DNA of 43,628 nucleotides, taken from positions 1 to 43,628 of the forward strand of contig CALZOU010000007.1 of NCBI GenBank assembly GCA_945827805.1, in the 5' to 3' direction. Positions within the stretch are counted from its first letter, which is position 1; every line of letters starts with the position of its first letter. The position numbers and the translations under genes were made by a program. Source of the DNA: an uncultured Lachnospiraceae bacterium. Its GTDB lineage: Bacteria; Bacillota; Clostridia; Lachnospirales; Lachnospiraceae. The notes under the pieces were generated by a model, which did no database searches, was not told where the DNA came from, and worked only from the letters and a program-made list of their open reading frames with translations. Shown piece after piece: positions 1 to 43,628 of the stretch.

Positions 1-50
1 TACGAGATCTAGTACGGTCTCGTTGGCTCGGAGATGTGTATAAGAGACAG
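1..50. other. Illumina Nextera adapter with i7 index (contamination)
   Basis: The first 50 bases are library adapter, not genome. They end in the Tn5 mosaic end AGATGTGTATAAGAGACAG, preceded by a Nextera read-2 stretch (one T where the standard has G) and by TACGAGAT followed by the 8-base index-like CTAGTACG. Genomic sequence begins at base 51, so this is the true contig edge. Nothing biological should be read across the junction. Confidence 0.97.
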
Positions 51-179
51 CAATATAATTATGCAAATGAAATAAATCGGCTATTTAAGCTGGAAACGAT
101 TAAAAAAATCTACCGCATGATGGGCTGCGGAGTGGACAATGTTCTGGAGTTTATTCCAAATAATACGGAGGAAATGTAA
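51..179 (+). CDS. C-terminal fragment of an XRE/Cro-CI-type HTH regulator (partial)
   Basis: An open frame runs from the contig edge to TAA at 177-179 and encodes 42 residues ending in ETIKKIYRMMGCGVDNVLEF. This resembles the last helix of short XRE-family regulators, which often end in a 'GC.I.DI.EF.P' pattern. The helix-turn-helix itself lies off the contig. The stop overlaps the next start by one base (TAATG), so the two genes were probably translationally coupled. The frame is too short for the ORF track. Family assignment rests on a short tail and is moderate. Confidence 0.5.
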   Translation, partial: QYNYANEINRLFKLETIKKIYRMMGCGVDNVLEFIPNNTEEM

Positions 180-733
180 TGGATAAAAAGAGAGTCAGCC
201 AGATTAAAGAGCAGTTTGATCTTGTGATACATAGCGATGAAAGCTCACATATCGAATTCTGGTATGCCCGTGAGTTGATGCCTCTACTTGGATATGAGCG
301 AGGGGTAGATGATGCCGGTTTTGGCCGCATCCGTTCCAAAGGTGATCGTGCGCTCTTCGGTGGATATACCACGCAGGAAATGAAGGATCGTCTTGGAGTC
401 AAGGACACACGTCCCCTTGCGGATTTTTTGCCAACATTGACCATTGCCGCCAAAAATCTGGCGACCGAAATGACCAACTATAATGTGGAAGAAAAGGATT
501 TACAGGGCGAACATGCCATCACCGGTGAACATGTGCAGAATAACCTCTCTGTCCGGGAGATGTTGGGACAGCGTGGAATCAAACCAGAAAATCTCCCGCC
601 AGCTGAGGATATCAAGAAGCTGGAACGACGGGTAAAATCACAGGAAAAGAAACTTGCCACGCAGTCGGGCAAATTGCCGGGAAAAAGAACGAACAGAGGA
701 AACGACAATGGTCAAAAAACGGAACTAGCCTGA
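179..733 (+). CDS. dinD: DinD-like DNA-damage-inducible protein with a large internal deletion
   Basis: The 184-aa product matches my recollection of DinD-family proteins (usually about 275-290 aa). The N-terminal part has the family-like EFWYARELMPLLGYE. The C-terminal half has RSKGDRALFG, the RPLADFLPTL segment and the PAEDIKKLERRV tail. The family's central ~95-100 residues, including the conserved 'TRYACYL.AQNGD' and 'FAQ.YFA.QTR' region, are missing. The join is in frame at LGYERGVDDAGFG (around residue 38), where 'YER' could come from either flank, which suggests deletion between short repeats. The gene is probably non-functional or altered. It overlaps the XRE fragment by one base. DinD in E. 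coli is LexA-regulated; no LexA box is visible because the upstream region is off the contig. Being this close to an adapter-bearing edge, an assembly error is a real alternative. Confidence 0.75.
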   Translation: MDKKRVSQIKEQFDLVIHSDESSHIEFWYARELMPLLGYERGVDDAGFGRIRSKGDRALFGGYTTQEMKDRLGVKDTRPLADFLPTLTIAAKNLATEMTNYNVEEKDLQGEHAITGEHVQNNLSVREMLGQRGIKPENLPPAEDIKKLERRVKSQEKKLATQSGKLPGKRTNRGNDNGQKTELA

Positions 734-801
734 TACAACAAAGATGAGCCTATCTGTATGGATCCCAGACTTTCTCTCCGTTCAAGTCACTATTGCACGT
801 A

Positions 802-843
802 AAAGACCACACAGCAGACATTGTATCTTGTTGTGTGGTCTTT
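802..843. terminator. Bidirectional hairpin terminator between dinD and tyrS
   Basis: AAAGACCACACA (802-813) is perfectly complementary to TGTGTGGTCTTT (832-843), with an 18-nt loop. Flanking A and T tracts on both sides suit termination of the rightward dinD transcript, and possibly of the leftward tyrS transcript, which ends about 100 bases away. Confidence 0.75.
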
Positions 844-946
844 CTGTTGCCCCCTCTCGAAGAGTGGCAGTCAAAAAATCTTGTTTTAGGTTATCCCTAT
901 ATTGAACCCTCTTTATATGGTTAATTTTCGCTAATAATTCTCTGAA

Positions 947-2167
947 TTATTTCACCGTCACCTTACGGAAATTCTTCTTACCTCTCTTAACCACCAGGCC
1001 GTCCTTGAAAGCGTCAATCGGATAGGTTCTGGCAATATCCTTCACCAGCTCGCCGTCCACGGACACACCGCCCTGCTGGATATTTCTTCTGGCCTCGGAG
1101 CGGGTTGCACACAGACCGGACAGATGTACCAGAGTGATTATATCGATAACTCCGTCCTTAAAATCAGTCTCAGAAAGTTCTGCTGTAGGCATATGCTCGG
1201 CATCGCCGGAAGTAAACAGTGCTTTTGCTGCATGCTGTGCCTTTGTGGCTTCTTCCTCGCCGTGTACCAGCTTGGTCAGTTCAAAGGCCAGAATCTCTTT
1301 GGCTGTATTCAGCTGGCTGCCTTCCCAGTCATTCATCTTATCGATCTCTTCCAGCGGCAGGAAGGTCAGCATACGGATACATTTCAGTACATCCGCATCA
1401 GCCACATTTCTCCAGTACTGGTAGAACTCAAACGGAGATGTCTTCTCCGGATCCAGCCATACAGCGCCCTTCTCTGTTTTTCCCATCTTCTTTCCTTCAG
1501 AGTTCAGAAGCAGGTTGATCGTCATGGCTGAAGCATCTTTACCCAGCTTACGGCGGATCAGTTCCGTACCTCCCAGCATATTGCTCCACTGGTCGTCGCC
1601 GCCGAACTGCAGGTTGCAGCCGTAACGCAGGAAAAGCTCATAGAAATCGTAGCTCTGCATGATCATATAGTTAAACTCCAGGAAGCTTAAACCTCTCTCC
1701 ATACGCTGCTTGTAGCACTCTGCACTCAGCATACGGTTTACGGAGAAATGCGGTCCGATCTCACGCAGGAAATCCACGTAGTTCAGATCCAGCAGCCAGT
1801 CTGCATTGTTTACCATCAGCGCCTTACCGTCAGAGAAATCGATAAACTTCTCCATCTGCTTTTTGAAGCACTGGCAATTGTGCTCGATCTGTTCTTTTGT
1901 CAGCATCTTACGCATATCGGTCTTTCCGGAGGGATCGCCCACCATACCGGTACCGCCGCCAATCAAAGCGATGGGTTTGTTTCCTGCCATCTGGAGACGT
2001 TTCATCAGACACAGTGCCATGAAATGTCCTACATGAAGGCTGTCTGCTGTCGGATCAAATCCAATGTAAAATACTGCTTTTCCTTCGTTAACCAGATTAC
2101 GTACCACATCCTCGTCTGTTACCTGAGCGATGAGACCTCTGGCCTGTAATTCTTCATAAATCTGCAT
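947..2167 (-). CDS. tyrS: Tyrosyl-tRNA synthetase
   Basis: This 406-aa class I synthetase charges tRNA-Tyr in the cytoplasm. The class I HIGH motif appears as HVGH at residues 45-48 within [15 protein letters not shown]. The KMSKS motif appears as KMGKT at 227-231. The tyrosine and ATP site signatures [11 protein letters not shown] and [10 protein letters not shown] are present. The C-terminal ~65 residues form an S4-type RNA-binding domain ([23 protein letters not shown]). The length fits bacterial TyrRS. The ATG at 2167 follows an AGGAGG-type ribosome site. The gene lies behind a tyrosine T-box leader and appears monocistronic. Confidence 0.98.
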
Positions 2168-2225
2168 TTTGTTCCTCCTTTTTTCCCTGCAGCGGGACTG
2201 TTCTGGATCCGGTCTTTTTTACATA

Positions 2226-2502
2226 TAAAAAAGCCCGGTCCTTTTGTTCTAAAAAACTAAAGGACGGGCTGATATCCCGTGTTACCACCTTTATTCACAG
2301 GTCTCTCACGATCCCTGCCTCATAGAGTACATCCATACTCTGACCCGTATAACGGAGGTTCTTCCGTCGCAGCCTACTGATCACGGTTCGGTGCGAAGCT
2401 CCGGGAGGTATTCATCCTGCTGTGACCCTAACGCCTCTCATCAACCGGCTGCTTTCTGTCGGACACGGGGCAGAATTACTTGTTCCCTTCATTGCCTTTC
2501 GT
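2226..2502 (-). promoter_or_regulatory. T-box riboswitch leader of tyrS (tyrosine specifier UAC)
   Basis: On the minus strand the leader carries the T-box core AGGTGGTAACACGGG (complement of 2276-2290). It is followed by a strong terminator: AGCCCGTCCTTT pairs with AAAGGACCGGGCT and a T run follows (about 2225-2270). A UAC codon at 2410-2408 in the context GATGAATACC is the likely specifier, matching tyrosine. In this family, uncharged tRNA pairs with the specifier and the T-box to form an antiterminator, so tyrS is transcribed when charged tRNA-Tyr is scarce. Leader boundaries are approximate. Confidence 0.93.
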
Positions 2503-2508
2503 TTCCTC

Positions 2509-2538
2509 ATTATATAGAAATGAAAGCTCAAGTGTCAA
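2509..2538 (-). promoter_or_regulatory. Sigma-A promoter of the tyrS T-box leader
   Basis: The minus strand reads TTGACA (2538-2533), an 18-bp spacer, then TATAAT (2514-2509). Both hexamers match consensus. Transcription would start near 2502, at the head of the T-box leader. Confidence 0.85.
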
Positions 2539-2644
2539 GCCTAAAATAAAGTAAAATCTGCTGCGCCGATGGGGTTTGCTCGCACCTGAATTATGTTCTT
2601 ACGACCTCATCAACAGGTGATTCGGCCTGTTCTGAACAGTTACG

Positions 2645-3142
2645 TTAATTCATAAATACACATCTCGGCTTCTGCATCCGCATATTGTTGACAACAGTTG
2701 CCGGAAGCTCCAGATGCAGCGCCACCTGGCCTTTTTCAGTCTTATATATTGCCACATAATAGGGTACATTCTCTTTGCCCGATGTATAATCCATTACGGT
2801 GATATCTTTCGGATAATTATCCAGCGCCGCAGAACCCTTTGGTGCCAGGCACAGAAGCTGCTCACTGTCATAGACTGCAATATTTTTTCTCTTGGTCTTG
2901 TTATAGATTACATCAATATCGATCTGTCCGCTGGTATAGGCATATTCAAACTCCCGATGCACCCGGGTTCCCATAATATAGCCCCCGACAAAAGCAGCGA
3001 TACCAACCAACAGCAATGCCACATGGATCCACATTCCTCCGGCCAGGCCGATCACACCGATCACAAAAAGAAGGATCGACAAAACACGGCTTTTCCCGTC
3101 ATCCTTTGCCGACACCAGAATTTCTTCGTACATTTCGTTCAT
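2645..3142 (-). CDS. Small membrane protein, DUF6106-like
   Basis: This 165-aa protein of unknown function has an N-terminal cytoplasmic segment and two adjacent membrane helices (about residues 20-57, SILLFVIGVIGLAGG and VALLLVGIAAFVGGYIMG). A soluble domain follows, with EFEYAYTSGQIDIDVIYNK. That phrase resembles what I recall of DUF6106, an uncharacterised Firmicutes family, but I could not check it. The ATG at 3142 follows a GGAGGG ribosome site. The gene has its own promoter (3207-3235), is divergent from clpB, and lies upstream of the tyrS promoter in the same orientation. Confidence 0.7.
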   Translation of the reverse strand: MNEMYEEILVSAKDDGKSRVLSILLFVIGVIGLAGGMWIHVALLLVGIAAFVGGYIMGTRVHREFEYAYTSGQIDIDVIYNKTKRKNIAVYDSEQLLCLAPKGSAALDNYPKDITVMDYTSGKENVPYYVAIYKTEKGQVALHLELPATVVNNMRMQKPRCVFMN

Positions 3143-3206
3143 TGTCCGTTCCCTCCACGTCTCGTATAAATCCGACCGCTGAATACGCGCCGGTTTCTAA
3201 TAAGAC

Positions 3207-3235
3207 ATTTTACCGTTTTTGTATCTGTATTGCAA
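3207..3235 (-). promoter_or_regulatory. Promoter of the DUF6106-like gene
   Basis: The minus strand has TTGCAA (3235-3230), a 17-bp spacer and TAAAAT (3212-3207), about 65 bp upstream of the start codon. Confidence 0.6.
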
Positions 3236-3299
3236 GGAAACTGCTGCTTTAAATCTAAAATATTTATAATCTTATTTTTCAACTTTTTGAAAATAATAC

Positions 3300-3327
3300 T
3301 TGCTTTTTTGTTTTTCTGTGTTATATT
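3300..3327 (+). promoter_or_regulatory. Putative clpB promoter
   Basis: TTGCTT (3300-3305), a 16-bp spacer and TATATT (3322-3327) give a reasonable vegetative promoter about 55 bp before the clpB ATG. I see no CIRCE element and no clear CtsR heptad repeat here, so the usual heat-shock repressor sites of Firmicutes clp genes are not evident. Confidence 0.5.
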
Positions 3328-3380
3328 GGTTATAGAACAAATGCAGATTTAATAGTTTGCCTGAAAAAGGAGGCGATCAT

Positions 3381-5990
3381 ATGAATATAAGTAAATTTAC
3401 GCAAAAATCTCTCCAGGCCGTGCAGGAGCTGGAAAAAACAGCTTACGACTTTGGCAATCAGGAGATCGAACAGGAGCATCTTTTGTACAATCTTATTCAT
3501 CAGGAAGATTCTCTGATCCTGAAGCTGATCGAAAAGATGGAAATCAATACCGAGCATTTTACAGACCGTCTGGACCAGGCGTTAAATGCCAGAGTAAAGG
3601 TTTCCGGCGGCCAGCAGTATATCGGTAAATATCTGAATGAAGCGTTGATCAATGCGGAGGATGAGGCAAAGGCCATGGGTGACGAATATGTATCCGTAGA
3701 GCACCTGTTTCTGTCCATGCTGAAGCATCCCAGCCCGTCCATGAACAAGATCTGGAAGGAATACGGCATCGACCGGGAACGCTTTCTGAAAGCATTAAGC
3801 ACTGTCCGGGGCAATCAGCGGGTAACCACGGATAATCCGGAGGTGACCTACGACACACTGAATAAGTACGGTGAAGATCTGGTAGAAAAAGCCCGGGCTC
3901 AGAAGCTCGATCCCGTCATCGGCCGTGACGCCGAGATCCGAAACATCATCCAGATCCTTTCCCGCAAGAGAAAGAACAATCCTGTACTGATCGGTGAACC
4001 CGGCGTAGGTAAGACCGCCGCTGTAGAGGGTCTGGCCCAGCGTATTGTGCGGGGCGATGTGCCGGAAGCATTAAAGGATAAAAAGGTCTTCTCCCTGGAT
4101 ATGGGTGCCCTCGTAGCCGGGGCCAAATACCGGGGCGAATTTGAGGAACGTCTGAAAGCCGTTCTGGAGGAAGTCAAGAAAAGTGAAGGACAGATCATCC
4201 TGTTTATCGATGAGCTGCACCTGATCGTAGGCGCAGGTAAGACAGACGGTGCCATGGACGCCGGCAATATGTTAAAGCCCATGCTGGCCAGAGGCGAACT
4301 GCACTGTATCGGTGCCACCACTCTGGATGAGTACAGACAGTACATTGAGAAAGATGCTGCTCTGGAACGTCGTTTCCAGCCGGTCATGATCGATGAACCC
4401 ACAGTGGAGGATACCATCTCCATTCTTCGTGGTCTGAAGGACCGCTACGAAGTATTCCACGGTGTCAAGATCACCGATAACGCCCTGGTAGCCGCCGCTA
4501 CCCTTTCCAAGCGCTATATTTCCGACCGTTTCCTGCCGGACAAAGCCATCGACCTGGTGGACGAGGCCTGTGCCCTGATCAAGACCGAGATGGATTCCAT
4601 GCCGGCAGAGCTGGATGAGCTGCGCCGTAAGGTTTTGCAGATGGAGATTGAGGAAGAAGCGCTGAAAAAAGAAACGGACAATCTGAGCCGTGAACGTCTG
4701 GATGCTTTGCAGAAGGAGCTGGCAGAGCTCAAGGATGATCTGAATTCCCGCACCGCCCAGTGGCAGAATGAGAAAAAGAACGTGGATAATCTTTCGAAGC
4801 TGCGCGAGCAGATCGAAGATATCCATAAACAGATAGAGAAAGCCCAGCGCGAGTATAATCTGGAGGAGGCTGCCCGTCTGCAGTACGGTGAGCTGCCGAA
4901 GCTGGAGCAGCAGTTGGAAATTGAGGAGAAAAATGTACGCGAAAAAGATATGAGCCTGGTACACGAGAGTGTAGACGACGATGAGATCGCCCGCATCATC
5001 TCCCGCTGGACCGGCATCCCGGTGACCCGTTTAACCGAGGGTGAGCGTGAAAAGACACTCCATCTGGATGAACTGCTGCACAAACGCCTGATTGGTCAGG
5101 ATGAAGCCGTACAGCGGGTTACAGATGCCATCATCCGCTCCAAAGCCGGTGTCAAGGATCCGAACCGTCCTATCGGTTCCTTCCTGTTCCTTGGCCCCAC
5201 CGGTGTAGGTAAAACAGAGCTGGCCAAGGCATTGGCAGAATTCCTGTTTGACGATGAAAACAATATGGTGCGTATCGATATGAGTGAGTACATGGAGAAA
5301 TACTCCGTCTCCCGTCTGATCGGTGCACCGCCCGGATATGTAGGCTATGAGGAAGGCGGCCAGCTGACCGAAGCCGTACGCCGCAAACCGTATTCCGTAG
5401 TTCTGTTCGATGAGATTGAAAAGGCTCATCCGGATGTATTCAATGTGCTGCTGCAGGTCCTGGATGACGGTCGTATTACGGATTCTCAGGGTCGTACCGT
5501 GGACTTTAAGAATACGATTCTGATCATGACTTCGAATATCGGTTCTTCCTATCTGCTGGACGGTATTTCCGATGACGGACATATCCTGCCGGAGGCTGCC
5601 AACGCAGTCAATGCAGAGCTTCGCGCTCACTTCCGTCCGGAGTTTCTGAACCGTCTCGATGAGACCATCATGTTCAAGCCGCTGACCAAAGAAGATATAG
5701 GCTTTATCGTGGATCTGCAGCTTGACAAGCTCAATGAGCTTCTGGCTCCGCAGGAATTCACCGTAGAGCTGACGCCCGCCGCCAAGACCTATGTCATCGA
5801 TAATGGTTACGATCCGACCTACGGTGCGAGACCGCTTCGCCGTTATCTGCAGACCCATGTGGAAACACTGACAGCCCGCATGATCCTGGCCGGAAACATC
5901 CATACCGGCGATATCATCGTCATTGATCTGGAAAACGGCAGACTGACAGCCCACACCAAAGAAGTGCTGAAAGGAGAAGTAGTAGAATGA
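3381..5990 (+). CDS. clpB: ClpB protein disaggregase (Hsp100 AAA+ ATPase)
   Basis: This 869-aa hexameric chaperone works with DnaK to pull apart aggregated protein. Order of domains: Clp_N repeats (about 1-145), first AAA+ module with Walker A GEPGVGKT (205-212) and Walker B LFIDELH, a long coiled-coil middle domain (about 405-525, the mark of ClpB over ClpC and ClpA), then a second AAA+ module with [12 protein letters not shown] and [13 protein letters not shown], and the C-terminal D2-small domain. The ORF track starts at a TTG (3357), but the AAAGGAGG ribosome site at 3366-3373 lies inside that extension, so the ATG at 3381 is the start. The stop overlaps the start of the next gene (ATGA). 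Confidence 0.97.
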
Positions 5991-6160
5991 TCCCCAACGA
6001 CCCCGTTATGCTTTTAAGTTACATCAATACGCAGCTTAGAGACAATTATAAGGATCTGGAAGATCTCTGCGACCGCCTGGATGTAAGCCAGAGTGAGATT
6101 GAGGAGAAACTGGGAACGATCGGTTACCACTATAACAGGGACTTAAACCAGTTTAAGTAA
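5987..6160 (+). CDS. DUF4250-type small protein, coupled to clpB
   Basis: This 57-aa ORF is too short for the ORF track. It starts [20 protein letters not shown] and ends in [10 protein letters not shown], which matches my recollection of the DUF4250 family, a small uncharacterised Clostridia protein. Its middle ([19 protein letters not shown]) reads like a small helix-turn-helix-type fold. The ATG overlaps the clpB stop (ATGA), and AAGGAG lies 11 bases upstream inside clpB, so the two are co-translated. A terminator follows. Function unknown; a link to proteostasis is only suggested by position. Confidence 0.85.
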
Positions 6161-6200
6161 GGTGTTGTTTTTGACTGACTTCGTCATGAATATTATCTAG

Positions 6201-6243
6201 AGAAAAAGACCGGATGTGTTTGATACATGTCCGGTCTTTTTCT
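6201..6243 (+). terminator. Terminator of clpB operon
   Basis: AGAAAAAGACCGGA (6201-6214) pairs with TCCGGTCTTTTTCT (6230-6243), giving a long stem and a T tract. The symmetry would allow function in both directions. Confidence 0.85.
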
Positions 6244-6277
6244 GCGTATATTTTTTATTGTATTAATATCTTTTCGG

Positions 6278-6306
6278 TTGATAGCCAACACTATGTTTGC
6301 TATAAT
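6278..6306 (+). promoter_or_regulatory. Promoter of the small hydrophobic peptide gene
   Basis: TTGATA (6278-6283), a 17-bp spacer and TATAAT (6301-6306) with an extended -10 (TGC before TATAAT). Predicted start near 6313, leaving a ~130-nt 5' UTR with hairpins (CCACACGTTGGCGTGTGTATGG; GAGAGT...ACTCTC) before the ORF. A long structured 5' UTR before a tiny ORF is typical of type I toxin mRNAs. Confidence 0.8.
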
Positions 6307-6325
6307 GAATTAGGGCATTATGCCT

Positions 6326-6623
6326 AAGGTGCTACCACACGTTGGCGTGTGTATGGCGGTTCGCTTTTTGCGGAGAGTTTATAGCTCCGATTACATAGAT
6401 TACTCTCTCATTTGAGAATTCTAATGGAAAGGAGGGCTCAGCTTATGCTAACAATCGTTGACTTGATTGCAGTGCTTAGTCTCTGCTTAACCTCATTTGG
6501 TCTTGGCTATTCGATTGGATCTAATGGCATTAAGACCAAAAAGAAATAACCGCCCCAAACCTGACAAGTTGAGCGGTTATATCCTCACATTATAATCAGG
6601 CGAACCGTCATCGGTAGCACCTT
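6326..6623. repeat. Inverted 5'-leader/3'-UTR duplication flanking the peptide ORF
   Basis: AAGGTGCTACC (6326-6336) is the exact reverse complement of GGTAGCACCTT (6613-6623), and ATGGCGGTTCGC (6353-6364) matches the complement of GCGAACCGTCAT (6600-6611) at 11 of 12 bases. The toxin mRNA leader and the antisense RNA therefore begin alike, and a full-length sense transcript could close on itself through 5'-3' pairing. Terminal inverted repeats of a small mobile element are an alternative reading. Confidence 0.75.
6445..6549 (+). CDS. 34-aa hydrophobic peptide, candidate type I toxin
   Basis: The ORF (not in the track) encodes MLTIVDLIAVLSLCLTSFGL followed by GYSIGSN and a KTKKK tail. It has one predicted membrane helix, short polar ends and a basic C-terminus, the layout of small membrane toxins paired with antisense RNAs (TxpA, BsrG and Fst type). 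A strong AAAGGAGG site (6428-6435) lies 9 bases before the ATG. Upstream there is an extended -10 promoter and a ~130-nt structured leader. On the opposite strand a consensus promoter drives an RNA that ends over the last codons and stop of this ORF. I do not recognise the exact family. The toxin role is inferred from size, hydrophobicity and locus structure; a small non-toxic membrane peptide is the alternative. Confidence 0.7.
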   Translation: MLTIVDLIAVLSLCLTSFGLGYSIGSNGIKTKKK

Positions 6624-6628
6624 TTCTA
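6538..6628 (-). ncRNA. Antisense RNA, candidate antitoxin (copy 1)
   Basis: A ~90-nt transcript is predicted from a consensus promoter (6635-6663) to a terminator: ATAACCGC (6546-6553) pairs with GCGGTTAT (6573-6580) and TTTCTTTTT follows on the minus strand. It overlaps the toxin stop codon and 3' UTR convergently, as in txpA/RatA and bsrG/SR4. Its 5' end repeats the toxin leader (AAGGTGCTACC). A second copy with 33 of 35 hairpin positions identical lies at 25183-25271. Function is inferred from this architecture. Confidence 0.72.
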
Positions 6629-6634
6629 TTTCTA

Positions 6635-6663
6635 ATAATAGCACCACTTCTATTTCATGTCAA
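6635..6663 (-). promoter_or_regulatory. Promoter of antisense RNA copy 1
   Basis: The minus strand reads TTGACA (6663-6658), exactly 17 bp, then TATTAT (6640-6635). This is near consensus and is preserved at the second locus. It is stronger at -35 than the toxin promoter, as expected where antitoxin RNA must exceed toxin mRNA. Confidence 0.85.
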
Positions 6664-6720
6664 ACATATAATCACGCAATCCTACTTCACTATATGCTCC
6701 TGTATATATGTTCAGTACTG

Positions 6721-7542
6721 TCAAGGAGACAATCCACAAACACCCCATCCATATTCAATATCATACCCCAACGCTCCCCGGTCCTCCGCTTCGTCCATAA
6801 GATACTTCTCAAATTCTTCCGGGGATTCCCAGGTTCGTCTGGCGCATATACCTGCGATCCGTGCCGCCGCATAAGACGTACCCTGACTCTCCCCGTCAAG
6901 GGAACTCGCAGGTGCCGTTACAAATACACTTTCATTTTTCTGACTGTAAGAAGCTGCCTCTCCGTTTTCCGTTACAGTGCCTACACCTATCACACTGTCA
7001 TAAGCCGCAGGATACAGCATCTTGTTCTTTTTGTATGTTTCGCCAAGATTTCCTGCCGCGCTGATCAGAATTACCTGATTACTCGCTGCATACTCCACCG
7101 CATTCTGCAGTTCTTCACTGTCCGGAATACTGAATGCCATACATACCACACGACAATCATATGTATCTACTGCGTCATAAATTGCCCGGATCACTTCTTC
7201 CGGCTTTGTATCCTGCTTGTCACCGGAGATTTTCAGAGGAACAATCACCGTCTCAGGAGCATATTGACAAATCACCTCTGCGATCCGTGTGCCATGACCG
7301 ATATCATCGTCTGTATGTATGGATTCATCAAGATAATTCCACCCCTCATCAATTGGAAGCGATTTCTCCGGACTGATTCCGGAATCCAATACCGCGACCC
7401 GTACAGCCGCAGATTTGTCTGAGTCAGTGATTCCACAGCCTGAAAGTATGAATAACAGCAATATAAGAAGACATCCTTTCCATTTTGCACGCATTCTTCT
7501 CGCCTGCCTTCTATCCATCCAAATAAATGACTCGTATCTCAC
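6721..7542 (-). CDS. Subtilisin-like (S8) serine protease lipoprotein
   Basis: The 273-aa product has an N-terminal hydrophobic stretch ending in a lipobox (LLLFILSGCG, Cys36), so it is predicted to be lipid-anchored outside the membrane. The catalytic triad is complete: Asp53 (VAVLDSGI), His83 (DIGHGTRIAEVI) and Ser223 (GTSYAAARIAG), with the oxyanion Asn165 in SAAGN. It is short for a subtilase and has no obvious pro-domain. The GTG at 7542 overlaps the upstream stop (GTGA), giving coupling, but ATGs at residues 9 and 17 are also possible; the start is uncertain. It is the last gene of the giant surface-protein operon. A role in processing or releasing those proteins is an inference from position. 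Confidence 0.88.
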   Translation of the reverse strand: MRYESFIWMDRRQARRMRAKWKGCLLILLLFILSGCGITDSDKSAAVRVAVLDSGISPEKSLPIDEGWNYLDESIHTDDDIGHGTRIAEVICQYAPETVIVPLKISGDKQDTKPEEVIRAIYDAVDTYDCRVVCMAFSIPDSEELQNAVEYAASNQVILISAAGNLGETYKKNKMLYPAAYDSVIGVGTVTENGEAASYSQKNESVFVTAPASSLDGESQGTSYAAARIAGICARRTWESPEEFEKYLMDEAEDRGALGYDIEYGWGVCGLSP

Positions 7543-8045
7543 GGATTACTCTGAATAGTAAAAACTATTTCCGCACGATGCAGCGGTGTTAATTGCTCAT
7601 CCTCGCTAAAACACTCATATCTCAGGATAGAATTCGGGTATTCTCCTTCCGGCAGAGCTTTCTTTATTTCTATATCGTATAACCCTTTTCCCGGAGAAAT
7701 CAGACCGGACTGAAACAGCAGCGTCTCATCCTCCAGCAGGATGCTGATCCTAAAATAACAGTTATTCTTACCTGGATTATATAAATTGACTTCCTGTTTT
7801 TTCTGGTCGGCTTTAAATATCATCTTCTCTGTTCCCGGCACAGCAATGCTCCCCTGAGCAGATGTCTCATTCTGCTTCTGTCCGGAGCCTTCCGGCAAAG
7901 AGGCTTCCGGCAGATCAACGGCATTTTCTTCAAGAGGCAGGGGAGTTTTTTTCTCCCCTGTCTTTACCACGCCAATAACGCCAACCATTGTCAGCAGACC
8001 CAGCATCAATACCACAAATATGATACTCTGTTTTCTTTTTATCAT
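7539..8045 (-). CDS. Membrane-anchored extracytoplasmic protein of unknown function
   Basis: This 168-aa protein has a basic start and one N-terminal membrane helix (IIFVVLMLGLLTMVGVIGVV), no lipobox, and a Pro/Glu/Gly-rich linker of about 50 residues. A C-terminal beta-sandwich-like domain follows (VNLYNPGKNNCYFRISILLE, then LISPGKGLYDIEI and LHRAEIVF). The domain pattern is familiar from small proteins encoded beside large Clostridia surface proteins, but I cannot name the family. AGGAGA precedes the ATG. The gene sits between the 2710-aa protein (33-bp gap) and the subtilase (4-bp overlap). It could tether or chaperone the giant proteins at the membrane, which lack anchors of their own; that is inference. 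Confidence 0.75.
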   Translation of the reverse strand: MIKRKQSIIFVVLMLGLLTMVGVIGVVKTGEKKTPLPLEENAVDLPEASLPEGSGQKQNETSAQGSIAVPGTEKMIFKADQKKQEVNLYNPGKNNCYFRISILLEDETLLFQSGLISPGKGLYDIEIKKALPEGEYPNSILRYECFSEDEQLTPLHRAEIVFTIQSNP

Positions 8046-8078
8046 ACTTTATTCTCCTAACGGCTCATCTTATGGCTC

Positions 8079-11000
8079 TTAGTTTTCCACCATTCTGGCA
8101 TTAAACAGCAATCGCAAAGGCTTATCCTCTTCCTTTTCGCTGGTCTCAAAAAACTCAGCAAGAGAGAATGATTTCTTTTTTTCCGGTGTGGAAGAAGAGA
8201 TTACCATCATCTGACCAGACTCATCATCCACAGAACCATCATTCTGTTTTTCTGCTCCGATCTCTGTAATTCTGATGCGCACCTCGCGATTCTCCAGAGA
8301 AATATTTTCACTGACAGAAATCTGGGCCGTATCCTCTTCTCTGTTTATTTCATCCGGAATGATCAGCTCATAGGTTGTGGTAACCTCCATTGTCTGTGCC
8401 ACTGATGGTGAGAAAGCATCGTTTCCGCCATATCTCGCCTGCACCGTATACGTTCTCGCTGCCTGCAAACCGGTAAACTGATGATCTGACTGCCATGGAC
8501 CCTGATCAATACGATACTGGGTCTCACCGTATAGCTTGACATCTTCTTCGGGCAATGGTTTTACCCATACCATGGAATCGGTTACATAGGCCCTTGTCTC
8601 AGGAGGTGCCGGAATAGTTTTTTCAATCTGACATACCTGTTTTTCCGATTGTCCTCCATTATGATCTGTAGAGTTTTCGTCCGGAGTGAATACTGCATAA
8701 ATAACAGATTCACCCAGCTGAAGGTTCTTTGCAGAAATGGATGCCTGTCCATTTTTCAACTGCACGCTTTGTTCCAGAACATCATTGATATAGAAATCAA
8801 CCTGCCCTGTCTGTGCTGTTTCATCCACACCGGTAACGGTTGCCGTCAGACGAAGTTTCTGGCCCGACTCAACATGGAAAAGCTTTTTGATATTAGCCCA
8901 TACTCCTGTCTCTTCTTCGGCCGAAACGGTAAGACGGACAACTGGCTCTGCTCGATTAACTGTAATATCCATGGCCGCATCTGCTTCTGCCTGATAATTA
9001 CTGTCTCCCGTGGACGCAAGTACGGTGTATGTTCCTGCATGAAGCAGCGGTACCTTTTCTTTTGTCCGCAGTACGGCTTCGTGTCTTGTGCCTTTACTGT
9101 CTGTCCACGACGCGGATAACTGATCCATAAGATCTTTTCCCGTATACACAAGTTTCGGCACTTCTTCCCACTGGATCTGGACAGATGCCGGTAAGATACG
9201 ATATGTCCGTTTTGCGTTTTCCGGCAGTATGTAGTTATGATTTGTGGCCTCTACTGCTGCTGCTGTATATTCACCTGCATTAATGGCTGTATTTCCCTGC
9301 AGGCGAATCTCACACTTATCTTCGCCCACCAGATTTACCGCATATGTAGCGACAGCAGATGCTGTACCGTCATATGTTCTGTCCTGATATCCTTTCCACT
9401 CCAACTCCAGAACTTTAGGAACAACTGTCACTTTCTGCGAGTCGCTTGAAGCATTGTACACGTCATCTTCTGCTTTTGTTGCCGTGATAACCGCAGTTCC
9501 CACTTTTTTGATCACGGCTTTGCCATCTTCAACCGCTACTACCGACGGATCACTGCTTGTAAACGTAATATCTCCCTGACCACTGCCTCCACTGGCCAAT
9601 ATGTTCAGAGGTTCGTCACCATATACGGCATTATCAGTCATAGAAAGTTCGATCGGCTGTTGTGCTGCTTTCCCCGTAGCTGTAATCCGAACTTCTGTAC
9701 TTTCACTCACCATCCAGAGATCGTTCTCTGCATAGCGAACCTGATAATATCCGCTCTTTAATCCGGTGATCGTGCTTCCCTGTACAGGTGTCCAGTGATA
9801 GCCACTGTCACTGCTGTATTCCATTTCTTCTGTAACACCTGCGATCGTACCGTCAGTCGTGACCGTTGTCTGTGTATTGGAAGAAACAATCCCTGCCGGT
9901 TTATCACGTTTACCTTTATTTACGGTCAGCACAGCTGTTACTTCTGTTTCTTGATAACTTGCTGTTGCTTCTGTCTTCAGACGTATCTTAAAGTCTCCCG
10001 CTTTGGTCACGGTCAACCGGGAACCTTCCAATACACCTTCTCCGCTGCCGCCGATCAATGTATAAGCTGCCTCGCCGGCATTGGGATCAATCGTAAACAG
10101 TGCTGACACATCAATAGCATCCCCACCATACGTACAGGTCATATCTTTGGCCGCTGTATTCGTGCCCAGCTTCTGCACATTGATCGTCTGCCTTGCCCTG
10201 AGCTCATCGGGATTACGAACACCTTCCGGAAGAACCAGATCACCGTATACCGTACAATGCCCGGTAAGTTTTTCATTAAACGCACCTTTTGTCCACTGTA
10301 CCTGCATATCCACTGTCTCACCGTTATTCAGGGTCACTTGTACGTGATCCGGCAGTTTCAGCTGATCAAAGGTGGTTCCATAATCTGTAGAAATATCATT
10401 TAATTCAGCAATAGTCACTGCTTTTACCAGCAGATCAAAGGTAAATCGATCAGAAACCTCATACTCTCTTAACGTTCCGGTACTATCATGATAAGTTCCC
10501 CGTCCCGAGATTTCGACGGAAAAAGCGGCGTCAGGACGCTTCTTTAATACAAGGAACTGTCCGTTAACCTCCAGATAGTCATTTTCCGAAATACTCCACT
10601 CGACAGTCAGATCTTCGGGTGCTCCCGGAATACTGATATTCGCAACAGTGCTGCCTACGTCAGCATTCTCATCTATCACCAGATCAGATACCTGGATCTG
10701 TGCCGGTGTTATAGGCTGCTGCGCCACAGATACCATCAATGTCTGTTCCAATGAATAGCTGTCCGTCAGCGGATAACTTGCCATAACTACCGCATCTCCG
10801 GCATTTACCGCAGTAAGTGTATTTTCTTCCAGGGTAACAGCACCATCTCCCATCAGTACAGAACACTCAATCTTACTGCTGTCCAATGTAATCGTATTGC
10901 CATTTGTCATGACACCATAGTAACTCAGTTCGGCCTGATTACCCGCATACATGGTTTCCTTCTGTGTATCTGCGTCCACGATCATGCCATCGACCGCAAT

Positions 11001-14000
11001 GGAAAGCCCGGTCAGACCACTTAATTCCCCGGGAATTATCTCACACAGCTGACTGGTTGTATTTCCTGCCCGATCCTGTGCGCTTACCGTGATCTGCTGC
11101 GTATTGCCATTACCTGTACCTGAATACTCAAACCGTCCGTTTGTCACCGGTACTGTCTGCCCGTTTATGGTTACAGCACTGTTGTTTTCCGCAGTACCCG
11201 TAATGGTATACCGGTTATCCCGGCTCTGCACCACCACATTATCCAGCATCAGCTCCGGAGGCGTCGTATCGACTTCTACCGTCACGGTATTCTGCGTATA
11301 ATCTCCCTGTCCATTGATCGCGCATATGCCAATGTTGCTGCCGCCGTCGGCAAGGGTAAACGTATGAACTCTCGTTTCACCCGCATTCAGACTATGATCA
11401 AGGATTGCGCCTGATGCATCCGTAAGATACTCTCCGTCTACATCCAGAAGATAGCTGATATCCTGATCTGCAGTAATCGACAGCTGAATCTCCGAAGTAT
11501 TTGTCTGACCGGTAAAGGCATCATCCACCTGCGTCTGCGCTGCATCCCGGCTGTCATCCGAGGTTTTTGCGGCTGCTGTCAGAGATTTTCCATTTACTGT
11601 ATACGTAAGCTTGGCCGGGTTCGCCTCCGGTAATAACACCGGTTCTGTCTTCGCCACTTCTGAAACGAACGTGGTTCCGTTCACCGTTTTGCTTGCAGAG
11701 ACCACACCTATGTATTTTTTCCCGGGTATAACACCTACCTTCTTTGAGCCACTGATGATACGTTCTCCATTTGCATCTGTGACATAATGACCTTCACCAT
11801 CCTGCAGATATTCCGCTTCCTCAGCCGTATAGCCAAAATAGATCTCATGGTCCGTCGTGGTCATGCCTGTGACACCTTCCACAGCGTTGCCCTCTTCGTC
11901 TAACAGTGTAACAAAATACTCTTCAGTATCACCGGAAGCATCCCATTTCATCAAGAACTGACCGTCGCCTCCCGGTGTCATGGTAAATCCGGTTACCGCC
12001 TGAGGTGTATTCGGATTAACATACGTAAACGCATTATGTGTTAAATTCGATCCAACAGCATTTCCCGTATCATCATTAAGCACAAGACGTACCATGTATT
12101 CTCCGGACTGTGTATTTTCCGGAAGCTTTATCTGCACACTGCCGCTGGCTTTTCCTTCTCCATCCGGCGCGATCTCAACCGCTGATTCCGTGATCTTAAA
12201 TCCCGACGGTTCCGCTTCCATTCTGGAACGATAATACTCGCTGAGTTCATCTTCTGACAGTCTGTCCAGCTCCTCTTCTGCCAGCGTAGCCGGCTCCTGG
12301 GAAATCTCACTGGTATTTACAAGATACGCATCCAGTGAAGCCCCCGGCTGAGCACCGGATACACTGTATGATACATTGATTGTTCCGTCATTTTCTGTAA
12401 CAGAGGATGCCTGGATTCCTGCCACCTCATCTACTTTATGCGCTTCCATATTGAGCGGAATATCTGATTTTACGACCCATTTTCCGTTGACCGGTGCCAC
12501 GAGGCCAATGCCAAGATAATTCTCTTCTGTTCCGCTGTCCGACTCATCTGCGGATATGGTCTGCAGGATACAGTTTTCATCCTCTGTCAGCTGTACTTTC
12601 CTGCCGCTGGGATCATAAAGGGAAACGTGGTTCAGAATGCTGTCTCCATCCGCCAGCTGACTCTTATCGTAACCGATCTGGAAAAGACTGTAATCATTGT
12701 CTTTTATCGAAACCTCATAGCTATTGAGATTTGCCCTTGCGGATTTCTTCACAGCCATATCCGTCATATTGTCGCCAAGCAGCATGACGCCGTCCACATT
12801 GCTGTCACCGGTATCATACGTCACTGCCAGCGCATTTTCCAGATCTCCTTCCGGAATGGAGAATTGTTCGGCCAGATATTCCCAGTCGTCATAGAATTTG
12901 ACCTTTTTATCTGCCCAGTAATAGGACACCGAGATCGGTATGCCGATGACCCGGATACCTGCATAAACACGGTAACTGGACAGCTCTGCCATAACGGACA
13001 GAAGCTCTTTACCGCCAACCACAGGAACATAATCGGGAATAAAAATTCCGACATATGCCTTTCCTCCCAGGGAAAGGGGACCAAATATCGTATCCAGCCG
13101 CGGATCAGCCACCAGCCAGAAGCCTGTCTCACCACGGACAATGCCCAGAATATTTACTTTGGAATCCATGCCCAGATCCAGACAGGGATATACGCTTCCG
13201 TCGGCCATCTTTGTTCCGTAAAGCTTAATATGAGCGCCGATAGATTCAAAGACTTTCAGGCCTATGATCTTACCTTCTGCCGCTTCAAAGCTGACACCCT
13301 GACCGCCTACACTCATATTGACATCATCTACGGTAAAGGTAAACGTCGTCGGATCCACATATCCGGTATACACTGTAAGCGTAGTGGGCGGGAAGATATT
13401 AAAGTTTCCTTTGATCGTATCGTAAAGACCGGAAATACCACCACCCATTTTGTTCAGGAATCCAACAGGTCCCAGCGGGATTTTTACCACATCGCCGCCC
13501 ATGTAGAAGTACATGGAATCCGGATAGCAGTTTCCGCTGTCCTCCTTAACGAGAGAGAAGCCAAAACTACACTCAAATGTATCGCCGACTTTAACATTAC
13601 CGTCAACACCGATGAACCATCCCGGATAGTCAATAGAATCTATCTTAAAGCTTGCTCCGGCTCCGGCTTTGGTAAATTTGGGCATGGAGTCATCCGTAAG
13701 ATTGATGCCTCCCTCAGCCTTTACCCCCACAAGGTAAGCGCTGTTATCACTTTCTTTCTGACCATAACGCATTTCTTCCAGATTCAGTTCCAGGAAATTA
13801 TCTGTTTTCTGGCCTTCTCCGATACTGTTCAGATCATCCCGCTTATTATATTTTTGCTCCAGCGCAGATTGCGGCTCGTCATCATCGTCACCCTTTGCCG
13901 CCTTGCTCCACCATGGTAGGCTTACGGAAATGCTTCCGCCTAAAGAAATGGTTTCCACACCAAGAACTGCATTGCTGATCTCTACCTGAAAACCGGTAAG

Positions 14001-16211
14001 TGCTCCCACCGTTTTTGTCAGCTGACTACCGACAACACCGGCCGGCGTAATGATCTCCACGTCATCTGTTCTCTGGTAATCCTCTCCGATCTCACCATCG
14101 CTGATGTTGTCGTTAAGGTCTTCGTTATTGCTGTCATCGTCAACGCCGCGCAGCTCGTAATTCTTTTCATCTTCCAGGCAGATATAAAAATCACCTACAT
14201 GGAACAGATAATCGCCTACATATAGCCCTCCCTCACCGGTAAATACCAGAGCATCGCTGACCTTACCAAACCATTTCCATCCCGAAAACTGAGATTTAAA
14301 CTGATCTTTCAGACCGTCCGTCTCTGGATGATCTGAATAACGTGTTACCGTAATCACCGCTTCTTTGTTAAAACTGTTGCGATAACGGATCGCTGAATTT
14401 ATGATGGCGCCATTTGCAATGGTATAGTATTCATGGCCGCCCATCTCATATGTACCGATGGTGCCCCGGATCGTCATCAGGATATTGCTGCTTTCCTCTT
14501 CGGTCATGGCCGCCATATCTTCTTCATTCTCCAGAAGACGCACGCCATAATACTTTTCACCTGCCTCATCCGTCATCTGACCCACAAGCATAACGCCATA
14601 TTCAATACGGTCAAACTTCGGATCGTCCGTCATCTGCAGAGCCACGGACAGATTGCCATATCTCTCTGCATTCAGACACAGTCTGCATTCTCCGGGAGCA
14701 TACGAAAACTCCTGATTCCCCGGAAGTGAAACTGTCATTGTGGAATCATCGGCAATAGCTATGGACGCTTTGGAAACAGGTACATTCTGTTCTGACAATG
14801 GATCTGTAAGAGTCATAGTCCAGTCATTGTCTGCCTGAAGGAAGGAGAAACCGGTACCTTTTAACGTAACTTTTTTTTCAACACTTCCCGTATATAACGT
14901 TGCCGGAGCCACTTCGGTGATCTGAAGCTTTGGCAGTTCACCTTTACGGCCGGGAATGATCACATATTTCATTCCTTCTGCCGTGATATCTCCTGATGTC
15001 ACCTGAACCCCAAGGTGTGCCACCGTCGTTTTGTCCTGAAGGGACGGAAAGACTTTAAATGTGGCTGTATAACTGCCTCCTGCATCCAGATCGATATAGG
15101 CCGTGTCACTGCCCTGGGCTATACTGAATTCATCAGAAAGCCCCAGTTTTACAGTCACATCCTCCATTACCTGATCCGTATCATTCGTCACCTGCACAAG
15201 GACATCAAACGGATCATTATCCGCTGAGAAAGCTTCCCCGCTGCTGTCCAGCGAAAGCTTCTGGGGCGCATTGATCTGAACGCTGATCCCCTCATCACCT
15301 ACTGTATCGGATATACTTCCTATACCATAGTAAGTTTCATAGATACGGTGTTCTCCTGCTGCCAGCGAAGAAGCATCATAATATAAAGCAACCGCACTGT
15401 CTGCACGTTCATATGCATTCTTATTGGTTGTAAAATTCAGATAGGGGTTGATCTCGCAGTCCCATTTGGTGCCGGACAGGGTATTCCAATGGGCTGCCAC
15501 CATTTTATCCGGGCGAAGAGCATCTTCCCAGCCATACAACACGCCTCTTGCTGTCACATTTGCGGCATACTGCCGATCCGAAGACTGCCACACCATGGGA
15601 ACCTGCGCACCGGAAAACTCTGTTTCATTGGTAACATAGGTACGTTCCGCCAGCATAGCCGAGCCGTCATTTGACCCCAGCATGGTATCCAGCAAAATAC
15701 GGCTTCCCAATTGCACAGCTTTTCCGGAACCATTGGCCACTTCGTAACGGATCCGCACATTTCCCACATCCGGATCCGCAAAATCCGTGACCAGTCTCAG
15801 CTGCTGTGTTACCTGTACGCCGTTAACCTGCCAGATCGTGGTGGCTGTTGTACCCTGTACACTGGTGGGGGTAACAATACCTCCCTGTACACCATAATCA
15901 TTACCAAAAATGTAATCTTTCCCATCTATGCGGATCGTTGTGAAACTGGTATCCGGAGTGTTGTCAAAGAAACTCAGCAGACGGTTACGATCACTGGTCT
16001 TGCTGGGCAATCCATCTTCCGTAGACACCACATAACGTCCTGTACTGCGATTGACCCGTACCTGTACAAGTGAGTTTCCCACTGTAAGTACGGCATCCGT
16101 ACGGAGCAAAGGCGCTGCTTCTGCAACAACATTAAGCGAAACAGGACAGACCATCGCCGCACACAGGACAACCGCAATAAATTTTCGTAAATACTTCTTT
16201 ATTCTGTTCAT
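8079..16211 (-). CDS. Giant secreted multidomain Ig-like/MBG surface protein (2710 aa)
   Basis: A signal peptide (basic MNRIKKYLRK, hydrophobic core, likely cleavage after VVAEAA near residue 33) is followed by a beta-rich N-terminal domain (to about 310), CARDB-like and IPT/TIG-like segments (about 330-520), and an acidic linker (KGDDDDEPQ, near 770). An unusual glycine/aromatic beta-rich region spans about 770-1110. Next come FN3-like (near 1420) and Ig-like domains (DTTPPELML near 1649), a Big_2-like motif (SDPSVVAVEDGKAV, near 2223) and an MBG/YDG-type motif (TYDGTASA, near 2280). It ends NARMVEN, with no LPXTG, SLH or membrane anchor. GAGGT precedes the ATG at 16211, 24 bp after the 1897-aa gene. 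Probably a fibre or adhesin-like exoprotein; ligand unknown. Domain limits are approximate. Confidence 0.85.
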   Translation of the reverse strand: MNRIKKYLRKFIAVVLCAAMVCPVSLNVVAEAAPLLRTDAVLTVGNSLVQVRVNRSTGRYVVSTEDGLPSKTSDRNRLLSFFDNTPDTSFTTIRIDGKDYIFGNDYGVQGGIVTPTSVQGTTATTIWQVNGVQVTQQLRLVTDFADPDVGNVRIRYEVANGSGKAVQLGSRILLDTMLGSNDGSAMLAERTYVTNETEFSGAQVPMVWQSSDRQYAANVTARGVLYGWEDALRPDKMVAAHWNTLSGTKWDCEINPYLNFTTNKNAYERADSAVALYYDASSLAAGEHRIYETYYGIGSISDTVGDEGISVQINAPQKLSLDSSGEAFSADNDPFDVLVQVTNDTDQVMEDVTVKLGLSDEFSIAQGSDTAYIDLDAGGSYTATFKVFPSLQDKTTVAHLGVQVTSGDITAEGMKYVIIPGRKGELPKLQITEVAPATLYTGSVEKKVTLKGTGFSFLQADNDWTMTLTDPLSEQNVPVSKASIAIADDSTMTVSLPGNQEFSYAPGECRLCLNAERYGNLSVALQMTDDPKFDRIEYGVMLVGQMTDEAGEKYYGVRLLENEEDMAAMTEEESSNILMTIRGTIGTYEMGGHEYYTIANGAIINSAIRYRNSFNKEAVITVTRYSDHPETDGLKDQFKSQFSGWKWFGKVSDALVFTGEGGLYVGDYLFHVGDFYICLEDEKNYELRGVDDDSNNEDLNDNISDGEIGEDYQRTDDVEIITPAGVVGSQLTKTVGALTGFQVEISNAVLGVETISLGGSISVSLPWWSKAAKGDDDDEPQSALEQKYNKRDDLNSIGEGQKTDNFLELNLEEMRYGQKESDNSAYLVGVKAEGGINLTDDSMPKFTKAGAGASFKIDSIDYPGWFIGVDGNVKVGDTFECSFGFSLVKEDSGNCYPDSMYFYMGGDVVKIPLGPVGFLNKMGGGISGLYDTIKGNFNIFPPTTLTVYTGYVDPTTFTFTVDDVNMSVGGQGVSFEAAEGKIIGLKVFESIGAHIKLYGTKMADGSVYPCLDLGMDSKVNILGIVRGETGFWLVADPRLDTIFGPLSLGGKAYVGIFIPDYVPVVGGKELLSVMAELSSYRVYAGIRVIGIPISVSYYWADKKVKFYDDWEYLAEQFSIPEGDLENALAVTYDTGDSNVDGVMLLGDNMTDMAVKKSARANLNSYEVSIKDNDYSLFQIGYDKSQLADGDSILNHVSLYDPSGRKVQLTEDENCILQTISADESDSGTEENYLGIGLVAPVNGKWVVKSDIPLNMEAHKVDEVAGIQASSVTENDGTINVSYSVSGAQPGASLDAYLVNTSEISQEPATLAEEELDRLSEDELSEYYRSRMEAEPSGFKITESAVEIAPDGEGKASGSVQIKLPENTQSGEYMVRLVLNDDTGNAVGSNLTHNAFTYVNPNTPQAVTGFTMTPGGDGQFLMKWDASGDTEEYFVTLLDEEGNAVEGVTGMTTTDHEIYFGYTAEEAEYLQDGEGHYVTDANGERIISGSKKVGVIPGKKYIGVVSASKTVNGTTFVSEVAKTEPVLLPEANPAKLTYTVNGKSLTAAAKTSDDSRDAAQTQVDDAFTGQTNTSEIQLSITADQDISYLLDVDGEYLTDASGAILDHSLNAGETRVHTFTLADGGSNIGICAINGQGDYTQNTVTVEVDTTPPELMLDNVVVQSRDNRYTITGTAENNSAVTINGQTVPVTNGRFEYSGTGNGNTQQITVSAQDRAGNTTSQLCEIIPGELSGLTGLSIAVDGMIVDADTQKETMYAGNQAELSYYGVMTNGNTITLDSSKIECSVLMGDGAVTLEENTLTAVNAGDAVVMASYPLTDSYSLEQTLMVSVAQQPITPAQIQVSDLVIDENADVGSTVANISIPGAPEDLTVEWSISENDYLEVNGQFLVLKKRPDAAFSVEISGRGTYHDSTGTLREYEVSDRFTFDLLVKAVTIAELNDISTDYGTTFDQLKLPDHVQVTLNNGETVDMQVQWTKGAFNEKLTGHCTVYGDLVLPEGVRNPDELRARQTINVQKLGTNTAAKDMTCTYGGDAIDVSALFTIDPNAGEAAYTLIGGSGEGVLEGSRLTVTKAGDFKIRLKTEATASYQETEVTAVLTVNKGKRDKPAGIVSSNTQTTVTTDGTIAGVTEEMEYSSDSGYHWTPVQGSTITGLKSGYYQVRYAENDLWMVSESTEVRITATGKAAQQPIELSMTDNAVYGDEPLNILASGGSGQGDITFTSSDPSVVAVEDGKAVIKKVGTAVITATKAEDDVYNASSDSQKVTVVPKVLELEWKGYQDRTYDGTASAVATYAVNLVGEDKCEIRLQGNTAINAGEYTAAAVEATNHNYILPENAKRTYRILPASVQIQWEEVPKLVYTGKDLMDQLSASWTDSKGTRHEAVLRTKEKVPLLHAGTYTVLASTGDSNYQAEADAAMDITVNRAEPVVRLTVSAEEETGVWANIKKLFHVESGQKLRLTATVTGVDETAQTGQVDFYINDVLEQSVQLKNGQASISAKNLQLGESVIYAVFTPDENSTDHNGGQSEKQVCQIEKTIPAPPETRAYVTDSMVWVKPLPEEDVKLYGETQYRIDQGPWQSDHQFTGLQAARTYTVQARYGGNDAFSPSVAQTMEVTTTYELIIPDEINREEDTAQISVSENISLENREVRIRITEIGAEKQNDGSVDDESGQMMVISSSTPEKKKSFSLAEFFETSEKEEDKPLRLLFNARMVEN

Positions 16212-16235
16212 GGTTTACCTCATCCGTGTATTCGT

Positions 16236-19200
16236 TTATTCTTCTGCAAATACCTGTACAAGCTTTGTATTTCGTTCCTGATCCTGCACAAGTAAGGTAA
16301 AGTATCCTGTTTCCGGGAAAATATAGCTTCCGTCCAGCAGCGAATCTGCGATCTCATTACCTTTCAGCTTAAAATCTCCCATAGATGCTTTTCCTTTTAA
16401 CATTTTTACGGATACATCACCCTCCTGATGAATAAGTCCAAACTGGTTTTGGCCGGTTTTGATACAGAGTGCCTTATCAAAATAGAGCTGCCCGTTCAAC
16501 TGCACCTGGAATTGCTCCGGATCATAGACATACACAGTTCTTTCTATTACCGATGTATTGCCTACGGCATCCACAGCAGTGTACCTGAGCGTATACTTTC
16601 CCTGTTTCTGTGTATCTACCTTTCCCTCAATACTGAGAGGCGTCTCTGCAGGATGATCATCCCTGACATCCACACCATCCAGGGGATCAAAAGGCTGACC
16701 CACAGGAATACAGAGTTCTGTATTTTCCATAGAGATCTCCGGTGCTGTATGATCAATGCAGTCTATAACGATATCTGCAAAGCCTCGATTACCAAGATCG
16801 TCCTGGGCCCACAGGCGGGCAGTAATATTTTCATCATATACCATCTCAGCGCTGGTCTCATCCACAACGGTCATTCCGTTGGGCCATGTCACAGGCTCGT
16901 CCGCAGATACGGTAACCTTCACAGGTTCGCTGCCAAGCTCAGTGCGGTCAGCCTGAACCGTAAGTTTAGGGCCGGTTTTATCAATACAGGTTACCTCAGC
17001 GGTAATCGTATCCACATTTTTCCCTGCCGCATCCGTATACTGGAAAGTGAAGATTCCGTTTTGCCGGAAGGTATAGAATCGGCTTCCATTATTATTCAGT
17101 ACACGGATGGCCGCATTCTCATCTGTTGTGCAAAGCTCCACCTGCACATCATCGCTGGTTCTTTCTGTTGTGGAATACTTCAGCTGTACTTCCGGAAGAT
17201 CCGGAGAGATCCAGTCAACCTGTGCGGTAACACTGGCGGTGTTTCCGGCCCGGTCTTTTGCAGTAAAGCTGTATGTACCGTTTTCTGTGAATTTCCAGCT
17301 TGAAATACCTTTCTCCCAGCTGACACGCTCGTCTGCGCTGGCACTGACATACACAGAGAAGGGTGTTTTGGTAACATTGTCCGGCGTATAGAACAGACTG
17401 ATCTCCGGGGCATCCCGGTCAATACGCTCCATGGTATACGTATATTCTGACTCGTTTCCTGCCTGATCCTTTAAAACAAACGTATACTTTCCGTTTTCCT
17501 TGAACGTATGCGTCATATCCTCTGCGCCGCTTGCGTCGTCCGAAGCATGAAGGGTTATTTCCACATCCGTATTGGTCCATCCTGCTACGGAAGCTGTCAT
17601 ATATCCCGTTGGCGCCACCTTGTCTATCCTGCTTACAGTGACAGTGGCTGTATTCTGGTTACCGGCGGCATCCGCAAAGATAAACACATGATTTCCGTTG
17701 GCTGTAAACAGATGTGTTATGTCTTTCTCGGGCATGGTTACCGGACTGATGCTGTCAAACTCCAGACGGACTGCCACATCCTGGTTTGTCCAGTGATCCG
17801 GATCATATGCTTTACCGTCATCGGTGGTAAATATTGCCTTAGCTTCCGGCTTTTTCTTGTCGATCCAGTCTACACTGACGGTTTTAGACCCCACATTTCC
17901 GGCCTCATCTTTAAAGTAAAACGTATGTTCTCTATTTTCCGTAAACACAAAGGTGTGTCCGACAGCATCTTCTTCGTATTTTACATTTCCATCTTCGTCT
18001 TCAACCTTTTTCAGATAGGTAATCGTTTTTGCCAGATCATCCTTCGCCTGTATCTGCACCGTCACATCCTGATTTGTCCAGTCTTTTGCGGAATACTGAA
18101 TATTATCATCTTCACAGGAAGGTTCCTCTGTATCCACCGCCAGCAAAAGACTTCCGCTGCTGGTGAGATTAATTTCTGTATCCGTGATCTGGTATTCCAG
18201 TACGCCATAGGTGGTGACCCGATAGGTATCTCCCTCGTTTGGCACCAGCTCGATCCCTTCAGCCTCCAGAATACGTTCTCCCATAATATCCTTACCATTA
18301 AAGGTCAGACTGTCATATTTCTGCGCCGCGTTGGTTATCTTCAAAATCACCGTCACCGGCTCCTTTGTCCACTGACCGTCGGACAAAAGTTCTCCCGAAG
18401 CACTCCTGATCTCTGTATCCAGTTTTGGAAGATTCCGGTCTATCCAATCCACCTTGGCTTCAATACTTCCGGTATTTCCCGCCTCATCCGTAAATGTAAA
18501 CGTAAAACTGCCATTCTCCTTAAATGTATGCGTAAAACTGCCATTCTTCGGAGAGGTAACTGTTACGGCACTGTCATCCTTCAGAGAAAGGGTCGCTGTG
18601 ACATTCTCACTGGTCCGCTTTGCCGGGGAATAGCTCACCGAAGCTTCCGGCGGTGTATTGTCCAGTACTACGGTAAGTGTGCGGGATCCGCTTTTATTCC
18701 CCAGATTATCCTCAACATATACTTCAATGGTATAACTGCCGTCAGCCAATGTGGGGAGCGTCTCTTTCAGCGAGCTCATTTTCTGCCATTCTTTGCCGGA
18801 AGGATCTTGTGTATCCTTCGGATAAACACGCCAGAAGCAGTCTGCCAGATCTTTATCTTCGCTCTGCACAGAAAACTCAGCTGTCTGATGAGGTCTTGCA
18901 TCGGCCTGAGCAGAAGAAATCGTAAATTCGGGAGCTGTTTTATCGATCCAATCTACTTTTGCTGTAGCACTGCAGGTATTTCCGGCTTCATCCTTCGCCT
19001 GGAACGTATATTCTCCGTTTGCTGTAAACTCATGGCTGGCTGTAACCTCATGGCTGTCCGGAGTAATCCATTCACCGTCAGAAAGCGAAGCTGTAACTAT
19101 TACATTCTGATTTGTTCTTTCAGTTTGAGAATATTTCAGAGTAATGACCGGAGGCGTAATATCGTAAACAACCGTTGTTTCTGCGATCTCAGACACATTG

Positions 19201-21929
19201 CCCACCGCATCTTTAAAGCGCGCCTGAATGGTATGTTCTCCTTCTGTTGCCTCAAAGGTGATCGCCTTTTTCTCCACATATTTTTCCCATTCAGTCCATG
19301 ACTCATCGTCTACAGAGTCTACAGAAAACTGCATCTGAATATCTCCATTTTCCGAATAATCGTCTTCAACCGAAACATTCACATTGATGCTGTTGATGTT
19401 TGTAGTATTCTTTCCTTCCTTTTCTATGGTTCCTTTCGGAGCGTTCTTATCCAGAGCAAAGACCTTCGAGGTTCTGATCCCGGTGTTTCCGGCCTCGTCG
19501 CTGGCCTTAACGTGAAAATACGTATCATCCTGCAGTCTGATCTGCACACTGATATTCTCGGGATCCTCTGCCCTGGTCCATGTTTCCACAGAAGATGGAT
19601 CCGCACTTCCACTGCATCCATATTCCACGTTCAGCGCTGCTTTTGCAGTTATGGAGTCATTTACCGCTGCGTTTACAGAATAAATACTCTTTCCTTCATT
19701 TCCCGCATTACCATCGGGATCAATGATGATTTCCGGAGGTGTATTATCCAGCAGGCAGTTTCTGTATTTCACCGTCTGATTCCCCGCCGAATCGGTAGCC
19801 CGGACATACAGCCGCCATTCTCCGTCTGCATTTTCTGGAGAAGAGAGCGTCTCAGCATCTGTCGTTTTCCAGTCTGCCTCCGCCGGATCACTGTTTCCGG
19901 ACTTCCACTGGAATTCTACTTTTTCAACAGCAGTAAGGGTATCACTGCATTTTGCCTGCATAATATGACTTTTGGCATAGCCGCTGCTGCTGCAGGTAAT
20001 GGTTACCGTCGGCGGTTCACAGTCAACCAATACTTCCTGTTCGCAGGTATCGCTGTTGCCTGTCGCATCTTCTGCATAGATTTTCAGAAGATACGTGCCG
20101 CTCAATGAAGGCAGAGGAATCTCCTGTCCTTCGTCAAACTTACCGGATCCTGTCAATTGGTTGTTTTCATTAAACCACTGATATTTTCGAAGGAAAACAC
20201 CGCTGCCGCTGTCTGAAATCTGCGGGGTGACACGGACTACCTTACCGCCCATTTCTTTTGTGGAAAGGGTAATCTCCGGAGGTGTTACATCACGTCTTGC
20301 CGCGGTACTGCTGCACACAGGTACAGCGATATTTCCCACGTTATCCTGGCATACAATCCACAGGTACCAGCTGCCATCGCCGGCGGGTGCCGGTATCTGA
20401 TAACCCCCCGCTTCACCATCCATCACATCTGTAAACCGATCCGGTGCTTTCGCTGACTGCACGTCCCATGCATACTGAACAAGCTTCACACCGCTTCCGG
20501 ATATACTCTGTGTATCACTCTGTATATCGTCAGACACTGCAACTGTTACCACACTGTCTTTACCCATCCAGTTCTCGTCAAATTCCGGTATGGTCACTAC
20601 AGGAGGGCAGGTATCAATGTTTACCGCATATGTATCCATATATGTTTTATGAGAAGCCGTAAACTGAGCATATCTTGTGGACGCTGTAGCATCCTGCTTT
20701 ACACCATCCACGATCCCGTTCAGATTAAAACTTTGAATGGCCAGACCATTCACATCATCGCCTTCATTCACCGTGTAGGAAAAACTGGCCAGATCCGTCG
20801 TCGTAGCTGTGAGAATATAGGCTGCCGTTTTTCCATTGGAAAAAGTGACCGTTGGATTTCCCGTCACTTTTATGGTCTCATGAAATTTCAGGTGGAGCTT
20901 GATGGTATCGCCTGCTTTTAATACTGTATCCCGGCTGAAGCCCTCAGACGTAACACCTGTCAGTTCCGGCGGGCGATTGTCCATATAAAGGCTTCCGCCG
21001 GAAGCCAGACCGGAATTCAGATTTTTTACGCCATCTTCCGTAAGTCCGGCTGTGGTACTGTTTCCTGCATCATCCGCTATAGTAAATGCGCTGACACCTC
21101 TGAAAGCAATATTACGGTTGTCGCTGATAACCTCTCCATCTCTGGGGATCGTGTATGTATAGCTTATTGTAGAAGAAGAACCGTCTGCAGTGGACTGTAC
21201 CCCGCCTGTGCTCACGCCTGAGCTGTAAGGCTCGATCCAGGGAGCACCCTTATCTTTAGTCAGATCAACACTGGCTGTGATCCGCTCACTGAAATGCAGA
21301 GTGTATGTAACCTTTGTTCCCGCGGCATGCGGTTTATTCCAGTCTACACCGTCGTTGGTGGTTGCAGTGATATTCAATATTTTGGGCGAAACCTCATCCC
21401 GGATGATCATTGAGCAGTTTTGAATCTCCAGATCACCTTTTGTGCCAATATGGTTATAGACGTAATATTGAATCCTATATGTATTTTTCGGGATTTCTCT
21501 GTCATTAACTGACAGAATGTTCCAATGATGGGATACAGAATAGCTGTCACTCTCCGTTTTCCAGGTGCTTCCTACCTGATTCCCATTCTTATCAAAACAC
21601 TTTACTTCCAGTTTTCTGGTGTTTGTCCGGGAGCCATTGGCTCCTACCTTTACCGACGCATTTAATTTTAATTCTCCCTGATTTGCACGATTCTGAGCCG
21701 CCGCATCCAAATACACATTCTGGGTAAGATTCAACGTGTATTTTCCAGATTCATTCCAGTTTCCTCCTGTCAGACAATTCTGACCATACTTTCCCGTTGT
21801 GAACTGCACATCCGGACGATTCTGATCTGCCGCATGTACTGTTTGAGGCAGACACCACACCATCGCAAGAACCATCAACTGTACGATCAACCATGTGATT
21901 ATCATCCTTTGTTTTATCTTCTGTATCAT
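16236..21929 (-). CDS. Giant secreted Ig-like repeat protein (1897 aa)
   Basis: A signal peptide (MIQKIKQRMIITW then a long hydrophobic core, cleavage near VHAAD, residue 34) leads into a beta-sandwich domain (VQFTTGKYGQNCLTGGNW). Bacterial Ig-like modules fill the rest (about 180-1800). At least eight tandem units of roughly 80-110 residues between about 995 and 1730 share a linker such as VDWIDKTAPEF, VDWIDRNLPKL or CIDHTAPEI and a core like FKENGSFTFTFTDEAGNTGS. The last unit (DDHPAETPLSI... VDAVGNTS) resembles DUF5011-type Ig domains. No LPXTG, SLH or C-terminal membrane helix is seen. The ATG at 21929 has a GGAGAGGT site. This is the first gene of the four-gene surface operon and probably builds an elongated stalk. 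Confidence 0.87.
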   Translation of the reverse strand: MIQKIKQRMIITWLIVQLMVLAMVWCLPQTVHAADQNRPDVQFTTGKYGQNCLTGGNWNESGKYTLNLTQNVYLDAAAQNRANQGELKLNASVKVGANGSRTNTRKLEVKCFDKNGNQVGSTWKTESDSYSVSHHWNILSVNDREIPKNTYRIQYYVYNHIGTKGDLEIQNCSMIIRDEVSPKILNITATTNDGVDWNKPHAAGTKVTYTLHFSERITASVDLTKDKGAPWIEPYSSGVSTGGVQSTADGSSSTISYTYTIPRDGEVISDNRNIAFRGVSAFTIADDAGNSTTAGLTEDGVKNLNSGLASGGSLYMDNRPPELTGVTSEGFSRDTVLKAGDTIKLHLKFHETIKVTGNPTVTFSNGKTAAYILTATTTDLASFSYTVNEGDDVNGLAIQSFNLNGIVDGVKQDATASTRYAQFTASHKTYMDTYAVNIDTCPPVVTIPEFDENWMGKDSVVTVAVSDDIQSDTQSISGSGVKLVQYAWDVQSAKAPDRFTDVMDGEAGGYQIPAPAGDGSWYLWIVCQDNVGNIAVPVCSSTAARRDVTPPEITLSTKEMGGKVVRVTPQISDSGSGVFLRKYQWFNENNQLTGSGKFDEGQEIPLPSLSGTYLLKIYAEDATGNSDTCEQEVLVDCEPPTVTITCSSSGYAKSHIMQAKCSDTLTAVEKVEFQWKSGNSDPAEADWKTTDAETLSSPENADGEWRLYVRATDSAGNQTVKYRNCLLDNTPPEIIIDPDGNAGNEGKSIYSVNAAVNDSITAKAALNVEYGCSGSADPSSVETWTRAEDPENISVQIRLQDDTYFHVKASDEAGNTGIRTSKVFALDKNAPKGTIEKEGKNTTNINSINVNVSVEDDYSENGDIQMQFSVDSVDDESWTEWEKYVEKKAITFEATEGEHTIQARFKDAVGNVSEIAETTVVYDITPPVITLKYSQTERTNQNVIVTASLSDGEWITPDSHEVTASHEFTANGEYTFQAKDEAGNTCSATAKVDWIDKTAPEFTISSAQADARPHQTAEFSVQSEDKDLADCFWRVYPKDTQDPSGKEWQKMSSLKETLPTLADGSYTIEVYVEDNLGNKSGSRTLTVVLDNTPPEASVSYSPAKRTSENVTATLSLKDDSAVTVTSPKNGSFTHTFKENGSFTFTFTDEAGNTGSIEAKVDWIDRNLPKLDTEIRSASGELLSDGQWTKEPVTVILKITNAAQKYDSLTFNGKDIMGERILEAEGIELVPNEGDTYRVTTYGVLEYQITDTEINLTSSGSLLLAVDTEEPSCEDDNIQYSAKDWTNQDVTVQIQAKDDLAKTITYLKKVEDEDGNVKYEEDAVGHTFVFTENREHTFYFKDEAGNVGSKTVSVDWIDKKKPEAKAIFTTDDGKAYDPDHWTNQDVAVRLEFDSISPVTMPEKDITHLFTANGNHVFIFADAAGNQNTATVTVSRIDKVAPTGYMTASVAGWTNTDVEITLHASDDASGAEDMTHTFKENGKYTFVLKDQAGNESEYTYTMERIDRDAPEISLFYTPDNVTKTPFSVYVSASADERVSWEKGISSWKFTENGTYSFTAKDRAGNTASVTAQVDWISPDLPEVQLKYSTTERTSDDVQVELCTTDENAAIRVLNNNGSRFYTFRQNGIFTFQYTDAAGKNVDTITAEVTCIDKTGPKLTVQADRTELGSEPVKVTVSADEPVTWPNGMTVVDETSAEMVYDENITARLWAQDDLGNRGFADIVIDCIDHTAPEISMENTELCIPVGQPFDPLDGVDVRDDHPAETPLSIEGKVDTQKQGKYTLRYTAVDAVGNTSVIERTVYVYDPEQFQVQLNGQLYFDKALCIKTGQNQFGLIHQEGDVSVKMLKGKASMGDFKLKGNEIADSLLDGSYIFPETGYFTLLVQDQERNTKLVQVFAEE

Positions 21930-21964
21930 AGCACCTCTCCCTTTTATGCTGATTTTCCATGTTC

Positions 21965-21973
21965 AGTATAGCA
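21965..21973 (-). promoter_or_regulatory. Extended -10 promoter of the surface operon, no recognisable -35
   Basis: The minus strand reads TGCTATACT (21973-21965), an extended -10, about 35 bp before the ATG at 21929. The -35 position 17 bp upstream is GAAGAA, not a sigma-A hexamer, which suggests a need for an activator such as the adjacent LytTR regulator. Confidence 0.6.
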
Positions 21974-22004
21974 TCCGGAAAAGTGCTTTCTTCTTCGCCG
22001 GTGT

Positions 22005-22039
22005 GAACGGTAAATATACGGTGCGAATGGATCCTTCGC
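22005..22039. promoter_or_regulatory. Candidate operator: ACGGT repeats and GCGAA palindrome
   Basis: Between the two divergent promoters lie two ACGGT direct repeats one helical turn apart (GAACGGT at 22005-22011, ATACGGT at 22016-22022). The inverted repeat GCGAATGGATCCTTCGC (22023-22039) follows directly. On the minus strand ACCGTTCAC fits most of a LytTR half-site. Spacing differs from the usual ~21-bp LytTR period, so the identity of the binding protein is open. Confidence 0.4.
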
Positions 22040-22043
22040 ATGG

Positions 22044-22073
22044 TTGACGCTGCCCCGAAAAATCCCTTATACT
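22044..22073 (+). promoter_or_regulatory. Promoter of the AgrC/LytTR-type two-component operon
   Basis: TTGACG (22044-22049), an 18-bp spacer and TATACT (22068-22073) lie about 43 bp before the kinase start codon. Confidence 0.65.
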
Positions 22074-22116
22074 TACAGTAATTCTATTAGCGAAAGGTTA
22101 AATAGGTGCCTGCATA

Positions 22117-23382
22117 ATGATACAAATCTTATCCGCCATACATCATATGACGACCATGATGTTTGGCATATTCATCTCTGCTTTCATGCTGGGTGTGCGC
22201 CAGAATCGCAAAAATGTCCTGGTATTGTCCGGCTTTTTCTGCTGCGATGGATTGCTGTTTCTGATCATTCTTGGCCTGTCTGACCACACGATTGCCAATC
22301 AGCTGTACCCGCTGATCGTACATCTGCCGCTGATCGTATTTCTCACTCTATACTACCGTTATCCAATCCTGTCCAGCTGGTTATCCACTCTCTCCGCCTA
22401 CCTGTTCTGCCAGGTCAGCAACTGGGTAGGACTGCTTGTATTGACCATCACCGATGAAGAGTGGTGCTATTATACAGCCCGGATCATTACGACGATCATC
22501 ACCTTTATTCTGCTTTCCTGCCTGGTGTGCCGCACCACGTCGGCTGTCTTTGCCAAGGATCGGCGCAGCCTGTACATTTTTGGCTTTCTGCCCCTGGTGT
22601 ACTATGTTTTTGACTATATTTCCACCAAATTCTCCAGCCTGCTCTACTCCGGAAACAAAGCTGTGGTGGAATTCATGGGCTTCATTTTCTGTATCTCATA
22701 TGTCGTGTTTCTTCTGGTCTATTTCCGGGAATACGAGAAAAAGCAAGAGATCAGCCAGTACAATGCTCTTATGGAAATGCAGCTGTCCTCCCTCCAGAAT
22801 GAGATAGAACAGGTGCATCTCTCCGAAAAGACACTTTCCATCCTGCGGCATGATATGCGCCATCATCTGAATATCCTTCTGACCCAGCTTCAAAATGGCA
22901 ATACCGACCAGGCCATGGACTATATCCGGAGGATCAACGATGCCTATAACGAAACGATTATTACCGCTTACTGTAAAAACGATATGGTCAACTCTGTTAT
23001 TTCCATCTACCAGACTCGTTTTTCCCTGAAATCCATGCAGCTTATCTGCGATATTTCCATTGGTGAACACCTTCCCTGCTCTGAGATTGCCTTCTGCGCG
23101 ATTCTGTCCAATGCGCTGGAAAACGCGATGCATGCACTGGAAAAAAACGATCCCGCCAAAAAATGGGCAACTCTTTCTCTCTCCTGCAGAGATAAGAATC
23201 TGCTGCTCAGGCTGGAAAATCCCACCAGTGAGCCGCCCCGGTTTGTGGACGGCATCCCTGTTTCCGACAAAAACGACCACGGTATCGGTGTAAAAAGTAT
23301 TATCTATTATGTGAATCAACTCAACGGGCAGTACCATTTTTCTCTGTCCGGAAACAGTTTTGTTTTGAGGATCATTATTTAG
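22117..23382 (+). CDS. AgrC-like GHKL sensor histidine kinase
   Basis: The 421-aa protein has a polytopic N-terminal sensor of about six membrane helices (residues 8-205), a coiled-coil linker (EKKQEISQYNALMEMQLSSLQ), and a phospho-acceptor His245 in SILRHDMRHHLNIL. A GHKL ATPase domain follows with N box SNALENAMHAL (331-341) and G box DHGIGVKSI (387-395). This is the layout of AgrC and related peptide-sensing kinases, which signal to LytTR regulators. The ATG at 22117 has only a weak ribosome site. The partner regulator follows after 28 bp. No AgrB or AgrD-like gene is in the window, so the signal is unknown. It is divergent from the surface operon. Confidence 0.9.
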   Translation: MIQILSAIHHMTTMMFGIFISAFMLGVRQNRKNVLVLSGFFCCDGLLFLIILGLSDHTIANQLYPLIVHLPLIVFLTLYYRYPILSSWLSTLSAYLFCQVSNWVGLLVLTITDEEWCYYTARIITTIITFILLSCLVCRTTSAVFAKDRRSLYIFGFLPLVYYVFDYISTKFSSLLYSGNKAVVEFMGFIFCISYVVFLLVYFREYEKKQEISQYNALMEMQLSSLQNEIEQVHLSEKTLSILRHDMRHHLNILLTQLQNGNTDQAMDYIRRINDAYNETIITAYCKNDMVNSVISIYQTRFSLKSMQLICDISIGEHLPCSEIAFCAILSNALENAMHALEKNDPAKKWATLSLSCRDKNLLLRLENPTSEPPRFVDGIPVSDKNDHGIGVKSIIYYVNQLNGQYHFSLSGNSFVLRIII

Positions 23383-23410
23383 TATCGGAAATACAAAAGA
23401 GAGGCTGATT

Positions 23411-24121
23411 ATGAAAATTGCTGTATGTGATGATGAAATACAATTTGTAAATGTGACTTGTGAAATGCTGAAAGAATGGGCATATCTAAGGGAAATACCG
23501 CTTACGCTCTGCCGCTTCACCAATGGGGATGATCTGATCATGGCCCACCAGCAGCAGTGCATGGATCTGATCCTTCTGGATGTGGTCATGCCGCTTTTGA
23601 ATGGTATCGATACTGCCAGAGAGCTTCGGGCAAAGGACCGGACAGTTCCTGTGATTTTTCTTACTTCTTCCAGGGAATTTGCCGTGGAATCCTACGATGT
23701 GAACGCCTTCCATTACCTGATCAAGCCGGTTTCCAAAGACCGGCTGTTTAATGTGATGGACCGTTTCCTGGAAACCTGCAAAAAACCGGAGGAAATCTTT
23801 ATGGCACAGACCGATACAGGATTTTGCCGAATTGTTATCAGCGATGTGGATTATCTCGAAGCACAGAATAAACATGTCCATGTCTGTCTCTCCAACGGTA
23901 CCTCCGTCCAGATCCGCGAACTGTTCTCCCGCTGCGAAGAAGTATTTTCGCCGGAGCGCGGCTTCTTTAAATGCCACCGCAGCTATATCGTGCAGCTTGG
24001 CCACGTGGCCCAGTTTACCAGGACTACAGTGATCACACATCACCATGCTTCTATCCCTATTTCCAGAAACAGCTATGTGGCATTTAAGGAAGCTTATTTT
24101 AATCATATGTTTCAGAGTTGA
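23411..24121 (+). CDS. LytTR-family response regulator
   Basis: The 236-aa regulator has a receiver domain with acidic pocket CDDE (6-9), phospho-acceptor Asp57 (LILLDVVMP) and Lys106 in LIKPVS. A LytTR DNA-binding domain follows (about 135-230, including DYLEAQNKHVHV, FFKCHRSYIVQL and ISRNSY). This is the AgrA/ComE architecture. GAGAGG lies about 10 bases before the ATG. It is the obvious partner of the upstream kinase and the best candidate to control the divergent surface operon. Its stop codon lies inside a palindrome (24116-24150). Confidence 0.92.
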   Translation: MKIAVCDDEIQFVNVTCEMLKEWAYLREIPLTLCRFTNGDDLIMAHQQQCMDLILLDVVMPLLNGIDTARELRAKDRTVPVIFLTSSREFAVESYDVNAFHYLIKPVSKDRLFNVMDRFLETCKKPEEIFMAQTDTGFCRIVISDVDYLEAQNKHVHVCLSNGTSVQIRELFSRCEEVFSPERGFFKCHRSYIVQLGHVAQFTRTTVITHHHASIPISRNSYVAFKEAYFNHMFQS

Positions 24122-24150
24122 GTCAAGGGGACAGGTTCCTCGGCTCAACT
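24116..24150. repeat. Palindromic unit with AAGGGGACAGGTTCCT core
   Basis: AGTTGAG (24116-24122) pairs with CTCAACT (24144-24150) around a GGGGACAGGTTCCT core. It spans the ends of two convergent genes, covering the regulator's stop and the last codons of the transglutaminase. It may act as a shared terminator, although no T tract follows. The core resembles dispersed GGGGACRGTTC palindromes that I recall from Clostridia genomes; unverified. Confidence 0.5.
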
Positions 24151-25170
24151 CTCCGCCTCATTTGCTTCATCCATCACAATACTCTCCTGCCCGGCATCCG
24201 CATACTGCACCCGAAGCACAGCCTGCGGCCAGTTGATCTGTACAGAGGGGACTTTGTCCTTCTCAGCACCGGCTTTTCGCATCTGATCAAGAAGCTCCAC
24301 CAGAACCTCCCTCGTCAGATAACCACCCCGCCAGTGAAATGTGAGCAGTTTTCCCTTCTTTGCCGCCTGCAGTGAGCGCTTATACACATCCTCTGTCTTT
24401 GTAAAGGAGAGCTTATTATCCCTGTAATAGAAATGATCCGTATCCGTACACTGGGGAGCCGGGGTTAACAACGGCTCGTGGTCTCTGAAGATCTGCCTGT
24501 CCGGCAAATTAAAGTAATCATAGCGAAACTCAGCTGCTTCGTCTGACTTACCTCTTGTCAGTGTATTATCAAACGTGGCATCCAGATGATAATACTTTCC
24601 GTCTATGCGAACGATATTCCATGTATGACGGTATTTGATGCCTTTATCCGGATTATTGCCGCAAAGGGCGATCACGTTCCACACGCCAAGGGCATCCAGA
24701 AGGACCTTTACCGACTTGGCGATTCCTTCACATACGCCCACACCATGTCCCAGAGGCCCGATGATCTCGTGAGAATACGGCTTCTTTAATTTATCATAAT
24801 GGATATTTTCACAGATAAAGTCATGTACATACTTTTCCTTCTCCCACTCTGAAAGCTTCATGGCCGGCCGTGTCAGTTTCTCCACGCGTGCTGTCATTGC
24901 CTTCTTATGCTCCAGAATCTTATTTTTTTCAAACAGATATTCCGGGACAAAAATAAGATTCGGAGAACCCGGATAATACTTGTAAGAAAAATTCACCGCC
25001 CAGAAAATCTCCGGATGATCCAGCCGCAACTGAAAGAAGATGTTAAAAAGTTCCTCCGCTTCACAGCGGGGCAGCAAGATCTCTGGGGATAATGCCTGGA
25101 GACCTTTTAACAGATCGTGATAAACGGTCTGCTGCTGTTTGTTTAGGTGATTGTAATAATATATTTCCAT
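24145..25170 (-). CDS. Transglutaminase-like (cysteine protease fold) protein
   Basis: The 341-aa protein has a transglutaminase-like core with a complete Cys-His-Asp triad: Cys147 (GVGVCEGIAKS), His182 (KYRHTWNIV) and Asp197 (YYHLDATFDN). No signal peptide or membrane helix is seen, so it is predicted cytoplasmic. The N-terminal 100 residues are rich in aromatic and charged residues, and the C-terminal ~80 are unassigned. Bacterial members act as proteases, amidases or crosslinkers; the substrate here is unknown. The ATG at 25170 follows TTGGAG, which directly abuts the T tract of the antisense-RNA copy-2 terminator. Expression may therefore depend on readthrough of that RNA. The 3' end converges on the LytTR regulator. 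Confidence 0.85.
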   Translation of the reverse strand: MEIYYYNHLNKQQQTVYHDLLKGLQALSPEILLPRCEAEELFNIFFQLRLDHPEIFWAVNFSYKYYPGSPNLIFVPEYLFEKNKILEHKKAMTARVEKLTRPAMKLSEWEKEKYVHDFICENIHYDKLKKPYSHEIIGPLGHGVGVCEGIAKSVKVLLDALGVWNVIALCGNNPDKGIKYRHTWNIVRIDGKYYHLDATFDNTLTRGKSDEAAEFRYDYFNLPDRQIFRDHEPLLTPAPQCTDTDHFYYRDNKLSFTKTEDVYKRSLQAAKKGKLLTFHWRGGYLTREVLVELLDQMRKAGAEKDKVPSVQINWPQAVLRVQYADAGQESIVMDEANEAES

Positions 25171-25182
25171 AAATATTTCGCT

Positions 25183-25271
25183 CCAAAAAATAACCGCCCC
25201 AAACCTGGAAAGTTGAGCGGTTATTTTGTCTCACAATGATCAGGCGAACCGTCATCGGCAGCACCTTCTTT
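25183..25271 (-). ncRNA. Orphan antisense-RNA copy 2 (antitoxin-like, no toxin)
   Basis: The terminator stem (AAAATAACCGC 25187-25197 with GCGGTTATTTT 25217-25227), the ATCAGGCGAACCGTCATCGG block and the promoter are nearly identical to the antisense RNA at 6538-6628. Homology stops at the position of the toxin stop codon, and no hydrophobic ORF is present. The RNA should still be made (~88 nt) and could pair in trans with the copy-1 toxin mRNA. It also forms the leader of the transglutaminase gene. Confidence 0.7.
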
Positions 25272-25277
25272 ATGATG

Positions 25278-25306
25278 ATAATAGCACTGCTTCTACCTTA
25301 TGTCAA
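25278..25306 (-). promoter_or_regulatory. Promoter of orphan antisense RNA copy 2
   Basis: The minus strand has TTGACA (25306-25301), 17 bp and TATTAT (25283-25278). Both hexamers and the spacing are the same as at copy 1. It is probably also the promoter of the transglutaminase gene. Confidence 0.82.
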
Positions 25307-25350
25307 ATCGTATACAAAGACAGTTTTGTTTTTCTAAAGTAACTCGAAAA

Positions 25351-25376
25351 TGGCCAGGGAACAATCTCCCTGGCCA
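25351..25376 (-). terminator. Terminator of greA-lysS
   Basis: TGGCCAGGGA (25351-25360) pairs with TCCCTGGCCA (25367-25376). On the minus strand TTTT follows. It lies 10 bp after the lysS stop. Confidence 0.85.
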
Positions 25377-25386
25377 AAAACTCGCA

Positions 25387-27501
25387 TTATTCATTTTCCA
25401 TCGCTGCTGCTACGCTGTCCTCACAGCTTCTCATAGCCTGGATAGTCTTCTCGAACAGATCATCCAGCTCCCAGCCCAGCATCTCAGCGCCCTGGGTGAT
25501 CACCTCACGGGAGCATCCGGCTGCAAAGCGTTTGTCTTTGAATTTCTTCTTCAGACTCTTTACTTCCATGTCCTTGGTGCTCTTGGACGGACGCATAAGC
25601 GCGCAGGACCAGATCAGACCGGTCAGCTCATCTGCGGCAAACAGCACCTTCTCCATCTCCAGTGTGGGCTCTACATCACAGCAGATGCCAAAACCGTGGG
25701 AACAGATGGCGTGGATCATTTCCTCGCTGACTCCGCCTTCACGCAGAAGCTCAGGCGCTTTTACACAGTGTTCTTCCGGGAACTGCTCAAAGTCAATATC
25801 ATGAAGAAGTCCGGTAATGCCCCAGAATTCTTCCTCATCGGCGTGACCCAGCTCTTTTGCGAACCAGCGCATAACACCCTCTACCGTCAGCGCATGCTGG
25901 ATATGAAAGCTCTCACTGTTGTATTTCTTTAACAGCGCCAGCGCATCCTCACGGCTGATGCTGCTCTTTAATGTCTCATGTGCTTCTTCCTTTTTGGCTT
26001 TCTGTGCACCATCCTCCGGTTTATCCAGAGACTTCATCGTAGGGAACAGCAGTACGTCACGGATAGCCTGGCTATCTGTAAGAAGCATAACGAGACGGTC
26101 GATACCGTAGCCGATACCACCTGTGGGCGGCATACCGATCTCCAGCGCATTCAGGAAGTCTTCGTCGGTGTGGTTTGCTTCCTCATCACCGGCATCTGCT
26201 GCCGCATCCTGCAGTTTGAAACGCTCTCTCTGATCGATGGGATCGTTCAGCTCAGAGTAAGCATTGCACATTTCCCATGTATTGATAAAGAGCTCGAAAC
26301 GCTCTACCTTCTCCGGATCGGACGGTTTCTTCTTTGTCAGCGGAGAAATTGCTATCGGGTGATCCATAACGAATGTCGGCTGGATCAGATTCTTCTCGCA
26401 GAACTCCTCGAAGAACAGGTTTACAATATCGCCCTTTGTATGACGCTCCTCGTATTCGATGTGATGCTCGTCTGCCAGCTTCTTGGCTTCCTCATCACTC
26501 TTCACTTCGTCAAAATCAATACCGGCATATTTCTTGATGCAGTCTACCATGGTAATGCGCTCGAAGGGCTTACCAAAGTCGATCGCAATACCATTGTAGC
26601 TGAATTTGGTGCTGCCGATAACCTTCTCTGCCAGATAACGGAACATGCTCTCGGTCAGCTCCATCATACCCTCATAATCGGTGTAGGCCTGGTAAAGCTC
26701 CATCAGGGTGAACTCCGGATTGTGACGGGTATCTACACCCTCGTTACGGAATACACGGCCGATCTCGTATACACGCTCCATACCGCCGACGATCAGTCGT
26801 TTCAGGTACAGCTCCAGAGAAATACGAAGCTTAACATCCTCATTCAGCGCATTGTAATGTGTCTCGAACGGTCTTGCCGCAGCACCGCCGGCATTGGATA
26901 CCAGCATAGGTGTCTCCACCTCGATAAAGTTGCGTCCGTCAAGGAAATTGCGGATCTCCTTGATGATCTGGGAGCGCTTGATAAAGGTCTTTTTCACCTC
27001 CGGATTCATGATCAGATCCACGTAACGCTGACGATAGCGGGTATCTGTATCTGTCAGACCGTGGAATTTCTCCGGAAGGGGCTGCAGACTCTTGGACAGC
27101 AGAGTGATCTCCTCTACATGAATAGAAGTCTCTCCTGTCTTTGTCTTGAATACCTTACCTTCAACGCCGATGATATCACCGATATCATATTTCTTAAAAT
27201 CTGCATACGGTTCCTCACCTACAGCATCTCTGGCCACGTAGCACTGGATGCTGCCCGGAAGATCCTGAATATTACAGAAGGAAGCTTTGCCCATGACGCG
27301 TTTGAACATCATACGTCCGGCCAGACGAACTGTTTTGCCTTCGAATTCCTCATACTGGTTAATAATGTCTGTAGTGTGATTGGTCACATCGTATTTTGTG
27401 ATCTGAAAGGGATCCTTCCCTCTGCCCTGCAGATCAGCCAGCTTATCACGGCGTACCTGTAAAAGCTGGTTCATGTCCTGATTTTTCTGCTGTCCGGCCA
27501 T
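25387..27501 (-). CDS. lysS: Lysyl-tRNA synthetase (class II) fused to a C-terminal HD domain
   Basis: The 704-aa protein charges tRNA-Lys. Residues 1-495 are a standard LysRS: OB-fold anticodon-binding domain (about 58-140), class II motif 2 ([15 protein letters not shown], 251-265) and motif 3 ([13 protein letters not shown], 461-473). Normal LysS ends near residue 490-500. Here a Lys/Glu-rich linker (500-515) leads to an HD-type phosphohydrolase domain with His536 ([11 protein letters not shown]), His567-Asp568 (GLLHDIDFE) and Asp624 ([10 protein letters not shown]), the metal-binding set. The HD substrate is unknown; a nucleotide or tRNA-linked hydrolase is possible. AGGAGGAG precedes the ATG, and greA ends 29 bp upstream. 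Confidence 0.96.
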
Positions 27502-27530
27502 TTTCTCTCCTCCTGTATAGTTTTCCTAAA

Positions 27531-28010
27531 TTAAATATTTCTTTCGATCTTTAAAATTTTATAATTCATCATACCTGCCGGGGCCTCTACAGAGATCTCA
27601 TCTCCTACCTTGGCACCGATCAGTGCTTTACCCAGCGGGGATTCATTGGAAATCTTGCCCTGCAGGCTGTTAGCCTCAGTAGATCCTACGATCTTAAACT
27701 CTACTTCTTCCTCAAACTCCTCATCATATACGAGAACCTTGCAGCCTACGTTGATCTTCTCTGTATCCGCTTCATCTTCCACAACAACTTCGGCATTTTT
27801 CAGGATAGCTTCCAGCTCCTCAATACGAGCCTCGATATCACGCTGCTCATCCTTAGCAGCATCGTACTCCGCATTCTCAGAAAGATCGCCCTGCTCTCTG
27901 GCCTCTTTGATCTTCTCAGCCACTTCCTTACGGCGAACCACCTTGAGCTCGTGAAGCTCATCCTCCAGTTTCTTTAAACCTGCATAGGTCATTAAGTTCT
28001 TTTTTTCCAT
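27531..28010 (-). CDS. greA: Transcription elongation factor GreA
   Basis: The 159-aa factor rescues backtracked RNA polymerase by stimulating transcript cleavage. It has an N-terminal coiled coil with the acidic-tip signature GDLSENAEYDAAKDEQ and a C-terminal FKBP-like domain (ESPLGKALIGAKVGDEI). The ORF track starts at a GTG (28019), but AGAGGTG lies 8 bases before the ATG at 28010, which is the better start. The greA-lysS pairing is common in Firmicutes. A consensus promoter is at 28054-28082. Confidence 0.97.
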   Translation of the reverse strand: MEKKNLMTYAGLKKLEDELHELKVVRRKEVAEKIKEAREQGDLSENAEYDAAKDEQRDIEARIEELEAILKNAEVVVEDEADTEKINVGCKVLVYDEEFEEEVEFKIVGSTEANSLQGKISNESPLGKALIGAKVGDEISVEAPAGMMNYKILKIERNI

Positions 28011-28053
28011 TTTTTGCACACCTCTTTCATACTGCCACTTTCGGCATCATGCT

Positions 28054-28082
28054 ATTATAATATGAACCAATGCCCCTGTCAA
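28054..28082 (-). promoter_or_regulatory. Promoter of greA-lysS
   Basis: The minus strand has perfect consensus: TTGACA (28082-28077), 17 bp, TATAAT (28059-28054), about 45 bp before the greA ATG. This suggests strong constitutive expression. Confidence 0.9.
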
Positions 28083-28137
28083 GACAGCGAATCCCCCCAA
28101 AAAAGCCTTATTTTCCGCGATTTTTCCGTGTTATTTA

Positions 28138-28285
28138 CCCCTCCTCACCACCCAGCCCCCGCCTGCTTCACCATCCCGGCACTCTCCTTCTTCCCACGCC
28201 TCCATCTTCCCCTGCCTCATCCTCCCGCACCTTATCCTCCCTTCGCCTTATTCTCCCGCACCTTATCTTCATCTTCTCATAAACC
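28138..28285. repeat. Strand-asymmetric C/T-rich tract with degenerate tandem repeats
   Basis: The 28011-28496 gap has no convincing gene. Beyond the greA promoter it holds a pyrimidine-rich stretch on the plus strand. CTCCCGCACCTTATC occurs at 28222-28236 and again at 28253-28267 (31-bp period), amid related CCTCATCCTCCC and CCTTATTCTCCC units. The minus strand is correspondingly purine-rich (GAGGATAAGG type). No ORF here looks real. Confidence 0.6.
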
Positions 28286-28286
28286 A

Positions 28287-28476
28287 GCAGTAGCCGGCAG
28301 AGGTCCTCCCATATGAATATATATTGTTCTGAAAAACCCTCCGAAAACGCCGGCACTTAGCGAGAGCAAGCCAACGGCGCAGTCTCGAACTTAGTACCGC
28401 TGCGTTAGAGGCGGAGCGAAAGCGCGTTTTTCAGAACAATATATATTCATATGGGAGGACCTCTGTCGGCTACTGC
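28287..28476. repeat. Long hairpin element A (50-bp arms, 90-nt loop)
   Basis: The left arm 28287-28336 and right arm 28427-28476 are complementary at 49 of 50 positions (core AATATATATTGTTCTGAAAAA). The single difference would be a G-U pair in plus-strand RNA. The loop contains ACTTAGCGAGAGC, GTCTCGAACTTAG and GGCGGAGCGAAAGCGC. It starts 20 bp past the corA stop. Similar architecture and loop words occur in element B (38048-38186), suggesting a dispersed intergenic family. It could act as a terminator, mRNA-stability hairpin or non-autonomous mobile element. Confidence 0.85.
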
Positions 28477-28496
28477 GTCCTTTTGTCCGTCCCCCA

Positions 28497-29411
28497 CTAC
28501 AAAAACTTCTTCTTTTTAAAATACCAGATTTCCAAAAGGATGATACTCACCGCCACCACAATCACTCCCACATACCCATAGCGAAAATGCAGCTCCGGCA
28601 TATACACAAAATTCATCCCATACCATCCCGTAAGCAGCGTCAGCGGCAAAAACAGCGTTGTCACCACCGTAAGGAATCCCATAATCTTATTCTGCCGGGC
28701 ATCCTGCTGTGACTGATACAGTTCTCTCAGCTGCAGCACATTCTCCTGCAGAAGATGCACATGATTATGCAGTCTCTCCGTCCGGCGGCCATACATCTCC
28801 CAGAGCTGCGCATCCTGCACCAGCTGATGACACGTATGCATCTGCAGGATCTCCGCGATATCCGTCATCTGCTCATAATAAGCATTCAGCTCCGACAGTT
28901 TCCGCCGATACTGGGTCAGTCTCTCAAAAAAGTCCCCGGCTCCGCCATGGTTCAGCTCATCTTCCAGCTTCTCCATCCCCTTCTCCAGATGGGACAGATA
29001 ATAGCTGTCATCCTCCACCATCTGCTCCATCAAAAGCAAAAGCAGCTGATCCGGAAATTTCAGCGCCTGCAGCACAGACATCTGTTTTTTGATCCACAGC
29101 TTCAGATCCCCGGTATCCTCCACAAAGATCAGCTGATCTTCCAGCATATAAAAGCCAAAGGCCAGGGCAGGGGATCGATCTGCCTTTTTCTTCGGTATCC
29201 GGATCGTTCCCACCAGACATTCCTTATAACTCTCCACTTTACAGTAGCGGATCGATCCGAGACTATGCAGTAGCACTTTATAATGGGGAAAATCTTCCTT
29301 TTGCCGAAAAAATTCCTCCGTACGCATAATGGTAAAAAAGGGACATTCCTCTTTGTCCCCGGGTACCGTGACAAGGCTTCCCTCCTCAGCTTCAATATAA
29401 TATCTGGTCAT
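28497..29411 (-). CDS. corA: CorA-family divalent metal ion transporter
   Basis: The 304-aa protein is predicted to move Mg2+ (possibly Co2+ or Ni2+) across the membrane as a pentamer. The large N-terminal cytoplasmic domain includes a long helix (residues ~140-235, e.g. HNHVHLLQENVLQLRELY). Two C-terminal membrane helices carry the signature GMN at 265-267 (LTGWYGMNFVYMPEL), with a basic KKKK end. The length is typical. CAGGAG precedes the ATG at 29411, only 15 bp after the kdpE stop, so corA probably belongs to the kdpDE transcript. That would tie Mg2+ transport to a K+/turgor-type regulator. Confidence 0.94.
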   Translation of the reverse strand: MTRYYIEAEEGSLVTVPGDKEECPFFTIMRTEEFFRQKEDFPHYKVLLHSLGSIRYCKVESYKECLVGTIRIPKKKADRSPALAFGFYMLEDQLIFVEDTGDLKLWIKKQMSVLQALKFPDQLLLLLMEQMVEDDSYYLSHLEKGMEKLEDELNHGGAGDFFERLTQYRRKLSELNAYYEQMTDIAEILQMHTCHQLVQDAQLWEMYGRRTERLHNHVHLLQENVLQLRELYQSQQDARQNKIMGFLTVVTTLFLPLTLLTGWYGMNFVYMPELHFRYGYVGVIVVAVSIILLEIWYFKKKKFL

Positions 29412-29426
29412 AGCTTCTCCTGATTT

Positions 29427-30128
29427 TTATTCCACCCGCATCATACGATAGCCTACCCCGATATGCGTCTGAATATACTGCGGCGAATCCGGCGAAGGCT
29501 CCAGTTTTTTGCGCAAAGTGGCCATAAACACGCGCTGAGAGGCAATATCGTTTTCCCAGCTGCGGCCCCAGATATTCTGCGTAATATACGTATGAGTCAG
29601 CACCTTTCCCACATTTTTCGACAGCAGGCACAAAAGCTTATATTCTATGGGTGTCAGATGCAGCTCTTCCCCGTTGAGATATGCGCATCCGGCAGCATAG
29701 TCGATCTTTAGCTTTCCGTTCACAAAAACAGAGCTGTTATTCTGACGCTCCGCACTCATATAGGAAAGACGGCGCTGCGTCACCCGAAGTCTGGCTAAAA
29801 GCTCCTCCACCGAAAACGGCTTTGTCAGATAATCGTCGGCTCCCGCGTCCAGCGCCTCGATCTTATCCGTATCCTCACTGCGGGCACTGATGACAATAAT
29901 AGGAAGATTGGACCAGGAGCGGATATTACGGATCACCTCAATACCGTCGATATCCGGTAGTCCCAGATCCAGCAGCATAATATCCGGATTATGGGACGAA
30001 GCCTCAAGAATGGCTTCCTCCCCCTTGGCCGCCACTAGATATCGGTAATCGTTGGTTTTCAGTGTTGTAGTGATCAGATTTCGTACGGGCGGATCATCCT
30101 CCACCACCAGTATCAATGGTTTATTCAT
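29427..30128 (-). CDS. kdpE: KdpE response regulator (OmpR family)
   Basis: The 233-aa regulator has a receiver domain with acidic residues VVEDD (8-12), phospho-acceptor Asp54 (IMLLDLGLP) and Lys in YLTKPFS. A winged-helix Trans_reg_C domain follows (LTPIEYKLLCLLSKNVGKVL and GVGYRMMRVE). The best match is KdpE, the partner of KdpD. Its start lies 8 bp inside the kdpD end, so the two are coupled. Usual targets are kdpFABC genes, which are not in this window. Confidence 0.92.
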   Translation of the reverse strand: MNKPLILVVEDDPPVRNLITTTLKTNDYRYLVAAKGEEAILEASSHNPDIMLLDLGLPDIDGIEVIRNIRSWSNLPIIVISARSEDTDKIEALDAGADDYLTKPFSVEELLARLRVTQRRLSYMSAERQNNSSVFVNGKLKIDYAAGCAYLNGEELHLTPIEYKLLCLLSKNVGKVLTHTYITQNIWGRSWENDIASQRVFMATLRKKLEPSPDSPQYIQTHIGVGYRMMRVE

Positions 30129-32817
30129 GCAGTTCTACCTCCCCTGCCGGTAATGTAAATGTAAAAACAGCTCCCTGCGGCTGATTATCCGAAACAACAA
30201 TTGTACCTCCGTGAGCTGTAACAATGGTTTTGCACAATGCAAGCCCCAGTCCCATGCTCCGTCGGCTGTCTGCCACACGATGGCTTCCGCAGTAAAACAT
30301 GTCAAAAATGCGCTCTTTCTGCTCATCCGGAATACCGGGACCGTTATCCGCTACCGTAACGACCACCTGTTTTCCCTCCTGTCTGCAGCCGATCTTGATC
30401 ACGGATCCTTTCGGCGTATATTTAATCGCATTATCCACCAGATTGATGAGCACCTGAACGATCAGTTTCGCGTCGATCTGTGCCAGAATCAGCTCTTGAT
30501 CATAGTTTACCCGAATATCGTATTCTTTTCCACGGCGATTTATATGGCGCATGGCTTCCGAGATCACTTCTTCCATTAATTCCACAGAACTGTTCAGATT
30601 CACCTGTCCTCCCTCGATCCGTGTAATGGCCAGAAGATTTTCCACCAGATTGATCAGCCACAGGGAGTCCTCATAAATGTCCGTAAATATCTGATGTCTC
30701 GTCTGTGGATCCATCTTCTGATCGTTGGCCAGAAGATTGCTGGCATTTCCCGAAATAGAAGTCAGCGGGGTGCGCAGGTCATGAGATATGGTTCGGAGAA
30801 GATTGGCCCTGAGCTGTTCGTTTTTGGCCAGAATAGCCGCTTTTTCCTTTTCCTGCATATTCCGGATATTCTCCAGCGCCAGCGCGCACTCTCCGAGGAT
30901 GGACAAAAGTACGCTGTTTTCAAAGGAATCCAGTGCACCGTCTTCCATATCAATGCCTACCACACCGTATACGGTCTGGTTTACCCGGATGGCCAGATAC
31001 ATGCATCGGGCACTGGACAGGGTATCTGTCGTGGCTCCTGCATGCTTGTTGTTCTGCATGACCCAGAAAGCCACCGTTTTTTCATTTTCTGCTAAAAGCT
31101 GCCCGCAGTCTCTGTTTCCCGCATGATAAATGCAGGGCTCCGATAATTCCTTTTCTCTGGCCGGATAGATCACCAGATCCCTTTGCAAAAGCTTCATGAT
31201 CTGTCCCGCTGTTGCAGAAATGACCGCCATCTCGTCATGTTCCTTCTGCAAAAGCTGATTCGTCTCAAACAGGATCTTTGTACGAAAAGCCGATTGTGCC
31301 GCCTGTCTGGCATTCTGCTTTAACCGGGAAGCCAGAGATCCTGTCAATATGGATGCCAGAAACATAATGGCAAACGTTACGATATATCCCGGATCATTAA
31401 AATGAAAGGTAAACCGCGGCACCGTAAAGAAAAAGTTAAATACCAGCACGCCCACCACCGAAGCCAGCAGGCTGCACAAATGGCTGGTAGTGATCACCGA
31501 GATCACCAGTACCGCCAGAAGATACGCAATGATGATATTCGGTTCTGTAAAGCCCAGAGCATAAAATGCATATGCCAGCAGCGTAGCTGCCAGAAGCACC
31601 AGTATACTTTTTCCCACATCCCGTATGGGGAGAGTCATATTCCCCGCCAGCCGTTTTTTCACACTGGGATAATCGTTTCCTGCGGAGGCATCCGGGATGA
31701 TGTGTACATCCAGATTTGGGGCATTGGCGATCAGCCGGTCCGTCAGCGACGGTTTGCCAAACAAATGGTGGCTGCCCAGGGCGCTTCGTCCGATAACCAC
31801 CTTGGACACGCCGGACAGTCTGGCATATTCCGCGATCTGATAGGAAACATCCTCGCCGTACACGGTTTCTATGGCAGCCCCCAACTGTTCAGCCAGCCGC
31901 ATATTATCCCGAAGACGCTTTTTATCCGCCTCATCCATCGCCGCTGTCCGGGGAGTTTCCACAAACAGCGCAGTGAAATTGCCATGAAAAGCTGTAGCCA
32001 TTCGGGCTGCCGTCCGAATGATCCTGGCATTGGAAGGTGAGGAAGAAAGGCATACCAGAATATGCTCATCAGTGTGATAATCCCCCCGATTTCTCACTCT
32101 GGCATTTTCTGTCCGCAGATTCACCCGGTCTGCACAGCGGCGCAGGGCAATTTCCCTGAGTGCAGTCAGATTATCCACTTTAAAGAAGTTCCCCACTGCC
32201 TTTTTTGCCTGTTCCTGCCCGTAAATATTTCCATTTGACATACGCTCCAGCAGATCCCTGGGTTCGATGTCCACCAATTCCACCTGATCTGCCTGGTCAA
32301 AAATGTAATCGGGAATCCTTTCTCTCACCATCACGCCGGTGACGGAAGCCACCGTATCGTTCAGGCTCTCGATATGCTGCACATTCACGGTGGTATAGAC
32401 ATTGATTCCGGACCGCAAAAGTTCCTGCACATCCTGATACCGTTTGGTATGGCGGCATCCTTCGGCATTGGTGTGAGCCAGCTCATCCACCAGGATCAGC
32501 TGTGGTTTTCTATTTAATGCTGCGTCAAGATCAAATTCCCGCAAAACCATCTGTCCATGTCGTATCTGCCGGACCGGCAGCTGTTCCAGGCCGCAGAGAA
32601 GAGCTGATGTCTGCGGTCTGTCATGGGGTTCGATATAACCGGCTACCACATCTATCCCTTTTGTCCGGGCCTGATGTGCCGCTTCCAGCATGGCATAGGT
32701 TTTTCCCACACCGTCTGAGTAGCCAAAAAAAATCTTGAGTTTTCCCTGTACCTTTTCTGCTCCATCCTCCTGCTTCGCCTTTATCAGACGATCAGGATCC
32801 GGTCTTTGTATATCCAT
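30121..32817 (-). CDS. kdpD: KdpD sensor histidine kinase
   Basis: The 898-aa membrane kinase senses K+ limitation or osmotic stress in well-studied relatives. The N-terminal KdpD domain (about 25-235) has a P-loop GYSDGVGKTYAML (32-44). A universal-stress-protein-like domain follows (about 250-375, GRSALGSHHLFGKPS). Four membrane helices lie near 400-500 (ILVLLAATLLAYAFYALG, FAIMFLASILTGSLA) and a GAF-like domain spans about 520-640. HisKA with the phospho-acceptor in TISHDLRTPLTS (about 675) and HATPase (DNAIKYTPKGS, DNGPGIPDEQ) complete it. GGAAG precedes the ATG. A hairpin terminator lies between it and the upstream small membrane gene. Confidence 0.96.
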   Translation of the reverse strand: MDIQRPDPDRLIKAKQEDGAEKVQGKLKIFFGYSDGVGKTYAMLEAAHQARTKGIDVVAGYIEPHDRPQTSALLCGLEQLPVRQIRHGQMVLREFDLDAALNRKPQLILVDELAHTNAEGCRHTKRYQDVQELLRSGINVYTTVNVQHIESLNDTVASVTGVMVRERIPDYIFDQADQVELVDIEPRDLLERMSNGNIYGQEQAKKAVGNFFKVDNLTALREIALRRCADRVNLRTENARVRNRGDYHTDEHILVCLSSSPSNARIIRTAARMATAFHGNFTALFVETPRTAAMDEADKKRLRDNMRLAEQLGAAIETVYGEDVSYQIAEYARLSGVSKVVIGRSALGSHHLFGKPSLTDRLIANAPNLDVHIIPDASAGNDYPSVKKRLAGNMTLPIRDVGKSILVLLAATLLAYAFYALGFTEPNIIIAYLLAVLVISVITTSHLCSLLASVVGVLVFNFFFTVPRFTFHFNDPGYIVTFAIMFLASILTGSLASRLKQNARQAAQSAFRTKILFETNQLLQKEHDEMAVISATAGQIMKLLQRDLVIYPAREKELSEPCIYHAGNRDCGQLLAENEKTVAFWVMQNNKHAGATTDTLSSARCMYLAIRVNQTVYGVVGIDMEDGALDSFENSVLLSILGECALALENIRNMQEKEKAAILAKNEQLRANLLRTISHDLRTPLTSISGNASNLLANDQKMDPQTRHQIFTDIYEDSLWLINLVENLLAITRIEGGQVNLNSSVELMEEVISEAMRHINRRGKEYDIRVNYDQELILAQIDAKLIVQVLINLVDNAIKYTPKGSVIKIGCRQEGKQVVVTVADNGPGIPDEQKERIFDMFYCGSHRVADSRRSMGLGLALCKTIVTAHGGTIVVSDNQPQGAVFTFTLPAGEVELHE

Positions 32818-32861
32818 AATATTTTACTTCCATTCAGCTGTAGTATATGCATAACATAAAA

Positions 32862-32882
32862 CAACCGGCTGGATGCCGGTTG
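32862..32882 (-). terminator. Intercistronic terminator or attenuator before kdpD
   Basis: CAACCGGC (32862-32869) pairs with GCCGGTTG (32875-32882), with TTTTAT following on the minus strand, 22 bp past the small ORF stop and 45 bp before kdpD. Partial readthrough would set kdpDE-corA output. Confidence 0.7.
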
Positions 32883-32903
32883 CCTCTGTCAGTTCTGTCC
32901 TGT

Positions 32904-33071
32904 TCATTTTTCTCTTTTATCAACAAAACTGTCGTATCTGTCCTTTCTCAGCACAGGCGAACCTTTCGTTCTGCTGTCGTTAGCGTCCAGATCACGATCT
33001 ACTCTTTTCATGACAAAATATATAAAAATGAAAATTGCCGCAAGAGGAATAATCATCCAAAAATCACCCAT
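32904..33071 (-). CDS. 55-aa single-pass membrane protein upstream of kdpD
   Basis: This small ORF is not in the track. It reads MGDFWMIIPLAAIFIFIYFV, then a basic and acidic tail (MKRVDRDLDANDSR ... DKREK). One membrane helix with a ~35-residue cytoplasmic tail is predicted. GAGGTG sits 5-6 bases before the ATG. Its size and position recall KdpF-type or regulatory small membrane peptides of Kdp loci, but the sequence is not one I recognise and the tail is longer than KdpF. A terminator separates it from kdpD. A role as a KdpD modulator is speculative. Confidence 0.65.
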   Translation of the reverse strand: MGDFWMIIPLAAIFIFIYFVMKRVDRDLDANDSRTKGSPVLRKDRYDSFVDKREK

Positions 33072-33186
33072 ACTGTCACCTCAATCCTTTTCTCTACCTT
33101 TCTGCGCAGATGATGTTTCTCATCTTTATAATAGTGGATATAAGATAAAGAGGGTAAAAAGGAGTTTTTTATCACATTAAGATTGT

Positions 33187-34170
33187 CTAAAGAACACCGT
33201 CAAATCCATTCCCCTGCACGGAAATCAGTTCTTCCAGCTCCTGCATCGTGGAGATTTCATTTGTCCTGGCACGCAATCTTGCCGAATGGGGAAATCCTGC
33301 CGTGTACCAGGCCACGTGTTTTCGCATTTCCCGAAGAGCCGTGTATTCCCCTTTCAACTCTACCTGCATCCGGGTATGGCGAAGGATCATCTCACCGACC
33401 TCTTCCATGGTGGGGCGGGCTTTGTGCTCTCCCGTTTCCAGGTAATGCAGGATCTCAGAAAACAGCCAGGGATTTCCCCGCACGGCCCGGCCGATCATGA
33501 TGCCGTCACAGCCGGTCTGCTCCATCAGGGCCACAGCGGTCTCAGGGGAGGTCACGTCCCCGTTTCCGATAACGGGAATGGAGACCGCCGCCTTTACCCG
33601 GCGGATAATGTCCCAGTCAGCTTTACCGCTGTAATACTGTTCCCTTGTTCTGCCGTGCACCGCTACCGCCGCCGCGCCGCAGTCTTCGATGATCTTTGCA
33701 ATTTCCACAGCATTGACACTGTCCTCGTCAAAGCCCCGGCGAATTTTTACGGTTACCGGCTTATCCACGGCCTTTACCACTGCAGTCACGATCTTTCGCA
33801 CCAGCTCAGGGTTTTTGAGCAAGGCCGATCCTTCACCGTTATTGACTACCTTCGGTACCGGACAGCCCATATTAATATCCAGAATATCAAAGGGTCTGTC
33901 CTCGATCCGGTGGGCCATGGCCGCCATGATCTCCGGATCTGAGCCAAACAGCTGCAGTGACACCGGCTTTTCTCTGGTATCAATCTCCAGAAGAGCCTCC
34001 GTGTTTTTGTTATTATAGTAAATGGCTTTGGCGCTGACCATCTCCATACAGACAAGCCCGGCCCCCTGCTCTTTGCACAAAAGACGGAAGGGCAGATCCG
34101 TGACACCGGCCATAGGCGCTAGCACCAGGGGATTGTCCATCACCACATTTCCGATCGTTAATGTTTTCAT
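33187..34170 (-). CDS. dusB: tRNA-dihydrouridine synthase (DusB type)
   Basis: The 327-aa flavoenzyme reduces uridine to dihydrouridine in the tRNA D-loop. A TIM barrel starts with the FMN-binding PMAGVTDLPFR (19-29). The catalytic Cys103 lies in DINMGCPVPKVVNNGEGSALL. FMN and phosphate contacts are VHGRTREQYYSG, GNGDV and GIMIGRAVRGNPW. A C-terminal helical domain follows. Its ATG overlaps the upstream stop (ATGA), placing it last in birA-orf-dusB. No clear hairpin follows before the 55-aa ORF region. Confidence 0.95.
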   Translation of the reverse strand: MKTLTIGNVVMDNPLVLAPMAGVTDLPFRLLCKEQGAGLVCMEMVSAKAIYYNNKNTEALLEIDTREKPVSLQLFGSDPEIMAAMAHRIEDRPFDILDINMGCPVPKVVNNGEGSALLKNPELVRKIVTAVVKAVDKPVTVKIRRGFDEDSVNAVEIAKIIEDCGAAAVAVHGRTREQYYSGKADWDIIRRVKAAVSIPVIGNGDVTSPETAVALMEQTGCDGIMIGRAVRGNPWLFSEILHYLETGEHKARPTMEEVGEMILRHTRMQVELKGEYTALREMRKHVAWYTAGFPHSARLRARTNEISTMQELEELISVQGNGFDGVL

Positions 34171-34505
34171 TCAAATTCCACTTTCTGTTTCAGGAATACG
34201 ACTTTATAGAAAAGCTCCAGTTCTTCCAGAAGCTCCCGTCTGGATTTCTGTATCTCCTTGATCATCAGACCGCTGCCGATATCGTCGTACATATAATCCG
34301 ATTCTTTTGCCTCCGTGGTAAACTGCAGATTACCCTCCTCATCAAAGGAAAGCGTCAGAATACCACCGATCTCTTCGGTAAACAGCACACAGATGATGTG
34401 CAGTTCTTCCTGAATAGACTGGGGCAGCTTACTGAAAGCCTTGTTAAAATAATATTTCTGTTCGTATGCGTTGGCTCCGCAGAGCACTACATTTTTGTCA
34501 TCCAT
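34167..34505 (-). CDS. DUF6145-like small conserved protein
   Basis: The product is about 112-114 aa, of unknown function, predicted cytoplasmic and acidic (DDKNVVLCGANAYEQKYYFN, EELHIICVLFTEEIGGILTL, ELFYKVVFLKQKVEFE). It recalls DUF6145 of Clostridia, but I could not verify this. The ORF-track start (34562) runs into birA. AAAGGGG lies 7 bases before the ATG at 34505; an ATG two codons earlier (34511) is too close to that site. It sits between birA and dusB with a 4-bp overlap into dusB. Confidence 0.72.
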   Translation of the reverse strand: MDDKNVVLCGANAYEQKYYFNKAFSKLPQSIQEELHIICVLFTEEIGGILTLSFDEEGNLQFTTEAKESDYMYDDIGSGLMIKEIQKSRRELLEELELFYKVVFLKQKVEFE

Positions 34506-34518
34506 ACTCATTCCCCTT

Positions 34519-35511
34519 TCAGACATAGCTGTACAGCCCGCGAATGGATACCTCGCCGGCAAATACCTTTTCCGTCTGGCCGTTATCGCTTCTCTCCACG
34601 ATCAGATCACCCATGGCATTGATGCCCCGGGCCACACCGGCATGTTCATCACCGGGCTGCAAGACACGCACTTCTTTGTCCTTGTTCAGAAGGAAACTGT
34701 GATATTCCTCCATCAATCCTGTCAGATCCTGTGTTTTCAGAAAGATCTGATATTTTTCCTCAAACAGCTCCAGAATCTTTACCACGATCTCCGCCCGTTT
34801 TACCGGATGACCCAGCTCATTTCTGAGAGATGTGGCCTTATCTGTTAGCTCCGGAGAAAACTCCTGCATATTGGCATTGATGCCTACACCGACGATAACC
34901 GAATCAATATACTCTGCCTGCATGGTCATCTCCGTCAGGATACCACAGATCTTTTTGCCGTTTACCACCACATCGTTCGGCCATTTGATGCCCACATCCA
35001 GTCCATACATTTCCTGAATTCCCTGAGCCACGCAAAGCCCGATGACCAGAGTCAGCATGGATGCCCGATCCGGGCGGATATCCGGACGAAGCAGGACGGA
35101 AAACGGAGCGGATGTGCCAAAGGGTGTCACCCATACACGACCCCGGCGGCCCTTGCCCCGGCTCTGCATATCCGCAATGGTCACACTTCCTTCCGGGGCA
35201 CCATCTTCCGCCAGACGTTTCATCCAGGAATTGGTGGAATCAATCTCCGACTGATAATATACCTCTTTTCCGATCCACTGCGTATGCAGACGGCTCCTGA
35301 TCTCACTGGAATCCAGCACATCTGCCGCCTCCAGAATGTGATATCCTTTGTTTCGGACAGCCTCGATCTCGTAACCTTCCTCTTTCAGCTGATTGATCAC
35401 TTTCCATACAGCGGTGCGGGATACTCCCAGCTCATCACAGAGCTGCTGTCCCGATACATAACCGTCCGTATGTCTCAGTATCTGCAGAATTTTTGTTTTC
35501 ATCTCTGTCAT
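34519..35511 (-). CDS. birA: BirA: biotin-protein ligase with N-terminal repressor domain
   Basis: The 330-aa bifunctional protein attaches biotin to carboxylase carrier domains and, with its N-terminal winged helix (residues 1-60, VSGQQLCDELGVSRTAVWKV), should repress biotin genes when biotinyl-AMP accumulates. Ligase motifs are SRGKGRRGR (117-125), KWPNDVVVNGKKICGIL (176-192) and GVGINAN. A C-terminal SH3-like domain is present. Two starts are possible: ATG at 35511 is only 2-3 bases from AGGAG, while ATG at 35502 is about 12 away. It heads the birA-orf-dusB operon. Confidence 0.95.
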   Translation of the reverse strand: MTEMKTKILQILRHTDGYVSGQQLCDELGVSRTAVWKVINQLKEEGYEIEAVRNKGYHILEAADVLDSSEIRSRLHTQWIGKEVYYQSEIDSTNSWMKRLAEDGAPEGSVTIADMQSRGKGRRGRVWVTPFGTSAPFSVLLRPDIRPDRASMLTLVIGLCVAQGIQEMYGLDVGIKWPNDVVVNGKKICGILTEMTMQAEYIDSVIVGVGINANMQEFSPELTDKATSLRNELGHPVKRAEIVVKILELFEEKYQIFLKTQDLTGLMEEYHSFLLNKDKEVRVLQPGDEHAGVARGINAMGDLIVERSDNGQTEKVFAGEVSIRGLYSYV

Positions 35512-35535
35512 TTCTCCTACAGGCGATACAGACCC

Positions 35536-35571
35536 GACAGGGGAACAGATCCTGTCATCCGTTCCCCTGTC
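35536..35571. terminator. Hairpin between argF and birA
   Basis: GACAGGGGAAC (35536-35546) pairs perfectly with GTTCCCCTGTC (35561-35571). No T tract follows on the minus strand, so it may be a weak terminator or RNA-stability element for argF, or part of the birA leader region. Confidence 0.5.
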
Positions 35572-35623
35572 AGACTGTCATTTATCTTATCTGTTCATTA
35601 CTTCACAGATATAATTATTTATT

Positions 35624-36622
35624 TCATTCTTCCGGCACACCCAGCGTCGCTGCCATCACAGCTTTGATGGTGTGCATACGGTTTTCCGCCTCATCAAATA
35701 CCACAGACTGGGCGGACTCAAAGACTTCATCCGTCACTTCCATCTCTGTCAGACCGAATTTCTCCTGGATCTGACGGCCTACAGTTGTGTTCAGATCATG
35801 GAAAGCCGGCAGACAATGCATAAAGATGGCCGTATCTTTGGCATTGGCCATAGCTGCCGCATTGACCTGATAAGGTTTTAAAGCCTCAATACGCTCTGCC
35901 CATACAGCATCCGGCTCACCCATGGATACCCATACATCTGTGTAGATCACATCCGCATCCTGTGTACCGGCCTTTACATCTTCAGTCAGTGTCACGCTGC
36001 CGCCGCTTTCCGCCGCATACCCACGGCAAAGCTCCACCAGTTCCTCATTGGGGAAGTATTTTGCATTGGTACATGCCGTAAAGTGCATGCCCATCTTGGA
36101 GCAGGCGATCATCAGAGAATTACCCATATTGTAGCGGGCATCTCCCATGTAAGTCATTTTGATGCCTTCCAGATGACCGAATTTCTCCCGGATGGTCAGA
36201 AGATCTGCCAGCATCTGGGTGGGATGATACTCATTGGTCAGGCCGTTCCATACGGGAACACCGGCGTATTTTGCCAGATCCTCCACGATCGTCTGGGCAA
36301 AACCGCGGTATTCGATACCGTCATACATGCGTCCCAGCACTCTGGCTGTATCGGCAATACTCTCTTTCTTGCCGATCTGGGATCCGGACGGATCCAGATA
36401 CGTAACATGCATACCCAGATCGTAAGCGGCCACCTCAAAGGAGCAGCGGGTGCGGGTACTGGTCTTTTCAAAGATCAGGGCCACATTTTTGCCTGTATGC
36501 CACAGCGTGGGCACGCCGCTCTTTTTCTTTTCTTTTAATTCGGCGGAGAGATCCAGAAGGTAGGTGATCTCCTCCGGTGTATAATCTTTTAATGTCAGGA
36601 AATTTCTGTTTTTCAGGTTCAT
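35624..36622 (-). CDS. argF: Ornithine carbamoyltransferase
   Basis: The 332-aa enzyme makes citrulline from ornithine and carbamoyl phosphate. The carbamoyl-phosphate loop STRTRC is at 55-60, the conserved [14 protein letters not shown] segment lies in the middle, and the ornithine motif MHCLPAFHD is near 270. The length is typical. Both anabolic (argF) and catabolic (arcB) enzymes share these motifs. With no arcA or arcC nearby, argF is preferred. AAGGAG precedes the ATG. It appears monocistronic with its own promoter. Confidence 0.95.
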
Positions 36623-36666
36623 CTGTCTATTCTCCTTTTACAGCTTAACGTTCTAAACTGCCTAAC

Positions 36667-36699
36667 ATCATACCATTGTTTTTACTGTTCTTCAACAGT
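36667..36699 (-). promoter_or_regulatory. argF promoter with overlapping inverted repeat
   Basis: The minus strand has TTGAAG (36695-36690), 17 bp and TATGAT (36672-36667). The perfect inverted repeat ACTGTTCTTCAACAGT (36684-36699) covers the -35 element and could be an operator. It is not a standard ARG box. Confidence 0.7.
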
Positions 36700-36731
36700 G
36701 CAGTAAAGCAAAACCTGGTTTTTCAACAAAA

Positions 36732-37940
36732 TCATCCGGTTATAGTTCGTTTTTTCTGTTGCCGGTCATAGGAAAGAGCCATCACAAAACCGATCACCGT
36801 GATAGCAAGAACAAAACCGACAGATGCATGCAATCCCACGTGATCCGCCAGCAGCCCGAATACCGTTGGCGCTACCGCACCGCCGATGCCGCATCCCGCC
36901 ACCATGATGCCGGAGATGCGGCCGGAATTCTGCTGGTCAAGATGACCGGCCTCGCTCATGATCAGCGGCCATATAGGCGCAAAGAAAAATCCCATGGCAC
37001 CGTATACCAATATAAGCAGTGGCAGTGAGCGGGCCGCAAACAGCAATGCCAGGCAAACCGCTCCGCCGAAATAGGAAAGCTTGAGCAACAGTTTTTCTTT
37101 ATTTCTGATCACCCCTACGATATAACGGGACGGTATCATCGCGATCCAGAATACGGACAGGATAAGAGAGTTGTATTTCTCTGTCAGCAGTACTTCACTG
37201 ACCTGGGTACCCATAAAATATGCAATGCCGTTTTCCATGCCCGCATAGATCATAATGCCGCCGGTCAGAAGAATGACAAGATACAGGATTCCTCTGCTCT
37301 GGGACTTTTCGGCAAACGATGTCTGTCCCGTCTCTTTTTGACCTTTGATTTGCACTGTTTCATTCTTATGTAATGCTATCGGGAAAGCAAGAGATGCCGC
37401 AAATATTGCCAGTACCACATACATCGCAAAAAGAAGCAGAAAAAAAGCTCTCCAGTTAAGCCCCAGTCCATCACACATCCATTGTCCCAGGAGAGGTGAT
37501 ACCAGTGCTCCCACAGAAAAACAGGACTGTGACCAGTTGATATACCTGGAAGCATGATCCCCAAACACATCCGCCAGAAGAGAAGTACCCGTACTCTCGC
37601 AGATGCTGTAGCCTGCACCGATAAGAAACACGCCCAGAAGCGCAGGAACGAATCCGCCGGACACAACCAGGATCAGACAGCCGCAGGAAAAACAGAGGCC
37701 AAAACCGATGAGGATCTTTTTCTTTCCGTAACGGTCTCCCATGCCTCCAAACAGAAGAGGGATCAGGATAAAGGCCAGATACTGTACCGATACGAGATTG
37801 CCCATCCGGGTAGCATTGATTCCCATTTCCCGCCCGATCAGAAGCAGGTGATACTGTAATCCACCGGCTTCCATGCCCAGGACCGCCAGCAGGAGGCAGA
37901 TATAGATAAACAGCATTCGCCTGGAAACTTTCTTTTGCAT
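36732..37940 (-). CDS. Major facilitator superfamily transporter
   Basis: The 402-aa protein has about 12 predicted membrane helices and the MFS loop 2-3 motif GDRYGKKKILIGFG. A central cytoplasmic loop (near residues 200-215, HKNETVQIKGQKETGQ) separates the two six-helix halves. A basic C-terminus (DRQQKKRTITG) follows. Substrate unknown; sugar- and drug-type MFS families are both possible. GAAGGG precedes the ATG. It is transcribed alone, convergent with nothing, and lies between argF and hairpin element B. Confidence 0.85.
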   Translation of the reverse strand: MQKKVSRRMLFIYICLLLAVLGMEAGGLQYHLLLIGREMGINATRMGNLVSVQYLAFILIPLLFGGMGDRYGKKKILIGFGLCFSCGCLILVVSGGFVPALLGVFLIGAGYSICESTGTSLLADVFGDHASRYINWSQSCFSVGALVSPLLGQWMCDGLGLNWRAFFLLLFAMYVVLAIFAASLAFPIALHKNETVQIKGQKETGQTSFAEKSQSRGILYLVILLTGGIMIYAGMENGIAYFMGTQVSEVLLTEKYNSLILSVFWIAMIPSRYIVGVIRNKEKLLLKLSYFGGAVCLALLFAARSLPLLILVYGAMGFFFAPIWPLIMSEAGHLDQQNSGRISGIMVAGCGIGGAVAPTVFGLLADHVGLHASVGFVLAITVIGFVMALSYDRQQKKRTITG

Positions 37941-38047
37941 ATTTCTTATCCCTTCATTGCGTAATATTTCTGACTATAGCATATGTTACAAAACTTTCCC
38001 ACTCTTTTTCGGCATTATCTCTGCTTTTTCTGCCAAAAACAGGGGAT

Positions 38048-38186
38048 GCTGCAGTTTAGTGGTCTCTTCGTATGCAGGTAAACGCCGCGCGACTTTAACG
38101 AGCACGACTCCGAGACCTCAGGCTCGGAGCGAGCGCAGTAGGAGCCCGGAGTTTACCTGCATACGAAGAGGCCGCTGAACTGCAGC
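38048..38186. repeat. Long hairpin element B (36-bp arms, 67-nt loop)
   Basis: The left arm 38048-38083 pairs with 38151-38186 at 33 of 36 positions (core CTCTTCGTATGCAGGTAAAC). All three differences would be G-U pairs in plus-strand RNA. The loop has its own stem (CTCCGAG...CTCGGAG) and the words CTTTAACGAG and CTCGGAGCGAGCGC, related to element A. It lies 17 bp past the SPFH gene stop. The + strand ORF 37957-38178 called here is an artefact of the palindrome. Confidence 0.85.
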
Positions 38187-38203
38187 GGCCCCGTCCGTCA
38201 AGA

Positions 38204-39145
38204 TCATTCATTTTTCGGCGTATCTACGTTGACAATTTCCTTAAGTGAAGTGGCTAATCCTGCCAGCCCCTGGAGATCGGAGGGAACCACGATCTTGGTG
38301 GCTCTGCCCTGGGCCAGCTGACCGAGAGCTTCGAGACTCTTCATGGTCAGTACTGCCTGGTCGGCTCCGGCCTCTTTGATCAGGCGGATACCTTCGGCAT
38401 TGGCCTGCTGAACCTTCAGGATGGCTTCCGCTTCACCTTCTGCCTCGCGGATCATCTTTTCTTTCTGAGCCTCAGCTCTGAGAATAGCCGCCTGCTTTTC
38501 AGCCTCGGCATCAAGGATCGCGGATTCTTTTTTACCTTCGGCTACAAGTACGGTGGATTTCTTCTCACCTTCGGCGATCAGGATAGCCTCACGGCGTTCA
38601 CGCTCGGCTTTCATCTGTTTCTCCATGGCTTCCTGAATAGCCGCCGGAGGCATAATGTTCTTTAACTCTACACGATTAACCTTGATGCCCCAGGGATCGG
38701 TAGCCATATCCAGTGCGGAACGCATCTTGGTATTGATGATCTCACGGGAAGTCAGGGTCTCATCCAGCTCCATATCACCAATGATGTTACGAAGGGTGGT
38801 GGCTGTCAGATTCTCGATAGCCATGATTGGATTCTCTACACCGTAGGAGAAAAGCTTCGGATCAGTGATCTGGAAGAACACGACCGTATCGATTCTCATG
38901 GTAACGTTATCTTTTGTGATTACGGGCTGGGGCGGGAAATCCACTACCTGCTCTTTTAAGTTGACTTTCTTTGCCACACGCTCAATGATCGGCACCTTGA
39001 AATGAAGTCCTGTGGACCAGGTTGCCTGATAAGCACCGAGGCGCTCCACAACAAATGCTCTTGCCTGAGGTACTACCTTCACACAGGAGGCCACTACCCA
39101 CAGAATGATCACTGCCAGCACTACTAATAAAATAAAGCCTTTCAT
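38204..39145 (-). CDS. SPFH/Band 7 (stomatin-like) membrane protein
   Basis: The 313-aa protein has one N-terminal membrane helix (FILLVVLAVIILWVVASCV). The Band 7 domain follows (about 22-190, VPQARAFVVERLGAYQATWSTGLHFKVP). A long Ala/Glu/Lys-rich coiled coil (about 190-260, AEGEKKSTVLVAEGKKESAI) drives oligomerisation in this family. The C-terminal segment (ALGQLAQGRATKIVVPSDL) is typical of QmcA and stomatin-like proteins, which form membrane microdomain scaffolds. Its start is 4 bp after the nfeD-like stop; this pairing is the classic NfeD-stomatin operon. Confidence 0.95.
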   Translation of the reverse strand: MKGFILLVVLAVIILWVVASCVKVVPQARAFVVERLGAYQATWSTGLHFKVPIIERVAKKVNLKEQVVDFPPQPVITKDNVTMRIDTVVFFQITDPKLFSYGVENPIMAIENLTATTLRNIIGDMELDETLTSREIINTKMRSALDMATDPWGIKVNRVELKNIMPPAAIQEAMEKQMKAERERREAILIAEGEKKSTVLVAEGKKESAILDAEAEKQAAILRAEAQKEKMIREAEGEAEAILKVQQANAEGIRLIKEAGADQAVLTMKSLEALGQLAQGRATKIVVPSDLQGLAGLATSLKEIVNVDTPKNE

Positions 39146-39149
39146 ATAA

Positions 39150-39581
39150 TTACTCTCCTTTTTTTACAATAACTTTGACACCTTCAATACGAAGTATCCG
39201 CACGATACTGCCTTTTTCATACACGGCTGCGGAATCTTCTGCTCTCGCTGTCCATTCAATACCGTTAAGCATCACTTTTCCGGTGTTATCCCGGTTACTG
39301 ATGTTCTCACAGACCACTGTTTCCTGTCCGATAAGACTGTCTACATTGGTCTTTTCCTGCTTTTTGCATATGTACTTTTTCGCCACCGGCCTCGTACAGA
39401 CCAGAAGCAGTACAGATACCACCAGCCACAGGATCAGCTGTACATACAGATTGGCTCCGGCCAGCGCCGCGAAAAAAGCGACCAGCGCGCCTCCGGCAAA
39501 CCAGATCGTTGTCAGACCCAGGGTGAAGATCTCCACTGCCAGCAGTATGGCGAACAAGATCAGCCAGTAATATGCCTGCAT
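39150..39581 (-). CDS. NfeD-like membrane protein
   Basis: The 143-aa protein (from the ATG at 39581) has about three membrane helices (residues 3-75, e.g. YYWLILFAILLAVEIFTLGL) and a C-terminal OB-fold (GQETVVCENISNRDNTGKVM to VRILRIEGVKVIVKKGE). This is the short NfeD1b type, without a protease domain. The ORF track extends upstream to 39659, but AAAGGAG lies 7 bases before 39581, fixing the start. It is coupled to the SPFH gene. Confidence 0.93.
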   Translation of the reverse strand: MQAYYWLILFAILLAVEIFTLGLTTIWFAGGALVAFFAALAGANLYVQLILWLVVSVLLLVCTRPVAKKYICKKQEKTNVDSLIGQETVVCENISNRDNTGKVMLNGIEWTARAEDSAAVYEKGSIVRILRIEGVKVIVKKGE

Positions 39582-39618
39582 GGGTAACTCCTTTCTTCGC
39601 CTATGCGACTTTGTATCC

Positions 39619-39647
39619 ATCTTACAACACTTTGGGCTAAAACTCAA
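39619..39647 (-). promoter_or_regulatory. Putative promoter of the nfeD-SPFH operon
   Basis: The minus strand has TTGAGT (39647-39642), 17 bp and TAAGAT (39624-39619), about 38 bp before the start codon. The 39582-39948 gap otherwise holds only this promoter and the candidate RNA at 39751-39878. Confidence 0.5.
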
Positions 39648-39750
39648 TCGTATTGCCATGGATGCTTTGTATAAATAACAAAATCGTGTGCAGGATCGCC
39701 CGGGCCCAGAGATAAAACATGTGGTTTACGCTCACGCAGAATTCCTGAGT

Positions 39751-39878
39751 ATAAAAAAAGACTTTTGCCAGCTGTTTGACTGACAAAAGTCTTGCAATTT
39801 CATTGTGATCCGAATGCGTGTGCATTGTCCTGACGAACCACAAGCATATGTCTGTATGCCTGCTACTCTCTTTTGTTA
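39751..39878 (-). ncRNA. Candidate small RNA with own promoter and terminator
   Basis: On the minus strand TTGCGT (39913-39908), 18 bp and TATACT (39889-39884) precede ~125 nt that end in a strong terminator: AAGACTTTTG (39758-39767) pairs with CAAAAGTCTT (39784-39793) and TTTTTTT follows. The body holds a GCATACAGACATATGC hairpin and no credible ORF. The same terminator may simply end the hydrolase mRNA, so an independent RNA is a hypothesis. Confidence 0.35.
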
Positions 39879-39888
39879 AGAGCAGTAT

Positions 39889-39921
39889 ATATCAGATACT
39901 CCCCAAAACGCAATCTGATAT
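39889..39921. promoter_or_regulatory. Palindrome after the hydrolase gene, over the candidate sRNA promoter
   Basis: ATATCAGAT (39889-39897) pairs with ATCTGATAT (39913-39921). It lies 28 bp past the hydrolase stop and spans the -35/-10 spacer of the candidate sRNA promoter. It could be an operator or a weak first terminator. Confidence 0.45.
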
Positions 39922-39948
39922 TTCTTAAGATTTATGAAGTAAACTCCC

Positions 39949-40923
39949 CTAGAAGAAATACTGATTATCGATCTGTATTCCTTTCTTGCTGTGTCCGGCA
40001 CGGAAGGACATACAGTTTCCTACCGGGCTTTCTCCCTGAAGCGCAGCTATGGCCGCGTCATAGCAGGAGCTTGGTGCACCTTTTTTCAGGATTTTTGCAA
40101 ATTTTCCGCTTCCCACCGGAGAGAACTGCTTTTTCTGCTTAATAACAGCTTCCACATTGTCCGGGTAACGGCTGCTCTGTACACGGTTAACAACTACAGC
40201 CGCTACGGCCAGTTTTCCTTTGTAGCTCTCTCCACCGGCTTCACAGTATACGATGGCAGCCAGCATATCCAGCTCACTGTCACTGCAGTTGATCACATAC
40301 TTTCCGTTTTCCTTTTTAGAAGTATATGCGCTCTGCTGCTCGCTGTCTTCTTTCATATCGTCATAGGCTGTTTTTGTAATTGCTCCCTTTGGGGTGCTTT
40401 CTTTTACATAACTTCCAAGAACGTAACCATTCACACCATTACAGTGAACTTTGTACCAGCCATCCTCCAGATTTTTTAAGGAAAGCTCAGTTCCTTTCGG
40501 AACAGATGTAAGTCTGTCAGAAGCTGTGGTGGCTTCTTCACGGATGATCAGGGAACTGGCTGTTACTTTTCCTGTAGCGCCTACCGTCTTATTGTAAAGC
40601 TTTCTGGCTTCATCTTCGCTGACAAGATATTTTGTCAGAACATAACCGCTGATATCGCCGGATTTTACTTTTGTCCAGCTTCCAGCTGTACCTTCTACTG
40701 TAGCTGTACATCCCGGAAGCAGAACACCTACGATCTTGGATCCTGCATCCGCGCTCTTTCGAATATTTAAATAATCGTTAACATCGGCAGCCACCTTTTT
40801 TTCCCAGCTGATGCTGCCCATCAGTTTACTCTGTGTATCTGCAAGTACCGGATCTTTTGTCAGACTCAGTGCCGCGCAGAGGCCGCCGAGCAGGATAGCT
40901 GTTTTCTTAATTTTACGAAACAT
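39949..40923 (-). CDS. Secreted SH3-domain cell-wall hydrolase (SleB/CwlJ family)
   Basis: The 324-aa protein has a signal peptide (FRKIKKTAILLGGLCAALSL, cleavage near residue 29). Two bacterial SH3 domains follow (about 45-102, LNIRKSADAGSKIVGVLLPG; and about 118-175, LIIREEATTASDRLTSVPKG), likely to bind the wall. A linker and a Hydrolase_2 domain come next (about 216-324, LDMLAAIVYCEAGGESYKGK, with Glu228 the likely catalytic acid). Family members are peptidoglycan lytic enzymes known from spore cortex lysis, but SH3 fusions also act in vegetative wall turnover. CAGGAGGA precedes the ATG. Confidence 0.93.
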   Translation of the reverse strand: MFRKIKKTAILLGGLCAALSLTKDPVLADTQSKLMGSISWEKKVAADVNDYLNIRKSADAGSKIVGVLLPGCTATVEGTAGSWTKVKSGDISGYVLTKYLVSEDEARKLYNKTVGATGKVTASSLIIREEATTASDRLTSVPKGTELSLKNLEDGWYKVHCNGVNGYVLGSYVKESTPKGAITKTAYDDMKEDSEQQSAYTSKKENGKYVINCSDSELDMLAAIVYCEAGGESYKGKLAVAAVVVNRVQSSRYPDNVEAVIKQKKQFSPVGSGKFAKILKKGAPSSCYDAAIAALQGESPVGNCMSFRAGHSKKGIQIDNQYFF

Positions 40924-40985
40924 GGTTCCTCCTGTTAATTTTTTGTTTTAATTGTTACATTTTTATTACGATTTGTTACGAATGG

Positions 40986-41014
40986 ATTCTAACAGGCCTA
41001 TCTCGCTTTGTCAA
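40986..41014 (-). promoter_or_regulatory. Promoter of the cell-wall hydrolase
   Basis: The minus strand has TTGACA (41014-41009), 17 bp and TAGAAT (40991-40986), about 63 bp before the ATG. An AT-rich leader with repeated TGTAACA/GTAACAA words follows. Confidence 0.85.
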
Positions 41015-41096
41015 CACTTATTTATCGACTTTTTTTGATTTTTCCCCAAAATCACGTATTTTTGTGCACTTTTACCCCAAAAACGGGCAAAAAAAA

Positions 41097-41130
41097 GCCT
41101 TCATGCAAGGTTTTATCCCCACATGAAGGC
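41097..41130. terminator. Terminator after the ABC permease
   Basis: GCCTTCATG (41097-41105) pairs with CATGAAGGC (41122-41130), with A-rich and T-rich flanks on both sides, so it can work in either direction. It ends the permease transcript 15 bp after the stop. Confidence 0.85.
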
Positions 41131-41144
41131 CTTTTTACACTACA

Positions 41145-42401
41145 TTATTCACTTCGAAGAGCATCGATAGGATTAAGATTTGCCGCTTTTCTTGCCGGCA
41201 GGAAACCAAAAATCAGACCGATGCACATGGAAAACAGCACTGCGATAATCATGGAAGGTATACTTAATCCGGTGGGTATACCCATGATTTTTGACAGCAG
41301 TTTGGCTGTAATGATACCGAAAATCACACCCAGTATACCACCGAGACTGGTCAGTACCGCAGCCTCTGTCAGAAACTGTCCCAGGATCATTCTCTTTCTG
41401 GCTCCGATGGCCTTTTTCAGACCAATCTCCTGGGTACGTTCTGTTACCGTCACCAGCATGATGTTCATGACACCAATACCACCTACCAGAAGAGAAATAC
41501 CGGCAATCCAGATCAGCTGCTGGTTTGTGGCATTACTCATGGACTGCAGCTGTTCCGCCTGTTTCAGAAGATCCTGGCTCTTGAAAATATACTGACTTTC
41601 ACTGGTCAGTCCCAGTCTCTCGTTTACTGCGTCTGCTACCGCCTTGCCCGCTTTTGTCATGGCATCCGTATTCACTGCCTTGACAGCCACATTCTGCACT
41701 TCATCAAATCGGTATACCATGGGCCAGACTGAACTGGTCACAAACATTTTTCCGCTGGAGTTATTGGCATAAGTATAATAATCCGACACACTGTTGATGT
41801 TCAGATTGACTGTTGTCTCCAGACTGACGATTCCCACTACGGTGAAGGGTTCTCCGCCAATCTCCACCACTTGTCCCAGGGGATTTTCACCGGGGAACAG
41901 TGATGAGGCTGCTGTATCGTCCAAAAGTACTACTTTACGAATTTTTTCATAATCGGACTTCAGAAATTTCCGGCCATTGGTCACCTGATACCTATACAGA
42001 TCAAAATAACTGTCATCCACGCCATAGATTCCTCCGGTAAAAGAAGTCTCCAGGCGATAAATACTGTTGTCGCTGTTTTCGCGGCTGTTATAAAAAGATA
42101 CTTTATCTACTGTATCAATAGCTTCCAGATCTTTCTTAAAATCGTCATCCAGGGGCAGAATGCCTTCCGGATTGCCGTTCCACTGCATATCGTATGCCCA
42201 TTCACCATCGTACAGACTGACAGTAACCACGTTATTGTTGGAACCGATCAGACTTTCCTTGATCATCTCACTGTTGCCGGTGATCGTGGAGACAATGGCA
42301 ATGATGGATGCGATACCTATAATAATACCCAGCATAGTCAGCATGGAGCGCATCTTATGACTCCATATGCCCTGCAGGGAAAGTTTAATATTTTCGCGCA
42401 T
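41145..42401 (-). CDS. MacB-like ABC transporter permease (FtsX family)
   Basis: The 418-aa protein has an N-terminal membrane helix (MLTMLGIIIGIASIIAIVST), a large extracytoplasmic MacB_PCD-type domain (about 45-285) and a C-terminal FtsX domain with three helices (ISLLVGGIGVMNIMLVTVTERTQEIGLKKAIGA, then two more). This fold serves MacB and LolCDE-type transporters, mostly exporters of peptides, lipids or drugs. It ends PIDALRSE, a common ending in this family. It starts 12 bp after the adaptor stop. The matching ATPase is not between them and is expected upstream, off the window. Confidence 0.92.
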   Translation of the reverse strand: MRENIKLSLQGIWSHKMRSMLTMLGIIIGIASIIAIVSTITGNSEMIKESLIGSNNNVVTVSLYDGEWAYDMQWNGNPEGILPLDDDFKKDLEAIDTVDKVSFYNSRENSDNSIYRLETSFTGGIYGVDDSYFDLYRYQVTNGRKFLKSDYEKIRKVVLLDDTAASSLFPGENPLGQVVEIGGEPFTVVGIVSLETTVNLNINSVSDYYTYANNSSGKMFVTSSVWPMVYRFDEVQNVAVKAVNTDAMTKAGKAVADAVNERLGLTSESQYIFKSQDLLKQAEQLQSMSNATNQQLIWIAGISLLVGGIGVMNIMLVTVTERTQEIGLKKAIGARKRMILGQFLTEAAVLTSLGGILGVIFGIITAKLLSKIMGIPTGLSIPSMIIAVLFSMCIGLIFGFLPARKAANLNPIDALRSE

Positions 42402-42413
42402 GGCCTTACCTCC

Positions 42414-43628
42414 TTAGCTGTACAATTCATCCATAGTAGCCTCCCTCGTGGAAGCCCCCTCTTTAACAGTTTTGCCGTACGGGAACGCAATCCATTCCGT
42501 ATCTCTGTTGAGTCCGGAAAGAATCTCTGTAGAACCGTAGGAAATGGTTCCCGTCTTAACCTGGCGTTTTTCCAGCTTATCGTTTTCTCCGCGTACGTAA
42601 ACGTAACTCTTGCTGCCTTCTGTAAGAATGAACATATTATCCATGTAAAAGCCTGATCCGCCGGATACACTTGTGTTATTTCGCTTTACAGATACCCATT
42701 CATTATCGGACAGATCCGCGTCCGCAGATACTACCACCGTAAAGGGATAATAAGATGTATTGGAAGACTGACCATAATAATATCCCTGATTCGTTACGGG
42801 CATATCGCCAATAACATCCACTGTACCTGTGTACATTCCACCGCTTTCATAGGACATAACCTGAACCTCTTCTCCGATCTGCAGGCTGTCACGGCTCAGT
42901 TCTCCGATTGTACACTGAATCTTATATCCGCCGGTACCTGTTACCTTGATCATAGGTGTACCGTCCGCCCGGGACTGATCCGCATCCTGTAATGTAGATA
43001 CACGACCGTCTACGGCAGCCAGCACCTGACCATTATCCAGTTCCCGTTTCATCTGCGCCAGCTCATTTTCAGCCATACGGATGCTCAGATCTGTTTCCTT
43101 GATCTTTTTCTTCATTTCCGCAATCTCTGCTGCCGTCAGCTTGGAGTCATCATAATAGCCTCCGCCGCCTCCCATGCCCGGATTCACGATGCCTGGATCT
43201 GCATTTGCCGGTTTATAGGTAAACGCAGAAGCGTCAAAGAAGGAAAACCCATAGCTTCCATCACTCTTTTTCGTAAATACCATACCGTTTTTAGACAGAA
43301 TCTCACCGGAAACTTTGTTGCCTTCTGTACTTACAAAAATCAGATAGTTTTTGCCATCTTTCAATTCCAATGCGTTCAGCAGTGTGTCGCTGATTTCAAA
43401 ATTCTCAGCGAGGATCACAAATTTCGGTGACTTCTCGGTTCCTTCGCCCTGTACTACGTAGTAGTTATTTACTACGTCATCAATTACGATGCTGCCGTTA
43501 GGATCCGGTTCTGTCGGAGCTGTCGGTTCTGTTGGCTCTGTCGGTTCTGTTGGCTCTGTCGGTTCTGTTGGAGCTGTCGGAGCTGTCGGTTCAACCGGCT
43601 CTGTCGGAGCTGTCGGTTCTGTCTGTTC
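42414..43628 (-). CDS. HlyD/MacA-like efflux adaptor subunit (5' end off the window)
   Basis: The ORF track starts at a GTG (43418), but the frame is open to the window edge, so at least 404 residues are encoded and the start is missing. From the N-terminal side there is a Pro-Thr-rich repeat tract, then SIVIDDVVNNYYVVQGEGTE. An extra beta domain and a helical hairpin (AAEIAEMKKKIKETDLSIRM) follow, then a lipoyl-like half (GQVLAAVDGRVSTLQDADQS), beta-barrel (GEEVQVMSYESGGMYTGTVD) and a membrane-proximal domain. These are typical of RND/MacA adaptors. It is translated just before the permease (12-bp gap), forming an exporter together. Confidence 0.88.
   Translation of the reverse strand, partial: EQTEPTAPTEPVEPTAPTAPTEPTEPTEPTEPTEPTAPTEPDPNGSIVIDDVVNNYYVVQGEGTEKSPKFVILAENFEISDTLLNALELKDGKNYLIFVSTEGNKVSGEILSKNGMVFTKKSDGSYGFSFFDASAFTYKPANADPGIVNPGMGGGGGYYDDSKLTAAEIAEMKKKIKETDLSIRMAENELAQMKRELDNGQVLAAVDGRVSTLQDADQSRADGTPMIKVTGTGGYKIQCTIGELSRDSLQIGEEVQVMSYESGGMYTGTVDVIGDMPVTNQGYYYGQSSNTSYYPFTVVVSADADLSDNEWVSVKRNNTSVSGGSGFYMDNMFILTEGSKSYVYVRGENDKLEKRQVKTGTISYGSTEILSGLNRDTEWIAFPYGKTVKEGASTREATMDELYS
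43504..43628 (-). repeat. Pro-Thr-Glu/Ala tandem repeat tract in the adaptor gene
   Basis: The plus strand repeats GGTTCTGTCGGAGCTGTC and GGTTCTGTTGGCTCTGTC-type units. Translated on the minus strand this is PTEPTEPTAPTEP with a three-residue period, and it runs off the window edge. It probably forms an extended, wall-spanning linker in the adaptor. Confidence 0.85.

Follow-up and report, generated by a model that had tools for sequence, protein, structure and literature searches.

A 43,628-nucleotide contig (the window) of an uncultured Lachnospiraceae bacterium, a gut-type member of the Clostridia, encodes two giant secreted proteins, a small membrane protein and a subtilase in four closely packed genes. 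This raises two questions: whether the four genes form a single dedicated system for assembling surface proteins, as the initial annotation proposed, and how the giants are kept at the cell surface.

Organization of the Operon

All four ORFs were confirmed on the minus strand: giant 1 (1897 aa, 16236..21929), giant 2 (2710 aa, 8079..16211), a 168-aa protein (7539..8045) and an S8 subtilase (273 aa, 6721..7542). The ORF coordinates reproduce the sizes and spacing first described, with 24 bp between the giants, 33 bp between giant 2 and the 168-aa gene and a 4-bp overlap between the latter and the S8 gene. No ribosome-binding site is visible at the GTG start of the S8 gene, and the ATG at 7494 (MRAKWKGCLLILLLFILSGC) gives a more normal lipoprotein signal peptide. 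Perhaps the gene starts there, and the real gap to the 168-aa gene may therefore be 44 bp. A putative operon promoter (21965..22030, minus strand) was read directly from the sequence, with the extended -10 element TGCTATACT at 21973-21965 and the direct repeats CCATTCGCAC and CCGTTCACAC spaced 20 bp. A divergent GHKL histidine kinase and LytTR response regulator (22117..24121, plus strand; Pfam HATPase_c_5, Response_reg, LytTR) are likely the regulators of the operon, a two-component pair that would govern its expression.

The Pair of Giant Surface Proteins

Both giants carry a signal peptide and several Ig-like domains detected with Pfam, which for giant 1 include matches to Big_13 and Bact_surface_Ig-like. 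A domain and helix scan found no LPXTG motif, SLH domain or C-terminal membrane helix on either giant (P0003, P0004), in agreement with the initial annotation, and giants without an anchor call for a partner protein. Giant 1 ends in a conserved C-terminal unit (16239..16883, minus strand) in which a Big_3-like Ig domain is followed by a small beta domain that terminates the chain (alignment of 18 homologues). The AF2 model of this unit has a pLDDT of 84.5 and fits the Big_3 domain 2kpn to 1.5 Å over 81 columns. An anchor was absent from the end of giant 1 in each homologue checked.

A scan of the genome collection with giant 2 showed giant 1 directly upstream in 17 of 17 Clostridia loci, and the two are also adjacent in genome G143 and three other Clostridia genomes. 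Among 79 genomes, the terminal domain of giant 1 was present in all seven with a full-length giant 2 and in none of the 72 without; the chance of this split is 3e-10 if genomes are independent. The window fits the definition of this pair family, as it encodes the giant 1 terminal domain directly upstream of a full-length giant 2. By gene order and co-occurrence, the two giants are thus an obligate tandem pair.

Homologues of giant 2 are present in other Clostridia genera, and its core belongs to no family in Pfam or NCBIfam. The best conserved portion is an all-beta N-terminal domain (about aa 30–350; 15162..16124, minus strand; alignments A1 and A4). AF2 modelling covered aa 30–1190, of which the N-terminal portion was usable, with blocks mostly between 50 and 80 pLDDT. 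Foldseek gave weak Ig-like matches and a weak resemblance of the N-terminal domain to the N-terminal sandwich of GH94 phosphorylases, and nothing stronger. A middle domain (about aa 840–1140; 12792..13694, minus strand) is kept in the pair clade and has no Pfam match among 15 members; because its model stayed below 50 pLDDT, we claim no fold for it.

Homologues of giant 2 typically do have an anchor, either SLH repeats (Oscillibacter MSJ-31 and Anaerovorax odorimutans) or a C-terminal transmembrane helix (nine of the 13 C-termini scored), and no recognisable anchor was found on giant 2 of G143, G052 and Hominisplanchenecus. Customary sortase or SLH anchors in homologues had been named at the outset as the observation that would speak against dedicated partners. 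Such anchoring is indeed the rule for giant 2, by SLH repeats or a helix, but not for giant 1. By comparison, giant 2 is the anchor-bearing member of the pair.

The Giant 2 Tail and the 168-aa Protein

In the window, giant 2 ends instead in a tail (aa 2531–2710; 8082..8621, minus strand) composed of an FN3-like domain and a degenerate 'TYTVTIP' domain. By sequence similarity it is a presumed docking module, since it matches (E 4.8e-14) the tails of proteins whose genes immediately precede those for the nearest relatives of the 168-aa protein. Homology was detected up to aa 2636 and not in the last ~75 aa, and the 'GTYSGTVTF' strand found in relatives is missing, so that docking could be degenerate. 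The 168-aa protein is a membrane-anchored beta protein (alignment A2) and the presumed binding partner of the tail. Its N-terminus forms a single, strongly hydrophobic helix, and Pfam gave no match to it; neither the small proteins nor the tail proteins belong to a Pfam or NCBIfam family.

The initial annotation regarded the 168-aa protein as dedicated to the giants and the four genes as a set. Neither idea holds. Of 397 Lachnospiraceae genomes, 68 encode members of its family, which adjoin other secreted proteins. Every other giant-pair locus found lacks the family, and none of the other genomes searched has all four genes in this order. The three small proteins closest to the 168-aa protein and the three closest tail proteins lie in the same three loci, so the 168-aa protein is not a partner reserved for the giants. 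G148 and G318 show the same joint between tail and small gene. A strict tail motif is enriched beside small genes (30 of 129 neighbours vs 24 of 851 other genes) and is far from universal. Sequence comparison shows that the anchor of giant 2 has here given way to a tail module, which was borrowed from another surface system and grafted on along with the small membrane-bound protein. The locus thus consists of a conserved core with a grafted module rather than a single four-gene system.

The small protein could also be a transient chaperone or assembly factor for secretion and folding of giant 2, and not an anchor. Its relatives adjoin many different tails and some genomes carry many copies, as might be expected of chaperones for beta-rich surface proteins. 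However, the 168-aa protein occurs exactly where giant 2 has lost its SLH or membrane anchor and in no giant-pair locus with a retained anchor, and its layout resembles that of the membrane-anchored WxL-interacting protein (PMC10599100). We therefore consider a chaperone role unlikely and favor replacement of the anchor.

WxL clusters combine a small WxL protein, a large WxL protein and a WxLIP (DUF916-DUF3324-TM), often with an LPXTG protein (Hassan et al., 2023, PMC10599100; PMC9772566). The window is similar in layout only: a large secreted protein with a C-terminal beta domain, here a degenerate tail, adjoins a membrane-anchored beta partner. The related loci L048, L054 and L060 combine a small single-domain protein with a C-terminal-TM protein, as WxL clusters do. 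Unlike WxLIP, the 168-aa protein has a single beta domain and its helix is N-terminal rather than C-terminal. Neither the WxL domain (PF13731) nor WxLIP_PGBD/DUF916 (PF06030) was found in any of 15 genomes with the small family, the genome of the window included for the former, while the Lactococcus lactis control was positive for both. Moreover, Pfam matches to DUF916 and, at E 0.01, to DUF3324 (HBD) were absent from 18 members of the small family. Membership in the WxL clusters was rejected since no WxL, DUF916 or DUF3324 match was found.

The Subtilase

The S8 protein was described at first as a lipoprotein protease with a full triad, and this is borne out: it matches Peptidase_S8 (PF00082, E 2.4e-27), has an LSGC lipobox at 7446-7435 and keeps an intact triad (D53, H83, S223) that is invariant in the alignment. 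S8 trees were poorly resolved and did not support a placement of the window protein. Its best named model is the mycosin TIGR03921 with 99 bits. This is far below the cut-off of 278.75, and since adjacent ESX genes are missing and no ESX-like gene was recognised within the window, a type VII secretion mycosin was rejected. Mycosins end in a C-terminal TM helix.

In a class-wide scan, 14 of the 17 top subtilase matches with readable neighbours adjoined a gene for a protein of 1500 aa or more, while none of the lower-scoring subtilases adjoined such a giant gene. This linkage recurs in several Clostridia families and with other types of giants; a domain common to giant 2 and all subtilase-linked giants was rejected by profile comparison. 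Anchoring within the subfamily varies between SLH, a C-terminal helix and, as in the window, a lipobox. The subtilase is thus dedicated to giant surface proteins. The role of dedicated partner, first assigned to both small genes, survives for the subtilase only, the 168-aa protein belonging to a common family. Most giant-pair lineages have no adjoining subtilase (e.g., L189, L193, L195, L196, L197, L202 and G143), and therefore it is not essential everywhere.

The subtilase might act on foreign proteins as a co-regulated surface protease, with the giants as binding arms of a dentilisin-like complex. Lipoprotein or SLH anchoring next to large binding proteins fits such a surface complex, and a common cut site is not evident as the subfamily accompanies unrelated giants. 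Dentilisin (PrcB-PrcA-PrtP) of Treponema denticola likewise has a lipoprotein S8 subtilase sharing an operon with surface partners (PMC8167434). However, PrtP is itself required for cleavage of its partner PrcA (PMC8167434), which makes the processing and foreign-target readings overlap, and the S8 domain in the window is compact and lacks loops present in relatives. The dentilisin partners are moreover unrelated to the giants and, with PrcA at about 70 kDa, far smaller than these; the window represents a Gram-positive setting, and identity with PrtP was rejected (18.1 bits vs the NF033595 cut-off of 300). On balance, action on foreign targets seems doubtful compared with processing of the giants.

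It is highly improbable that the giants are subtilase-processed polymorphic toxins or contact-dependent effectors. In general, giant secreted proteins do occur in polymorphic toxin systems alongside a peptidase that processes them, but the Ig-like and small beta domains at the end of giant 1 are kept across genera, unlike variable toxin tips, giant 2 terminates either in an anchor or in a docking tail, and no immunity-like gene lies downstream. That the four genes are adjacent by chance and share no function would agree with the missing four-gene order elsewhere, but has very little probability because the joints between giant 1 and giant 2 and between giant and subtilase recur in other Clostridia families and the tail-small gene joint in G148 and G318.

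Proposed Surface Assembly

We give somewhat better than even weight to a conserved Clostridia surface operon with an unanchored giant 1, an anchored giant 2 and a subtilase attached to membrane or wall, in which the tail and small protein were swapped for the anchor, dock to each other, and the giants are cleaved. Both giants would be exported by Sec. The small protein, fixed in the membrane by its N-terminal helix, would bind the giant 2 tail and so stand in for an SLH or membrane-helix anchor. Giant 2 could then hold giant 1 on the surface, probably via the invariant terminal domain of giant 1. The lipid-anchored subtilase may cut the emerging giants at defined sites, which would lead to maturation or shedding. 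A function in adhesion, or in binding carbohydrate or a host surface, is likely. Sortase- or SLH-anchored giant Ig-repeat adhesins are comparable in their signal peptide and long Big/Ig-like runs, and the relatives of giant 2 share SLH or C-terminal TM anchoring with them. The system would differ from anchored adhesins of Gram-positives in that its giants come as an obligate pair, a docking tail with its partner takes the place of the anchor, and a subtilase is dedicated to it.

No name for a system of giant pair and subtilase was found in the protein-family libraries or literature searched. More tentatively, with the odds slightly against it, we suggest an unnamed Clostridia surface-assembly system in which an unanchored giant fibre is held by a second giant with a freely exchangeable type of anchor (SLH, membrane helix, or docking tail plus small membrane protein), an anchored subtilase is devoted to cutting such giants, and the tail and small protein form a second, independent attachment mode of Lachnospiraceae analogous to WxL. 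Some surface proteins of Clostridia, giant 1 among them, show no recognised anchor. A second WxL-like mode, in which a small membrane protein apparently substitutes for SLH or membrane anchors, would explain how proteins of this type are retained. The giant pair, the giant-tied subtilase subfamily and the small membrane protein provide three testable links among families without Pfam or NCBIfam names. The pair is present in named strains, namely Anaerovorax odorimutans DSM 5092, Oscillibacter sp. MSJ-31 and Hominisplanchenecus faecis CLA-AA-H246, and can therefore be tested in these.

A conserved operon of giant surface proteins

The genome holding the window is a 2.39-Mb draft (85.6% complete) whose closest-matching relatives are Lachnospiraceae and other Clostridia. 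Four reverse-strand ORFs encode secreted proteins of 1897 aa (giant 1, 16236-21929) and 2710 aa (giant 2, 8079-16211), a membrane-anchored beta protein of 168 aa (small protein, 7539-8045) and a 273-aa subtilase (S8) lipoprotein (6721-7542), in the order and with the spacing of the initial annotation. An S8 domain match and the lipobox read in the sequence bear out the lipoprotein protease with full triad, and the absence of LPXTG, SLH and a C-terminal helix was confirmed for both giants. The proposed 4-bp overlap of the last two genes stands as ORF coordinates, but it may be a 44-bp gap, since no ribosome-binding site precedes the GTG start of S8 and the lipoprotein signal peptide is better when read from an ATG at 7494. 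The reading as a four-gene system had to be revised to a core plus a graft. The locus is a real and conserved surface operon, apparently unnamed, in which the way the anchor has been replaced is unusual.

The giants as an obligate pair

A same-family search matched the N-terminal half-domain of giant 2 in 13 of 397 genomes; seven of these encoded full giant 2, with giant 1 directly upstream in 7/7. Among 84,980 species genomes, the giant 2 core was found at 17 loci, all 17 with giant 1 directly upstream. Named strains with the pair are Oscillibacter sp. MSJ-31, Hominisplanchenecus faecis CLA-AA-H246 and Anaerovorax odorimutans DSM 5092. A frame break divides giant 1 in L200 and giant 2 in L189 and L197, through either genuine decay or an error of assembly. 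An independent test used the C-terminal unit of giant 1 as query against 79 genomes. Matches spanning its terminal domain (at least 88 bits) occurred in 7/7 genomes encoding full giant 2, against 0/72 lacking it; six of the 72 have the giant 2 N-terminal domain only, in other proteins. In these 72 genomes scores did not exceed ~50 bits, and almost every match was confined to the common Ig part. Gene context shows giant 1 and giant 2 to be an obligate pair.

The C-terminal 215 aa of giant 1 gave a confident predicted fold (pLDDT 84.5), consisting of a Big_3-type Ig domain (1.5 A to 2kpn over 81 columns) and a small terminal beta domain, whose last strand lies at the chain end, or within a few residues of it, in every aligned homologue. 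The N-terminal ~300 aa of giant 2 are predicted to be all-beta and weakly resemble the GH94 phosphorylase beta-sandwich, and therefore carbohydrate binding is possible. The conserved middle domain of giant 2 matched no known family.

Anchor exchange and the grafted cassette

Giant 1 had no anchor in any homologue checked. Giant 2 homologues usually end in SLH repeats (L191 and L201, Pfam-confirmed; L198, L200 and L243-L245, read from sequence) or in a C-terminal membrane helix (L186-L188, L190, L194-L196, L199, L202), and a few have neither (L068, L193, L197). Comparison of the loci shows exchange of the anchor type between lineages. Subtilase anchors run parallel, with SLH in L191 and L243-L245, a C-terminal helix in L188, L190, L194 and L146, and the lipobox in the window.

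The small protein had been regarded as dedicated to the giants. Its family (N-terminal helix and conserved beta domain 'NPExNxCYF...PGxxI...LxAGEY') instead occurs in 68/397 Lachnospiraceae genomes, often in multiple copies, and is absent from every other giant-pair locus found. Common neighbours are secreted proteins with 'GTxTFxIxY' ends, a motif whose strict form occurs in 23% of small-gene neighbours vs 2.8% of other genes. The three nearest relatives of the small protein (L048, L152/L153) each immediately follow one of the three proteins with the C-terminal module nearest to the giant 2 tail (aa 2531-2710, the presumed docking module). The most economical interpretation is a joint transfer of tail and small gene, as a single cassette, onto giant 2 at the position where relatives carry SLH or a membrane helix. 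The main caution is that homology spans aa 2531-2636 (E 4.8e-14) and is not recognisable in the last ~75 aa.

By layout, tail and small protein resemble the WxL/WxLIP pair (PMC10599100, PMC9772566), but they were not filed there because 15 genomes with the small family gave no WxL or DUF916 model match. Elsewhere in the window's own genome, L060 (contig C123, 238-5525) has a second small-family gene together with genes for proteins of 693 aa (GTxTF-tailed), 161 aa (single-domain) and 313 aa (C-terminal TM helix). This set resembles a WxL cluster but has neither WxL nor DUF916. One genome (G149, L079-L081) has at least 24 small-protein matches, often two in tandem behind a giant.

The subtilase as a partner of giants

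S8 lies directly behind giant 2 in 7/17 loci, five of them from a single rumen group and the other two from Oscillibacter and Anaerovorax. A context-independent, class-wide subtilase search gave a best 20 loci, 17 with readable neighbours; at 14 of the 17 the neighbour is a same-strand gene encoding 1500 aa or more, and one further locus contains a broken giant 2, so the suggested partnership with giants held up as linkage. The partner is the giant pair in L241 and L243-L245 and an unrelated giant type in others (L234, L237, L239, L240, L242, L246, L249; most 1700-2450 aa). Relatives in G302, G002 and G042 lie downstream of giants or giant pieces; lower-scoring subtilases, two from the window's own genome, had no adjoining giant. 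Gene neighbourhoods thus show that this subfamily travels with giants. The dentilisin operon (PMC8167434) has a similar protease-partner plan; membership of the window protease was rejected by score. In L195 (18715-19383) and L199 (8931-9602), an Lgt-like gene (PF01790, E 7e-11, called from the same gene in L099) comes after giant 2, in the position that the subtilase occupies elsewhere.

Putative mechanism and regulation

The small protein would dock giant 2, which would retain giant 1, and the subtilase may mature or shed the giants by proteolysis. Expression may be under LytTR control: divergent from the operon are genes for a GHKL kinase and a LytTR regulator (22117-24121, forward strand), and the sequence between them and giant 1 contains an extended -10 together with two direct repeats, which is suggestive only. 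A transglutaminase-core protein (PF01841, 24145-25170) adjoins the LytTR pair, and a lysyl-tRNA synthetase-like ORF of 704 aa (25387-27501) has a C-terminal extension that by eye is HD hydrolase-like.

Follow-up and report, generated by a model that had tools for sequence, protein, structure and literature searches.

We identified, within a 2710-residue giant protein (A) of an uncultured Lachnospiraceae bacterium, a domain for which computation establishes existence, predicted strand order, amphipathicity and family spread, together with the linkage of its gene to a second giant gene (B). The models support one large sheet of 20 strands, neither Ig or jelly-roll domains nor disorder, and, judged by profile matching, the domain belongs to a family that is undescribed in the libraries searched. 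We give about an even chance to the reading that this non-enzymatic amphipathic meander acts as the scaffold or docking part of a paired giant surface system, a function that we infer. The window, meaning the whole 43,628-nt stretch of DNA analyzed, encodes both genes, and the features discussed below are collected in Table 1; residue numbers are those of A.

Table 1. Positions of the features in the window, with strand and basis of assignment
Feature	Position	Strand	Details and basis
Gene A, 2710-aa secreted giant	8079..16211	-	ORF; signal peptide by eye at N-terminus
Conserved N-terminal part of A	14001..16211	-	Residues 1-737; alignment of 19 relatives
Beta-sheet domain of A (predicted)	12876..14000	-	Residues 738-1112; 20 antiparallel strands; AlphaFold2 and 41-member alignment
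Acidic disordered insert	13797..13910	-	Residues ~768-805, between strands 2 and 3; low pLDDT and alignment gap
Gly-rich strand, short helix and Pro-Pro motif	13386..13463	-	Residues 917-942; conserved; family G-x-G-G-G-x-x-N-L-Y-D-T-I ... P-P
Conserved turn IPDYVPVVGG	13011..13040	-	Residues 1058-1067; family IPxxVPxVGG
Conserved domain end VSYYWADKKVKFYDD	12885..12929	-	Family GVTYYWGGxxxF; YYWG at 1097-1100
Gene B, 1897-aa secreted Ig-like giant	16236..21929	-	ORF; 24 nt upstream of A
B C-terminal module, ~94 aa	16242..16523	-	GQMK ... GxYTxYxxTQxR; conserved at exact C-terminus of B giants
168-aa protein	7539..8045	-	N-terminal membrane segment; 33 nt downstream of A
Subtilase (Peptidase_S8)	6721..7542	-	Pfam PF00082, 2.4e-27; overlaps 168-aa gene by 4 nt

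Limits and composition of the domain

Alignments of relatives delimit the unit by an xGFxxxLxYG start and a GVTYYWGGxxxF end, which correspond to residues 738-1112 of the window protein (375 residues). An earlier note, made from the sequence alone, had described a distinct beta-rich region at residues 770-1110 of this protein. The region itself stands, as do the three peptides quoted for it, which map to 852-871, 1043-1059 and 1088-1107, but those limits miss the first two strands (740-751 and 754-764). Both strands precede the acidic linker that the note had placed before the beta region; this segment is instead a disordered insert within the domain, after strand 2, and is missing from several aligned relatives. 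Another acidic stretch lies N-terminal to the domain, at residues ~690-722.

The domain is enriched in Gly (13.1% vs 8.3% in the remaining protein) and in F/W/Y (12.3% vs 7.2%), and the sequence windows with the highest G+F+W+Y content of the whole protein fall within it (25.3%; mean 17.4%, sd 3.5). G, P, F, Y and W make up most of its conserved positions, which include, besides the motifs of Table 1, G at 740 and 829 and PD at 897-898; no conserved catalytic residue set was seen in the domain alignment. The enrichment agrees with the note's description of Gly/aromatic strands, although this is only part of the picture because L/V/I, accompanied by F, G and A, predominate on the hydrophobic face. 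A 430-aa open frame also runs antisense to the domain (12627..13919, plus strand), and probably arises incidentally from codon usage, because all conservation evidence supports the minus-strand frame.

Predicted structure and strand faces

AlphaFold2 modeling of a tight domain construct with 41 relatives returned antiparallel strands mostly of 8-17 residues each, with a mean pLDDT of 85.4, a pTM of 0.73 and 222 residues at or above 90. A longer construct (residues 531-1245, 29 sequences) agrees with this model, with a mean pLDDT of 70 overall and mostly 77-92 in the core. Structure prediction and a fold search, the checks that the note had proposed, thus gave a very large beta sheet rather than the ordinary Ig or jelly-roll domains or low-confidence disorder that it had named as refuting outcomes. 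Since the remaining protein is Ig-like, ordinary domains of this kind, or a disordered stretch, might have been misread as special; we consider this very improbable, given the single confident domain in AlphaFold2, the lack of any Ig or jelly-roll entry among the best Foldseek matches listed from the PDB, and the lack of any Pfam Ig match in the region among the relatives scanned. The note's view that such a fold would be unusual in a Gram-positive exoprotein was borne out, and it is moreover a conserved domain family and not a one-protein oddity.

The strands are amphipathic, one face being hydrophobic and the other charged. Their moment averages 2.92, compared with 1.49 +/- 0.25 for within-strand residue shuffles (maximum of 5000, 2.36), and the alternation is not due to chance because the moment far exceeds these shuffles. 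At mid-strand, the exposed face is 20% acidic and 15% basic, and the hydrophobic face is 29% Ala/Gly/Cys. Conservation is greater on the hydrophobic than on the charged face (2.03 vs 2.35 bits). We read the domain as a soluble sheet whose hydrophobic face would be buried, in a geometry that is presumed from the model.

Foldseek comparisons with the PDB gave E values of at least 0.027 throughout, and the nearest partners were transmembrane beta-barrels (Tom40, porins and other outer-membrane barrels such as TonB-dependent receptors and LptD), with which the domain shares a long, many-stranded antiparallel meander. The even strand number and alternating faces would likewise suit a membrane-inserting barrel or pore. 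However, the best TM-score among the matches listed is 0.34, with an rmsd of ~11 A or more, a weak resemblance that does not amount to superposition. The absence of a Trp/Tyr girdle on the hydrophobic face (WY 6.1% at strand ends, 3.7% at mid-strand), together with the highly charged exposed face, argues against insertion, and the domain sits mid-chain in a secreted, Ig-rich Bacillota protein whose host lineages are presumably monoderm. A membrane barrel is therefore scarcely credible to us, and of the earlier suggestion of a large or barrel-like sheet, the large sheet holds while the likeness to barrels goes no further than these TM-scores. The viral structure library, searched with the domain, gave no match.

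The same features invite comparison with the beta-groove carriers AsmA, TamB and Vps13, which also combine a meander with hydrophobic and polar faces. By analogy, a hydrophobic groove or cavity could bind or carry lipid-like ligands, in this case extracellularly; the length of the meander, its continuous hydrophobic face and its charged outer face are consistent with such a role, and ApoB-100 is among the weak fold matches (Foldseek rank 29, E 0.14). We nevertheless regard lipid carriage as unlikely. AsmA, TamB, Chorein_N and similar lipid-transfer Pfam families are absent among the matches at E 0.1 in 29 relatives, no other sequence match to a lipid-transfer family was obtained, no AsmA/TamB/Vps13-type protein is among the best 50 Foldseek matches, a five-strand-plus-loop repeat was not recognized, and the share of small residues at mid-strand is as in tight packing. 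TULIP-type P47/OrfX lipid binders (PMC6791001) were also considered and were discarded, since a long helix is absent from the model.

Database searches and spread of the family

Pfam gave no family match in the domain region, either in the window protein or in 29 relatives scanned at E 0.1. With NCBIfam and PHROGs run on all aligned members, the domain also remained unmatched, and the three libraries yielded only single-member chance matches. Neither single-sequence nor profile searches of the PDB returned anything usable, and the literature we searched describes neither the domain nor the gene pair.

A single-protein search detected the domain in 7/348 genomes of the window's family; with that of the window itself left aside, identities were 27-36%. 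Profile searches found it in 8/338 genomes of that family, 6/392 of the order and 7/399 of a phylum sample, and in two further families, in 35/151 genomes (a family whose genomes are large, at 5-8 Mb) and 9/101 genomes; the profile of one genome scan was built with three closer relatives. Among the named records that carry the domain are Hominisplanchenecus faecis and MAGs of Lachnospiraceae from buffalo, sheep and goat. The ORFs are large (~960-3300 aa, leaving out the likely chance match in genome G094 and frames cut by contig or locus ends or by frameshifts). By these matches, the domain is a patchy but conserved family in Bacillota, carried within large ORFs. The 483-aa match in G094 (L007/L013) looks like chance, being a short match to an unrelated protein. 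Among the plasmids, phages and viral contigs searched, no relative of the domain was found. A divergent subfamily of the domain occurs in four loci that have no B partner (L009, L012, L020 and L081, in genomes G372, G274, G014 and G1275); L009 and L012 have extra beta-rich sequence ahead of the domain.

Several of the domain-bearing relatives are rumen and gut MAGs, and the proteins are Ig-rich exported giants with a conserved aromatic motif, YYWG, on the surface side. These observations could fit an adhesin module that binds carbohydrate or a host or plant surface. On the other hand, Pfam offers no carbohydrate-binding family match for the domain, which also occurs in the family of large 5-8 Mb genomes, and we think this function improbable.

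The partner gene and its neighborhood

Gene B also carries an N-terminal export signal, recognized by eye, and A and B are most likely Sec-exported because both bear such signals. The C-terminus of A has no recognized anchor. The remainder of A and all of B resemble the Ig-like/FN3/Big giant exoproteins of Gram-positive bacteria: Pfam matches are Big_3_5, Glucodextran_B and Big_4 in A, with Ig-like/Big modules only past residue 1350, and Big_13, Bact_surface_Ig-like and others in B. Unlike in those giants, there is a strict partner gene, and no Pfam or NCBIfam model covers any of residues 1-1115 of A. The N-terminal part of A is strongly conserved among relatives (BLAST E down to 1e-92) and has no Pfam, NCBIfam or PDB family match. 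The Lepto_OmpL47 and barrel_OmpL47 models of NCBIfam match gene B, at its Ig-like repeats, and not the domain.

A B-type giant lies directly upstream of A in 26/26 loci with usable upstream sequence, the window included, and in each of them this giant ends with the ~94-aa module. The module was found in 3/61 relatives, all three of which are also A-bearing, and in 18/25 genomes picked for a domain match (including G094, a probable chance match). In the two-copy genomes G423, G1088 and G1125, both the A domain and the B module occur twice. Outside the divergent subfamily, the module tracks the domain both in its presence and in its number of copies. Genomes G1102 and G1157, which hold divergent domain copies, have no B match either; together with that subfamily, they show that some versions of the domain do not require B. 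Where it holds, the strict pairing suggests that A and B act together.

On the minus strand, the gene order is B, A, the 168-aa protein, which has no family match, and the subtilase. A profile match and a D-H-S triad place the last gene in Peptidase_S8; the window enzyme carries D, H, N and S motifs (DSG, GHGT, GTS) and a lipobox-like LSGC. A subtilase lies downstream of A in the window and in nine further loci (L033-L036, L038, L040, L042, L043 and L047), with Peptidase_S8 confirmed by Pfam in those tested, while most domain-bearing relatives have no such neighbor. The tethers vary, with the lipobox-like motif in the window, SLH domains in L038 and a C-terminal hydrophobic segment in L035, L036 and L040. 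In Hominisplanchenecus faecis (L044:14302-14940), a weak sortase-like ORF, below the Pfam cut-off, replaces the subtilase after the giant gene. A gene pair for a GHKL-type histidine kinase and a LytTR response regulator (22117..24121, plus strand) lies next to B and A in divergent orientation and might control their expression.

Proposed role of the domain

For a rigid, non-enzymatic sheet of 375 residues placed between the Ig repeats and the conserved N-terminal half of the protein, the simplest role is that of a scaffold or docking part. Under this scaffold reading, residues 738-1112 would form one soluble, non-enzymatic domain, an antiparallel meander curled or folded over with its conserved hydrophobic inner face probably buried and its charged face outward. 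A and B would be a paired, exported surface system, presumably co-transcribed. The domain would serve as a rigid platform that holds the N-terminal half of A together, binds B through a putative contact, or both, and from which the Ig-like repeats extend outward. In some lineages, including that of the window, the neighboring surface-type subtilase would probably trim the exported proteins. A bolder version, which we hold tentatively and as the less probable one, would make the undescribed fold, an open or flattened meander, the hub of an undescribed two-giant surface machine in Bacillota, with the B module docking on A and the pair matured by a dedicated subtilase.

In summary, proteins otherwise labeled Ig-like or hypothetical contain a domain family whose boundaries and motifs are clear and whose model is confident. 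Its almost one-to-one association with a second giant gene and the C-terminal module of that gene provides a concrete, testable two-component surface system, which may matter for gut, rumen and soil Bacillota, and the domain, if solved, may add a new large-sheet fold.
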